64,000 bases of DNA from Lunularia cruciata (Eukaryota; Streptophyta; Marchantiopsida; Lunulariales; Lunulariaceae). A program made the translations under genes and the position numbers. This document shows positions 1 through 64,000 of the stretch, piece after piece. The notes below the pieces were generated by a model that did no database searches, was not told the origin of the DNA, and saw nothing but the letters and a program-made list of their open reading frames with translations. The stretch lies in assembly GCA_948567375.1 (NCBI GenBank), contig OX419756.1, positions 46,948,333 through 47,012,332 on the forward strand. Direction: 5' to 3'. How positions within the stretch are numbered: position 1 is the stretch's first letter; each line of letters begins with the position of its first letter.

Positions 1-1417
1 TATGCAAAGGAGAAGAAGATGCTCGCTGTAGAGTACAAAGTCGAGTTGCAAATGTATCGGGTGGAGTTGAAGGTGGAGCGTTCTCGAGGATACGCATCGG
101 AATCAGTAGGGGACCTTGCTGGGAGATTACGAGCAATCTTAAGCACGGAGGCTGAAGGAAGATTGAAAAAAGCTCGTCTGCATGAGTTAAAGTTACTTGT
201 GCAAGAAACGTAGAAGCAAAGAGCCAAGGACATGGACATGAACACCTTATTAATTTGGTTGAGAGAACGCGTAGATAGGAAAATGTTAGATGTAGAGAAC
301 AATGTTAGTCTTAGATTAGATTTAGTCAATTTGGAATTAGAGAAGATTCGGAATAGTGTGACAGGGGAGAAGAAACCCGATCTCGCAGAAGTGGGAATTC
401 AGGTGTCATCGGACTTGAGAAGTGACACATTAGAGAAGAGTGGGTCGGGAAATAAGAGTGTAGATGGAGTAACCTGGAGTTCAATTACATATTGTAGTGA
501 AGAAGTTGTAGAATTAGTAAAGAAATTAGTAGAATCAGTCGTACCCAAAGAAGTTGAAGTAATAGGAAGATCATCGGGTTTGGAAGCCGATGATGAGGTA
601 GTCATCGGGTCAGAATAAAAGTTGATTTTGAGATAGGAAGAGTCAGATATGAAGAGATAGACTGTCACTTAGGATCTGTAGGTAGGAAAGGATGTTAGGA
701 AGCGGTGCCTAGGTAGGCAAATCTGCCGTTTGCTTCAGTATTTAAGTGAAGCATTCGCAGTACGATGTTATTCAGTATTCACATTTCTGAAGATAGATAA
801 AGCGAAGTTCTGTTCTCAGTACTCGTTGCTTAAGCTTAATTCCTATTGTCAATTTCGTGTTTGTGTTTGTGAGTGTGCGGAGAATTCTGAAGAGCAAGTC
901 AATGTGCTTGTGGATGTTGGAATCTGCAGCCTTGATCTTCATTCTGTGTGTTTTATCCTGAGTGAAGTGCATCAAAGCAATGCCTTGACAGATCTGAGAG
1001 GAATTGTAGTGTTGTTAGTATTCTGCATTTGTGAGTGCAGCACGAAGTTGATGTGAAGCAATTTTGATTGAGGAAGTTGTGCCTTCAGTGGAGGGGTGGA
1101 ACACAATTCTGAGGCAAAATTGGTCTTCGCAGTGAAGTGCCGTCTTCGGGAGAATTTGAATCATCACAATCAAGAGTTGTTTGGATAGAATTGACTATGT
1201 TGTGATTATGTGTGTGTATTCGTGATAAGTTGTCAAGATTGTGAGCTTGTTACTCTCTTCTGGGTGTAGTTTCTACTTGAGAGATTAAAGAAGCCATCAA
1301 GAAGAACTGCAATTGTGACTTTTGACTTTGTATTTGACCAATTCTGGGTAGTATCTCTGCGGGAACAAACTTTACTTACCCGATTACCGCAAAAGTGATA
1401 TTTGCCGGGTTGTCACA
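1..1417 (+). repeat. Large LTR copy A (3' part, truncated by window edge)
   Basis: This is the right part of an LTR about 3.8 kb long when complete. It aligns throughout with the LTRs at 1505-4244, 21361-24048 and 29294-33072 and, inverted, at 50253-54043. It ends in the family's terminal sequence CCGGGTTGTCACA at 1417. It sits inside element K, whose PHD-coding sequence resumes at once with GCACT, the probable right target duplication. The left end lies outside the window, so this may be a solo LTR or the 3' LTR of an element extending leftwards. Confidence 0.85.
19..618 (+). pseudogene. C-terminal remnant of the LTR-internal coiled-coil ORF (copy A)
   Basis: Two open segments (19-210 and 232-618) share one frame, separated by a TAG at 211-213. 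They correspond to the C-terminal 200-residue part of the ORF in LTR D (31676-32278). Shared landmarks are the ARLHELKLLVQET heptad-rich segment, the RVDRKxLxVEDN motif, and an acidic tail ending VxIGSE. The protein is rich in Glu, Lys and Leu and looks like a coiled coil. Its function is unknown. The homologous position lies in the U3 of the LTR, upstream of the LTR's TATA-like box. Confidence 0.7.
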
Positions 1418-1504
1418 GCACTATGGACCCAAGCTTCGTAGTCATACTTGTAAGCTTGTGATGCATGTTATATGGCTCTTTTGGTGGAGTTACTACTATG
1501 TTGA
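1418..1504 (+). mobile_element. Element K, left fragment: start of PHD-finger coding region
   Basis: These 87 bp align with the sequence encoding the start of the PHD finger in element J (minus strand around 34700-34760). The translation keeps DPS...SLxCML and GGVTTMLM, with the second zinc cysteine of the PHD changed to Tyr. K is interrupted on the left by LTR copy A and on the right by Element 1. The same coding region resumes at 24049 on the other side of Element 1. Confidence 0.75.
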
Positions 1505-1918
1505 TGTGGGTACCCACATTTTTGTTTTTTTTTGTATTTCCAAAGAAGAAGTGTATAGAAGAAGTCAAATTGCGCTTGTATGAAGAAGAAGGCAAAGAAA
1601 GGTGTCCTTGGGGTGTAACCCAAGGTAAAGTGACTTCGTGTCAAAAGGTGAGGTACTTGGAATTGCCCTGTCAGCATACAACCCCAATTAAGGAGACTTC
1701 ATCTCGGGGGTGCTCAACCCAAGGTGAGGACAATGTAACAACTTTACTTTGAGGCAAGACATTCAAGAATGAACTGTTCAAAAAAACGGTGGTCATACGC
1801 ATGAAGGACAATTGATAGTGACAAGAGCATGCAAGAGGTGTGATTTCTCTGTAGAAACTCAAAGTGAAGAAAGACAGAGGAGACGCGTCACTATAAAATT
1901 TTGGCTAAAGACAAAGCA

Positions 1919-3448
1919 ATGATAAGCAATTTTCCATTGCTATTAAGAAGTAGTCTTTGCAGGAGATCATGGGAAGGGAAGCGTAGTCGAAGATGCGCTA
2001 GTATGTCAAGTGGAAGTCAAGAGAGTTAATCCAAGAATCAGTAGGAAGAATAGTCCCCAACCTAGAGTGGAAGAGAGAAAGATGGGAGGAGGGAAGAAGA
2101 ACTCCAAATTTGCAATAAGAAATCATGCAATTTAGAGGTTAGACGTGATTGTGAGAATTGAGGTCCTGAGCAGGCTTTGTATCACATTCTTGGTATGCCA
2201 CTAGAATGTTAGTTTTCTAAGTTTCATGACTGAGATCATCGAGAGTAAGTGTCTTGATGGCCTTGAAGAAGAGAGGAAGAGAAGAAGGAGGAGATAAGTC
2301 TGCAAGCCAAAGTAATTCCGAGTGAAGGAGTAGAATATTTGAGGGAGATTGTGTGCTCGTTGTTGGTGAAGTTAGAGCACAAGAAAAGGGAGATGCAATT
2401 GACGTGTCCGGAGGTGAAGACTGTATTGCAGGTGTTAGCTCGATTGGAAGAAGAGAACTTGGAATTGAAGAAGAGTGTAATCCGAGGTGAGGAGAAAAGT
2501 GGAGTGCTATGAGTAGAGGCCATAGTGCAAAATCAAGTAATCAAGAACTTGAAGAGAGAAGTGGGAAGTAGAGAGAGAACCATAGAGCAAAATGATATAA
2601 CAAGGGAAAGACATGTAGCTAAGTATGAAATCTTGAAATAACAGTTTGCTGATTTGAGATTGGAGATTATCCATGCTACGGCAAGAGTAGCAGAGAAGGA
2701 GCAAGAGCTGAATAGAATGATGGAGAGTGTAGAAGAGAAGAAGCAACTCTAGCAAAGAGAGTTGACAATAAGATATAGAGAGGAAGAGAGGTTAAGAGAG
2801 TTACTTTGCAATCTAGAGGAGAAGATTGTGCAAAAGGAGAAAGAGAAGGAGAGAGTGAAAGCCAAGTTCAAAGTTGAATTAGCAATGTGTAGAGAGGATT
2901 GGCTTGTAGATCAAGAACGGGAGAGAAGAATGAGATTGGAGCCATTGAAGGAGATAGTAATGAAGATGAACGTGATGCTGAGTAAAAAAACCAGCATGTG
3001 AATTGAAGAGACAAGGCTACACAAGTTGAAGTTGTTGGTGCAAGAGACGAGGAAGAGAAATGCACAAGATAAAGATTTGAATGCTTTGCTTATCAGTCTT
3101 AGAACTTATGTAGATCGGAAGATATTGGAAGTGGAAGACAATATCATGATTAGATTAGACTTAGTGAAATTGGGGATAGATAAAATTTGGAAGGGTGTAA
3201 AAGCAAAACCCAAAATAGATGATATAGGAGTACAAATATCTTTGGAGTTACCAGTGGAGATATTAAAAGAGAGTGGGTCAGAAGATAAGGAGTTAGATAG
3301 ATTACTTACTAGAGGAATTGTAGATCAGAGCAAAGAAGTTTTAGAATTGGGAAAGGAATTAAGAGTTGTGAAACCCGAGGACAGAGTAGTAAGTGGAGTT
3401 ACTTTAGGTCTGGAAGTCAAGGAAGAAGTAGACATTGGATCGGAGTAG
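1919..3448 (+). pseudogene. LTR-internal ORF, deleted and frameshifted copy (5' LTR of Element 1)
   Basis: The ATG at 1919 corresponds to the start of the LTR ORF in D (29707) and E (53630). The N-terminus (MISNFPLLLRS) matches theirs. After the segment ending near 2290, about 1.05 kb present in D is absent. The coiled-coil part (LEEENLELKKS and following) then continues with several stops. Clean segments are 2762-3001 and 3026-3448. The gene is dead here. Confidence 0.7.
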
Positions 3449-3564
3449 TAAAAGATTTGAGATTTGAAGAGGCAGATATGAAGAGGTGCATTGTCATTTT
3501 GGATCTATGGGTAGGAAGAGTTGTTATGAAACGGTATAGTTGCTAGACCTATCGTTTGCTTCAC

Positions 3565-3572
3565 TATTTAAA
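3565..3572 (+). promoter_or_regulatory. TATA-like box of the LTR, 5' copy
   Basis: TATTTAAA follows a conserved TTGCTTCAC. The same box sits at the same place in the 3' LTR (23369-23376) and in LTR D (32395-32402). If it is the LTR promoter, everything upstream, including the LTR ORF, is U3, and R plus U5 are about 650 bp. Confidence 0.5.
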
Positions 3573-4251
3573 GGTGGTATTTGCATTCAAATGTTGTTTA
3601 GTGCTCATTATTTCTAAGAATAGATAAAGCAAAGTGTTGTGAAGTAGTGCTTGTCACTTGAGCTTGATTCCGAGTATCAATTTTGTGTCTATGCTTGTGA
3701 GTGTTTGGAGAAATTCAAAGTGCAAGTCAATGTGCTTGTTGGATGTTGGATTCCACAGCCTTGATCTTCATTCTTGTGTGTTTGATCTTGAGTGAAGTGC
3801 AATCAGAGCAAAGCCTTGATAGATGTGAGAGGAATTGTAGTGTTGGTAGTATTTTGTATTTGTGAGTGCAGTGCAGTGTTGATGTGAAGCAATTTTGATC
3901 AAGGAAGTTGTGCCTTTAGTGGAGGGGTAGAACACAATTTTGAGGTGAAGTCATTTTGCAATGAAGTGCTATTTTTGGGAGAACCTGAATCATCACAATC
4001 AAGATTGTTTGGAAAGATTTGATGGAGTTGTGATTAAGGAAATGTTAATTTGTGACAAGATTGTGAATTAGTGCTTGTTACTCTCTTCTAGGTGTGCTTT
4101 CTACCTGAGAAACTAAAGACACAACCAAGAAGTACTAAAGTGTTACTGTTTTCTTTGTATTTGACCAATTCTGACTAGTATCTCTGTGGGAATGAACTTT
4201 ACTTACCTGATTACCGCAAAAGTGATATTTGCCGGGTTGTCACATGATTTT

Positions 4252-4270
4252 TGGTGCCGTTACCGGGGAT
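4252..4270 (+). other. Primer-binding site complementary to tRNA-Asp
   Basis: The site is TGGTGCCGTTACCGGGGAT, 7 bp downstream of the 5' LTR end. It differs at two positions from the complement of the plant tRNA-Asp(GUC) 3' end, the primer used by many Athila and Tat elements. Confidence 0.8.
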
Positions 4271-4377
4271 AAAAATCTTGGAAGTGGAAGAATATGAAGC
4301 CAATTTCAAACAAGGGTGTTAAACCAATATGAATGTCTGCATTGAGAGAACAATGGGAAGAGAGAGTTTGAAGACAA

Positions 4378-5145
4378 ATGTTGCAGCATGAAGAAGAAGA
4401 ACGTCTAAATTTCCAATCTACTCTTGACAAAACCAAGCACAAGGTGTTGGACTTTCAACTTCTTCATGAAGTGCAAGAAGCCCTACAAGAACTTGACCAA
4501 AAGAAAAGTGAAGGTAGTTGGCAAGGCTACTTTGCATCCCCATCTTCCAACAAGAAGAAAGACTCAAGCGGACAGACATATTCTCTACGACCCAGCACAC
4601 CGACTTCCCCTAAAGCTGTAAAGAAAGTCATGTTTCTAAAGGACTTTGTTCAAGAAAAGATAGTATAGACATTAACGGAAGAAGAGTGTCAAAACCTCCT
4701 ACGTACGATTCCTCAATTGTCTTGAAGAAATTTCAAAGAACATTTTGAAGGTGTTGAGCCTAATTCTCCCATTTGGGTTGAAGTCGACACACTCAGAGAA
4801 GAAATTGTCAAGGAAGACTCTATTGAAAACTTGACTAATTGGAACCCCTAGGCCAACAACACGGTATCAATACCAGTCAACCCTTTGGCTCCATCAAGTT
4901 CAAACTTACCCCAACCGATCCCATCAAGTCAAACGATGACTTCGTTACCTGTCACTTGACACGCTTATCAAAAGTACTAGGGAATAGAACAAGACAAAGA
5001 CCCTGATGAATTCATCAAAGAATTCAAAGTCATCTCCTTTGCCAACAAGGAACATGAATTGGCGGATCGACTATGAATTTTCCTAAGTCTGCTCCGAAAG
5101 AAAGCTCGGAGCTGGTACACCCATGTAACCTAGAAGGGGTTTGTA
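4378..5145 (+). pseudogene. Element 1 gag, N-terminal part
   Basis: The open segment 4378-4668 starts with a Glu/Lys-rich helix (MLQHEEEERLNF). Further gag-like coding follows to about 5127 and includes DPDEFIKEFK and RKKARSWYTHVT, the usual gag stretch before the WxxLxxxF motif. Several in-frame stops interrupt it. The coding is cut by insert N and resumes at about 16092 with LEKQFLGTF, the next gag motif. It would encode the capsid/nucleocapsid precursor. Confidence 0.65.
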
Positions 5146-5589
5146 CCGGTGTCGTTGGGAAAATAGCCCACGTGTACCGTTGAGGCTTTTGGTGTGAAAA
5201 ATTTTCTTTTTCTCTTCTTGTTGTTGTAAGGAACATGGATTTATGTCAATATGTCTTGGGTGTGGTTTTATGTTACCTTGCCGTGGGAGATATTTCCTAT
5301 ATTATTGTGAAGCCCAAAAAAACTTATGGTGTTATTAGCTCAAGGAGTCTTTTAATGTGGCTTGAGCTAAGAAATAATATTGGGTTACACAAGCTCAGGT
5401 TTTCTTATATGTTATTGGAGTGAAGAGTATTTTCCTTAGTGGAGGAGCAAAAAAGAGTCTTTTGAGTTGGAAATACTTCGAGAAGCTTTAGAGGAGTTTT
5501 GATAGTGAAAGGTTTGTGGAATAACAACAGGAAAATGAGAGAGGACAGTGAAGGAACTCAGCTGGGGAGGAGAGGTTTTTTTTTTGGAC

Positions 5590-6769
5590 TGGACAGGAAC
5601 TGAGGAGAACAGAGGAGATTTTGTCTGGCTGAGGACAGAGGGCAACAAGGAGATTTTTGAGTTAATAAGGTTGGCCTGGACAGGAATTGAGGAGAAAGGT
5701 TTCGGGAGTTGTTTGGTTGAGGACAGAGGGCAACAAGGAGAATTTTGAGTTAGTAAGGTTGGCTTGGACAGGAACTGAGGAGAAAGGTTTAGGAAGTTGT
5801 CTGGCTGAGGACAGAGGGCAGTAAGGAGGATTTCAAGTTAGAGATCTTGTGGCTGGACAGGAAGGAACTTAGAGAGAAAATGATGTGAGAGAAGAGTTTT
5901 GCAGGTATGCCTTGAGGTGCAGGGCAAGAGAGGATTTTGATAGGTATGGCTTGAGATTGTGAACATCAGAAGGGAAATTTTTGCAGGCAAGTATGGCTTG
6001 AGATTGTGAAGACCAGAAAGGTGAATTTTCTAATTGCCTTGGGCAGGATAGTGGGAGAGGAAAATAGGAATGTACATGAATTTTCAAATTGAGATAGGGT
6101 GTGTAGGAGAAGAGAAATTTAGAAGTGCTTTGGGCTGGACAGTGGGAGAGGGAAGCAAAGCTATGCAGGAATTTTGAATTGAGATAAAGTGTGCAAGAGA
6201 GGGGAAAATTTTGAAGTGCTCTTGTGCAAGACAGTGGGAGAGGAAAGCATGGCTGTGCAGGAATTTTTGAAATGAGATAGGGTGTGCAAGAGAAGAGAAA
6301 TTTAGAAGTGCTTTGGGCTGGACAGTGGGAGAGGAGAGCAAGGATGTGCAGGAATTTTTGAATTGAGATACGGTATGCAAGAGAGGGGAAATTTTTGAAG
6401 TGCTCTTGTGCAACTTTGGCCTGGACAGTGGAAGAGGAAAACAATAATGTACATGAATTTTTTCAATTGAGATAGGGTGTACAGGAGAGAAGAAATTTTT
6501 AAAGTGCTTTTGTGTAGGACAGTGGGAGAGGAAAGCAAGGCTATGCAAGAATTTTTGAAATGAGAGAGGGTGTGTAGGAGAAGAGAAATTTAGAAGTGCT
6601 TTGGGCTGGACAGTGGGAGAGGGGAGCAAGGCTGTGCAGGAATTTTTGAATTGAGATAGGGTGTGCAGGAGAGGGGAAATTTTTGAAGTGCTCTTGTGCA
6701 GCTTTGGGCTGGATAGTGGAAGAGGAAAACAATAATGTACATGAATTTTTCAATTGAGATAGGGTGTAC
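5590..6769 (+). repeat. Tandem-repeat array inside N, left part
   Basis: The core GACAGTGGGAGAGG recurs at 6047, 6138, 6230, 6321, 6424, 6518, 6609 and 6712. Spacings are 91, 92, 91, 103, 94, 91 and 103 bp. The 103-bp monomers carry an extra CAGCTTTGGGCT-type segment. From 6230 on the monomers cycle in a fixed three-type order, a higher-order repeat of about 288 bp. An older, more divergent part with 88-bp spacing (GAGGACAGAGG at 5631, 5719 and 5807) precedes it. The minus-strand ORFs of up to 191 codons across the array are by-products of the repeat. Confidence 0.9.
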
Positions 6770-7448
6770 TGTAACACCCATTTGTGCATGTGTGTGGTAT
6801 TGTGATATTTAGCTTGGTATTACAAGTACTTAAGAGATATTATTTATATAGAGATAAAGGATGGTTCTATATTAGTCATGGTTAGCTAAAGTTAGTCATA
6901 GCTAAGATAGATGGGACCTTACTTTAGAGGAAGTAGAAAAGATGAGCACCACTATTTTGGATTTTAGTGTGTTGACTTGGTATTATTCCTAGGTGTTTGG
7001 CTTTGGGGAAAGAGTTGAGAACTCTTGGGCCCGCAAGCCTTTTTGTTTTGGATTCTTCTTTAGTCCAAGGATAGCCCATGTGAAGGAATCCTTGCTTTAG
7101 TGGTTGGGTCAAGATAAGGGGAATATGCCCATGTGAATGGATATTCCTTTCTACTTTTTGACTTTACTTGACTTTTAGTCTAGTAACTTGAGTTACTACG
7201 GTAATTAGTAACTTTGGTACGTAACTATTTCACAAGTATATAAACAAGGAGTGAGGAGGTACTCATCATCCTTTCATTTGCAACTATCTCTCTCTCATTG
7301 AGTTCTCTAGTGAGCAATGTCTTGAGTCTTGGAGTGTTAGCCTTGGAGGAGTATGATGGAGTTGGGGTTCCTTGCCTTCTTAGTCCATGGTGCGCTACCA
7401 TAATAGCCATCAGAGGTTCATCCTGAGTGAGAGACAGGCCGGCTCACA
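6770..7448 (+). repeat. 5' LTR of M1
   Basis: It starts TGTAACACCC and ends GGCTCACA, 679 bp. A TATATAAA promoter-like box is at 7237-7244. A 62-codon antisense ORF is present in all four M-family LTRs, but LTR similarity explains this. Confidence 0.95.
7237..7244 (+). promoter_or_regulatory. TATA box in M1 5' LTR
   Basis: TATATAAA is preceded by TTTCACAAG and located about 210 bp before the LTR end. The same box is at 14360-14367 in the 3' LTR. It is the likely promoter of the genomic RNA. Confidence 0.6.
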
Positions 7449-7452
7449 TTTT

Positions 7453-7471
7453 TGGTTCCGTTGCCGGGACC
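7453..7471 (+). other. M1 primer-binding site (tRNA-Asp type)
   Basis: TGGTTCCGTTGCCGGGACC starts 4 bp after the LTR end. It resembles the tRNA-Asp complement TGGCGCCGTTGCCGGGGAT, with a handful of differences. Confidence 0.7.
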
Positions 7472-7489
7472 TCTCTAGAAGGCAAGATA

Positions 7490-7660
7490 ATGTTCCGCGT
7501 CCAATTCTACATTAGGCAGAAGGAGGCTATGAGAGCTCACTTGGAGAGAACATTAGGAGAGGAGAGGGCTGAACTTATGTTAGAGAACCAAGATCCATTT
7601 GTATACCCTGTAGTCCATTATGATGTCTTTGAGGTGATTTTGTACATCTTGTACACATGA
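7490..7660 (+). CDS. Small ORF in M1 leader, 56 codons, unknown
   Basis: An ATG at 7490 opens a 56-residue ORF (MFRVQFYIRQKEAMRAHLER and following) ending at 7660. It is kept with few changes in M2 (46644-46471). It is basic and helical at the N-terminus and hydrophobic at the C-terminus. M1 and M2 are close relatives, so its conservation is weak evidence that it is translated. I do not recognise the family. Confidence 0.35.
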   Translation: MFRVQFYIRQKEAMRAHLERTLGEERAELMLENQDPFVYPVVHYDVFEVILYILYT

Positions 7661-8284
7661 GAGGAATTGGAGAGATTGTGTGAGGTGGATTGCAGATTTT
7701 GGGGATTAAGGTGATTTTGGGCAAAATATCAAGTTTGAGATCTGGACTTGAGATTTCTACACATGATAGCTTGGGTTATCTTTCAGTTAGCACACTTGAA
7801 ATTATTGAGAGAGCTTCTATGCGCACTGGGCTAGAATTTTTGAAAGTTGATAGGGTAAAGTGCTCCCGCAACTGCATGCTCTCTGGAAAATTGTACAGAG
7901 TCTGCCATTTCTTCAATTTTTTGTGAATTGTCCTGAAAATTTCCAAGAAAATTCAGTGCATTGTATCCTACCTGCTGCCACAAAAATTAGAGAGAGATCA
8001 TTTTTGCGCAGTGCGTTATGAGTTTTTGAAGTGAGGGGGGTGGTTTTCAGACCAAATCTGAAATATGGGTGCTGAATAGAAAGGTGTCTAGGCCAAATGG
8101 CTCGATGAAAAGATCTAAAATTTTGCAGGGAGGGACGCCCTAGAGTTGTGATCAAGTGTGGAAAATTGCAGAGGACTGTGACATATTCGTTGGGAGATTT
8201 GAGTGACATTGTGAGGAAGGGTCAATTCTGCAGAGTGGAGATCTCATGCATGAGAAGTTTGAGATCAACAAAAAGCATGTTTGA

Positions 8285-8782
8285 GTGTTTAGATTCATCT
8301 TTGGGAACATGGAGGGTCATCAAGAGTGGAAATTGAGATTATGCAAGGTTCCCAAAGGGTTTGAGGTGATTGTAGGGGTGGATTTGAGGAAAAGAGAGTT
8401 TACAATAGAATTTGAAGAGAGTGTTGAGAGGATCCAAAAACCTACACCACTTGGAGGAAAGAGTGAGTCTAAGTGCTTTCTATGAGGAGAGAAGGGACAT
8501 AAGGCAAGTTCATGTCCATTAACCTTTGAGAGCAAGAGATTGAGGGAAAGGAGAGGCTTACTTGACTTGGGTTTGCATGTTGGACCTTCTTCACCAAGAT
8601 TGGGAGGGAGAAGATCTAAGACCAAGGAGTTGTGTGAGGTTTGTGGAGTTGAAGGACTTCCAAAAGGACATGAGTGTAGTGGAGTAAAAGCACTTTTGGA
8701 AACTTTGGTGAAGGATCTTGGAGAGAGTCTTAGTACAGCTACAGAAATACTACCACCTTCATCAGCTAGTTCTCAAGATTAG
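8285..8782 (+). pseudogene. M1 accessory ORF upstream of gag with two Cys/His clusters, one internal stop
   Basis: One reading frame runs from 8285 to 8782 (first good ATG at 8309, MEGHQEW), broken only by TGA at 8483-8485. In M2 the same position reads Cys, completing CFLCGEKGHKASSC, a CX2CX4HX4C zinc knuckle. A second cluster, CEVCGVEGLPKGHEC, follows in the C-terminal half. The N-terminal 50 residues look like a small beta-rich fold. The protein is separate from gag, which has its own CCHC knuckle at 9861. A nucleic-acid-binding role, such as RNA chaperone or leader binding, is inferred from the knuckle only. In M2 a 1-nt loss shifts the frame after RLRER. Confidence 0.6.
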
Positions 8783-9017
8783 TGATGGAGATAATCTTTC
8801 AACTTATGGATAAACTATCCATGAGAGTTTGATTAATATGCACTCTAGGATTTGATGTTGCTATAGAAATCTTGGAGCAACCTGAACCTTTTGTGTTCCC
8901 TAGAGTGGATTATTCTCAGATGGTGTTAGTCATGTATATACTCTATTAGTAATAGAGTGAGAGAAAAGAAAAGAGAAAAAAAAAATTAAGAGAAAAGAAA
9001 GATAGTGAGGGGTTAAG

Positions 9018-12000
9018 ATGGGGAAACTTCCGGTTTTCTTTGGCAAGGATGGAGAAGATGTGGAGGCCTTTGTGAGAGACTTCAAGAGAGCTTGCATAGG
9101 AAACAATGAGAGGAGGAAGAATGAGTGGGCCTCATTATTACCAGATTTCTTTGAGGATGCAGCACTTACATGGTATGAGTCAGAATACCAAAAGAGAGAG
9201 AGGAGAGAGGGGGAAGAGGAGTCTTGGGAGACTTTGACTTCAGCACTCATTGAGAACTTTCTTCCTGATGAGAGTTATGAGAGATTGATGAGTGAGGTTA
9301 CATTTCTCAAGCAAGGAGATGGAGAGAAAGTGAGGGTCTATGTGGAAAGAGTGGAAAAGTTGGAGTCCAGATTTCGCATAGTGTTGAGGAAGGGTGGGGA
9401 TGATGTGGAGACTACAATGATTGGCATAGGGGCCATGCTCACCAAGAATTTTGTGGGAGGATTGAGACCACAAATTAGAAGCAAGGTGAGATATGAGAAA
9501 CCTTCTTCCAAGGTTGAAGCTATCAAGATCGCAATTCGTATGGAGGAGAGTTTGGAAGGGGATGAGAGTGATTTGGTGGTGAAGGAGGTTGTGCATCCTC
9601 CTCAAGGCTACAAGTATGGTGGAACTTCTGATACTTTGGTGACAAGGGTTGCACCACAAGTAGTAGTTGCTCCAATTCTTGCACCTCCACCAAAAGATCC
9701 ACTCCAAACCATCACAGAACAACTTGCGGATCTCAAGATCAATGTGGTGCAACTATGGGAGAAGAGAGAGGTGGATCAGAATGTAGGGAGAGGACCTAGG
9801 AGTTATGGAAACTATCCATATAGAGGAGGCCAACCAGCCAACAATTTCAATGATAGAAATTGTTTTGGTTGTGGAGGAAGAGGCCATATCCAAAGGAATT
9901 GCCCAAATTCCACTTACCATGGAAGAAGGGGTTATGAGGGAGCCAATAGAGGGAAAGAGGGAGGTAGTGAAACCCAAGTGGCTCCTAATCCCAACAAAGG
10001 TAAGGGGATAGCATCCATAGATGTGGTTGAGAGCAAGTATGAGAAGGGAGAGTGCTCAAACTCCAAGGGTCTTAATTTGGAGCTTTTGGCACAAGAGAAG
10101 AAGAGAGCTCGTTTTGCAGAGGATGTTCACTCTTCTCAAGGATTTACTTCAAGCAAGGATACTCCTATATCTACTAGGAGCACTCGCACCTCAGCACCAT
10201 CAACAACAAAGACTCCAAGGAAGAAGTTGGGGATGGAGGACTTCTTGATCTCAAAGCAACAATGGAACTACAATGTGTTGGAGGATGTTGGTAGTCACAA
10301 GGCTAACATCACAGTGGGCCAATTAATTGCTTTGAACCCTACCTTGAGAAAGGAGCTTAGAGGTGGTTTGAGTTCTACAAGGAGCAAAAAGAAGAAGAAG
10401 GCAAAAGTTCCAGTATCAATGGGGGTGGTGGATGCCAAGCCAGCACCATGGGAGGCTTGTGAATATGCCTCCAAGATTGATGTGAGAGTGAATGGTCACA
10501 ACATCAAGGATGCATTGGTTGATGGAGGATCAGCAGTGAATGCCATGTCAGAAAGGTTGATGAAGAAGTTGGGTATGATACCCTCAAGAGCTTCAACATT
10601 TGTGGTGAGCATGGCAAACAAGCAACAAGTTCGACCAGTAGGGGTGATGGATAAGGTGGTAGTTTCAGTTATGGGAGTTCAAAATCTCATGACTTTCCAA
10701 GTCTTGAAGGATTCAAGCTATGACTTACTTCTTGGGAGGCCATGGTTGAGAGCAGCACGCACAACTGATCGATGGCACAAAGGGTACTTGAGGATTGGGC
10801 CATCAAACCATAGAGTCACTGTTCCTGTGACTAACACCACCAACACTTCACATTCAGATACCCCATCTTCTAATTATTGGGAATCAGATTCTGAAGAAGG
10901 AGCTTCAGGTGTGGACACAAGCATGGAAGAGGAGACTTCCACGGAGGAAGATGAATCTGAATCTGATTCAGATGTGTATCCCTTGTGTGCTATGGATTTT
11001 GCACCTAAGCCAGAGGTTTTGAAGGACCCAGATAAATCACCATTGACACTTGAGGAGGTAGAGAGAAGGTTATCTACCCTCAAGTATGGCCCAAATGTTA
11101 CCAAGGAGGAGAAGGTGAGATTTGAGGAGATTTTCCGCAAGTTCATCCATGTGTTTGCTTTTAGTTACAAGGATTTGAAGGAAGTCACCTTGGAGGAGCA
11201 CAAGATAGAGGTGGAGTCACATGCAAGACCAATCCGCCAAAAGCAACGTCGCATTAGCCCACCAATATCTTTGGTTGTGAAGGAGGAGATTGATAAGCTC
11301 AAGGAGGCTGGATTTATCTTTGAGGTGGAGAATTCAGAATGGGTGTCTCTAATTGTCATTGTGAAGAAAAAGAATGGCAAGCTTCGGGTATGTGTGGATT
11401 ACAAGAAGCTTAATGCTGTTACCAAGAAGGACTACTACCCATTGCCATTCATTGATGAGATCTTGGAGGAGGTTGCAGGTCATGAGAGGTACAGTTTTGG
11501 AGATGGTTATAGTGGATATAACCAAATAAAGATTGCACCAGAGCATCAACAACTCACCACATTCACCACACCTTGGGGAACTTACGCTTTCAAGGTCATG
11601 CCTTTTGGGCTTTGCAATGCTCCAGCCACATTCCAACGGTTCATGAACAAGGTATTTGAACCTTTCATTGGGAAATTTGTGAGAGATTTCATTGATGACT
11701 TTTGTGTCTATGGGAGCAAGGAGGAGCACTTTGAGCACCTAATCAAAGTCTTGCAACGCTTGGATGAGGCAAATGCATCACTCAACCCAGAGAAGTGAAT
11801 TTTTGGATGTGAAGAAGGTCTACTTTTGGGGCACATCATCTCCAAGGATGGAATAGCAGTTGATCCTGAGAAGGTGAGGAAAATCTCAGACCTTCCATTC
11901 CCTTCAAGCTTGACAAAGTTACGCCAATTCTTGGGAATGGTTGGGTACTATAGGAGGTTCATCTTCTCATTTTCCAACAAGGCTTATGCATTGACCATCT

Positions 12001-13844
12001 ACATGAAGAAGGGTGTAGATTACATGGTGATTTTGGAAGACAAGGAGGCTCTCAAAGCTTTTGAGGAGCTCAAGCAATCCCTTGTTGTAGCTCCAATTCT
12101 TGCTAAACCTGATTGGAGTAAGCCTTTCATCCTCTACACTGATGCTTCTAATGTAGCTATAGGATGCACTCTTAGTCAATTAGACCAAGATGGGCATGAT
12201 CATCCAATAGCTTATGCTAGTAGGCAGATGGTTTCAGCAGAGAAGAACTACTCTGTCACAGAGAGAGAAGGGTTGGCAGTGATCTTTGGTCTCAAGAAGT
12301 TTAGACACTACTTGATTGGAGGGAAAGCCACAATTGTCACGGATCACAAGGCTTTGAAGTACATCTTCAACAAGCCTAATGTTGAAGGGAGACTAGCAAG
12401 GTGGATGATACTCTTGTCTGAGTATGACTACACAATTGAGGATAGGCCAGGAAAGAAACATGCAAATGCTGATTTGTTATCTAGAGCCTATGATCATGAT
12501 GGAGATGAGCCAGTAGATGATTCCTTCCCGGATGAGGAGCTCATGACAATCTCAGTCACTCAAGAGATTCCAATGGAGTACAAGGAGATTGTGGATTTTG
12601 TGACAAGAGGTAACTATCCAGAAGGGATGCATGCTAGGGAGAGGAAGGCCCTTGCAGCAAGATCTAGACCTTACACAATGGTGGAGGATATTCTTTTTCA
12701 CCAAGGAGCAGATGGTCTACTTCGAAGAGCAATGGGTAAGGAAGAGTCTATCCTACTCATAAAGGAGTTTCATGAAGGTTTAGTATGTGGAGGACACTTT
12801 GCAGGAAAGGTGACTGCTTTCAAGATTCTAGATGCAGGTTACCATTGGAGAGGGATTTTCAAGGATTGTCTTGATTATTGCAAAACTTGTCATGTTTGTC
12901 AAGCTTTTGCTAGAAAGTCTACATCCACTCCACCACTTAGATCAATTCCATTGCTAGGACCTTTTGAGAAGTGGGGAATTGATTTTGTAGGACCTCTCAA
13001 TAGAACCCCAAGGAACAATCGGTACATTGTGGTAGTTACTGATTACCTTACCAAGTGGGTTGAGGCTAGACCATTGAGGGACAAGAATGAAGATGAAGTG
13101 GGTAGATTTCTTTATGAACGCATTATCACTAGGTTTGGATGCCCTTTGGAGTTGGTTTCTGATAGAGGAGGAGAGTTTACAGGAAGCATTACTACAGCCA
13201 TGCTACGACATTTCTCTATCACACATAGAGTAACTACATCCTATAAGCCAAATTCCAATGGCTTGGCAGAGAGAACCAATCAGACCTTGTGCATGATGTT
13301 GGCCAAAGATGCAGAAATGGAGGGGGCTAAACATCATTGGGACAAGAGGATTCATGCAGTTTTGTGGGAGTATAGGACAACCATGAAGACTTCCACTGGA
13401 TATTCTCCATTCCAATTGGTGTATGGTATTGAGTCTACCTTACCTATTCACTTTGATCTTCCTACCTTCCAAAGCATTCATAGGAGATTGAAGAAAGCAC
13501 AAGGAAGTGATGCAGGGAAGTCAAGGAAGGATCAACTCATGGAGTTGGAAGAGGCAAGAGCAGTTGCTATGGTTCGAGTGGAGCAAGCCCAAAGAAAACA
13601 AAAGGAGAGCTATGACAAGAGGCAAGGCAAGAAGAAGGTGGAGCCTTTCAAAGAAGGTGATTGGGTAATGTTGTTTGATTCCATTCGATTCAAGAGAGTG
13701 CAAAAGAAGTTTTTGCCTAAGTACTTTGGACCTTTCATAGTAGAGAAGGTGTGGGGCAATTACACCTATGATCTCAAGGAGTTGGGAGGAAGACACTTTG
13801 ATAGGATTAACCATGATAAGTTGAAGATGTACCATAGAAGGTAG
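9018..13844 (+). pseudogene. M1 gag-pol polyprotein, single frame, broken by one stop
   Basis: One frame of about 1608 codons encodes gag and pol, with no frameshift between them. The gag capsid-like region is at residues 30-165 and the CCHC knuckle CFGCGGRGHIQRNC is at about 282-295. The aspartic protease motif DGGS is at 502-505. The RT core has the catalytic FIDD at 891-894. The single TGA at 11796-11798 lies where M2 has TGC (Cys). After it, RNase H shows the D (TDAS), E (TERE), D (TDH) triad. Integrase shows an H2C2 finger (HEG...CKTCHVC), then D (GIDFVGP), D (SDRGGEF) and E (LAERTN). The C-terminus has the GPF motif and no chromodomain. ATG 9018 follows a purine-rich leader. The lineage is Athila/Tat by FIDDFCVYG. 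Confidence 0.92.
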
Positions 13845-13880
13845 AGAGACCTTCACTTTGAGTACAAAGTGAAAACTTAG

Positions 13881-13892
13881 TCCGGGGGTAAA
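13881..13892 (+). other. Polypurine tract of M1
   Basis: A purine-rich run (CCGGGGGTAAA) abuts the 3' LTR start, where plus-strand synthesis would be primed. Confidence 0.6.
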
Positions 13893-14571
13893 TGTAACAC
13901 CCATTTGTGCATGTGTGTGGTATTGTGATATTTAGCTTGGTATTACAAGTACTTAAGAGATATTATTTATATAGAGATAAAGGATGGTTCTATATTAGTC
14001 ATGGTTAGCTAAAGTTAGTCATAGCTAAGATAGATGGGACCTTACTTTAGAGGAAGTAGAAAAGATGAGCACCACTATTTTGGATTTTAGTGTGTTGACT
14101 TGGTATTATTCCTAGGTGTTTGGCTTTGGGGAAAGAGTTGAGAACTCTTGGGCCCGCAAGCCTTTTTGTTTTGGATTCTTCTTTAGTCCAAGGATAGCCC
14201 ATGTGAAGGAATCCTTGCTTTAGTGGTTGGGTCAAGATAAGGGGAATATGCCCATGTGAATGGATATTCCTTTCTACTTTTTGACTTTACTTGACTTTTA
14301 GTCTAGTAACTTGAGTTACTACGGTAATTAGTAACTTTGGTACGTAACTATTTCACAAGTATATAAACAAGGAGTGAGGAAGTACTCATCATCCTTTCAT
14401 TTGTAACTATCTCTCTCTCATTGAGTTCTCTAGTGAGCAATGTCTTGAGTCTTGGAGTGTTAGCCTTGGAGGAGTATGATGGAGTTGGGGTTCCTTGCCT
14501 TCTTAGTCCATGGTGCGCTACCATAATAGCCATCAGAGGTTCATCCTGAGTGAGAGACAGGCCGGCTCACA
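13893..14571 (+). repeat. 3' LTR of M1
   Basis: It is 679 bp, the same length as the 5' LTR and almost the same sequence. Differences I noticed are G to A in GAGGAGGTACT versus GAGGAAGTACT, and C to T in TTTGCAACT versus TTTGTAACT. Confidence 0.95.
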
Positions 14572-15040
14572 GTACAGGAGAGAGGAAATTTTCAAAGTGC
14601 TTTTGTGTAGGACAGTGGGAGAGGAAAGCAAGGCTATGCAGGAATTTTTGAATTGAGAGAGGGTGTGTAGGAGAAGAGAAATTTAGAAGTGCTTTGGGCT
14701 GGACAGTGGGAGAGGGGAGCAAGGCTGTGCAGGAATTTTTGAATTGAGATAGGGTGTGCAGGAGGGGGAAATTTTTGAAGTGCTCTTGTGCAGCTTTGGG
14801 CTGGACAGTGGAAGAGGAAAACAAGAATGTACATGAATTTTTCAATTGAGATAGGGTGTACAGGAGAGAGGAAATTTTCAAAGTGCTTTTGTGTAGGATA
14901 GTGGGAGAGGAAAGCAAGGCTATGCAGGAATTTTTGAAATGAGAGAGGGTGTGTAGGAGAAGAGAAATTTAGAAGTGCTTTGGGCTGGACAGTGGGAGAG
15001 GGAAGCAAGGCTGTGCAAGAATTTTCAAAGTGAGTTGAGG
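14572..15040 (+). repeat. Tandem-repeat array inside N, right part
   Basis: The array resumes after M1 with cores at 14611, 14702, 14804, 14897 and 14988 (spacings 91, 102, 93, 91). The monomer-type order continues the three-monomer cycle of the left part. Removing M1 plus one GTAC copy restores a 93-bp spacing across the junction. The array fades out near 15040. The following 1 kb to 16087 holds no gene I recognise. Confidence 0.9.
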
Positions 15041-16091
15041 TGGTAGTGGACAGGGGAAGGTGTCCTCACAAAGGGATTGTAGGGTTTTGACAGTACAAGG
15101 GTAGGGATATTTTCCTCGAGTGTAAAGCTTTATGAGACTTGGCTGGAGGAGTTGAATTTTGCCGAGAAAGGATTGGACTAGAGTGAAGTTTGGAGAGTTG
15201 GTCTGCTAAGGAGAGAAGAGGATCTTCAAGGGCTTTTGCCTTGAGCAATGATAGGTAAAAGGAGATTTTCAAAGGGTTTTGCTATGAGTAGTGAGGGGAA
15301 CTAGAGTGAAGGTTTGGAGTTGCTTTGCTGAGGAGGTGACAAGAGAGGAAGGAAGTTTCGAAAGAAATCTGCTGGCTGAGCATGGCAAGAGAGTGAGGAG
15401 AGAAATGCCAAAGGTGACAACAGTACAAATTCACAATGATAGGAGGGGAGAATCACCAAAGGAGATCTGCCAAACAACAATCTTAGGGAGAGACCTGCAG
15501 ACATGAAGCTAAATGTTGTAAGGGATTGGAGTTAGGACCTGGATGTTTCCTGTTTTGTATATGCTTAATTAGACAATGTGCTTGATGCAAAACTATTCAG
15601 TCTAAGTTTTGATCATCATGAAGAATTTATGAATTTTGGAGAATGCGGTGCGGTGATGGAAGTGACATTCCTCGTGAATGAATGGTCTTTGGACAAAATT
15701 CCGGGGTAGAATTGGTTGCATGACCTGTGGACGGGTCCACAAATCCCACCAAGTCTGTGCTTTGGGCCAAACATGACTATCACTGCAAAAACCCCACCCA
15801 TCTAAGAATGACAGACTAAGAAAAGAGTTTGGAATGACAAATCAGGAATAGTAGCCATAGAACAAGCAGGAAAATTTAACCTAAAGCCTATGCAAGTATT
15901 CATTGGCAAGGATCAGCACCTGGAATAGTGATAAACAATCTCCCAAGAGAAGCTGCTGTCATAAATCTAAAGAAGAGAACTAGTGCCACACTACGGAAGA
16001 ACTGTCAAGTCCATGACAAACAAGACAGCCTAAGCACATGCAGCCAGGTGCCTGGTACAATCTTGAGACCTTACAATCCCCGCGACACCGG

Positions 16092-17161
16092 CAGACTGGG
16101 CACACTTGAGAAACAATTTCTTGGAACATTTTTGAGAAGTTGATTACAACACGAGTGTCTTTGTGGCACTCAACAATTTGGACAGAGGCAAGAAGTAGAA
16201 GTTGAGAGACTACTCTGAACGGTTCATGGTGCTCTTGAACCAAGTCCCAAAGCAATTGGGTGTGGTGGGTTACTCCAATGCCCAAGCTATCACTTGGTTC
16301 CTAGGAGGACTCTCACCAGAGATTTGGATCTTTGCCAGGGAGAGGAATGTAACTTCCCTAGACAAGGAACTCAAACATGTTGCCCGCTATGAGGTGGCTC
16401 ACTCTCACTTTGCCAGCAATCAAAGAAACCGAGAGAAGAAAGGCCAAAAGCCCAGAAGGAGAGCTTCTTGCAGTACATCCTCTTCTTTAGAGGAATCCTC
16501 CACGTCTTCAAGCTCTTATTTGGAATCTGAAGAAGAATCGAAGCCAAGATGAGTGCAAAGACGTGGGAGTAAGAAACCATTGACACCTCTAGCAAAGAGT
16601 GTACATAAGGCGGATACCAAGCTGGATGCTCTTATAAAAGAGTTTTTGGATTTTAAGATCCAGATGATTGGGATGAAGGATCAAAGGAAGCCCCCATCAT
16701 TTGGCAGATCTAATGTATGATGCACCGCGTGTGGCAAGTCAAGCCATGCAAATACGGAGTGCAATACTTGTAATGCATTCTCGGTGCACCAGATTGATTG
16801 CATTCAAGGATGGAACCAGGAAGAGGAAGAGGAAGAGGAGGCTGTATACCAAACTCAAGGGGTATAGGCTCAGGCTAGCACCTCGTATCAAGGTCCAAGG
16901 TACGGACCAAGGGAGTATTACTCCAATGCTCCTCCATGAAGACCACCAATGAGCAACCAAAATCGACCTCAAAATGTGGTACTTGGGGCATGTTACAATT
17001 GTGGCTCGATGGGACATTGGTCTCCAAACTATCCGGAGTCAAGAAGGCAAATTGGGTATGTTCCTTTGTGGAAATTGCAAAGGATCTGGTCATACGAGCA
17101 ACCAGTGCCCTCATCTACCAAACCCAAAGCTGCCGATAAAGTATGTATAGACCCCGGCTGA
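16092..17161 (+). pseudogene. Element 1 gag, C-terminal part with zinc knuckle
   Basis: Gag resumes after N with LEKQFLGTF, then NNLDRGKK, LRDYSERFMVLLNQVP and WFLGGLSPE (longest open piece 16202-16552), and a Ser-rich hinge. A zinc knuckle near 16990 reads CYNCGSMGHWSPNY, with the last Cys changed to Tyr. Frames change several times. This is the nucleocapsid side of gag and is non-functional. Confidence 0.75.
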
Positions 17162-17276
17162 GTGTGCAGCGCTTCAGGCAAAGGATAAAACAACTATAAA
17201 TTGTATAACACTTGAGGAGGAGAGACCTCAGGAAGGAAGCCCAACCTTGGAAGGAGAATAGCAAGATCTTGAAATT

Positions 17277-18180
17277 TTGAAGGTTGAGACATGCACAAGC
17301 AAGAAGAAGCATGATCTCAAAGAACTGAGTACAATCTCGTTGTCTTCAAGAAAAGTGAAGAGGCTGTGCCCAAAGGCAATCCTTTCTACCAAGGAGGAAA
17401 AGATCCTTGCAAAAGCCAAAGCTAAAGCCTTGCAGAAAGAACTCAAGGAAGCAATACTCAAGACCCGTGAATTGAGTTTGGAGGGGGAGACAAAGACAAA
17501 GCCTCCAATTTTTCTAGTAGACATCCGATCCAAAGTAAAAGATCTGATCCAAACCAAGGTGGGCCAACTTGAGGAACCTTGGGTCAAGACCACAGGTACT
17601 CCCATCACCATCATGAAGTGTCCCAAAATCAAATTTGAACATGGAGAGACTTCAAACCCGAAGCCGAAGGCAAAGATGGTGAAATTAGGGAGGGGGTATC
17701 CCAATACAATATTGTAGCGGACTTGGCAACCACAAATGCAAATGTCACATTTAAGCAATTGTGGGAAGACAATAAGCTGTACAAAAGGCAACTGAACTCT
17801 GCCTTCAAGAAAGTAAGAGTGATGTCTAAGAAAGACCTGCCCGCTATATATTGTATTGAACAAGAAGATCTAGGATCTCATGAGGTTGATGCGGAGATTG
17901 CAGGGTGCATGATCACATCAATACCCCTTGATTTGGGTTCTAGTGTGAATGTCATGACCAAGGATACTGCAAATTGACTCGGGTATCACACGTTTGAGCC
18001 AACACCTCGAGTCTTGAAATTTGCAAACCAAACCAAGAGACGGCTATTGGGCATGCTATCAAACATTACCATGATCATTGGAGGGGTGCTCTTCAAGTTG
18101 AACTACATTGAGTTGCAACCAATGACCAAAACTGGTTACCCATTGTTGATTGGAAGACCCTAGTTGTATAGTGTATAGTT
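17277..18180 (+). pseudogene. Element 1 protease region
   Basis: A Lys/Glu-rich linker (17277-17717) leads to a retropepsin-like segment (17723-17977 and beyond). The putative active site is LDLGSSVNVM near 17930, with Leu-Gly in place of the usual Thr/Ser-Gly. A C-terminal YPLLIGRP-like motif lies near 18140-18160, just before a stop. It would cleave the polyprotein. Stops show it is inactive. Confidence 0.65.
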
Positions 18181-18327
18181 GTGGTGGATTGGCACTAGCA
18201 GAAGCTACGGTTCAAGGACATTTTGTTAGAAGACCAGAAGCTAGTGATTGTGAGTTGGATGAAGGTTCTCCATCTCGGGGAAACAAGTTTGTGAGAAGAT
18301 GAGGATGAATCCAAAGACTAATAATCT

Positions 18328-19300
18328 TTGTCCTTAGAAGACTCTGACAACAAAGTCCAAGTCAATTACTTGGAATGCTACAAGGTGGATGTAGAAGATG
18401 AAGACCCATATGACCTCGCCTTGCGTGAACCTGACTTAGAGGAAGGGAGTTTGATGGCAGCTCAACTTGGATTAAGCCAAATAAGCCATGTTGAAGGAGT
18501 CATCAACCCCGATGACTGTCAAGATGTTGTCTTGATTGAAGGAAATTTTTTGAAAATCTTGAAGACAGTCACTTTGGAAGAGTTGGCAGGATACACTGCC
18601 TTGTTTATAGAATTCCAAGATGTATTTTCCTGGTCTGTCAATCAAATGCTGTGTATTCCACAAGAGTTTGGAGAGCACTGGATTGATCTTGTTGAATGCA
18701 CAGTTCAGGTTTGACAAAGACAATACCGCTTGAACCCAAAGTAATCACTCTTGGTGAAAGACAAAATTGACAAGTACTTAAGGGCCAGATTAATCTTTGC
18801 TGTCTTAAGCAGTGAGTGGGTCTTCCCCATTGTCATTGTCTTGAAGAAGAAAATGGGGAAGATCTGAGTGTGCCAAGATTTCCGCAAGTTAAATGCAGTC
18901 ACAAGGAAGGATCATCATCCCTTGCCTTTTATCGATACAATTTTGGACCAAGTAGCTAGTCACCCTTGTTATAGTTTTCTTGATGGATTTTCAAGATACA
19001 ATCAAGTGTCCATCTGAGAAGAGGACAAGGATAAGACCACATTCACAACCAATTGGGGCACTTTTGCTTACAATCAAATGCCCTTTGGGTTGTGTAATGC
19101 TCTTGCTACTTTCCAGCGGATGATGAATTTGATCTTCAAGGATTTCTTGTGCAAATTTGTGGAAGTCTTCATTGATGATTTTTGTGTGTTTGGGCAAAGA
19201 GATGTACATTTGGATTACCTTCACCAAACTTTTGAAAGGTGTCATTTTGCCGGTTTGTCATTACACCCAGAGAAATGCTTCTTTGCAATGAAGTAGGGAA
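18328..19300 (+). pseudogene. Element 1 reverse transcriptase
   Basis: 18328-18714 is the acidic pre-RT region. RT motifs follow: LNAVTRKDHHPLPFID near 18890, then SFLDGFSRYNQ, TTFTTNWGTFAY, MPFGLCNALATFQR (19078 onwards) and the catalytic FIDDFCVFG near 19172. Stops occur within and between segments. The FIDDF variant is shared with M1 and M2. Confidence 0.85.
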
Positions 19301-19962
19301 TTCTTCTAGGGCATTGGGTGTCAAGCCAAGGTATTGAAGTTGATGTCAAGAAGGTCAAAGTAATCTCAGCTTTGGAATCCCCAGAGAACATCTAGGAGCT
19401 AAGAGCCTTCTTGGGACATGTTGGATACTATAGACATTTTGTTTCAAACTATGCAATGCTTGCTGCACCCCTTACAAAGCTTTTGAAGAAATCCAAAGAC
19501 TACTTGTGGGAAGCAAATCAAGAAGAAGCTTTCTAGGTATTGAAGAAGATATTGGTTGAAGCACCAATCACAAGGTCCCCAAATTGGGACATCCCTGTTC
19601 ATGTATATGTGGATACTTTGTCCATGGCAATTGGAGTAATCTTGAGTCAGAAGGACAACGAGAAGAAAGATTACCCCATCTATTATGCCAACCAACAACT
19701 TTCAATTTCAGAAAAGAACTATTTGATGACTGAAAGAGAAGCACTTGGAATGGTGTTTGCCTACAAGAAATTTTGCCACTACCCACTGGGATATGAGTTT
19801 GTCTTTTATGTTGACCATTACACATTGCGACATTTGGTCAAGAAGGCAGATTTATCCGAGCAAATTGCAAGATGGATCTTGTTGTTACAAGAATTCACAT
19901 ATATTGTACAAGTAAGGAAAGGAGAGCTTTGCATTCAAATGCAGACTTCCTATCCAGGTTAG
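19301..19962 (+). pseudogene. Element 1 RNase H
   Basis: LGHVGYYRHF-like connection sequence near 19410 precedes the RNase H fold (open 19540-19962). The first acidic residue is in VDTLSMAIG. NYLMTEREALGMVFA gives the second and VDHYTLRHL the third. The chain ends near LCIQMQTSYPG with a stop. It is degraded. Confidence 0.8.
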
Positions 19963-20030
19963 AAACTCAAGACTAGGAATGGGAGATCGACGATTGGTTC
20001 CATGATGAATAGTTATATCAATTAACAGCA

Positions 20031-21188
20031 ATGCAAAGTATGAGGTATGTAGCCAAATACCATTATCTGCATACTCTCCATTGTCCAAAAGGGTTGGACC
20101 CAGAGAAGAGGGCAGTCTTTCTTAGGAAAATGGGGCCATATCAACTAAAACACAACATTTTATTCAAGATGTGCAAAGACAAAGTACTTTGGCGATGCTT
20201 GGAGTCATACAAAGTTGGAGGTATAATCAAGTCTTTACACTCCAAAGCATTGGGGGAACACTATGCTCTGAAGAATACTATAAAGAAGATTCTTTCATTG
20301 GGGTACTGGTGGCCTACAATGTACAAAGACACACATGCCCATATTCAAAGCTGTGAAGCCTGTTAGAGAACGAGAAAGTTGACGGCTATTTCCCAATGAC
20401 CTTTGAGACCAATTTTACCCTTAGCCCTATTTGAGAAATGGGGAATTGATTTTGTGGGACCAATACAATTGGTAGCCCGAGTCACAAGAAAACACTACAT
20501 TTTGGTTTGCACTGACTATGCTACCAAGATGGTCAAAGCTAAAGCAACTCGCAAAGATGATGTAGAAATAGTGGCGGAATTTTTCTTTCAAAACATCATA
20601 TCCCAATACAGATGTCCTTTAGAATTGGTTAGTGACAAAGGGACACATTTCTTGAACTTTGTGATGGAGGCATTAACAAAATACTTTTAGATTAAACATT
20701 GGAAGACGACTCCTTATAATCCAAAAGCAAATTGCTTAACAGAAAAGGTGAATGGGTTACTTTGCAAAATTCTGAATAAGATGACTATCAATTATGCCTA
20801 TGACTAGGATACAAAATTACCAGCCGCGTTGTGGGCATATCAAACAATAGAAATGATTACAACCAAGCAAACTCCATATTTCTTGACATACGGCTTGCAC
20901 CCTATACTACCAGTTGAATTTGAAGTCTTGAAATATCGAATTCTTTGCAAAGAACAATTGTTGGAAGAAGATAGTCAGGAGCTTCAAATCTATCAATTGA
21001 TGTGGTTAGAAGAGAAAAGAGACAATGCAATGCAAACCACAAAAGAAGTACAAGAACAAAGGAAAGTCAAGCACGATAAGCACATCAAGCCTGTGATTGT
21101 TTGCAAAGGAGATTTGGTTTTGTTATACGACAATTGCCAAATACTTTTTCTAGGCAAATTGCATTTGAGATGGATGGAGCCTTATTGA
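20031..21188 (+). pseudogene. Element 1 integrase
   Basis: Open pieces are 20031-20366 (ALGEHYAL...CEAC, zinc H2C2), 20403-20690 (GIDFVGP and SDKGTHF, first two catalytic Asp) and 20829-21188 (C-terminal part). Between them LTEKVN supplies the Glu. Several stops are present. No chromodomain or PHD follows. About 160 bp of untranslated sequence then leads to the polypurine tract. Confidence 0.85.
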
Positions 21189-21344
21189 GTTCTTCATCTT
21201 TATGACAATGGGTCCATTCAACTTGCAGACTTGGAAGGGCAACCATTTGTCACTTGAGTGAATGGGTAGAGAGTTTGGAGTATTGGACCATAAACTTGGA
21301 AGTCTCTAAGACACTCAAGGTCTATGTTTGCGAGGACACTCACA

Positions 21345-21360
21345 TTTGAGGGAGGGGGTA
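21345..21360 (+). other. Polypurine tract of Element 1
   Basis: TTTGAGGGAGGGGGTA is directly upstream of the 3' LTR start. Confidence 0.75.
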
Positions 21361-24048
21361 TGTGGTACCCACAATTTTATTTTTTTGTATTTCTGAAGAA
21401 GAAGTGTACAAAAGAAGTCAAATTGCGCTTGTATGAAGAAGAAGGCAAAGAAAGGTGTCCTCGGGGTGTAACCCAAGGTAAAGTGACTTTGTGTCAGAAG
21501 GCGAGGCACTCGGAATTACCCTATCACCATACAACCCAAAGTAAGGAGACTTTGTCTCAAGGGTGCTCAACCCAAGGCAAGGACAATGTAACAACTTTAC
21601 TTTGGGGTGAGACATTCAAGAAGGAACCATTCAAAAAAGGATGATCATACACATGAGGGATAATTGACAGTGAGAGGAGCATGCAAGAGGTATGATTTCT
21701 TTGTAGAAACTTGAAGTGAAGAAAGACGGAGGAGACACGCCACTATAAAATTTGAGCTAAAGACAAAGCAATGACAAGCAATTTTCCATTGTCGTTAAGA
21801 AGTCGTCCTATAGGAGATCATGGGAAGGGAAGTGTAGTCAAAGATGCACTGGTGTGTGGAGAGGAAGTTGAGAGTGTTAATCCGGGAATCAATAGGAAGA
21901 ATAGTCCCCAACCCAGAGTGGAAGAGAGAAAGATGGGGGGAGGGAAGAAGAACTCCAAATTTGTAGTAAGAAATCATGCAATTCAGAGGTTAGATGTGAT
22001 TGCAAGAATTGAGGTCCTAAGTAGGCTTTGGATCACATTCTTGGCATGGAACTGGAATGTTAGTTTTCCAGGTTTCATGACTGAGATCATCAAGAGTAAG
22101 TATCTCGATGGCCCTAAAGAAGAGAGGAAGACAAGAAGAAGGAGATAAGTCTATAAGCCAAAGTAATTCTGAGTGAAAGAGTAGAATATTTGAGGGAGAT
22201 TGTGTGCTTATTGTTGGTGAAGTTAGAGCACAAGAAGAGGGAGATGCAATCAACGTGTCTGGAGGTGAAGATTGTATTGCAGGTGTTAGCTCGATTGGAA
22301 GAAGAGAACTCGGAATTTAAGAAGAGTGTAGTCCAAGGTGATGAGGAAAGAGAAGTGCTACAAGTAGATGCCATAGTGCAGAATCAAGTAATCAAGAACT
22401 TGAAGAGAGAAGTGGGAAGTAGAGAGAGAACCATAGAGCAAAATGACATAGCAAGGGAAAGATAAGTAACTGAGTATGAAATCTTGAAATAGCAGTTTGT
22501 TGATTCAAGATTAGAGATTATCCATGCTATGGAGAGTAGCAAAGAAGAAGCAGCTCTAACAAAGAGAGTTGACAGTGAGATATAGAGAGGAAGAGAGGTT
22601 AAGAGAGTTACTTCACAATCTGGAGGAGAAGATTGTGCAAAAGGAGAAAGAGAAGGAGACACTAGAAGCTGAGTTCAAAGCAGAATTGGCAATGTATTGA
22701 GAGGATTGGCTTGTAGATTAAGAATGGGAGAGAAGAATGAGACTGGACCCATAGAAGGAGATAGTAATGATGAATGCGATGCTGAGTACAAAAGCTAGCG
22801 TGTGAATTGAAGAGATGAGGCTACACGAGTTGAAGTTGTTGGTGCTGGAGATGAGGAGGAGAAATGCAAAGGATAAAGATTTGAATGCTTTACTTATCAA
22901 TCTCAAAACTCGTGTAGATAGGAAGATATTGGAAGTGGAAGACAATATCACGATTAGATTAGACTTAGTGAAATTGGAGATAGATAAACTTTGAAAGGGT
23001 GTAAAATCAAGACCCAAAGTAGATGAAATAGGAAATCAAATATCTTTGGAGTTACCAGTGGAGATATTAGAGAAGAGTGGGTCAAAAGATAAGGAGTTAG
23101 ATAGATTACTTACTAGAGAAATTGTAGATCAGAGCAAAGAAGTGTAAGAATTGGTAGAGGAATTAGGAGTTGTGAAACCCGAGGATAGAGTAGTAAGTGG
23201 AGTTACTTTGGGTTTGGAAGCCAAGGAAAAAGTAGACATCGGATTGGAGTGGTAACAGATTTGAGATTTGAAGAGGCAGATATGAAGAGGTGCATTGTCA
23301 TTTTGGATCTATAGGTAGGAAGAGTTGTTAGGAAATGTTATAGTTGTTAGAACTATTGTTTGCTTCACTATTTAAAGGTGGTATTCGCAGTCAAATGTTG
23401 TTCAATGCTCATTATTTCTAAGAATAGATAAAGCAAAGTGTTGTGACGTAGTGTTCATCACTTGAGCTTGATTCCAAGTATCAGTTTTGGTGTCTATGCT
23501 TGTGAGTGTTTGGAGAAATTCAAAGTGCAAGTCAATGTGCTTGTTGGATGTTGGATTCCGTAGCCTTGATCTTCATTTTGTGTGTTTGATCCTGAGTGAA
23601 GTGCAATCAGAGCAATGCCTTCACAAATCTGAGAGGAATTGTAGTGTTGGTAGTATTTTGCATTTGTGAGTGTAGCGCAGTGTTGATGTGAAGCAATTTT
23701 GGTCAAGGAAGTTGTGCCTTTAGTGGAGGGGTAGAACACAAGTCTGAGGTGAAGTTGTTTTGTAGTGAAGTGCCATTTTTGGGAGAGCTTGAATCATCAC
23801 AATCAAGATTGTTTGGAAAGATTTGATGGAGTTGTGATTAAGGAAATGTTAATTTGTGACAAGATTGTGAATCAATGCTTGTTACTCTCTTCTAGGTATG
23901 GTTTCTACTTGAGAGACTAAAGACAAAACCAAGAAGAACTGAAGTGTTACTGTTTGCTTTGTATTTGACCAATTCTGACTAGTATCTTTATGGGAACAAA
24001 CTTTACTTACCTGATTACAGCAAAAGTGATATTTTCCGGGTTGCCATA
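21361..24048 (+). repeat. 3' LTR of Element 1 (2688 bp)
   Basis: It begins TGTGGTACCCAC and ends GGGTTGCCATA, a mutated form of the GGGTTGTCACA end. It lacks the same ~1.05 kb of LTR ORF as the 5' LTR. A TATA-like box is at 23369-23376. Confidence 0.9.
21771..23255 (+). pseudogene. LTR-internal ORF, deleted copy (3' LTR of Element 1)
   Basis: The ATG at 21771 opens 125 codons (MTSNFPLSLRSR...FPGFMTEIIKSKYLDGPKEE) ending at 22148. The frame is lost at the internal deletion. The coiled-coil part continues (22190-22465 and later pieces) with many stops to about 23255. The first 120 residues are the clearest copy of the protein's N-terminal domain apart from the one in LTR E. Confidence 0.7.
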
Positions 24049-24441
24049 ATTGATTCATGAAAGCTATTTGAGAGGATGGCATATGGCATGTTTGACTCCT
24101 CTCATGGTGGTTCCTCAAGGATAGTGGTTATGTCCTTGATGTACTTGACCTATAGCTAGTTCACTCTTAGTTCATCTATCTATAATATGTGATACATATT
24201 ATAGATAGATGACTAACTATGGAACTTGATAGCACTTGGCCTCTTGATCTTTGCACACTATAGGGCACATCACATACTCATAATAGATGGTCATCTAGAG
24301 TTAGAGGGACCTAACTGCTAGCTAGAGGTGCAATTGTGGTACTTTAGAGTTTATGTATGACTTTTGTATGAGTTGTTCTTCTATAGTGTGTGATATTGAT
24401 AGCAATGTATGATATGTTGTGATGTATATATGCATAACAAC
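24049..24441 (+). pseudogene. Element K: end of PHD coding region and 3' untranslated part
   Basis: Coding from 1418-1504 continues here with GWHMACLTPLMVVPQG and WLCP-CT, then a stop at about 24154, homologous to the PHD finger of J. Two zinc-site codons or neighbours are mutated to stops. The rest is the 3' untranslated region shared with J, including block B1 (24335-24441), a direct repeat of the last ~105 bp of the following LTR. Confidence 0.7.
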
Positions 24442-25006
24442 TATCAAAAGATTTGCAATACCAAAGTTAGTTTGCTTGGATGTTGGAGTGATAGTCTTGG
24501 TGGTCAAAAGTATAGTAGTAGTTGCTCAAGACTACTTAGCGGTGGCTAGATTTCATATGATGGTTGCTGATTACACTATAGAATCCACCATCACTTGCAC
24601 CATTTGCATTGTCAAATGTGTCATTAGCAACACCATTGTCAAATATGTCATTAGCAACCAAGATCTCCAACACCAGGGTTGGAGATCTTGGTTGAGTAGG
24701 GGGTATACCTTCAAAGTGTAGCTCTAAAGAGCTCACTTCTTTGAGCCTTTGAGCTCTTGGCTATGGTGGGTAAAGGCTTGCAAGTGTTACATGGAGTCTC
24801 TTAGATAGAGTGGATATAGCTTGACTATAATTAGGGCTTGTTGTTGGTAAACCATTGAGTTGAGAAATTTTTTTTAATTTGAGTTGAGTGTGAATTGATT
24901 ATTTTGGTACTGTAGAGTTTATATATGACTTTTGTATGAGTTGTGCTTCTATAGTGTATGATGTTGAAAATGATGTATGTTGTGTAGCAACGTATATATG
25001 GAAAAT
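24442..25006 (+). repeat. 3' LTR of element K (diverged)
   Basis: It aligns with the 551-bp 3' LTR of J (33773-34323, inverted): TATCAAAAG for TGTCACACC at the start and the terminal ~105-bp block at about 24902-25000. The middle portion is rearranged and includes a local inverted repeat (CCAAGATCTCCAAC...GTTGGAGATCTTGG near 24660-24695). The right boundary is approximate. Confidence 0.65.
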
Positions 25007-26483
25007 ACATTCTCTCTTTGATAGGTCCGGATCATGAGTATGCTCCCTTTCATTGTGTAGACAATCCCTATCTCTAAAGTCAGCCTTTGGGGCAGAATCC
25101 ATGTCCATTATTTCCAATCTATCTCATTCAACTTTGGAGTTTGGAGATAGACGTAAATAATGAAAGACCACAACTTTGTTGCATTTACATAGTTACATTA
25201 ACTTGCTTTGGAAGGGAAGTTGCATCTCTAGAAGAGCAAAACTAGGAGAGTAGATCCTCTAATGACTCCACACTTAGAATGGAGCACTACAACATTTGAA
25301 CATGGAAGAAATGGTCTTGCAAAGACTCAATATGTAAACTACTCCCAACCTCTAAATGTGTGCACAAATACATTCATTGTTAGAATCAACAACCCCAAAT
25401 TATACTTTTCATTATGGGTTTTCTCTTATAACTAGCGATGAAGTGCTACACCTAGGAGTTTAGTATACTAGGACATGAGAGAAGAAGCACTTCAAAGAAA
25501 GATGGATCCAAAACTCATTCCATGCATATGAGTAATGAATACATAAAAGAGGTAATGAATCTAAGAGATTCCTTGTTAGATTAAGCTCAAAAAAATATAA
25601 ACAATTCCTAATGAATAGTACTATAAAATTAATATATATATCATGTAATTGACCAATGCTAAAAAAAGCATGTATAAGAATGAAGAGAATAATCTCTAAA
25701 GGAAGACTAACTTGCCAAACTAAAAATAGTAATTGACATAACTCATCCTTCTGCAATTGATGGTTACCCTCTCCTTTTGCCAAAGCATAGACATGGGTAT
25801 AATTATCTTTGGGTTGATTGTATATTATCTAATCCTCACCCATAAGACGGCTTTTAAAGAACAAATGTGTCAAGAACTGACTCACAAAGCTCATCTTGTA
25901 CCACCTACCATCTAGATGCCTTGGCTATTTTTATTAGTACCATATCTTGGCCTCCATAATTGGTAACATAAGCTCCACCCAATCATAGTCCTCATCAGCA
26001 TGTGATAGCTTTGTGGTCACATAGACAATGGAAATCCATTTACTATCTTTGGTCTCCTAGTGAGGATAAGAAGCAAATTGAGCATCTATAAGAATGCTCT
26101 CCATGCTAGATAGATGCATTAGCAGGCAAGATATCTCTTGATGGTGAAGTCTTTCAATAAAATCCGCTCCTTGATCAATTGGTGTGGAACATATCTCCTT
26201 TTTGGCATATTATCCTTTGCCAAAGCAAATGCATCTCATACTCTCCCAAGTGTTGGAGTGAAAGGTCTATCATGCCATGCTTGTTTGGGTGAACTTATCC
26301 CATATGTGTGTAAAATTTATACACAAAGTAACCTACAAGGAAAAAGGAAAATTGCAAAGAATGACAAAATTGTTGTAGGTGGAATTGCTCACAAAAGATG
26401 TTTCACTCTACTATGGAAAAGGGTATGGCTCATGCTAGGTATGGATCTTCTTGCATAAGAGTAGAATTTGATTGCAAGCAAGG
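25007..26483. other. Non-genic stretch, nothing recognised
   Basis: It is AT-rich. Six-frame reading shows only short ORFs. The longest (25460-25783, minus, 107 codons, hydrophobic) has no recognisable motif and no upstream signal. It is probably old transposon debris. Confidence 0.5.
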
Positions 26484-26690
26484 CAGATCTTCTTGGCCAA
26501 GAGTGGATCCACTCAACCAAAGGTGGATTTGCTTACTTGAGCATATGTATTTGATTGGGTGGGAGTGGACCCACTTGCCCAAGATGTGGATCTACTTGGC
26601 AAGGATGGATCTGATTGATTGAGAGGTGGATCTACTTGGCACAAGCAGGATTTGCTTAGCCAAGCAATTGGATCTGCTTGTGAAGGAGGG
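26484..26690 (+). repeat. Degenerate minisatellite, ~20.5-bp period
   Basis: The core GTGGATCTACTTGGCAAG recurs with its GAT at 26486, 26506, 26526, 26568, 26589, 26608, 26629, 26649 and 26671. Spacings are 19-22 bp, with one weak unit between 26526 and 26568. It ends in a purine run (GTGAAGGAGGGAGG). Confidence 0.75.
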
Positions 26691-27609
26691 AGGTTTGTAA
26701 TACCATTAGCTAGATATATTATCTAGAGGTGGAAATTGGCTTAGTACTATCTAGAAGGATTTTATATATGATGGTCTATGTAGATTAGATAGAGGTGTCA
26801 CCAAAAGAGTATTTTCACTAATAGAGCAGAGGCTAAAAACAGAATGAAAGCTTCAAAGCTAATTTTGGAGGCCTAAATGGATGAATTAGGCCTAGAAAAT
26901 TAGAAGATTTCTCCTCCAAGGGAACAAACATAGCTTTCTCTTCCCATGTTTGTCTTTTCAAGAGCTTTGCAATAATATCTCACTCATGCTATTTTGAGCT
27001 TCTTATAATAAGATTCCCTCTGGTCAAACTTGTTTGACCAACCAAATAGGACAAGGATTGCCATGTCACTGATCCATACAACTTATCTAAGTGTGGAGCT
27101 ATCAATCCGTGTTTCCAAGTGTTTGATCCAAGGGTGGAGCTGCCTTTGAGGAGATCTTCTTTGCCATATAATAAAGACAAGGTGCTCCTTTGGGGCATTG
27201 AAGTATTGAGAGATGAAGCCTTGTGTTTCACTTGGGGATCCTCTTGTCCTTGGAACATTATAAATTTACTCATATAGTTGGGGTTTAGGGTTCTTTACCG
27301 CTTCCACAAAAAATTAACACAATTGTAAAATTTGATAGAATTGCAAAACCATGGGAAATTTGAATGGGGAAATTGAGATGGGGAATTATATTGGGGTTAA
27401 CCCAACACTTCTCTTCAACCCCAATGGATCAAGGTCTGCCTTGTGAATGCATTTGATGATTTCATCTTTGACCTGGATCTTGTCAAACCATGTGTACTTG
27501 ATCTTGGTCATTTTGTCCCACACAATGTTGAATTTAATCAACTACTAACCCTCTCTTATGTCCCCCATGTTTGAAGAGTCCTAACACTTCATATAATCTA
27601 GGATGTTTG
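26691..27609. other. Non-genic stretch, nothing recognised
   Basis: There is no coding potential or known domain. The sequence TTTGTAATACC after the purine run at 26680-26694 could be an LTR start, but I find no partner. Confidence 0.4.
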
Positions 27610-28490
27610 CCATCTTTTGCCTTTCTAAATGCTCAAATTACAAATCCCATGTTTCCTTATTTCCAAAACCAAGCTCTCAATTTCTATCCAATCCTATGTG
27701 GGAATGGCCTCTTGCTTGATTTCTATAAACCATCTTTTTTTAGAGTCTACTTGCTTCTCAACTATGAAGTTATATTGGCCCTCAACAAGAGTTGCTTCTC
27801 TCAAGACTTTTGTAATTCATCTTTGTTCTTTGAGTCTAATTCCCTTAGCATTCTCTAGTTTTATCCGGTCCTAAACACTAAATAGCCTCTCTCCTCAAAT
27901 TTCAAATATACATCTCTATTTTTAGAATCTACTCCCTCTTGAGTTATGTCTTGAGTTATGTTTGGTCCTCTATAGGAATGGCCTCTCTCAAGATTTCTAC
28001 TTATGGTAGTTGGTCTTTGAGTCTATTTCCCTTACAACTCTTGAGTTATATTTGGTGCCCAAACATTGAATGGCCTCTTTCCCCAAATTTTAAAAAATGG
28101 ACTCTATTTGTAAAGTCTACTTCATTCTATGTTGTTGATTTATATCTTAGCCTATGTGAGAATGGCTTCTCTCCCAATTTCTAAGAATAAGGCTCTATTT
28201 GTGAAGTTCAATTCCCTCTAAATAGTCAAGTTTTGCTTGGTCCTTGGCAAGAATGACCTCTCTATGTCAATTTCTAAAAGGTTTTTTTTGTAGCCCCTAA
28301 ACCTCTTAATTCCCCAATTTTCCCCCTATAAATTATGTCAATGTCCTCTCTCCAATTTTCTAGAAATTATCTCTATTTGCACTTTCCTCTCTATTATCAA
28401 TGTTTGTCTTCTCTTATGTAAGAAATGCATCTCTTGATTTCTTGACTTTTGTCTAGTATTATGTGGGATTTGACTTTGGATCTTTTTGTC
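27610..28490 (+). repeat. Highly diverged ~91-bp tandem repeat, about 9-10 units
   Basis: The anchor AATGGCCTCTCTC and variants occur at 27703, 27790, 27881, 27977, 28069, 28161, 28252, 28340 and 28424. Spacings are 87, 91, 96, 92, 92, 91, 88 and 84. Each unit also holds a TTTCTAAAA-type stretch and CTCTATTTxxxGAGTCTA. Units look far more diverged than those of the array in N, and the sequence is not obviously related to it. Confidence 0.75.
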
Positions 28491-28789
28491 AAAATTTGCC
28501 TTCTAATAGAGGCACATTGATGTGTTAAATTTCCCAAATGAGCATATGAACACCTATGTTGGTACAAGTATCAAAATCCTCCCCAAGCATACAACAATCA
28601 CAATCAATATCACACTCACAAGTAAATAAAATCTCCACAGATACAACTAAAACCAAGAAATAAGCAACAACACCAATGAATTGAGTAACCCCAACCACAA
28701 GCCAAGCAAATATTGGCCAAACTCAAGTGCATCCATCTCATCCCAAGCAGATCCATACAAAATTTGAGCAGATCTATATCTACTCCAAG
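28491..28789. other. Non-genic flank left of H
   Basis: There is no gene or repeat I recognise. The last five bases before the LTR (CCAAG) are the expected left target duplication of H; the right copy is outside the window. Confidence 0.4.
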
Positions 28790-28869
28790 TGTAACAATAT
28801 GGAGCTTACCGACAAGTTTGTCAAGACTAATGAAGTAGTGATTAGGCCAAATTAGTGCAAGAATTCTAA

Positions 28870-28882
28870 GAATATTCTAGAA
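28870..28882 (+). promoter_or_regulatory. Heat-shock-element-like motif in H LTR
   Basis: GAATATTCTAGAA fits GAAnnTTCnnGAA exactly, 285 bp upstream of the TATA box. The same motif is kept in F's 3' LTR at the equivalent place (60911-60923). Confidence 0.55.
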
Positions 28883-29154
28883 ATATCTAAAAGCTACTTA
28901 GTACCTTCCAAGTATTGGGTAATATACATGCCAAGTGGTGACTTCTAGGAGGAAGCTTTTTGGGTAGCTTAGCTTGCACGCCAAGTAGGTGGCTTTTAAA
29001 AGGAAGCTTCTTGGAAGTTTCCCTACTACCTTAGCTTGGACATCAAGTAGGTAGCTTCTAGAAGGAGGCTTCTTGAGAAAATTCTTGGTTAGCTTGGCTT
29101 GCACTCTAAGAAAATGACTTTTAGGAAGCTTCTTGAGAGCCTTGTATGCTTCCC

Positions 29155-29162
29155 TATAAATA
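29155..29162 (+). promoter_or_regulatory. TATA box of H LTR
   Basis: TATAAATA in the context CCCTATAAATACCAAAGCC, matching the box at 55950-55957 in F. Confidence 0.65.
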
Positions 29163-29273
29163 CCAAAGCCCAAGCTCATGCTAGGCATTTGGAGTTTCAC
29201 TCATTCAAGAGTCCCAATGTGATCTTTCACTCCAATCTTCCATTTTCTTATTTCTTTCCTTAGTCTTTTACAT

Positions 29274-29285
29274 TGGTATCAAAGC
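29274..29285 (+). other. H primer-binding site (tRNA-Met)
   Basis: TGGTATCAAAGC lies one base after the LTR. It differs at one position from the canonical initiator tRNA-Met complement TGGTATCAGAGC. LTR D inserted 8 bp downstream. Confidence 0.85.
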
Positions 29286-29679
29286 AAGAATGGTGTGGTG
29301 CCCACATTTTATTTTTTTTTCAAAATAAAGGAGAAGAAGTGTATAGAGAGGTCGGATTGCGCCTGTATGGATGAAGAAGGCGAAGAAAATTGGTTTTGGG
29401 ATGAAACCCGAAGTAAAGTGACTTTGGGTCATAAGGCAAAGTACTTGGAAATGCCTTGTCAGCATACAATACAAAGTAAATTGTCTTCAGATCGAGGGGA
29501 GCTCAACCCGAGGCAAAGACAGTCTAACAACCTTTTGTCGGGGCAAGAAATTCAAGAAGGGGCCGTTTCAAAACTGGCAGCTCATACGTGCGAAGGTTGA
29601 TTGACAGTGACAAGTGCATGCCGGAGGTGTGATTTCTCGGTAGAAACTCGAAGCGACGGAAGATGAAGAAGTGAAACTC

Positions 29680-29687
29680 TATAAAAA
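29680..29687 (+). promoter_or_regulatory. TATA-like box just upstream of the LTR ORF (D)
   Basis: TATAAAAA lies 27 bp before the ORF's ATG. It is also present at this place in E (53650-53657, minus) and, as TATAAAA, in both LTRs of Element 1. It could drive a transcript of the ORF from within the LTR, though the distance to the first ATG is short. Confidence 0.35.
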
Positions 29688-29706
29688 TCAAAACTGCAAC
29701 GACGAA

Positions 29707-32278
29707 ATGTCAAGCAATTTTCCGTCGCCGTTGAGGAGTCGTCTTGCAGGTGATCGGGGAAAGGAAAATAAAGTTGTACTTGGGTTAGTGCACAAGGGAG
29801 AAGTCACAAGAGAGAAATCAAGAGACAGTAAGAAAGCAGAAGAGATGGGAGGAGGGAAGAGGGAAGAAAAACTCTGAATTTGTAGTGAGAAATCATGCAA
29901 TTTGGAGATTAGATGTAGTAGCAAGGATCGAAGTCTTGAGCCAACTTTGGATCACCTTTTCTGGCATGGAACTGGAACGTAAGTTTTCCAAGATTCATGA
30001 CAGAAATCATCGAGAGTAAGTGTCTCGATGGTCCCGAGGAAGAAGGGAAGAGAGGAAATCCGGCTCGTTGGACAGAGTCGGATTGGAGACTCATACTCAA
30101 GAAGGAGGCAGGTTCGGAGCAGGGAGCCACGTTCTTGGGGAAAGGAGAGATAGCCCAAGAAATGCAGGAGGTGAGAGATGCCTTCTCGTCGAAGAGAACA
30201 AAGAATGGGTACAAAGTTGAGAGCTACAAAGACCCTTTGAAGAGAGGAATTGTGAGTGCACTAATGGCCATCCTAAAGCCGGAGAGAACCACTTATGTGA
30301 TGAAACACCAAGCGGTGTTCTTTCACAAGCTATTTGCAGGAGAACTGATCAATTGGGCAAGGTGTTTTCACGGGAGAACAAGGCAGATGGTGTGGAATCT
30401 ACGGGATAAGTCACCTCCACACTACATCGTACCATTTGCAACACATTTCTACCTTGGGTTGAATTTGCTCAATTTGGCGGAGCGCAATAGAATGGTGTCT
30501 CATTTCCATCCTGACTTGAGAAGAGAAGTCGACGTGGAGGAGCAGCAATACATTCTCCAAATCTGGAGCACGGACAACTACTATGGGAAGACAGGGAAAA
30601 ACATGGAGGTCATGGTAAGTACCCCGACAAAGAAGAGAACTTGGCACGCAAAAGCCGAAGGAAACAAGAAACCTCGGAAGATGCAGAAAAATAACCCGAG
30701 GCAAGGGATGGTGGTGATTGAGTCAGAAGATGAAGACTCAGAAGGCGAAGCCAAGCTCAAGACGGAGGGCTCGGAACGTGAGGAGGAACCTGAGCTGACA
30801 CTGCAGAGCGGAAATACTAGCAATGACAGTGAAGACGGTGGAGAAATGACCTCGGCACCAGCGGCTGAAGAATACGAAGAAGAAGTGCAAGCCAAAGTAG
30901 AAGCCGAAGACAATGCGGCGCTGGAAGATGAAGTACTGGTGCTCAAGGAGAAGAAGATTGCAGTACAGCGAGGAGTTTGCTCAAGACGTAAGGCGAAGTG
31001 TGAGGCGGGGCCGAGTAAAGTGAAGGAAGAGGCAAAAGACAGCACGAGTAGTGAGGCATCAATCCTGATACAAAGACTTCAGAGAAGAAGGTGCGTATCA
31101 GGAGAACATGAGGAGAAACCAGAAATTACTCCGTGGGAGGAAGAAGTTGCCAGTGAGGGAGTAGAGTATCTACGAGAGGTAGTATGCCCGCTGTTGGTAA
31201 AGTTGGAGAGGAAGAAGAAGGAGATGCAGTTGACTTGTCCAGAAGTAAAGACTGTATTGCAGGTGGTAGCAAGATTAGAAGAGGAGAACTTGGAGTTGAA
31301 GAGGAGTATAACCCGAGGTGAGATGGAGAGAGAAGTACTGCAAGCGGAAGCAGTAGAGAGAAGTCAGGTAATCAAAGACCTGAAGAGAGAAGTGAGCTAT
31401 CGAGAGGATCTTGCAAGGAAGAGTGACATCACAAGGGAGAGACAGGTAGCGGAGCATGAAATCTTGAAGCAGCAGTTTGCTGATTCAAGAGTAGAGCTTA
31501 TCCATGCTATGGCGAGGGTAGCATCAAAGGAACAAGAGCTTGATCAAGTGATGGAGAGTATAGAGGAGAAGAAGCAACTCTGGCAAAGAGAGTTGTCTGT
31601 GCGGTATAGAGATTACGAGAGTTACTTCGTAATCAGGAAGAGCAAGTTGTACAGAAGGAGAAAGAGAAGGAAGCGGTGAAGGCCGAGTTCAAGGAAGAGT
31701 TGGCAATGTATAGAGAGGAATGGCTTGCAGATCGGGAACGAGAACAAAAGACAAGATTGGAGCCATTGAAGGAGATAGTCCTCAGAGTGAATGCAATGTT
31801 AAGTACAAAAGCCAGCGTTCAAATTGAAGAAGCACGACTACACGAGTTGAAGTTGTTGGTGCATGAGACGAGGCGAAGACAAGCGAAGGACACGGAGATG
31901 AATGCCTTGTTAATCAAACTAAGAACTCGTGTAGATAGAAAGGTGTTAGAAGTAGAGGATAACATCTCAATTAGATTAGACTTAGTGAAAATAGAGTTAG
32001 AAAAGCTTCGGCAAGATGTTAAGGCAAAACCCAAAGTAGATAACATAGGAATCCAAATGTCTTCGGAGTTGCCCTCAGAGACATTAGAGAAGAGTAGGTC
32101 GAAAGATGAAGAGCTAGATAGATTACCCACTAGTGCAATTTCAGATCAGGAAAGAGAATTGCTAGATCTGGTCAAAGAAGTAGGAGATGTGAAACCCGAG
32201 GAAAATGTAGTAGGAAGTAAGATTACTTCGGGTTCGGGTTTGAAGGCCGAGGAAGAAGTAGACATCGGATCGGATTAG
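29707..32278 (+). pseudogene. LTR-internal coiled-coil protein gene, best-preserved copy
   Basis: The ORF starts MSSNFPSPLRSR at 29707. Small indels near 29870 and 29955 break the first ~95 codons. 29997-31679 is then open for 560 codons, and a shift at 31676-31679 leads into 200 more (31676-32278). Layout of the 560-residue part: a globular region (residues 1-200, with RWTESDW, VRDAFSSKRTKNGYK and NWARCFHGRTRQMVWNLRDK), an acidic low-complexity stretch (about 235-320), then a long coiled coil to the end. The 200-residue part is also coiled coil with an acidic tail. It resembles plant-transposon accessory proteins such as Athila ORF1-like products only in general character. I do not recognise a domain. 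It lies wholly within U3. Confidence 0.75.
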
Positions 32279-32394
32279 TAACCAATTTGAGATTTGAAGG
32301 GGCAGATATGAAGAGGTGCATTGTCATTTCGGATCTGCAGGTTAGAACAGTTGTTGTAGAACGGTATAGTTGTTAGAATTGCCAATTGCTTCAC

Positions 32395-32402
32395 TATTTA
32401 AG
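32395..32402 (+). promoter_or_regulatory. TATA-like box of LTR D
   Basis: TATTTAAG after TTGCTTCAC, equivalent to 3565 in Element 1. Confidence 0.45.
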
Positions 32403-33331
32403 AGTAGCATTTGCAAGAAATTGTTGTTCAGTGCTCATTATTTCTGAGAATAGATAAAGCAAAGTGCTGTGAAGCAGTGTTCGTCACTTGAGCTTGATTC
32501 TGAGTATCAATTTTGCAATTGTGTTTGTGAGTGTTTGGAGAAATTCAAAGTGCAAGTCAGAGTGCTTGTTGGATGTTGGATTCCACAGCCTTGATCTTCA
32601 TTATGTGTGTTTGATCCAGAGTGAAGTGCAATCAAAGCAATGCCTTGACAGATCTGAGAGGAATTGTAGTGTTGGTAGTATTCTGCATTTGTGAGTGCAG
32701 TACGAAGTTGATGTGAAGCAATTTCGATCAAGGAAGTTGTGCCTTCAGTGGAGGGGTGGAACACAATTCTGAGGCGAAGTTGTTTTGCAGTGAAGTGCCA
32801 TTTTTGAGAGAGCCTGAATCATCACAATCAAGATTGTTTGGAAAGATTTGATGGAGTTGTGATTATGGAGTGTTAATTTGTGACAAGACTGCAAGTCAGT
32901 GCTTGTTACTCTCTTCTGGGTGTGGTTTCTACCTGAGAGACTAAAGAAGAACTCAAGAAGAACTACATTGTTACTATTTGCTTTGTATTTGACCAATTCT
33001 GACTCGTATCCCTGCGGGAACAAACTTTACTTACCCGATTACCGCAAAAGTGATATTTTCCGGGTTGTCACAAATGGGATGGATGGAATATATGGACCAC
33101 CAAAATCCATTTTTGCCAAACCATTAGGACTTTTGTGTCCATATACTACCCAAACATCATTTTATGTAGTTTATCATCTCATGCTTTGAGCAATTTTCTT
33201 GAAAGCAATCACCTTGTCCAATGAACCCTTGGTACTTCCAATTGTAACTTATGGAGAACGATTGATGTGTTGCATCTATTGCATCTATGTTAATTTAGAT
33301 AAATTGTAGGTAGATTAATAAAGTAGTAGCC

Positions 33332-33768
33332 ATGGCAGCAATTCCTAAAGTTATCATTGCTATGCATCAACAAATCAAGCACCTTACTCAATTGTTAAAC
33401 GAACAAGACCATCAACAACAAGAGCATGTACAAAGAGCACCATTTCAAGAAGGAGAAGAGTAAATCCAATTTTTGAAGCCCAAGGTATTTGAAGGCAAGA
33501 ACCTCTTGGGCACAATGGAGAATTTTGTGTTTGATTGTAAGTGTTATTTTGAAGTTACAAATCTTCAAGATGAACAAAGATGTATTCTCTTGGCTTCAAG
33601 CCAATTGGATGGAGTGGTAAAATAATGGTGGCAATTTTGAGTGGAGCAAGTTGAACAACATTGTTTTATGGCAATCTTGACATGGACAAAATTCAAGAGT
33701 GCAATAATGGTTGATTTTAAGTGAGAAATGCTACATAAGCAACATGAGATGGGTTGGCAAAATTGAAG
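33332..33768 (+). pseudogene. H gag, N-terminal part
   Basis: ATG at 33332 opens a protein matching F's gag: MAAIPKVIIAMHQQIKHL, a Gln-rich coiled coil, then PKVFEGKNLLGTMENF, ILLASSQLDG and a WWQF-like motif. Stops are at several positions, including the end of the WWQF region. Coding is cut by J after LKQ-equivalent codons at 33768 and resumes at 54609. Confidence 0.8.
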
Positions 33769-33772
33769 TAGA

Positions 33773-34323
33773 TGTCATGCGTATATACATTGCTACACAA
33801 CATACATTGCTGTCAACATCATACACAATAGAAGGATAACTCACACATAAGTCATACATAGACTCTAAAGTGCCACAATAATCAGATTTTTTACCACTCA
33901 AATCAATCAAACTTAGATCAATACTTGATTTGATCCTCAACAACTTGCCAAAAATAGGGCACTGATTACAATCAAGCCACACACACTCTAGCATAGAGAC
34001 TCCAGGTGACGCTCGCCGGCTTTCTATCCACTCTAGCCAGGAACTCAAAGGCTCAACATCAGAGAAGTGAGCTCTCTAGAGCTACACTCCCAGGGTATAC
34101 CCCTGATTTTGACCTAAGTCTCCTCCCAACGGTCCCACTGACGGCACACCCGACGGTGCAGACGGTGCAAGTGACGGTGGGCCCCACCATGAAGTCAGTA
34201 CCCTAAACCTAAAATCTGACCGTTGGAAAGTAGTCTATGAGTAATGGCCAAAATGCCTCTAACTACTATCACTAGAACTCCAGTGTCCAAGCATCTAGAT
34301 GCAAAACTACAAATGGTGTGACA
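33773..34323 (-). repeat. 3' LTR of J (551 bp)
   Basis: In the element's sense it starts TGTCACACC (34323) and ends CGCATGACA (33773). The last ~105 bp (33777-33878) are a direct repeat of block B1 just upstream of the LTR. The first ~440 bp align with 54164-54608, the 5' LTR. Confidence 0.85.
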
Positions 34324-34434
34324 ACTGTTGTGCGTATTTACATCACTACACAACATACATCGCTGTCAACATCATACACAATAGAAGCACAACTCACACA
34401 TAAGTCATACATAGACTCTAAAGTGCCACAATTG
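34324..34434 (-). repeat. Block B1: copy of the LTR's terminal ~105 bp upstream of J's 3' LTR
   Basis: It is clearly similar to 33777-33878, starting TGTGGCACTTTAGAGTC in the element's sense. A purine-rich stretch (AGGGAGG) precedes B1, while no purine run precedes the LTR start itself. K shows the same block-LTR-block layout. Confidence 0.8.
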
Positions 34435-34602
34435 CCTCCCTAGCTGGCGGTTAGGTCCCTCTAACTCCAGATAGCCATCTACTCCAAGTATATGGTATAC
34501 CCTATAATGGGCAAAGATCAAGAGGCCGGGTGCTATGGAGCCCCATCGTTAGTAGCCTGTCTACAATCTATACCATATAAAGAATGAACTAGCTATAGGT
34601 CA

Positions 34603-34740
34603 AGTACATCTAGGACATAACCATTGTCCTTGAGGAATCACCGTGAGGGGAGGAGTCATACATGCCATATGCCATCCTCTCGAATAGCTATCACACACTA
34701 ACATAGTAGCAGCTCCACCAGAAGAGGCACATAACATACA
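34603..34740 (-). pseudogene. PHD finger at the C-terminus of J pol
   Basis: The 46 residues contain CMLC, VCDSYSRGWHMAC, TPPL and WLCPRC, then a TGA stop at 34600-34602. That is the PHD layout C-x2-C, C-x2-(C), H-x2-C, C-x2-C, with the fourth ligand (CDxC) replaced by Tyr. It follows the integrase C-terminal segment (VLPSGVLVLEGRDG and CATCHLPNID) with no break, as the natural end of pol. PHD fingers read histone H3 tails, so by family knowledge it could target integration or pol to chromatin, a role chromodomains play in chromoviruses. The K copy confirms it is a family feature. Confidence 0.85.
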
Positions 34741-35900
34741 CCTCAAGCTTGCACGTACAAGTGCCAAGCTTGGGTCTATAATACCATCAATGTTTGGGAG
34801 GTGGCATGTCGCACAATTGTGCATATGGTCCTTCCAAAAAACACCATCACGTCCTTCTAACACAAGGACTCCAGATGGCAAAACCTCATGCACTCTCAAG
34901 ATAGTGTGGCCTGTCAAAACATCAAGTGTTGTTGGTGCTATTTGCTATAGATATACATAATCTTGTGGATGAAATCAATGGATCGAGGGTCTATAACCTC
35001 CTCCTCAAATGGTAGCATAGCGTAAAGTATCTCTATGCTGAGCAATCACCACGTTCTCAAAGGCCATTGGCATCACCCTCCAAAAGATCTATGCCCGCTG
35101 AGAACATGCGCTCATCCATACATCGGGGTCATCCAAGTCCAAAACTATAGTAGCATCTCGACAAATGGCTGTAGGTAAATCTGGATCTCGTCCATAGAGT
35201 AGAAAGTATGGAGAGAAGGATACTAAGGAGGCTTTCCGGCTGAACCGATAGCCCATAGCCAACCAAGGTAACTGGAGATCCCAATCTCCCAAGTGGCCTC
35301 TTTGCAAACCATACTTTTGCAATCCTCTCTTCACCGTCTGAACCACTCTCTTTGCTAAGCCATCTGCCTCAGGGTGATCTCAGGAGGTAGTATGGTGATC
35401 AATCAAAGCCTTGTCACACAAGACCTGAAAATCTCCCAAGAACTCTGTACCTTGATCAGTTAAACCTCAGCTGGTGCACCAAAATGACTAAGAACTCAAT
35501 CCATGAACGAGTAATTGTCCCTTCACTAGACTTGTCAAGAAGTGCCACTAACTCAATCCACTTGGAGAAGTGCTCCACCATCACCAAAACATACCGATGA
35601 TGTCTCACAATGAGCGGTAAAGGTCCAGCAAAGTCCAAACTCCAACAAGAACCCAATCCCATGATAGATAATGGGTGTAACTATGGCGTAGGAGCATTGA
35701 ATGATGCTCTAACTCGGTCACAAACCACACATCTGGCAACAAACTGCTGTACCTTGGTCTGCATACCGCGCCAGCAATAATGACTCTCGAGTAAGCTATA
35801 TGTACGCTTTATTCCAAAATGTCCTAGCTCCTCATGAGCATGACAAACCAATTGTGGTCTCTGCGTTGGAAGTGGTACTACTCGCACTCTACCATCCTCC
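34741..35900 (-). pseudogene. J integrase
   Basis: The zinc H2C2 domain is in 35887-35681 (HAHEELGHFG...CVVCDRV). The catalytic core starts WSLDFAGPL (35662-35456), followed by FDQGTEFLG and GLAKRVVQT. The expected Glu of the D,D-35-E triad is Lys here (GAG to AAG). WLAMGYRFSRK, SPYFLLYGRDPDLP and DLDDPD lie in 35346-35089. Beyond the core come IAQHRDTLRYA and the segment leading to the PHD finger. Several stops are present. It would insert the cDNA, and J's 4-bp target duplication reflects its cut spacing. Confidence 0.85.
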
Positions 35901-36302
35901 TATACATGCAAAAGGTGTTTGCCCTCCAATCTAAACCATCCGGCTTGCTGAAGAACACGGTCTCTCTCCTTGGCCCAACTGTGCCACCCACAACACCAAT
36001 GCAAAAATAGTCCATCACTAAGACATCATCATGAACATCTTGCTGAACTGTACCAATATCTTCACTCTCTGGATCTATGACCTCAATAGCTCCTCTTGTA
36101 TGTGTTGTGAGAGATACCACAAAGCCTCTGAAAATATACATAGAAAGTCCAATGCATGCCAACCTGGCACCATCTCCTCAGCTGTCTCACCATGCCAATG
36201 TGCTTTGGTCTGATCCTACTGGTTGGGACATGGGTTTCTACTCAACCCATCTGAATCATGGTTCACCACTCCAGGTCTGTGAACAACCGTGAAATCATAC
36301 TC

Positions 36303-36610
36303 CTATAAAATTAGAGCCCATCGTGCAAGCTTCCCTGAAAGCTTTTCGGACTCCATCAACCACTTCAATGGCCGATGATCAGTGATGAGAGTGAAGGGGT
36401 TACCAAATAGGTAACATAAAAAATGTGCTACTACCCAAACTGCTGCCAAGCACTCTCCCTCATATGAACTATACTTCACCTCCACTGAATTGTTGGAGCA
36501 ACTAGCATAGGCCACCACAAACTCCTTCTCCTCATCATCATGCTAGGTGAGCACCACTCCAAGCTCCAACATACTCCAATCAGTATGAACCTGAAATGGT
36601 CGTCCTTTGA
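36303..36610 (-). pseudogene. J RNase H
   Basis: The open part 36518-36303 has VAYASCSNN, KYSSYEGECLAAVWVVAHF (Glu) and LITDHRPLKWLM (Asp), then KLARWALIL. The first Asp-containing strand lies upstream near 36590 (HTDWSMLELG). It degrades the RNA of the RNA-DNA hybrid. The link to integrase (35900-36300) is coding-like but full of stops. Confidence 0.85.
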
Positions 36611-36759
36611 TCGGTCTCCTCAAAATAGGAGCACATGTCAACCTCTCCTTGAGCTCTAAAAAGCTCTCTCCTTTTCATCTCCCCAACACCACTCTTGTGT
36701 AAGCTTGGTCAGCTTTGTCAAGGCCTTGGCAATGGCACTAAATCCTCTAACATAGCAGC

Positions 36760-37560
36760 AATAGAAGTTCACCAAGGAATGCTTGCACTCTGCTCACATC
36801 CATAGGCTGAGGAATATGTGCAATAGCCTCCACCTTGGTCTACTGAACACCAAGTCCTCCGAGGTAAATAGTGTGACCCAAATACTCAACTTGCTCATGG
36901 AAGAACCTACACTTCCCAAGATTTAATTTGAGTCCATGAGATCTCAACCTCTCAAACACCTCCAACAACTGTCTCTCATGCTCCTCCACAGTGGTGCTAT
37001 AGACCAAAATGTCATCAATATAACACCGAGCAAAATCCAATCCAACTAGGATCCTATCCATGACCCTTTAGAACTCAGCAGGAGCGTTCTTCAACCCAAA
37101 TGGTAAGAACCTCCATTGCTATAACACATCTTTGCCGTGAGGATCAATAGCCTAGAATGATGTCTTGGACTTATCCTCTTCCTTGATTAGCAACTGATGA
37201 TATCCTGCTTGAAGATCCAAAGTACTGAAGACCTTTGCATGCCCAATTGCATCAAAAATCTCCTCCACTGTAGGCATGGCATACCGATCAGCCCTGGTCT
37301 ATCGGTTGATAGGACGGTAATCTCCACACATCTGCCTATCTGTGTAGTTGCCATGCATATCTTTCTTGGTTGGCATCACTGTCGCTGATGCATACTCTCC
37401 ATGTGAAATCTCTACCAAACCAGCCTCAAAAAGGTCACTACTCTGGCTCTGAATCAATGTCCTCTCCATCTCACTATATCGATAAGGACATCAGAAAACT
37501 GGTGTATTGCTAGTCAACTCAATCCGTTTACCAAGTTCCTTTAGAGCACCCAAATCCTTC
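36760..37560 (-). pseudogene. J reverse transcriptase
   Basis: Conserved blocks in order: YSEMERTLIQSQ near 37480, EAGLVEISHGEYASATV, CGDYRPINR, YAMPTVEEIFDAIG, FSTLDLQAGYHQL, FLPFGLKNAPAEF, and the catalytic YIDD at 37022-37011, followed by LNLGKCRFF and YLGHTI (37061-36840 is the longest open part). Stops, mostly TAG, interrupt otherwise continuous coding. Confidence 0.9.
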
Positions 37561-38044
37561 ATAATGAAGGCAAAACAACTTGTGTGACTCCTCAAGAACC
37601 TCCAAACACTCTGTCTTTCCTCTCTAGTAAGCTTGGGTCCAAGATCTGGCTCCCAAGTATCCTCTGTAACTGTAGTAGGAGTGGAAGACGTACTGACTGG
37701 CTGCTACACTGGGCCCTTGGGAGCAATAGTATCATGCTCTTGACCACTAGAGGTCACAACCTCTGTGTGAAAAACTCCATCCACTCTGGCTGCAAGCTCC
37801 ACATGTCCTCTAGCTGCATCCCATGTGGACCAAGGGTGTAATCCAAGTAGCCCACGCTCACCTGGATGGACTCCAAGTAGACTACTCTCCCTAGTAGCTA
37901 CAGGATGTGTCCCAAGAATACCATGCCCACTTGGTCCATTGCCCCCAGCATGTGCTTTAATTGTCTTGATAGGCACAAGGTTCACAAGTGTTTGAGTGGT
38001 GATGCCTATCAAGTGCCTCCTACGTTGCTCTGCCAAGCCAATGC

Positions 38045-38984
38045 TCACAATCCATGTCAAACAGTTTAGGTCCATAGCCTGACCTAACACTTGACGCTTA
38101 GATGCCTCTGACATTACTAGAACAACAATAATACCGGTGCAAAAACCCATTGCTCGCTCTCTCTCATCAGCATTGGGCTCCACCAACTGCTGTAACCGTG
38201 AGTCCCAAACAAGTCCAGGTCCTCCCTCTTGAAAAGCATGTGAGCCTAGGAAACTCATGAGTGTGGGAAATGCGGCTCTGGGCTGTCCAACTAGGTTCAC
38301 CACTACCATATGTGACCTTTCAGCCACTACCACTGTATGAGACTGACGTCCAACATCCAAGATGTCATCCACAAAGATGTGGTCAAGTCACTGAATCCCA
38401 TCATAAGTGCGCTATAGAACCTCTTTGGGTAAGAGGTTTATCCACCAAAGACGAAGATGATGAGCTCGTGATCCCACTCTGGCTGCATCTAACTATACAG
38501 CAAGTCCCATCCAAGAATGGACCTGATGTGTACTCGCCACCACTCTGGTGCTAGAATCACCCATCAAAGGAACATTCTCCAAAAGGTAAGCTGAAGAAAC
38601 GGACTAATGAACTTGGAGATGTTGTAGTATTTGTAACATCTCCCAAAACACACCAGAACAAGGATCCTGAAGATCCAATCCTCCACTAGCACGTGTATGT
38701 CCCTAACATGGCCATCCAGAAATCACCAAGTGAATAGGCCCATGTCTCTCTAGGTCATGTGCCCCCAGTAAGGAAATGTCTGCTGGTAGGGCCTTCTGGT
38801 AACCTCTGACTGCTGACATTGGTAATAACTCTGGATACCGATAGGTCAAGTGTGCCACATGATATAGAGAGACTCGCCTAGCAATCTCATCTCTCTCTAC
38901 ATACAAGTACCTATGTACTCGGATACCCGCCTATAACACCGCAGCTAGTCCGGTGTTGATCCCACCAAACAACTCCAATAGGCA
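38045..38984 (-). pseudogene. Cytosine-5 DNA methyltransferase domain in J pol
   Basis: About 310 codons in one frame, directly downstream of the protease, carry the C5-methyltransferase motifs in order. Motif I is LLELFGGINTG (38981-38949, SAM binding). Motif II is LYVERDE (acidic residue near 38897). Motif IV is LVISGWPC with the catalytic Cys at 38708-38706, followed by TAG exactly where PCQG has Gln. Motif VI is LLENVPLMGD (ENV at 38579-38571). Motif VIII is SRAHHLRLWW (38471-38442). A target-recognition-like stretch has VNLVGQPRAAFPT and GPGLVWD. Motif IX is ERERAMGF (38165-38142) and motif X is QVLGQAMD (38093-38070). Such enzymes methylate cytosine C5 using SAM. Stops at 38931, 38703, 38604, 38493, 38412 (all TAG) and 38388 (TGA) make this copy dead; no frameshift is needed. 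After motif X the frame continues to 37704 as a linker to RT. Confidence 0.9.
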
Positions 38985-39555
38985 TATCCCCTCTATTGGA
39001 TACTGCCAAGCAATGAGTGTGGTATCCAGAGGTGTCAAAGCAATTGCCTCTAGAGGCTCATCCTCACACTCATCTCTTGATGGTACAAAGGCTCCACTCC
39101 AAGCTTGCTGCACCAACTGATCTGCATGCTGCTGCAATGCCTCCTCTGAACTCCACAATGGAACATCCAAGGTGGATGGAACAATCCCACTCGTACTCCA
39201 AAGCCAAGTGATCTCCTTTGGTATTGGAGTATCCTCTACACCACCTAGAGATGTCTGGATCTGAAATGGACACCTCTCCACATTGGTCTTCCGTAACTCC
39301 ACATCGACAACTGCAGCCTTCCCCAACATAAGAGGTTGCGCACCAGAGTCTAACAAGACTCTCTATGGTGTATAGACCTTCCCTGAAGGTCCCACCAAAC
39401 AAATAATCCCCCTCTGGTTATCCAATAGGACAACACCAGGTGTGAACCGTGCTCTCTCAAAGGCCGGTCTAGCTAGCAACTCCTCTAGTCTAGCCGCAGC
39501 TGCTTGCCATAAAGCACTGGTCGCTGAACGGATCCCATGCTCCTCAACCAAGTCA
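38985..39555 (-). pseudogene. J protease region
   Basis: 39581-39363 (LVEEHGIRSATSALW...) leads to the aspartic protease active site LDSGAQPLMLGKAAV (DSG at 39350-39342) in 39356-38931. That frame then runs without a break into the methyltransferase. PLWSSEEALQQHADQLVQQAW is an Ala/Gln-rich linker. Pre-protease coding on the other side of M2 ends in TTRAEVVDSGA, so M2 cut the same reading frame. Confidence 0.75.
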
Positions 39556-39559
39556 GCTC

Positions 39560-40249
39560 TGTGAACCGGCCTGTCTCTCACTCAGCATGAACCTCTAGTG
39601 GCTATTATGGTAGCGCACCATGGACTAAGAAGGCAAGGAACTCCAACTCCATCATGCTCTTCCAAGGCTAACACTCCAAGACTCAAGACATTGCTAACTA
39701 GAGAACTCAACGAGAGAGATAGTTGCAAATGAAAGGATAATGAATACCTCCTCACCCCTTGTTTATATACTTGTGAAATAGTTACGTACCAAAGTTACTT
39801 ATTACCGTAGTAACTCAAGTTACTAGACTAAAAGTCAAGTAAAGTCAAAAAGTAGAAAGGAATATCCATTCACATGGGCATATTCCCCTAAGCATGTGGT
39901 CTTATCTTGACCCAACCACTAAGTCAAGGATTCCTTCACATGGGCTATCCTTGGACTAAAGAAGAATCCAAAACAAAAAGGTTTGCGGGCCCAAGAGTTC
40001 TCAACTCTTTCCTCAAAGCCAAACACCTAGGAATAATACCAAGTCAACACACTAAAATCCAAAATAGTGGTGCTCATCTTGTCTACTTCCTCTAAAGTAA
40101 GGTCCTCTCTATCTTAGCTATGACTAACTTTAGCTAACCATGACTAATATAGAACCATCCTTTATCTCTATATAAATAATATTTCTTAAGTACTTGTAAT
40201 ACCAAGCTAAATATCACAATACCACACACATGCACAAATGGGTGTTACA
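39560..40249 (-). repeat. 3' LTR of M2
   Basis: Reads TGTAACACCC...TTCACA in the element's sense, 690 bp. It is preceded in the element by the polypurine run CCGGGGGTAAA. Confidence 0.92.
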
Positions 40250-40297
40250 TTTACCCCCGGACTAAGTTCTCACTTTGTCCTCAAAGTGAAGGCCTCT

Positions 40298-43200
40298 CTA
40301 CCTTCTATGGTACATCTTCATCTTATCATGGTTAATCCTATCAAAGTGTCTTCCTCCCAACTCCTTGAGATCATAGGTGTAATTGCTCCACACCTTCTCT
40401 ACTATGAAAGGTCCAAAGTACTTAGGCAAAAACTTCTTTTGCACTCTCTTGAATCAAATGGAATCAAACAACATTACCTAATCACCTTCTTTGAAAGGCT
40501 CCACCTTCTTCTTGCCTTGCCTCTTGTCATAGCTCTCCTTTTGTTTCCTTTGGGCTTGCTCCACTCAAACCATAGCAACTGCTCTTGCCTCTTCCAACTC
40601 CATGAGTTGATCCTTCCTTGACTTCTCATCACCTCCTTGTGCTTTCTTCAATCTCCTATGAATGCTTTGGAAGGTAGGAAGATCAAAGTGAATAGGTAAG
40701 GTAGACTCAATACCATACACCAATTGAAATGGAGAAAATCCGGTGGAAGTCTTCATGGTTGTCCTATACTCCCACAAAACTGCATGAATCCTCTTGTCCC
40801 AATGATGTTTAGCCCCCTCCATTTCTGCAGCTTTGGCCAACATCATGCACAAGGTCTGATTGGTTCTCTCTGCCAAGCCATTGGAATTTGGCTTATAGGA
40901 TGTTGTTACTCTATGTGTGATAGAGAAATGTCAGAGCATGGCTGTAGTAATGCTTCTTGTAAACTCTCCTCCTCAGTCAGAAACTAACTCCAAAGGGCAT
41001 CCAAACCTAGTGATAATGCGTTCATAAAGAAATCTACCCACTTCATCTTCATTCTTGTCCCTCAATGGTCTAGCCTCAACCCACTTGGTAAGGTAATCAA
41101 TAACTACCACAATGTACCGATTGTTCCTTGGGGTTCTATTGAGAGGACCTACAAAATCAATTCCCCACTTCTCAAAAGGTCATAGCAATGGAATTGATCG
41201 AAGTGGTGGAGTGGATGTAGAATTTCTAGCAAAAGCTTGACAAACATGATAAGTTTTGCAATAATCAAGACAATCTTTGAAAATCCCTCTCCAATGGTAA
41301 CCTGCATCTAGAATCTTGAAAGCAGTCACCTTTCCTGCAAAGTGTCCTCCACATACTAAACCTTCATGAAACTCCTTTATGAGTAGGATAGACTCTTCCT
41401 TACCCACTGCTCTTCGAAGTAGACCATCTGCTCCTTGGTGAAAAAGAATATCCTCCACCATTGTGTAAGGTCTAGATCTTGCTGCAAGGGCCTTCCTCTC
41501 CCTAGCATGCATCCCTTTTGGGTAGTTACCTCTTGTCACAAAGTCCACAATCTCCTTGTACTCCATTGGAATGTCTTGAGCGACTGAGATTGTCATGAGC
41601 TCCTCATCTGGGAAGGAATCATCCACAAGCTCATCTCCATCATGATCATAGGCTCTAGATAACAAATCAGCATTTGCATGTTTCTTTCCTGGCCTATCCT
41701 CAATGGTGTAGTCATACTCAAACAAGAGTATCATCCACCTTGCTAGTCTCCCTTCAACATTAGGCTTGTTGAAGATGTACTTCATAGCCTTTTGATCCGT
41801 GACAATGGTGGCTTTCCCTCCAATCAAGTAGTATCTAAACTTCTTGAGACCAAAGATCACTGCCAACCCTTCTCTCTCCGTGATAGAGTAGTTCTTCTCT
41901 GCTGAAACCATCTGCCTACTAGCATAAGCTATTGGATGATCATGCCCATCTTGGTCTAATTGACTAAGATTGCATCCTATAGCTACATTAGAAGCATCAA
42001 TGTAGAGGATGAAAGGCTTACTCCAATCAGGTTTAGCAAGAATTGGAGCTACCACAAGGGATTGCTTGAGCTCCTCAAAAGCTTTGAGAGAATCCTTGTC
42101 CTCCAAAATCACCATGTATTCTACACCCTTCTTCATGTAGATGGTCAATGCATAAGCCTTGTTGGAAAATGAGAAGATGAACCTCCTATAGTATCCAACC
42201 ATCCCCAAGAATTGGCGTAACTTTGTCAAGCTTGAAGGGAAGGTCTGAGATTTTCCTCACCTTCTCAAGATCAACTGCTATTCCATCCTTGGAGATGATG
42301 TGTCCCAAAAGTAGACCTTCTTCACATCCAAAAATGCACTTCTTTGGGTTGAGTGATGCATTTGCCTCATCCAAGCATTGCAAGACTTTGATTAGGTGCT
42401 CAAAGTGCTCCTCCTTGCTCCCATAGACACAAAAGTCATCAATGAAGTCTCTCACAAATTTCCCAATGAAAGGTTCAAATACCTTGTTCATGAACCGTTG
42501 GAATGTGGCTGGAGCATTGCAAAGCCCAAAAGGCATGACCTTGAAAGCGTAAGTTCCCCAAGGTGTGGTGAATGTGGTGAGTTGTTGATGCTTTGGTGCA
42601 ATCTTGATTTTGTTATATCCACTATAACCATCTCTAAAACTGTACCTCTCATGACCTGCAACCTCCTCCAAGATCTCATCAATGAATGGCAATGGGTAGT
42701 AGTCCTTCTTGGTAACAACATTGAGCTTCTTGTAATCCACACATACCCAAAGCTTGCCATTCTTTTTCTTCACAATGACAATTGGAGACACCCATTCTGA
42801 ATTCTCCACCTCAAAGATAAATCCAGCCTCCTTGAGCTTATCAATCTCCTCCTTCACAACCAAAGATATTGGTGCGCTAATGCGACGTTGCTTTTGGCGG
42901 ATTGGTCTTGCATGTGACTCCACCTCTATCTTGTGCTCCTCCAAGGTGACTTCCTTCAAATCCTTGTAACTAAAAGCAAACACATGGATGAACTTGCGGA
43001 AAATCTCCTCAAATCTCACATTCTCCTCCTTGGTAACATTTGGGCCATACTTGAGGGTAGCTAACCTTCTCTCTACCTCCTCAAGTGTCAATGGTGATTT
43101 GTCTGGGTCCTTCAAAACCTCTAGCTTAGGTGCAAAATCCATAGCACACAAGGGATACACATCTGAATCAGATTTAGATTCATCCTCCTTCGTGGAAGTC

Positions 43201-45114
43201 TCTTCCTCCATGCTTGTGTCCACACCTGAAGCTCCTTCTTTAGAATCCGATTCCCAATAATCAGAAGATGGTGTATCTGAATGTGAAGTGTTGGTGGTGT
43301 TAGTCACATGAACTGTGACTCTATGGCTTGATGGCCCAATCCTCAAGTACCCTTTGTGTCATTGATCAGTTGTGCGTGCTACTCTCAACCATGGCCTCCC
43401 AAGAAGTAAGTCATAGCTTGAATCCTTCAAGACTTGGAAAGTCATGAGATTTTGAACTCCCATAACTGAACTACCACTTTATCCATCACCCCTACTGGTC
43501 GAACTTGTTGCTTGTTTGCCATGCTCACCACAAATGTTGAAGGTCTTGAGGGTATCATACCCAACTTCATCATCAACCTTTCTGACATGGCATTTACTGC
43601 TGATCCTCCATCAACCAATGCATCCTTGATGTTGTGACCATTCACTCTCACATCAATCTTGGAGGCATATTCACAAGCCTCCCATGGTGCTGGCTTGGCA
43701 TCTACCACCCCCACTGATATTGGAACTTTTGCCTTCTTCTTCCTCTTGGTCCTTGTAGAACTCAAACCACCTCTAAGCTCCTTTCTCAAGGTAGGGTTCA
43801 AAGCAATCAATTGGCCCACTGTGATGTTAGCCTTGTGACTACCAACATCCTCCAACACATTGTAGTTCCATTGTTGCTTTGAAATCAAGAAATCCTCCAT
43901 CCCCAACTTCTTCCTTGGAGTCTTTGTTGTTGATGGTGTTGAGGTGCAAGTGCTCCTAGTAGACATAGGAGTATCCTTGCTTGAAGGAAATCCTTGAGAA
44001 GAGTGAACATCCTTTACAAAATGAGCTCGCTTCTTCTCTTGTGCCAAAAGCTCCAAATTAAGACCCTTGGAGTTTGAGCACTCTCCCTTCTCATACTTGC
44101 TCTCAAGCACATCTGTGGATGCTATCCCCTTATGTTTGTTGGGATTAGGAGCCACTTGGGTTTCACTACCTCCCTCTTTCTCTCTATTGGCTCCCTCATA
44201 ACCCCTTCCTCCATGGTAAGTGGAATTTGGGCAATTCCTTTGGATATGGCCTCTTCCTCCACAACCAAAATAATTTCTATCATTGAAATTGTTGGCTGGT
44301 TGGCCTCCTCTATATGGAAAGTTTCCATAACTCCTAGGCCCTCTCCCGACATTCTGATCCACCTCTCTCTTCTCCCATAATTGCACCACATTGATCTTGA
44401 GATCCGCAAGTTGTTCTGTGCTGGTTTGGGGTGGATCTTTTGGTGGAGGTGCAAGAACTAGAGCAACCACTACTTGTGGTGCAACCCTTGCCACCAAAGT
44501 ATCAGAAGTTCCACCATACTTGTAGCCTTGAGGAGGATGCACAACCTCCTTCACCACTAAATCACTCTCATCCCCTTCCAAACTCTCCTCTATACGAATT
44601 GCGATCTTGATAGCTTCAACCTTGGAAGAAGGTTTCTCATATCTCACCTTGCTTCTAATTTGTGGTCTCAACCCTCCCACAAAATTCTTGGTGAGCATGG
44701 CCCCTATGCCAATCATTGTAGTCTCCACATCATCCCCACCCTTCCTCAACACTAAGCAAAATCTGGACTCCAACTTTTCCACTCTTTCCACATAGACTCT
44801 CACTTTCTCTCCTTCTCCTTGCTTGAGAAATGTAACCTCACACATCAATCTCTCATAACTCTCATCAGGAAGAAAGTTCTCAATGAGTGCTGAAGTCAAA
44901 GTCTCCCAAGACTCCTCTTCCCCATCTCTCCTCTCTCTCTTTTGGTATTCTGACTCATACCATGTAAGTGCTACATCCTGAAAGAAATTTGTAATAATGA
45001 GGTCCACTCATTCTTCCTCCTCTCATTGTTTCCCATGCAAGCTCTCTTGAAGTCTCTCACAAAGGCTTCCACATCTTCTCCATCCTTGCCAAAGAAAACC
45101 GAAAGTTTCCCCAT
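40298..45114 (-). pseudogene. M2 gag-pol
   Basis: The ATG at 45114 matches M1's start (MGKLxVFFGKDGEDVEAF). A frameshift after RRKNEW precedes the long open piece 45007-43442, which spans gag, the zinc knuckle (first Cys replaced by Tyr, YFGCGGRGH) and protease (VDGGSAVNAM). A small deletion near 43470 shifts the frame. 43346-42186 covers RT with FIDDFCVYG and an intact KKCIFG where M1 has the stop. A shift near 42230 follows, then 42229-41180 (RNase H and integrase start, with CKTYHVC, one ligand mutated) and 40987-40565 (integrase core and C-terminus). It is useful as an outgroup for reading M1's two nonsense changes. Confidence 0.9.
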
Positions 45115-45350
45115 CTTAACCTCTCACTATCTTTCTCTTCTCTCAATTTTTCTTTTTCTCTTTTCTTTTCTCTCACTCTATAACTAATAGAGTATATACA
45201 TGACTAACACCATTTGAGAGTAATCCACCCTAGGGAACACAAAAGGTTCAGGTTGCTCCAAGATTTCTATAGCAACATCAAATCCTAGAGTGCATATTAA
45301 TCAAACTCTCATGGATAGTTTATCCATAAGTTGAAAGATTATCTCCATCA

Positions 45351-45823
45351 CTAATCTTGAGAACTAGCTGATGAAGGTGGTAGTATTTCTGTAGCTGTAC
45401 TAAGACTCTCTCCAAGATCTTTCACCAAAGTCTCCAAAAGTGCTTTTACTCCACTACACTCATATCCTTTTGGAAGTCCTTCCACTCCACAAACCTCACA
45501 CAACTCCTTGGTCTTAGATCTTCTCCCTCCCAATCTTGGTGAAGAAGGTCCAACATGCAAACCCAAGTCAAGTAAGCCTCTCTTTCCCTCAATCTCTTGC
45601 TCTCAAAGGTCAATGGACATGAACTTGCCTTATGTCCCTTCTCTCCACACAGAAAGCACTTAGACTCACTCTTTCCTCCAAGTGGTGTAGGTTTCTGGAT
45701 CCTCTCAACACTCTCTTCAAATTCTATTGTAAACTCTCTTTTCCTCAAATCCACCCCTACAACCACCTCAAGCCCTTGGGGAACCTTGCATAATCTCAAT
45801 TTCCACTCTTGATGACCCTCCAT
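45351..45823 (-). pseudogene. M2 accessory zinc-knuckle ORF
   Basis: 45823-45446 encodes MEGHQEWKLRLCKVP... with an intact CFLCGEKGHKASSC knuckle. A 1-nt loss near 45585 moves the second half (CEVCGVEGLPKG...) to another frame (45566-45351). Together with M1's copy this shows the ORF's ancestral form had both Cys/His clusters. Confidence 0.6.
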
Positions 45824-46470
45824 GTTCCCAAAATGAATCTAAACACTCAAACATGCTTTTTGTTGATCTCAAACTCCTCATGCATGAGATCTCCACTCTG
45901 CAGAATTGACCCTTCCTCACAATGTCACTCTAATCTCCCAACCAATATGTCACAGTCCTCTGAAATTTGACACACTTAATCACAACTCTAGTGCGTTCAT
46001 CCTTGCAAAATTTCAGATCTTTTCATTGATCCATTTGGCTTAGAAATCTTTCTATTCAGCACACAAATTTCAGATTTGGTCTGAAAACCACCCCCCTCAC
46101 TTCAAAAACTCATAACGCCCTGTGAAAAAACGATCCCTCTCTAATTTTTGTGGCAGCAGGTAGGATACAACGCACTTAATTTTCTTGGAAATTTTCAGGA
46201 CAATTCACTGAAAATTGAAGAAATGGGAGACTCTGTACAATTTTCCAGAGAGCATGCAGTTGCGGGAGCACTTTATCCTATCAACTTTCAAAAATTCTAG
46301 CCCAGTGCGCATAGTAGCTCTGGTAATAATTTTAAGTGTGCTAACTGTAAGATAACCCAAGCTATCATGTGTAGAAATTTCAAGTTCAGATCTAAAACTT
46401 GAGATTTTGCCCAAAATCACATTAATCCCCAAAATCTGCACTCCACCTCTCACAATCTCTCCAATTCTTC

Positions 46471-46644
46471 TCATGTGTACAAGATGTACAAAATCACCTC
46501 AAAGACATCATAATGAACTACAGGGTTTACAAATAGATCTTGGTTCTCTAACATAAGTTCAGCCCTCTCCTCTCCTAAGGTTCTCTCCAAGTGAGCTCTC
46601 ATAGCCTCCTTTTGCCTAATGTAGAATTGAACGCGGAACATTAT
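46471..46644 (-). CDS. Small leader ORF of M2, unknown
   Basis: It is a 57-codon counterpart of 7490-7660 in M1, nearly identical in protein sequence, located after the primer site. No domain is recognised. Confidence 0.3.
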   Translation of the reverse strand: MMFRVQFYIRQKEAMRAHLERTLGEERAELMLENQDLFVNPVVHYDVFEVILYILYT

Positions 46645-46661
46645 CTTGCCTTCTAGAGAGG

Positions 46662-46678
46662 TCCTGACAACAGAACTA
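46662..46678 (-). other. M2 primer-binding site, decayed
   Basis: It reads TAGTTCTGTTGTCAGGA where M1 has TGGTTCCGTTGCCGGGA. All four differences are C to T or G to A transitions. Confidence 0.7.
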
Positions 46679-46682
46679 AAAA

Positions 46683-47372
46683 TGTGAGCTGAACTGTCTC
46701 TCACTCAGGATGAACCTCTAGTGGGTATTATGGTAGCGCACCATGGACTAAGAAGGCAAGGAACCCCAACTCCATCATACTCTTCCAAGGCTAACACTCC
46801 AAGACTCAAGACATTGCTCACTAGAGAACTCAATGAGAGAGATAGTTGCAAATGAAAGGATAATGAATACCTCCTCACCCCTTGTTTATATACTTGTGAA
46901 ATAGTTACGTACCAAAGTTACTAATTACCGTAGTAACTCAAGTTACTAGACTAAAAGTCAAGTAAAGTCAAAAAGTAGAAAGGAATATCCATTCACATGG
47001 GCATATTCCCCTAAGCATGTGGTCTTATCTTGACCCAACCACTAAGTCAAGGATTCCTTCACATGGGCTATCCTTGGACTAAAGAAGAATCCAAAACAAA
47101 AAGGTTTGCGGGCCCAAGAGTTCTCAACTCTTTCCTCAAAGCCAAACACCTAGGAATAATACCAAGTCAACACACTAAAATCCAAAATAGTGGTGCTCAT
47201 CTTTTCTACTTCCTCTAAAGTAAGGTCCCCTCTATCTTAGCTATAACTAACTTTAGCTAACCATGACTAATATAGAACCATCCTTTATCTCTATATAAAT
47301 AATATCGCTTAAGTACTTGTAATACCAAGCTAAATATCACAATACCACACACACGCACAAATGGGTGTTACA
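46683..47372 (-). repeat. 5' LTR of M2
   Basis: It is 690 bp, the partner of 39560-40249. It begins TGTAACACCC at 47372 and abuts the J sequence GCTCC. Confidence 0.92.
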
Positions 47373-49430
47373 GCTCCACTATCAACCACCTCTGCCCTAG
47401 TAGTAGGAACTGCATCATCCCTACTCTCACAAAGTGTGGTAGCCAACTTGAACATTGGGGCTTGGTCAACTCCCAATGTAAACATGTCACTGGCCAAAAA
47501 CAAAGGACGCCGCATAATCAACTGAGCCGCCTCGAACATCATGCTAGACTCAGTTTGTGGAGTAGCAGGTTGTTGACTAACAAGTAGTCCATCATGTTCT
47601 CCATCACCATGTACCACACTTGCACTAGGACATCTAGGAACCATGGATGTTATCTACAATGCCTCAAATAGCGTGAAAGATTGGGGAAGTCTGACCTGTC
47701 TCCCAACCTCTCCTCTTTGTGGTACCAACTCCATTGATGCTCCTCTAGGCTCTGAAGCACGTACTACGCTCCTAGTCACTGCTATACATGCATCCACCTG
47801 TGCTGCTCTATACATGAAATCCAAAGCATCTCTATCACCAGCATATGAGGTGGAAGCCCCAGCACCCAAATCTGATCGCCTCTGAGCAATAGCCATACTA
47901 GCTAATCTTTGCTCCAACTGCTCAATCCGTGTAGCCATAGTTGTGTCAGAAGTAAGGGCAAGTACTGCATCCCTACTAGGTGTAGATCCTCTACCACCAC
48001 CTTGTCCTCCATGAACTGGAGCTCCTCTACTACCTACCATAACAACCCTACCACTCCGTAACTCTGGGTGTAGGTCAAAACACCGGTCACAAGTGTGACC
48101 AAATCTATGGCAATGCTCACACTGCCTTTGTGCTTGTTGTGATGCACCAGAGGTATCAGGTCTGCTGCCCTGAGTACACTCTCTCCTATGGTGAGGTCCA
48201 CCACAAGTCTAACAAGCAACACTACCACTCACTAGCTGCTGCTAACCCGCAAATGAAGGTAAGGGTCTAACTCCACTAGGCCCTCCACTCGCTCCATAGG
48301 ATCTGGGCTGTCCACCCTGTCCTCAAAAACCAATTGGGCATGGTGCACTCTTCTGCACTCTAGAAGAAGTCACAACCGTGGATGAGGTCTCCCTACCAAA
48401 TCCAGATGTCACCACTCTCTCCTCCACCATGTTGAGCTCAATACGCTCAGCCAAACCAAAGACCATTGCCAAAGTAGGTGAAGTAGCCTGTAACAATGTA
48501 GCATCACAAACTCTACGTCAAAACTCTTTGTCCAGTATCCCATACCAAAACTGAACTGCCTGGGCCTCAATAACTCCTTAAGTGAAACTGATCAGCCGCC
48601 TCATGTGAGTGTATGCCTTGCATAGGCTCTCTCCAGCCTTCCGCTGGAATTCTTGCTAGCTCCTCAACTTGTCAATCCGTACTCCCTGGTAGTTCTGCCT
48701 CAAACATAGGAAAAAATCCACCATGGGGTTAAACCCCAATACCACACCACCTCCTACAGAGGTACCTCCACTCGTGGTAACACTATCTCCACCTAGTGCA
48801 CCTCCACTAGCTCCACCAACACTACTTGAGCTAGAACTCATAGGTACAGTTGATCTACTCCTAGCCATCAAGCCTAAAGTGATAGAGACATAGTTTGGAG
48901 ACCAATACTGTCTCCATAACTCAATCTCCTCCAAATGAGCTCTCCTGAACTCATGGTAGTCGTCCTTCATCTAACCCTCCAAGTGCTGAAACAACCTCTT
49001 CTATGCCATGAAAGGTGTGAACAAAGTTGGGTTCTACATCTACTGCAAATCACACCAACTATCAAACTCCTGGATGAAGTCATCCAACTCAATGGTACCC
49101 ATTGTACTAGAGTAACGCCTAGGGCCTTTGGAGGCCCCATAAATCTCATCCATGTCCCATAACAACGGTGCGGACACAACAAGTGCACTCTCAACTAGAT
49201 CAGCTCTTGTATCAAACTCCAACTTAGAGTCAATCTCCTCCCTCACTGGGACCTGAGACACAGGCTGATATCGAGTGCCACTCCAAGTAAACCCACTGCG
49301 TACTGCAAGGCTAACTCCTCTGGAATCCCCAAAGAACTCCGTCGTGACCAAGTAACCACACAACAAACCAAAACCACCAACTGCAACCGCAAGTACCCCA
49401 TCAAGTGCCAACACCACCAAGTGCAAACAC
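47373..49430 (-). pseudogene. J gag with double zinc finger, and pre-protease linker
   Basis: Open pieces are 49426-49040 (ends in MGTIELDDFIQEFDSWCDL), 48970-48656 (LEEIELWRQYW, a Ser/Gly-rich loop, then MVDFFLCLRQNYQGVRIDKLRS) and 48040-47654 (EQLEQRLASMAIAQRR coiled coil). Around 48205-48070 a different frame reads a knuckle with C-TCGGPHHRREC, then CEHCHRFGHTCDRC, a second Cys/His cluster. A TAG again falls inside the first knuckle. The 47644-47330 piece leads into the protease cut by M2. Confidence 0.7.
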
Positions 49431-49540
49431 TAACCAAGCACCACCAAGTGCCAACACCAACCGAGCACCACCAAGTGCCAATACCAACCAAGCACCATCA
49501 AGTGCCAATACCAACCGAGCACCACCAAGTGCCAAAACTA
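49415..49540. repeat. 27-bp minisatellite in J 5' region
   Basis: Four to five units of the type ACCAAGCACCACCAAGTGCC plus AACACCA, period 27 bp. Because 27 is a multiple of 3, both strands stay open and give 9-residue repeats (APPSANTNQ on plus, VGTWWCSVG on minus). Confidence 0.85.
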
Positions 49541-50252
49541 GCAGAACACTATCCACTAATGTAATTGTAACTAAGACAACTATACTAGGGGCAAGGGCGA
49601 CCTGTAACCTGCCATCACCACATGCATTCTCACGGTCTGTAGGTCATCACTTCCTACCTCACCAGAGAGAAACAAAGATAGTCTGATTGGTCATCACTCC
49701 AGCCTCACTATTGAGAGCACACCAGAGCACCAACGCTCAAAATTTAGGGCACCTCACACAAACATGGTGCACAAACAGGAAGCAAAGAATGGATGGGGTC
49801 CAATCACAAGAATGCTAAACAACAACCCTCCATCTCATAAATCAACACAAGTTTGACTCTGCCACCATTTTGCATTTGACATAATTGGAGTACCTATCTA
49901 TTTCCTGAGCTACGAGGATCATCAAGGATCAGTTCAAGTTCTTTTTGCCAAATTTGACATACCCTCTTCACAAAATCTGACGTAAAATCTAATGTAAATC
50001 TGATGTAAAATCTGACATAAATCCCTAAAAATGGCTGACCACTAAATCCTCACCTAACTCTTCACTTGAGCCAAATTGGAAAAATCAGTTTCATACAATC
50101 TTCAATTCGTGAGAATCTGCTCCCAACTCCACCTTCAATTTTAGTTTCTGAGCTCAACTCATGACAAATTGGTACTGAGCTCAAAATCATAGCTATTGCT
50201 TGAAAATTGCTTCTCCCTTGGCTCCAAATTTTGCAAGTGCTTCCACACACAC
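49541..50252 (-). other. J leader (5' untranslated region), non-coding
   Basis: It is AT-rich with short repeated GATTTTACATCAGATT-like phrases near 49970-50030. I see no ORF of note and no primer site. E inserted at its distal end. Confidence 0.5.
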
Positions 50253-51052
50253 TATGACAACCCGGCAAATATCACTTTTGCGGTAATCGGGTAAGTAAAG
50301 TTCATTCCCGCAGAGATACAAGTCAGAAATGTCTAAATACAAAGCAAACAGTAACAATGTAGTTCTTCTTGGTTGCGTCTTTAATCTCTCAGGTAGAAAC
50401 CACACCCAGAAGAGAGTAACAAGCACTGACTCGCAGTCTTGTCACAAATTCACACTCCTTAATCACAACTCCAACAAATCTTTCCAAACAATCTTGATTG
50501 TGATGATTCAGGCTCTCCCAAAAACAACACTTCACTGCAAAACGACTTCACCTCAGAATTGTGTTCCACCCCTCCACTGAAGGCACAACTTCCTTGATCA
50601 AAATTGCTTCACATCAACTTCGCACTGCACTCACAAATGCAGAATACTACCAACACTACAATTCCTCTCAGATCTGTCAAGGCATTGCTTCGATTGCACT
50701 TCACTCAGGATCAAACACACAGAATGAAGATCAAGGCTATGGAATCCAACATCCAACAAACACACTGACTTGCACTTTGAATTTCTCCACACACTCACAA
50801 ACATAGACACAAAGTTGATACTCGGAATCAAGCTCAAGCAACGAGCACTGCTTCACAACACTTTGCTTTATCTATTCTCATAAATTATGAGCATTGAACA
50901 ACATTTGACTGCAAATGACACTCTTAAATAGTGAATCAATTGACAATTCTAACAACTATACCGTTCTACAACAACTTTTCTAACCTGGAAATCTGAAATG
51001 ACAATGCACCTCTTCATATCTACCTCTTCAGATCTCAAAACTATTACTAATC

Positions 51053-53630
51053 CTATCCGATTTCTACTTTGTCATTGGCTTTCAAACCCAAACCCAAAGT
51101 GACTTTACTTCCCACTATTTTGTCCTTGGGTTTCATATCTTCTACTTCTTCTACCAAATCTAACAGTTCTCTTTCCTGATCTAAAATTGCACTAGTGGGT
51201 AATCTATCTAACTCTTCATCTCTTGACCCACTCTTCTCAAATGTCTCCATTGGTTACTCCAAAGACATTTGCACTCCTATGTTATCTACTTTGGGTTTAG
51301 CTCTAACATCTTTCCGAAGCTTTTCTATCTCTATTTTCACTCAGTCTAATCTAATCAAAATGTTATCCTCTACCTCTAAGATCTTTCTGTCTACAAAAGT
51401 TCTAAGACTGATTAACAAGGCATTCAAATCTTTATCCTTTGCTTGTCTTTGCCTCGTCTCCTGCACCAACAATTTCAACTTGTGCAGCCTCGTCTCTTCA
51501 ATCCAAATGCTGGCCTCTATACTTAACATTGCGTTCATCCTGAGGACAATCTCCTTCAATGGCTCCAATCTCATCTTCCTTTCACGTTCTCAATCTGCAA
51601 GCCAATCCTCTTGGTACATTGCCAACTCCGCCTCAAACTTGGCTTTCACTGTCTCCTTCTCCTTCTCCTTCTATACAACTCTCTCCTCCTGATTACGAAG
51701 TAACTCTCGTAATCTTTCTTCTTCTCTATATCGGGCTGCCAACTCTCGTTGCCAGAGTTGTTTCTTCTCCTTGACACTCTCCATCACCCTATCAAGCTCT
51801 TGATCCTTTGCAACTACTCTTGCCATAGCATGGATAACCTCTACTCTTGAATCAACAAACTGCTGCTTCAAGATCTCATACTCAGCTACTTGTTTCTCCC
51901 TTGCTATGTCACTCTTCTTCACAAGATCCTCTCGATAATTCACTTCTCTCTTCAGGTCTTCAATTACCTAACTTCTCACTACTGCCTCTGCTCGCAGTAC
52001 TTCTCTTTCCTCCTCACCTTGGGTTATACTCTTCTTCAACTCCGAGTTTTCTTCTTCCAACCTTGCTAATACCTGCAACACAGTCTTCACCTCTAGACAA
52101 GTTGACTGCATCTCCTTCTTCCTGTACTCTAGCTTTACTAACAAGGGGCACACCACTTCTCGCAAGTACTCCACTCCATCACTGGCAACTACTTCAACCT
52201 GTGGAGTGATCTCCTTCTTTACCTCTTCTTCTCTTGATACTCGCCTTCTTCGCTTCAATCGTCATATCAGAATAGACGCCTCACTTCCCAAGCTTTTAGG
52301 TGCTTCTTCCTTCACCGTACTTGGACCCGCTTCATACTTTGCCTTACGTCTCAAGCAAACTCCTCTATGTACTGCGATCTTCTTCTCTTCAGCCATAGTT
52401 ACTTTGTCTTCCAACTGTGTGTTGTCCTTGGCTTCAATTTCTGCCTACACTTCTTCTTCTTCGTATTCTTCTTCTGTAGCCATTGGCACTGATGTCATTT
52501 CTCCTCCTTCATCGCTATTGCTACTCGTATCTCCACTCTGTAGCGTTAGCTCAGGCTCCTCCTTGTGTTCCGAGTCTTCAGTCTTAAGCTCGGCATCACC
52601 TTCCGAGTCTTCATCCTCTGACTTGATCACCACCATACCTCGCCTTGAGTTGCCTCTCCGTGTCTTCCAAGGTTTCTTTGTGTCTTCGGCTTTGCCCTGC
52701 CAACTTCTCTTCTTCATATTCGGGGTACTCACTATGACCGCCATGTTCTTCCCTATCTTTGTGTAGTAGTCGTCGGTGCTCCTGATTTGCAAGATGTATT
52801 GTTGCTCCTCGACATTGACCTCCTTTTGCAAATCAAGATGGAAGTGCGACACCATCCGAGTTTGCTCCGCCAAGTTCAGCAAATTTAGCCCAAGGTAGAA
52901 ATGTGCTGCAAATGGGAAGATGTAGTGTGGAGGCGATTTATCCCGCAAATTCCACACCATCTGCCTCGTTCTCTCGTGGAAACACCTTGCCCAATTGTGG
53001 ATCTCCTGCAAATAACTTGTGAAAGAACACCACTTGGTGTTTCATCACATATGTGGTTCTCTCCGGCTTCAGGATGGCCATCAGTGCACTCATAATTCCT
53101 CTCTTCACAGGGTCTTTGTAGCTCTCAACTTTGTACCCATTCTTCGTCCGCTTTGATGAGAATGCATCTCTCACTTCTTGGGTTTCTTGAGCTATCTTTC
53201 CTTTCCCCAAGAACGTGGCCCCTTGCTCTGAGCCTGCTTCCTTCCCAAGTACAAGTCTCTAATCCGACTCTATCCAGCGAGCCAGATTTCCTCTCTTCCC
53301 TTCCTCCTCGGGTCCATCAAGACACTTGCTCTTGATGATTTTTGTCATGAAACCTGGAAAGCTCACATTCCAATTCCATGCCAAGAAAGTGATCCAAAGT
53401 CGGCTCAAGACTTTGATCCTAGCAATCACATCTAACCTCCGAATTGCATGATTTCTCACTGCAAATTCAAAGTTCTTCTTTCCTCCTCCCATCTCTTTTG
53501 CCTTCTCACTATCTCTTGATTTCACTCTCGCAACTTCTCCCTTACGCACTAACGCAATTCCAACTCTATTTCCCTTCCCACAATCACCTGCAAGACGACT
53601 TCTCAATGGCGAAGGAAAATTACTTGACAT
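51053..53630 (-). pseudogene. LTR-internal coiled-coil gene, copy E
   Basis: Starts MSSNFPSPLRSRLAGD at 53630 and is open through 53259 (FPGFMTKIIKSKCLDGPEEE, RWIESD), with a stop right after. Further open pieces are 53210-52938, 53011-52445, 52258-51968, 51943-51671, 51574-51341 and 51250-51053. The order and content match D throughout, so D and E together define the full-length protein of roughly 850 residues. Frameshifts and stops are at different sites from those in D. Confidence 0.75.
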
Positions 53631-53649
53631 TTTGTCATTGCGAGTTTGA

Positions 53650-53657
53650 TTTTTATA
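53650..53657 (-). promoter_or_regulatory. TATA-like box upstream of LTR ORF (E)
   Basis: TATAAAAA lies 20 bases from the ATG at 53630, conserved with D. Confidence 0.35.
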
Positions 53658-54163
53658 GAGTTGCGCTTCTTCATCTTTCTTCACTTTGAGTTTCTACCGA
53701 GAAATCACACCTCCTGCATGCACATGTCACTGTCAATCAATCTTTGCGTGTATGGGCCGCCAGTTTTTGAAAGGTCCCTTCTTGAATTTCTTGCCCCGAG
53801 GAAAGGTTGTTAGACTATCTTCGCCTCGGGTTGAGCTCCCCCCAATAAAAAGACAATTTACTTTGGGTTGTATGCTGATTGGGCATTTCCGAGTACTTTA
53901 CCTTATGACCCAAAGTCAAGTTACTTTGGGTTTCATCCCGAAGACTCTTTTCTTCACCTTCTTCGGCCATACAAGCGCAATCAGACTTCTCTATACACTT
54001 CTTCCTCTTTATTTTGAAAAAAAGAAAAAATGTGTGCACCACACACACACTCTCTCAGGGAAATCTGAACTACTTGATCGAGACACCACGATCCACCAAG
54101 CTTGGAGATACCACCAACACTCGTAGTTCTTGCACCCAATTTCCCTTGACTCTCTTCTTTGTG

Positions 54164-54608
54164 TAATTAGATTGTTTACCACTTGAATCAATCAAACTCA
54201 GATCAATACTTGATCTGATCCTCAACAACTTGCCAACAATAGGGCACTGATTACAGTCAAGCCACACCCACTCTAGCATAGAGATTCCAGGTGGCGCTCA
54301 CCGGCTTTTTGTCCACTCTAGCTAGGAACTCAAAGGCTCAACATTAGAGAAGTGAGCTCTCTAGAGCTGCACTCCCAGGGTATACCCCTAATTTCGACCT
54401 AGGTCTCCTCCCAACGGTCTCGTTAACGGCACACCTGACGGTGCAGACGGTGCAAGTGACGGTGGGCCCCACCATGAAGTCAATACCCTAAACCTAAAAT
54501 CTGACCATCGGAAAGTAGTCTATGAGTAATGGCCAAAATGCCTCTAACTACTATCACTAGAACTCCAATGTCCAAGCATCTAGATGCAAAACTACAAATG
54601 GCGTGACA
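54164..54608 (-). repeat. 5' LTR of J, truncated
   Basis: It aligns with the first ~440 bp of the 3' LTR. It lacks the terminal ~105-bp block. Past 54164 the sequence changes to unrelated leader, so a deletion probably removed the LTR end and the primer site. Confidence 0.8.
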
Positions 54609-55100
54609 TAGATTATAAGAAGCTACATCAAATTTCTAGAATATAAGAATGCAAATTCTAGATATATTATAAGGTGAAGCTTTGGATCAATTTATGAGGT
54701 GTTTGAAGTCACACACCAAATTGGAAGTGACCATGTGGAGCACAAACACTTGGAAGAAGCCATGCAATTGGCTAAGCATTGTGATTCCTTGGTTGTGACA
54801 ACTTGATCTTGATCTTGATCTTCATAACACCTACCTACACACCATGCATAGGTGGAAGAACCGGCACCAATGGAGAAAGAAGATATTTGGAGATTGATGG
54901 CATCCAATGGAAACCATTTGGTTTTATGGATAGGGAAAGATTACAAAAACATAGTGATTGCTTTTATTATCACCAAATTAGGCATTGTATTGGTCAATTC
55001 CCACTCAAGAATAGATGACCCAAACAAATTGCCCAAAGGGAGTTTGTAGAGCATGATAATCAAGGAAATAAGGAATCCTAGTAGGAGAGCTCAAGCCACC
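54609..55100 (+). pseudogene. H gag, C-terminal part with altered zinc knuckle
   Basis: It continues 33332-33768 after J. It aligns with F gag around 56780-57200. A knuckle-like CFYYHQIRHCIGQF at 54959 has Tyr at the second Cys. There are many stops. Confidence 0.7.
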
Positions 55101-55640
55101 CATTGGGACTTGATTAGTTCCAACAAGATTGAAGGCTCAGACCTATACAAGTTTGCTTCACTTGCAAGGTATGATATCTTATTGTAGTTGTAGTATTTTG
55201 GTTGAGTTTGGAAGTCTTGCATATCCATGCAATTAGCAAAGGAATTAAGTACTCCTATCAAGCCAATAATTGGAAGTAGATTGATAATGATGATGGATGG
55301 TAAAAATTCCATATTTCTACAGTCTATATCTCACATCCTATTACATCTAAGATTGAGGAGTATTTGGAGTGTATGAGGTTTATAGTGGCACTTCTACACT
55401 ATGATATCATTCTAGTTTTGCCTTGGCTTAAACATCATAAGGTTCAATTTGATTGTATCCGATAGCAAATTCAAGTACAACACTAAGGTACGAATTTTTG
55501 ATTAGGTTGTTTAGCACCCTTAAGACACTTAAGAATGGTCAGTCCCAAGGTGAGAAGTTTGTTAGTAAAGCAGCTATGGAGCAAGCTTTAGAGGAAGATA
55601 AGCCTATTTTTGTTGTGTGGGTCAAGTCTATTATGCATGG
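55100..55640 (+). pseudogene. H protease region up to the F insertion
   Basis: LISSNKIEGS, MQLAKELSTPIKPIIGS, YLECMRFIVALLHYDII and LPWLKHHKVQFD match F's protease (57246-57605). The catalytic triplet region is unrecognisable. 55545-55640 (GEKFVSKAAMEQALEED) is the linker to RT. F cut it at 55640 and it resumes at 61257. Confidence 0.7.
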
Positions 55641-55777
55641 TGTAACAATATGGAGTTTAGCGACAAAGTTAATCAAGCTTACAAAGCAGCCTAGAATATT
55701 CCAAAAGTATCTAGGAAGCTTCTTGGGAAGCTTTTCGGCTAGCTTAGCTTGCACCTCAAGTAAGTAGCTTCTAGAAG

Positions 55778-55795
55778 GAAGCTTCTAGAAGCTTC
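55778..55795 (+). promoter_or_regulatory. Four-unit heat-shock element in F 5' LTR
   Basis: GAAGCTTCTAGAAGCTTC is a perfect run of four alternating GAA/TTC units with 2-bp spacing, the binding form for trimeric heat-shock factors. It lies about 155 bp upstream of the TATA box. Further GAAGCTTC pairs occur at 55715, 55838, 55850 and between 55896 and 55930. Confidence 0.6.
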
Positions 55796-55949
55796 CAACT
55801 AGCTTAGCTTGCATGCCAAGTAGGCGGCTTCTAGAAGGAAGCTTCTTGAGAAGCTTCCTAGTTAACTTGGCTTGCACTCTAAGAAAGTGGTTTGAGGAAG
55901 CTTCTTGAGAAGCTTCTTGAGAAGCTTCTCAAGGACCTTGTATGCTACC

Positions 55950-55957
55950 TATAAATA
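55950..55957 (+). promoter_or_regulatory. TATA box of F LTR
   Basis: TATAAATA; the 3' LTR counterpart near 61141 has lost one base (TATAATA). Confidence 0.65.
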
Positions 55958-56062
55958 CCAAAGCCAAAGCTCATGCTAGACATTTGGAGTTTTCCCACAT
56001 TCAAGTATCCCAATGTGAGTTTCCATTCTCCTATTTCTCTCCTCAATCTTGGTCTTTTACAT

Positions 56063-56074
56063 TGGTATCAAAGC
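56063..56074 (+). other. F primer-binding site (tRNA-Met)
   Basis: TGGTATCAAAGC, one base after the LTR, the same variant as in H. Confidence 0.85.
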
Positions 56075-56332
56075 AAGAATGGGATGGATGGAATTTGTGG
56101 ACCACCAAATCCACTTCCGCCAAACCATTGGGATTTTCATGTCCAGAAATTACCCAAGCACCACTTCATGCAATTCATCACCTCACGCTTTAGGTAGGAT
56201 TTTCTACATATGATCACCGTGTTTGAGGAACCCTTGATACTTCCGGTTGTCACTTATGGAGAAAGGTGGACGTGATGTATCTATGTGTTGATCAATTAGA
56301 TAAATTGGGAGTAGTAGGATAGAGTAGTAGCT

Positions 56333-57240
56333 ATGGCGGCAATACTGGACGTTATCCTTGTGATGCAACAACAAATTGAGCACCTTACTCAATTGTTGGA
56401 TGAACAAGACCAACAACAACGAGAACATATAGAGAGAGTGCCAATCCGAGATGGAGAAGATCGTATTCAATTTCCAAAACCCAAGGTGTTTGAAGGCAAG
56501 AATCTTATGGGCACAGTGGAGAATTTTTTGTTTGATTGCAAATGTTACTTCAAAGCCACCAATCTTCAAGATGAACGGGAACAAATTCTCTTGGCTTCTA
56601 GTCAATTGGATGGTGTGGCAAAACTTTGGTGGCAATTCCGAGTGGAGTGAGCTGAACGATAGATTGTTGCACCAATCTTGACATGGACAGAATTCAAGGA
56701 TGCAATACTTGGTCAATTTCAAACTATAAATGCCACCCAAGCCGCACGAGATAAATTGGTGGAGTTGAAGCAGATTGGCTCCGTAAGAGGCTACATCACA
56801 CAATTTTAGAATATCATCATGCAAATTCTAGATATACAAGAAGGAGAAGTTCTGGATCAATTTGTATGGGGATTGAAGTCACGAACCAAATTGAAGGTGA
56901 CCATACGAGAACCACAAAATGTAGAAGAAGGCATGCAATTGGCTGAGCGCTTTGATTCCTTAGTTGCAATAACTTGGTCTCGACCTTGACTTACACCAAG
57001 CTTACCAATACAATATGCATGGGTGGAAGAACCAACACCAATGGAGATTGATGATATCTAGCAAAGGCCACTTGGTGCAGTAGATAGAGAAAGATTGCAA
57101 CAAAATGGAGGTTGTTTTATTATCACCAAGTTGGACATCGCATTGTTGAATGTCCAGTTGAGGTCGCCCAGATGGAGTTTGTAGAACTGAATGATCAGGG
57201 AAACAAAGAATCCCAATAGGAGATTTTGAGTCACCTATTG
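56333..57240 (+). pseudogene. F gag
   Basis: ATG 56333 opens MAAILDVILVMQQQIEHL, a Gln-rich coiled coil, PKVFEGKNLMGTVENF, ILLASSQLDG and LWWQFRVE, then TGA (56648-56650). Further gag coding follows (TWTEFKDAILGQF-like, LVELKQIGSVRGYI, AMQLAERFDSLV) with stops. The knuckle at 57113 reads CFYYHQVGHRIVEC, Tyr replacing the second Cys. Confidence 0.8.
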
Positions 57241-57245
57241 AGAGC

Positions 57246-57605
57246 TTGATTAGTTCCAATGGGATTGATGGCTCGACCTATGCAAGTTTGCTTCAGTTGC
57301 AAGGTACAATATCTAATTGGGGTTGTAGGATTTTGGTTGATTCTAGAAGTTCAGAGAATTGCATGTCTATGCAAGTAGCAAAGGAATTGGGTATTCCTAT
57401 CAAGCCAGTGTTTGGAAGTACTTTGATGATGGCGGATGGTAGAAAAGGTTCTACATTCCACACCTCGCATCATGTTACCTTCAAGATTTGGAAGGAGTAT
57501 TTGGAATGTATGAGGTTTGTAGTGGCACCTCTACACTATGATATCATTCTGAGTCTACCTTGGCTTGAGCGTCATAAGGTTCAATTTGATTGGACCCAAT
57601 GCTAA
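57246..57605 (+). pseudogene. F protease
   Basis: It is open for 119 codons. The active-site segment reads ILVDSRSSENC where DSGSSENC-like is expected, so the catalytic Gly is Arg. VFGSTLMMADGRK, LHYDIILSLPWLERH and VQFDW follow. It was a retropepsin and is probably inactive. Confidence 0.8.
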
Positions 57606-57776
57606 ATTCAAGTACAACACCAAGGTAGGAATTTCCAATTAGGTTGTTTGGTACCTCTTAGTAGGACACCTAAGAACAGTCAGTCCCAAGATGGGAAGTT
57701 TGTTGAGAAGGTAGCCATAGAGCGAACCTTGAAGGGAGTGGAGTCCTAGGATGGGAAGTTTGCCAAGAAGGCAACC

Positions 57777-58688
57777 ATGGAGCAAGCTTGGAAGAGAGAT
57801 GAGTCCTTGGAAATGAAGTTGGTTAGTAAAGCAGCCATAAAGCAAGCTTTGGAGGAAGATAAGTTTGTATTCACAGTGAGGATCAAGCCGATTGCACCGG
57901 AACAATCGGAGGAGGGCCAAGAGCCTCATCAAGCAATGGTTGGTTGGATAGTTCAGGAGTTTGCAGATGTGTTTTTGCATGATCTGCCAAAGGGATTACC
58001 CTTTGATCAAGGTATGCCCTTCAAGATCAAGTTATTACCAAGGAGTACTCCAATGAGTAGACCGATCTATTGGCTCTCACCAAAGGAGTTGGAGGAGTTG
58101 CAAACAACACTTAAAGAGTTGTTGGAGAAGGACTTCATACAACATAGTACCTCTCCTTGGGGAGCACCGGTACTATTTGTTCCAAAGAAGGATGGAAGAC
58201 TTTGTTTTTGTATTGATTACCATGGGCTCAATAAGCAAACCGTGAAGAATGCATATGGCTTGCCTCGGATCAATGACTTGCTTGATCAACTAAGTGGAGC
58301 ACACTACTTTTCCAAGTTGGATCTTTGCAGTGACTATTGGCAAATTCCTATTGATAGAGAGGATATGCAAAAGACTGCCTTTTATACAAGGTATGGGCAT
58401 TTTGAGTGGAAAGTTCTACCTTTTGGATTCACTAATGCTCCAACAATCTTCATAGATCAGATGCATCGAGTGTTGGATGGACTATTGGATCAGTCCGTGG
58501 TGGTGTTCTTGGATGATATCTTAATTTATATAAAGACAGAGGCAAAACACGTGAATCATGTGCAAGAAGTCCTAAGACGACTACAACAATGGAAATTTTA
58601 CTGCAAGAAGTCAAAGTGTGCCTTTTGGCAGATGGAGGTTACCTTCTTGGGTCATAAGATCTCATCAAAGGGGATCAAGATGAAATAA
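57777..58688 (+). pseudogene. F reverse transcriptase
   Basis: It is open for 303 codons and covers a linker, EFADVFLHDLPKGLP, FIQHSTSPWGAPVLFVPKKDG, CIDYHGLNKQT, YFSKLDLCSDYWQI, TAFYTRYGHFEW, LPFGFTNAPTIF and catalytic FLDD (VVFLDDILIY) near 58507, then FLGHKIS. It ends at a TAA just after GIKMK. This is the cleanest RT of the chromovirus family here. Confidence 0.9.
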
Positions 58689-59345
58689 GAGAAAATCAAG
58701 GCCATTACTTATTGGCCTACTCCAAAGGATGCTACAAAAGTATGGGCTTTCAATAGATTGGCCAATTTTTACCAACGGTTCATCCATTATTGTGCTCATG
58801 TGGTTGCACCATTGATTGACCTCTTGGGAAAGAACTTGAGCTTCTAGTGGACCACCAAGCATGAAGAAGAATTCTAGAAGTTAAAGCATATGGTGTCTTC
58901 AAGACCCATTCTTCAACCATATGATCCTCAACTACCTTGTGTGGTTGATTTTGATGCTTCTAACTTTGCAATTGGAGCCGTGCTGCAACTAAACTTCCCA
59001 GATGGCCTCCATCCCATTGCCTTTGTGTCTTGCCGACTCAATACGGCTGAACAAAACTACTTTGCTTGAGATTGAGAACAACTTGTAATGGTATATGCCA
59101 CCAAGGTTTGGAGGTATTACCTCTTGGAAAACAGGTGATCATGCAAACTGATCATAGACCATTGTTGCAGACCTTACACTTGGAACACATGAAGAGTCAA
59201 TATCATTGATGGGAGGAACAACTCCAACTATATAACATCAAACTTGAGTACAAACAAAGTCGGTTCCATGTCATCCTTGATGCTTTATCACGACAACCTG
59301 ATTTGAAGTCTCTTCCTCTCATCACAGTGGCAATTTCAACAGTGT
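58689..59345 (+). pseudogene. F RNase H
   Basis: It continues from RT with LANFYQRFIHYCAHVVAPLIDLL, PCVVDFDASNFAIGAVL (first Asp near 58950), HPIAFVSCRLNTAEQNY and QTDHRPLLQTL, interrupted by stops and one or two shifts, to LDALSRQPD near 59290. Confidence 0.8.
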
Positions 59346-60300
59346 CAATTGACTCCAAGGTCCAAAATGAGTTTCAGTCAGCTCTACACTAAGATCTCTT
59401 CTTCCAAATGGTACATGGTCTCCCTATGGTATGCGATAAGGAGTACAACACCTTCTCTATCAAGGAGGGCCTTTTATTCCATGAAGACCGGATATATGTT
59501 CCAACTAAAGGTGATCTTTGACTTGTATGCCTTCAAGAAGCCCATGATTTACTCATTGCTAGTCACATGGGTGTAGACAAGACCTTGGGTACCCTCCAAC
59601 ATTAATGGTGGTAGCCCAACATGACACGAGATGTTTGAGAATTTTTTTGATCGTGCGAGAGCTGCCAATGTAACAAGGCCAACAACCAAAAGCCGAGTGG
59701 ACTCCTTCAACCACTCACCATTCTATCCGTCATTAGGAGCATGTGAGCTTGGATCTCATCACATCCTTGCCAAAGACAAAACAAGGACACACCACAATCG
59801 TGGTATTTGTGGATAAGCTTAGTAAGCAAATCCCCTTGGCACCAACTTGTGATATCGTGGATGCTCCAACCTTAGTGCAAATCTACATCGAGAATGTCTT
59901 CAAGCATCATGGGATGCCATGTGTACTCATCTCTGACCGTGATTCTCAATTTACCGAGAAGTTTTGGCAAGCACTCTTCTAGATACTCGGCACCAAGCTT
60001 CCTTTGTCCATGGCCTATCATCCTCAAACTGATGGCCAAACCAAATGTGCAAATTGTACATTGGAGGATATGTTGCGTGCCTTTGTCAATGTCCACCATA
60101 CCAATTGGGATGAATGTCTTGCAGTTACAGATTTGCCTATAACAATTCCAAACATGCAAGCACCAGATTTTCTTCTTTCTTTCTCAATTTTGGTCAAGAT
60201 CCACTTGTTCCTGATTCTCTTCTTGCTCCTCCTCCATCTCAGGTTCCTCATACTTCCACATTCTTGACAACTATATCCTAATCTCTCCAACAATCCAAGT
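59346..60300 (+). pseudogene. F integrase
   Basis: The zinc region is around 59540-59680 (HDLLIASHMGVDKT, SCESCQCNKA, frame-shifted). The core is at 59743-59982: MSLDLITSLPKTKQGHTTI, VDKLSKQI and LISDRDSQFTEKFW, with two catalytic Asp. AYHPQTDGQTKCAN shows Lys-Cys where Glu-Arg is expected, so the catalytic Glu is lost. LEDMLRAFVNVHHTNWDECL follows. Stops are present. Confidence 0.85.
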
Positions 60301-60632
60301 CTCACCTCCTTGTTGCTCAAAATCGCCAAAAACAATCTGCGGACCACCATCATCTTGATCTCACTTTTGAAGTCAGTGATAAAGTCATGTTATCCTCTAG
60401 TAACCTCCCTCTCCCACTTGATACCAAGTTTGTAAACTTGCACCTAATTGGATAGGACCCTTTGATATCACCCAAATTGTCTCTCTTGTTGCTTATTGAC
60501 TTGCCTTGCCTTGACACATGCATATCCATCCTGTCTTTCATGTTTCAAAGTTGAAACCCTTTGTTCCTAACCTTCTTTCTTTTCCTCTTGAGTCCAACCT
60601 CCCCTTCTTCCTGTCCCTATCAATGATCACAA

Positions 60633-60797
60633 GGAGTACGAAGTTGATCCTATCCTTGCACGTTGCCATATTCAAGGAGGCCATTGCCAACATACAGAGT
60701 ACAAAGTCCTTTAAAAAGGGTATCTCCTTCATGATACCACATGGGAACCTCTTTCTCACCTCCAGAATGCATAGACGGCCATCTAGGAATTTGAAGC
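60633..60797 (+). pseudogene. Chromodomain of F integrase
   Basis: In one frame with stops: EYEVDPILARCHIQGGH, EYKVL-KGY, TTWEPLSHLQNA and IxEFE. This is the chromodomain signature (aromatic cage Y, KW/KGY, WEP). It is preceded by the HPVFHVSKLKPF linker typical of chromoviruses. It reads histone methylation and directs integration in the family. H's equivalent begins at the window end (63935, HEEY). Confidence 0.8.
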
Positions 60798-60825
60798 TTC
60801 ATTGGCAACAAGGATGTCACCAACT

Positions 60826-60840
60826 AGCAGTGGGGGAATA
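60826..60840 (+). other. Polypurine tract of F
   Basis: GCAGTGGGGGAATA immediately precedes the 3' LTR. Confidence 0.7.
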
Positions 60841-61251
60841 TGTAACAATATGGAGTTTAGCAATGAAGTTAGTCGGGCTTACAAAGTAGCACATAAGACA
60901 AAGTAGCCTAGAATATTCCAGAAGTATCTAGGAAGCTTCTTGGGAAGCTTCCTGACTAGCTTAGCTTGCACCTCAAGTAAGTAGCTTCTAGAAGCTTCCA
61001 ACTAGCTTAGCTTGCATGCTAAGTATGCAGCTTCTAGAAGGAAGTTTCTTGAGAAGCTTCCTAGTTAACTTGGCTTGCACTCTAAGAAAGTGGCTTGAGG
61101 AAGCTTTTTGAGAAGCTTCTCAAGGGCCTTGTATGCTACCTATAATACCAAAGCCAAAGCTCATGCAAGGCATTTGGTGTTTTCCCACATTCAAGTGTCC
61201 CAATGTGAGTTTCAATTCTCCTATTTCTCTCCTCGGTCTTGGTCTTTTACA
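60841..61251 (+). repeat. 3' LTR of F
   Basis: It is 411 bp. It lacks a 12-bp piece of the four-unit heat-shock element found in the 5' LTR but keeps GAATATTCCAGAA (60911-60923), a perfect three-unit element. Confidence 0.92.
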
Positions 61252-61256
61252 CATGG

Positions 61257-62030
61257 ACAATTTGATGAGGGCCAAAAATCTCATCAAGCAATGGTTGTTC
61301 AAATAGTTTAGGAATTTTTGTATGTGTTTTTGGATGATTTTCCAGAGGGATTACCCTCCAATCATGGTATGCCTTTGAAGATTGAGTTATTGCTAAGAAG
61401 TACTCCAATGAGTAGATAAATCTATCAAGTGTCACCAAAGGAGTTGGACAAGCTTTCAACAACACTAATAGGGTTATTAGAGAGGGATTTCATACAAGAT
61501 AATACATCCCCTTGGAGAACATCAGTATTATTTGTTCCAAAGAAGGATGGGCCTTTGCTTCTATATTGATTATTGTGGCCTCAATAAAAAAATAGTGAAA
61601 AATGCATATCCCTTGCTTTGAATTGATGACTTGCTCAATCAATTGAGTAGAGCACAGATACTTCTCCAAGTTGGATCTACAAAGTGAATATTAGTAGATT
61701 CCCATTGATCAAGAGAATGTGCAAAAGACTACTTTTTGCACAAGGTATGGGCATTTTGAACTGAGAGCTCTACCTTTTGGGCTCACCAATGCTCCAAAAG
61801 TCTTCATGAATCAGATGCATCAGGTGTTGGATGGGCTATTGGACCAATACTTGGTGGTGTTCTTGGATGATATTTTAATCTATAACAAGACGGAGGTAGA
61901 ACATCCAATTTATGTGCAAAAAGTCCAAAGATGACTACATCAATGGAAGTTTTAATGCAAGAAGTTCAAGTGTGCCTCTTGGTAGAAAGAAGTTACCTTC
62001 TTGGATTATAGAATCTCATCAGAGGTGACA
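61257..62030 (+). pseudogene. H reverse transcriptase
   Basis: It resumes after F with DEGQKSHQAMV, then LPSNHGMPLKIELL, KELDKLSTTL, VLFVPKKDG, and 61719-61934 (TTFCTRYGHFEL, LPFGLTNAPKVF, FLDD at 61860-61871). There are more stops and indels than in F. Confidence 0.8.
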
Positions 62031-62650
62031 AGATGGAAAAAGAGAAGATCAAGGCCATTATTGATTGATTTACTCCAAAAGATACCACAAAAGTGCAAGG
62101 ATTTAATGGATTGGCAATTTTTTATTGACAATTCATCCATTGTTATGCTCATGTGACCACACCATTGACAGACCTCTTAGGGAAGACCTCAAGCTTCAAG
62201 TGGACCTCCAAGCATGAAGAAGTATTCTAGAAGCTGAAACATATAGTGTTTTCAAGATCCATTCTTCAACCATATGATCCTCAATTGCCTTGTGTGGTTG
62301 ATTTTGATGCTTCTAACTTTGCCATTGAATTTTTGTTGCAACAAAAAATTTTGATGGGTTACATCCCATTGCCTTTATGTCTTGTCAACTAAACCAAAAA
62401 AAAAAAGAATTACTCTACTTGATATCAAGAACAACTAGCAATGGTTTATGCCACCAATGTATGGAGGCATCATCTCTTGGGGAAACAAGTGATCATGAAA
62501 ACCAATCATTGCAAACATTACATTTAGAGCATATGAAGAGCCAAAATCATCAATGAAAGAAAAAATTTGACCTCAAACATGAGTACAAACCCAATAGGTT
62601 CCAAATCATCCCCCATGCCCTATCACAATGACCTGATTTGAAATCTCTTC
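62031..62650 (+). pseudogene. H RNase H
   Basis: It aligns with 58700-59300 of F. CVVDFDASNFAI near 62300 gives the first Asp. Frameshifts surround an A-rich run at 62396-62407. Confidence 0.7.
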
Positions 62651-62839
62651 CTCTCATCACGACAGCAATTATGACAATGTCAATCAACTCAAAAGTCCCA
62701 ATCAAGTTTAAGATAGCTTTACAACAAGACATCTTCTTTCAAATGGTATAAGGTCATCTTGTAGCACACAACAAGGAATAAAACACTTTCTCCTTCAAGG
62801 ATAGCCTTCTATTTTGTGAGAATGTTCCAACCAAGGGAG

Positions 62840-64000
62840 ATCTACAACTTGTGCAACTTCAAGAAGTCCATGACTTACCAATTTTTGGTCACATGGGTGT
62901 GGACAAGACCTTAGTACCCTATAATATGAATAATGGTGGCCCAACATGGTACAAGATGTTCAAGAGTTTGTCCACTCTTATGAGAGCTACCAATGCAACA
63001 AGACTAGCAATAGAAAATTGGACTCCTTCAACTACTTCCCATCCCATCTTCTCAATGGGAACACATGAGCTTAGATCTCATCACCTCCTTGCCCAAGACA
63101 AAGCAATGTTGTACAAAAATTGTGGTGTTTGTGAAGTTGTTAAGTAAGCAAATCCATTTGGCACCAATTTTTGATATAATGGATGCTCCAACATTGGTCC
63201 ATATTTATTTTGACAATGTCTTCAAGCATCATGGAATGTCTTGTGTCATCATCTCTAAGATCCTTGATTTGGTAGAAAATTTGGGGAAACGTTCCTCCAA
63301 ATACTTGGCAGCAAGCTTGCTTTATCCACAACCTATCATCCTCACATTGATGGACAAAGCAACCATACAACTCAAACCTTGGAGAGTATCCTTTGTGCCT
63401 TTATCAACACTCACCATACCAATTAGGATGAATGTCTTGCACTATTGAGTTTACCTACAGTAATTCCAAACAAGCAAGCACTAGATTCTCTCCCTTCATC
63501 CTTTATTTTGGCCAAGACCCACTTGTTCCAGATTCCCTTCTTGCTCCTCCTCTATCTCATGTCTCTCATAGTTCCATCTTCTTAATCACAATATTCTAAT
63601 TCCTACAACAAGCTAAATCTCATCTCCTTTTTGTTCAAAATAGTTAGAAACAAAATGTGGACCAACATTTTCATGATCTCATCTTTCAACTTGGTGATAA
63701 GGTCATGTTTTCTTCTAGTAACCTAACCTTCCCACTTGATACACAAGTCCAAAAACTTATTCCTAATTTGAGAGGTCCATTTGATATCACCCATATTATT
63801 TCTCCAAATTTTCCTTGCCTTGCCTTGTGATATGCAAATCCACCCTATCTTTTATAATTTCAAGTTGAAACCCTTTGTTTGTAATCCATCTTCCTTTTCC
63901 TCTTGTGTCCAACCTCCTTCTTTTCCCATCCTAGCAATGATCATGAGGAGTATATATTGATTTTATCCTTGCATGTTGCTACATTCAACATAGTTTCCAA
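62840..64000 (+). pseudogene. H integrase and C-terminal linker, cut by window end
   Basis: 62851-63147 (FGHMGVDKTL...) is the zinc part in mixed frames. 63065-63448 has SLDLITSLPKTKQCCTKI, VKLLSKQIHLAP and DNVFKHHGMSCVIISK, with the second Asp lost. The linker to the chromodomain follows, with stops. Confidence 0.75.

Follow-up and report, generated by a model that had tools for sequence, protein, structure and literature searches.

A decayed Ty3/gypsy-type retroelement with a predicted DNMT3-type methyltransferase domain in Lunularia cruciata

The closest described system is KnitGypsy-Dnmt3 of the alga Klebsormidium nitens, in which, according to the sections consulted of de Mendoza et al. 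2018 (PMC5890265), a DNMT3 domain lies inside Gypsy elements whose repeats are built as in DIRS elements (Fig. 4 legend). In the same source, the elements of Symbiodinium are arranged as A-coding region-B-A-B (Fig. 1 legend), and expression in yeast led to CG methylation by their DIRS-borne domains; for the domain of KnitGypsy-Dnmt3 no activity was seen in yeast, which its authors do not count as decisive since DNMT3B failed there too. Another paper (PMC12344493, in the parts consulted) mentions streptophyte and dinoflagellate elements with DNMT3, of the LTR Copia and DIRS kinds. The 2018 paper, with its DNMT3 domains in Klebsormidium Gypsy elements, is the report to which an earlier note on the present DNA had referred. 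Among the papers listed in the literature searches, some of whose lists were capped (for example at 20 of 1,475), none was recognisable from its title and the start of its abstract as reporting such elements in land plants.

The window, i.e. the whole stretch of 64,000 nucleotides of Lunularia cruciata DNA that was analysed, carries an element, J, which is almost certainly a decayed Ty3/gypsy-type retroelement with a cytosine-5 methyltransferase (MTase) of the DNMT3 type (Table 1). J is a single element on the minus strand (tblastn of 44 relatives against the window) with the domain order gag, protease (PR), MTase, stop codon, reverse transcriptase (RT), RNase H (RH), integrase (INT) and PHD finger. 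It has the PR-RT-RH-INT order and the DDE integrase of Ty3/gypsy elements; in place of two matching LTRs, one per end, repeat A1 stands alone at the 5′ end and B1-A2-B2 at the 3′ end. As in KnitGypsy-Dnmt3, so far as the consulted sections of PMC5890265 describe it, a Gypsy-type pol and an unrearranged DNMT3 domain in the coding region are combined with DIRS-like repeats: the DNMT3 domain of J is in frame in a Gypsy polyprotein, apart from the stops of decay and one stop shared with a related sequence, L017, and the repeats run A-coding-B-A-B. Unlike its counterpart in the Klebsormidium alga, J resides in a land plant. In both J and L017, the MTase shares the upstream side of a leaky-type stop with gag and protease, and the integrase is followed by a PHD finger; the word PHD is absent from the main text of PMC5890265. 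SymbioDIRS-Dnmt3 of Symbiodinium is, by the same source, also a retroelement with DNMT3 and A-coding-B-A-B repeats, but it has a tyrosine recombinase where J and its relatives have a DDE integrase. Neither L017 nor any of 10 relatives examined with Pfam showed a tyrosine recombinase; among the 10, P0007 had no match of any kind.

Table 1. Features of J and of the related fragment J2 (window positions)
Feature	Positions	Strand	Remarks and basis
Whole element J, with two other repeats inside	33773..54608	-	Starts TGTCAC at 54608, ends GCATGACA at 33773; repeats and flanks
Putative 4-bp target-site duplication TCTA, 5′ side	54609..54612	.	By eye; four matching bases by themselves are weak evidence
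Terminal repeat A1, 5′ end, 445 bp	54164..54608	-	93.3% identical to A2 over 445 bp
Copy of another repeat family in the J leader	50255..54044	.	84% identical to 29293-33070, inverted
gag	47373..49153, some matches to 49399	-	tblastn, P0005 residues 1-565, 49%
Younger Ty3/gypsy nested between gag and protease	39560..47372	-	LTRs 39560-40249 and 46683-47372, 97.5% identical
Aspartic protease, N-terminal part with DSGA; C-terminal part deleted	39231..39559	-	tblastn, P0001 60-149, P0005 579-677
DNMT3-type MTase domain (predicted), 6 in-frame stops	38010..38996	-	Motifs, homology, profile search
TAG then CAGCCA, between MTase and RT	37704..37706	-	Position matches the L017 ORF1 stop (TAG CAATCA)
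RT and RNase H, MTase frame, with stops	36174..37655	-	tblastn, P0010 696-1139, 60%; tree
Integrase with zinc finger and DDE core, interrupted by frame changes (one near 35500)	34603..35959	-	tblastn, P0044, P0035 (71%), P0037
PHD-finger remnant after integrase; one pattern cysteine apparently lost	34606..34740	-	Translation; Pfam PHD in relatives
Purine-rich stretch just before B1, possible polypurine tract	34435..34445	-	L017 has TAGGGGGGG at the matching place
Repeat B1	34326..34432	-	94.1% identical to B2 over 102 bp
Repeat A2	33879..34323	-	B1/A2 joint ACA-GT-TGTCAC
Repeat B2, 3′ end of element	33773..33879	-	B1/B2 comparison
Putative 4-bp target-site duplication TCTA, 3′ side	33769..33772	.	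By eye
J2, second, more diverged 3′ fragment	24058..24998	+	PHD remnant, B1 24333-24434, A2-like stretch, B2 24901-24998

The gypsy nested in J is flanked by GAGC at 39556–39559 and 47373–47376. The gag and protease of J were once adjacent, because P0005 aligns with its residues 1–565 before the nested gypsy and with residues 579–677 after it. Relative to P0005, about 115 residues of the protease (the C-terminal part and linker) are missing near 39239–39231. The earlier note had correctly placed the protease in the MTase frame and had overlooked its truncation, the splitting of the element by the younger gypsy and the position of gag on the far side. With six stops in the MTase and a broken protease, this copy of J is dead and can neither make the enzyme nor modify its own DNA, as the earlier note had suggested a self-encoded writer could. 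Pfam gave no match on the RT piece 37755–36823 or on both flanking stretches, and the window contains no tRNA found by a tRNA search and no Rfam family at gathering scores.

Other repeats lie around and within J. Members of one family with open frames lie at 29293–33070, 50255–54044, 21360–24046, 1504–4242 and 162–1417; the frames 29997–31679 and 31676–32278 have no Pfam match at E 0.01. A Ty3/gypsy element of the same family as the one nested in J occupies 6770–14571, with GTAC at its flanks and short repeats around it (about 5584–6769 and 14572–15058); it is young, since its LTRs are 99.7% identical. A neighbouring gypsy of the window had one match at E ≤ 1e-50 among the 8000 candidates scored, a Marchantia protein that aligns to 69% of the query at 68% identity. 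Together with the organism labels of the MTase homologues given below, this points to a liverwort or another bryophyte as the host.

The MTase domain (38996–38010) has 6 stops in 329 codons, compared to a mean of 18.1 in 2000 base shuffles, of which one was as low. Seven motifs (LELFGGINTG, VERDE, GWPC, LLENVP, SRAHHLRLWW, ERERAMGF and QVLGQAMD) occur in the order claimed by the earlier note, in the minus frame 39356–37704, and motifs I, IV, VI, VIII, IX and X are in unrearranged order. As it had also claimed, this is the frame of the DSG protease motif upstream. Downstream, the frame extends into the RT. The check that the earlier note proposed, a search with a C5-methylase profile, gave 12.2 bits and E 0.12 with Pfam PF00145, under the cut-off of 22, and on this result alone the claim would have failed. 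The window row is probably the exception among 11 aligned family members, the other 10 of which reach E ≤ 0.001 with this profile. In a homology search for which the stops were replaced by X, 8000 candidates were scored and at least 44 proteins matched with E ≤ 0.01, the best of them with E 1.7e-150 and 65% identity; of the 44, 21 are labelled Marchantia polymorpha, one Calypogeia fissa, two Sphagnum and one Monoraphidium, while 19 carry no organism. These labels support the land-plant range that the earlier note had raised. Each of the three protein searches scored the 8000 candidates with the most shared words, and their counts are lower bounds.

The type of METHYLTRANSFERASE was assessed by a profile search of PDB sequences, the profile comprising 11 domains with the X-masked window row included. 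DNMT3A came first among 57 matched sequences (E 6.2e-25), followed by DNMT3C and DNMT3B, then by DRM with a partial match, and then by HaeIII, DNMT2 and HhaI. The DRM2 match (E 2.2e-10) covers a partial stretch, and the DRM structures 4onj and 4onq matched with E 2.3e-12 and 2e-11; nothing named DNMT1 or CMT was among the 57. The closest solved relatives are therefore DNMT3A/B, not DNMT1, CMT, DRM or DNMT2, and by this sequence comparison the MTase of J is of the DNMT3 type. Plant DRM/DNMT3 genes have the DNMT3 superfamily in common with J, but DRM is rearranged and matches only in part; cellular plant DNMT3 was found neither among the matches listed nor in the trees described below. The same ranking bears on whether the enzyme modifies RNA, for example the genomic RNA of the element or its tRNA primer. 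RNA has been raised as the substrate of a LINE-borne enzyme (PMC5890265, in the parts consulted), but the match to DNMT3A is better than that to DNMT2, a tRNA methylase (E 1.4e-7), and we regard an RNA substrate as improbable. With respect to the earlier note, the C5-methyltransferase in a gypsy element stands; it had not recognised that the enzyme is of the DNMT3 type, that the direct repeats are split, that there is a PHD finger or that a stop codon separates MTase from RT.

The catalytic residues are well preserved in the family. Of 93 relatives, 90 retain the catalytic Cys (two have a gap and one a Tyr), and all 93 have the ENV Glu as well as the second Arg of motif VIII; the rows were picked by similarity, so that some of this conservation is built in. 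The pattern suggests long purifying selection on the enzyme. DNMT3L has lost its catalytic motifs, and the MTase domain of these elements could in a similar way be structural or a decoy with no need for catalysis. Variation in the members with the MTase between RNase H and integrase (45 rows) would fit such a role: CA often takes the place of xT in their motif I, and Glu replaces the Pro before the catalytic Cys in 14 of the 45, compared to 7 of the 48 others. The near-complete retention of the catalytic Cys and of the ENV Glu speaks against it, and we consider a non-catalytic domain rather unlikely.

In the relatives, the MTase occupies one of two places, either between protease and RT, as in J, or between RNase H and integrase. 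Placements were mapped with home-made profiles on 118 proteins, and with Pfam on 10 of them; the placement rule left 6 of 117 mapped proteins unassigned, and P0117 is probably misfiled in the MTase-before-RT group. A second search, started from P0031, found at least 83 proteins (8000 candidates scored), counting the query and an apparently bacterial MTase (P0118). Two of these are labelled Closterium, two Marchantia and one Haematococcus, and the others have no organism. No match in either this or the first homology search, with 8000 candidates scored in each, was labelled Klebsormidium. Of 61 relatives with an integrase, 50 have a PHD finger after it; by the home-made profile, these comprise 11 of the 17 with the MTase before RT and 39 of the 44 with the MTase after RNase H. 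A scan of IMG/VR with the MTase gave 16 loci, all distant MTases of 24–43% identity, and one with pol gave 71 stretches, none related. A GTDB scan gave 19 loci, 18 of which are matches of 31–45% identity in bacterial records, the other being L017.

Members with the MTase after RNase H group as a single branch both in the MTase tree, where they make up 45 of the 100 rows (SH-aLRT 99; rows cover at least 280 profile positions), and in the RT-RH tree, where they are 40 of the 61 (support 98). Those with the MTase before RT are not a single branch in either tree. In the MTase tree, J belongs to a supported set of 15 rows that includes Marchantia and Calypogeia; in the RT-RH tree, it lies next to two Marchantia rows. 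Both trees are quick ones and their agreement was judged by main groups, which are the same in the two; the enzyme has therefore probably long travelled with this element lineage. The rows come from searches with element MTases and include one cellular DNMT3 (DNMT3A), so the trees neither date nor count the capture. That relatives occur in green algae as well as in liverworts and peat moss suggests that the enzyme has long been part of the element and is not a chance neighbour. The window contains just one MTase stretch of this family (tblastn), as would be expected if a host DNMT gene or retrocopy had recently fallen by chance into a single gypsy copy. Such an accident is next to impossible, given the same architecture in Marchantia, Sphagnum, Closterium and unlabelled assemblies and the main groups common to both trees. 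The earlier note was right that the MTase belongs to the element: there are relatives with gag-PR-MTase-RT-RH-INT. The best overall explanation of J, and one that we hold to be fairly probable, is a DNMT3-type MTase taken in long ago and kept as a part of the polyprotein.

J has split direct repeats at its ends in place of ordinary LTRs. The complete arrangement A-coding-B-A-B is seen in J alone; J2, which is 70% identical to 34693–33782 and has B copies that are about 85% identical, keeps the B-A-B 3′ end. This order is equivalent to LTR-coding-LTR with an LTR made of B+A, rotated by one B. J begins with TGTCAC and ends with ATGACA, i.e. it has TG...CA termini, with TCTA on both sides (by eye). 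No same-orientation repeats of 60 bp or longer were found within 34000–44000, because the partners lie further out, and no tRNA-type primer-binding site is obvious by eye after A1 (54163–54045). L017 has a comparable B-A joint, ACA-GC-TGTCAC (alignment score 61 vs a maximum of 43 in 300 shuffles); it is a circular contig with collapsed repeats, which gives no proof of the A-coding-B-A-B order. We hold the split-repeat structure with high confidence. The two large insertions in J, and the fact that the 5′ part is seen in J only, would also fit a typical LTR element, its LTR being either B+A or just A, that was rearranged later and has its present repeat order by accident. This is very unlikely, because A1 starts and stops where A2 does, J2 has the same B-A-B 3′ end at 70% identity, TCTA flanks the TG...CA ends and the KnitGypsy legend gives the same kind of structure (PMC5890265, in the parts consulted). 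The integrase would cut at the internal B|A joint, and a circular or rotated DNA form would be opened there and not at an LTR edge.

The stop codon between MTase and RT is shared by J and L017 (CADCWO010000201.1, 9285 bases), which is filed under a cyanobacterial MAG and whose first and last 127 bases are identical, as in a circular assembly. L017 is a eukaryotic-type element, probably present as eukaryotic contamination of that MAG. It has an open frame of gag-PR-MTase, one TAG in frame and then an open frame of RT-RH-INT-PHD, where the protease is below the Pfam cut-off and gag is assigned by similarity to proteins such as P0048. The stop reads TAG CAATCA in L017 and TAG CAGCCA in J, both of which fit UAG-CARYYA, the readthrough context of the tobamovirus type. 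This context is found at 5 of 1991 TAGs in the window (both strands, J's included) and at 2 of 190 in L017. Of the MTase-before-RT proteins that lack RT, 28 of 30 end 18–171 residues past the MTase, in a count that leaves out 9 proteins cut within the MTase. Readthrough is not universal, since another 23 MTase-before-RT proteins carry MTase and RT in one chain; a part of these chains may be gene models that bridge the stop. Taken together, the sequences make readthrough of the UAG-CARYYA stop likely, and the MTase of J-like elements is probably made with gag.

This position of the enzyme suggests how it might be used. Gag, protease and MTase would be produced together at the level of structural proteins, and occasional readthrough at UAG-CARYYA would extend them with RT-RH-INT-PHD. 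The MTase would be packaged in the particle and would methylate the new double-stranded cDNA before or at integration, such that the copy enters the genome already marked like host DNA, and the PHD finger on the integrase would help to choose the chromatin for landing. That self-methylation of cDNA is the main role is conceivable, with a likelihood somewhat below even. Alternatively, the MTase could act on host chromatin or DNA, either marking the landing site or raising host methylation, so that the element is tolerated. A DNMT3-type domain together with a PHD finger on the integrase would suit this, and insertion-site effects were also discussed by the 2018 authors (PMC5890265, in the parts consulted), but the MTase of J and L017 has gag and protease as its neighbours, a position that speaks for the particle, and we regard action on the host as a less likely, minority reading.

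Observed/expected CpG is 0.26–0.30 in J, depending on the part, 0.26 in the whole window and 0.14 in the nested gypsy; CpG is no more depleted in J than in the window, and J thus shows no special trace of methylation. In chromoviruses, the Gypsy elements with a chromodomain, a chromatin-reader module follows the integrase. J resembles them in having a chromatin reader at this place, but the reader is a PHD finger and not a chromodomain, and there is an MTase in addition. Returning to self-methylation of cDNA, we suggest only tentatively that an ancient lineage common to bryophytes and green algae consists of split-repeat, integrase-bearing elements with a DNMT3 writer, made with gag, and a PHD reader, in which the writer would methylate the element's own cDNA in the particle and the reader would choose chromatin.

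The J copy itself is a fossil, and it is evidence for a large, old and little-noticed lineage that reaches the bryophytes. The combination of split-repeat ends with a DDE integrase raises the question of how such elements complete their DNA and integrate. The matches from Marchantia, Calypogeia and Sphagnum place these elements in bryophytes, including the model Marchantia polymorpha, in which the role of an element-borne de novo methylase is genetically testable.
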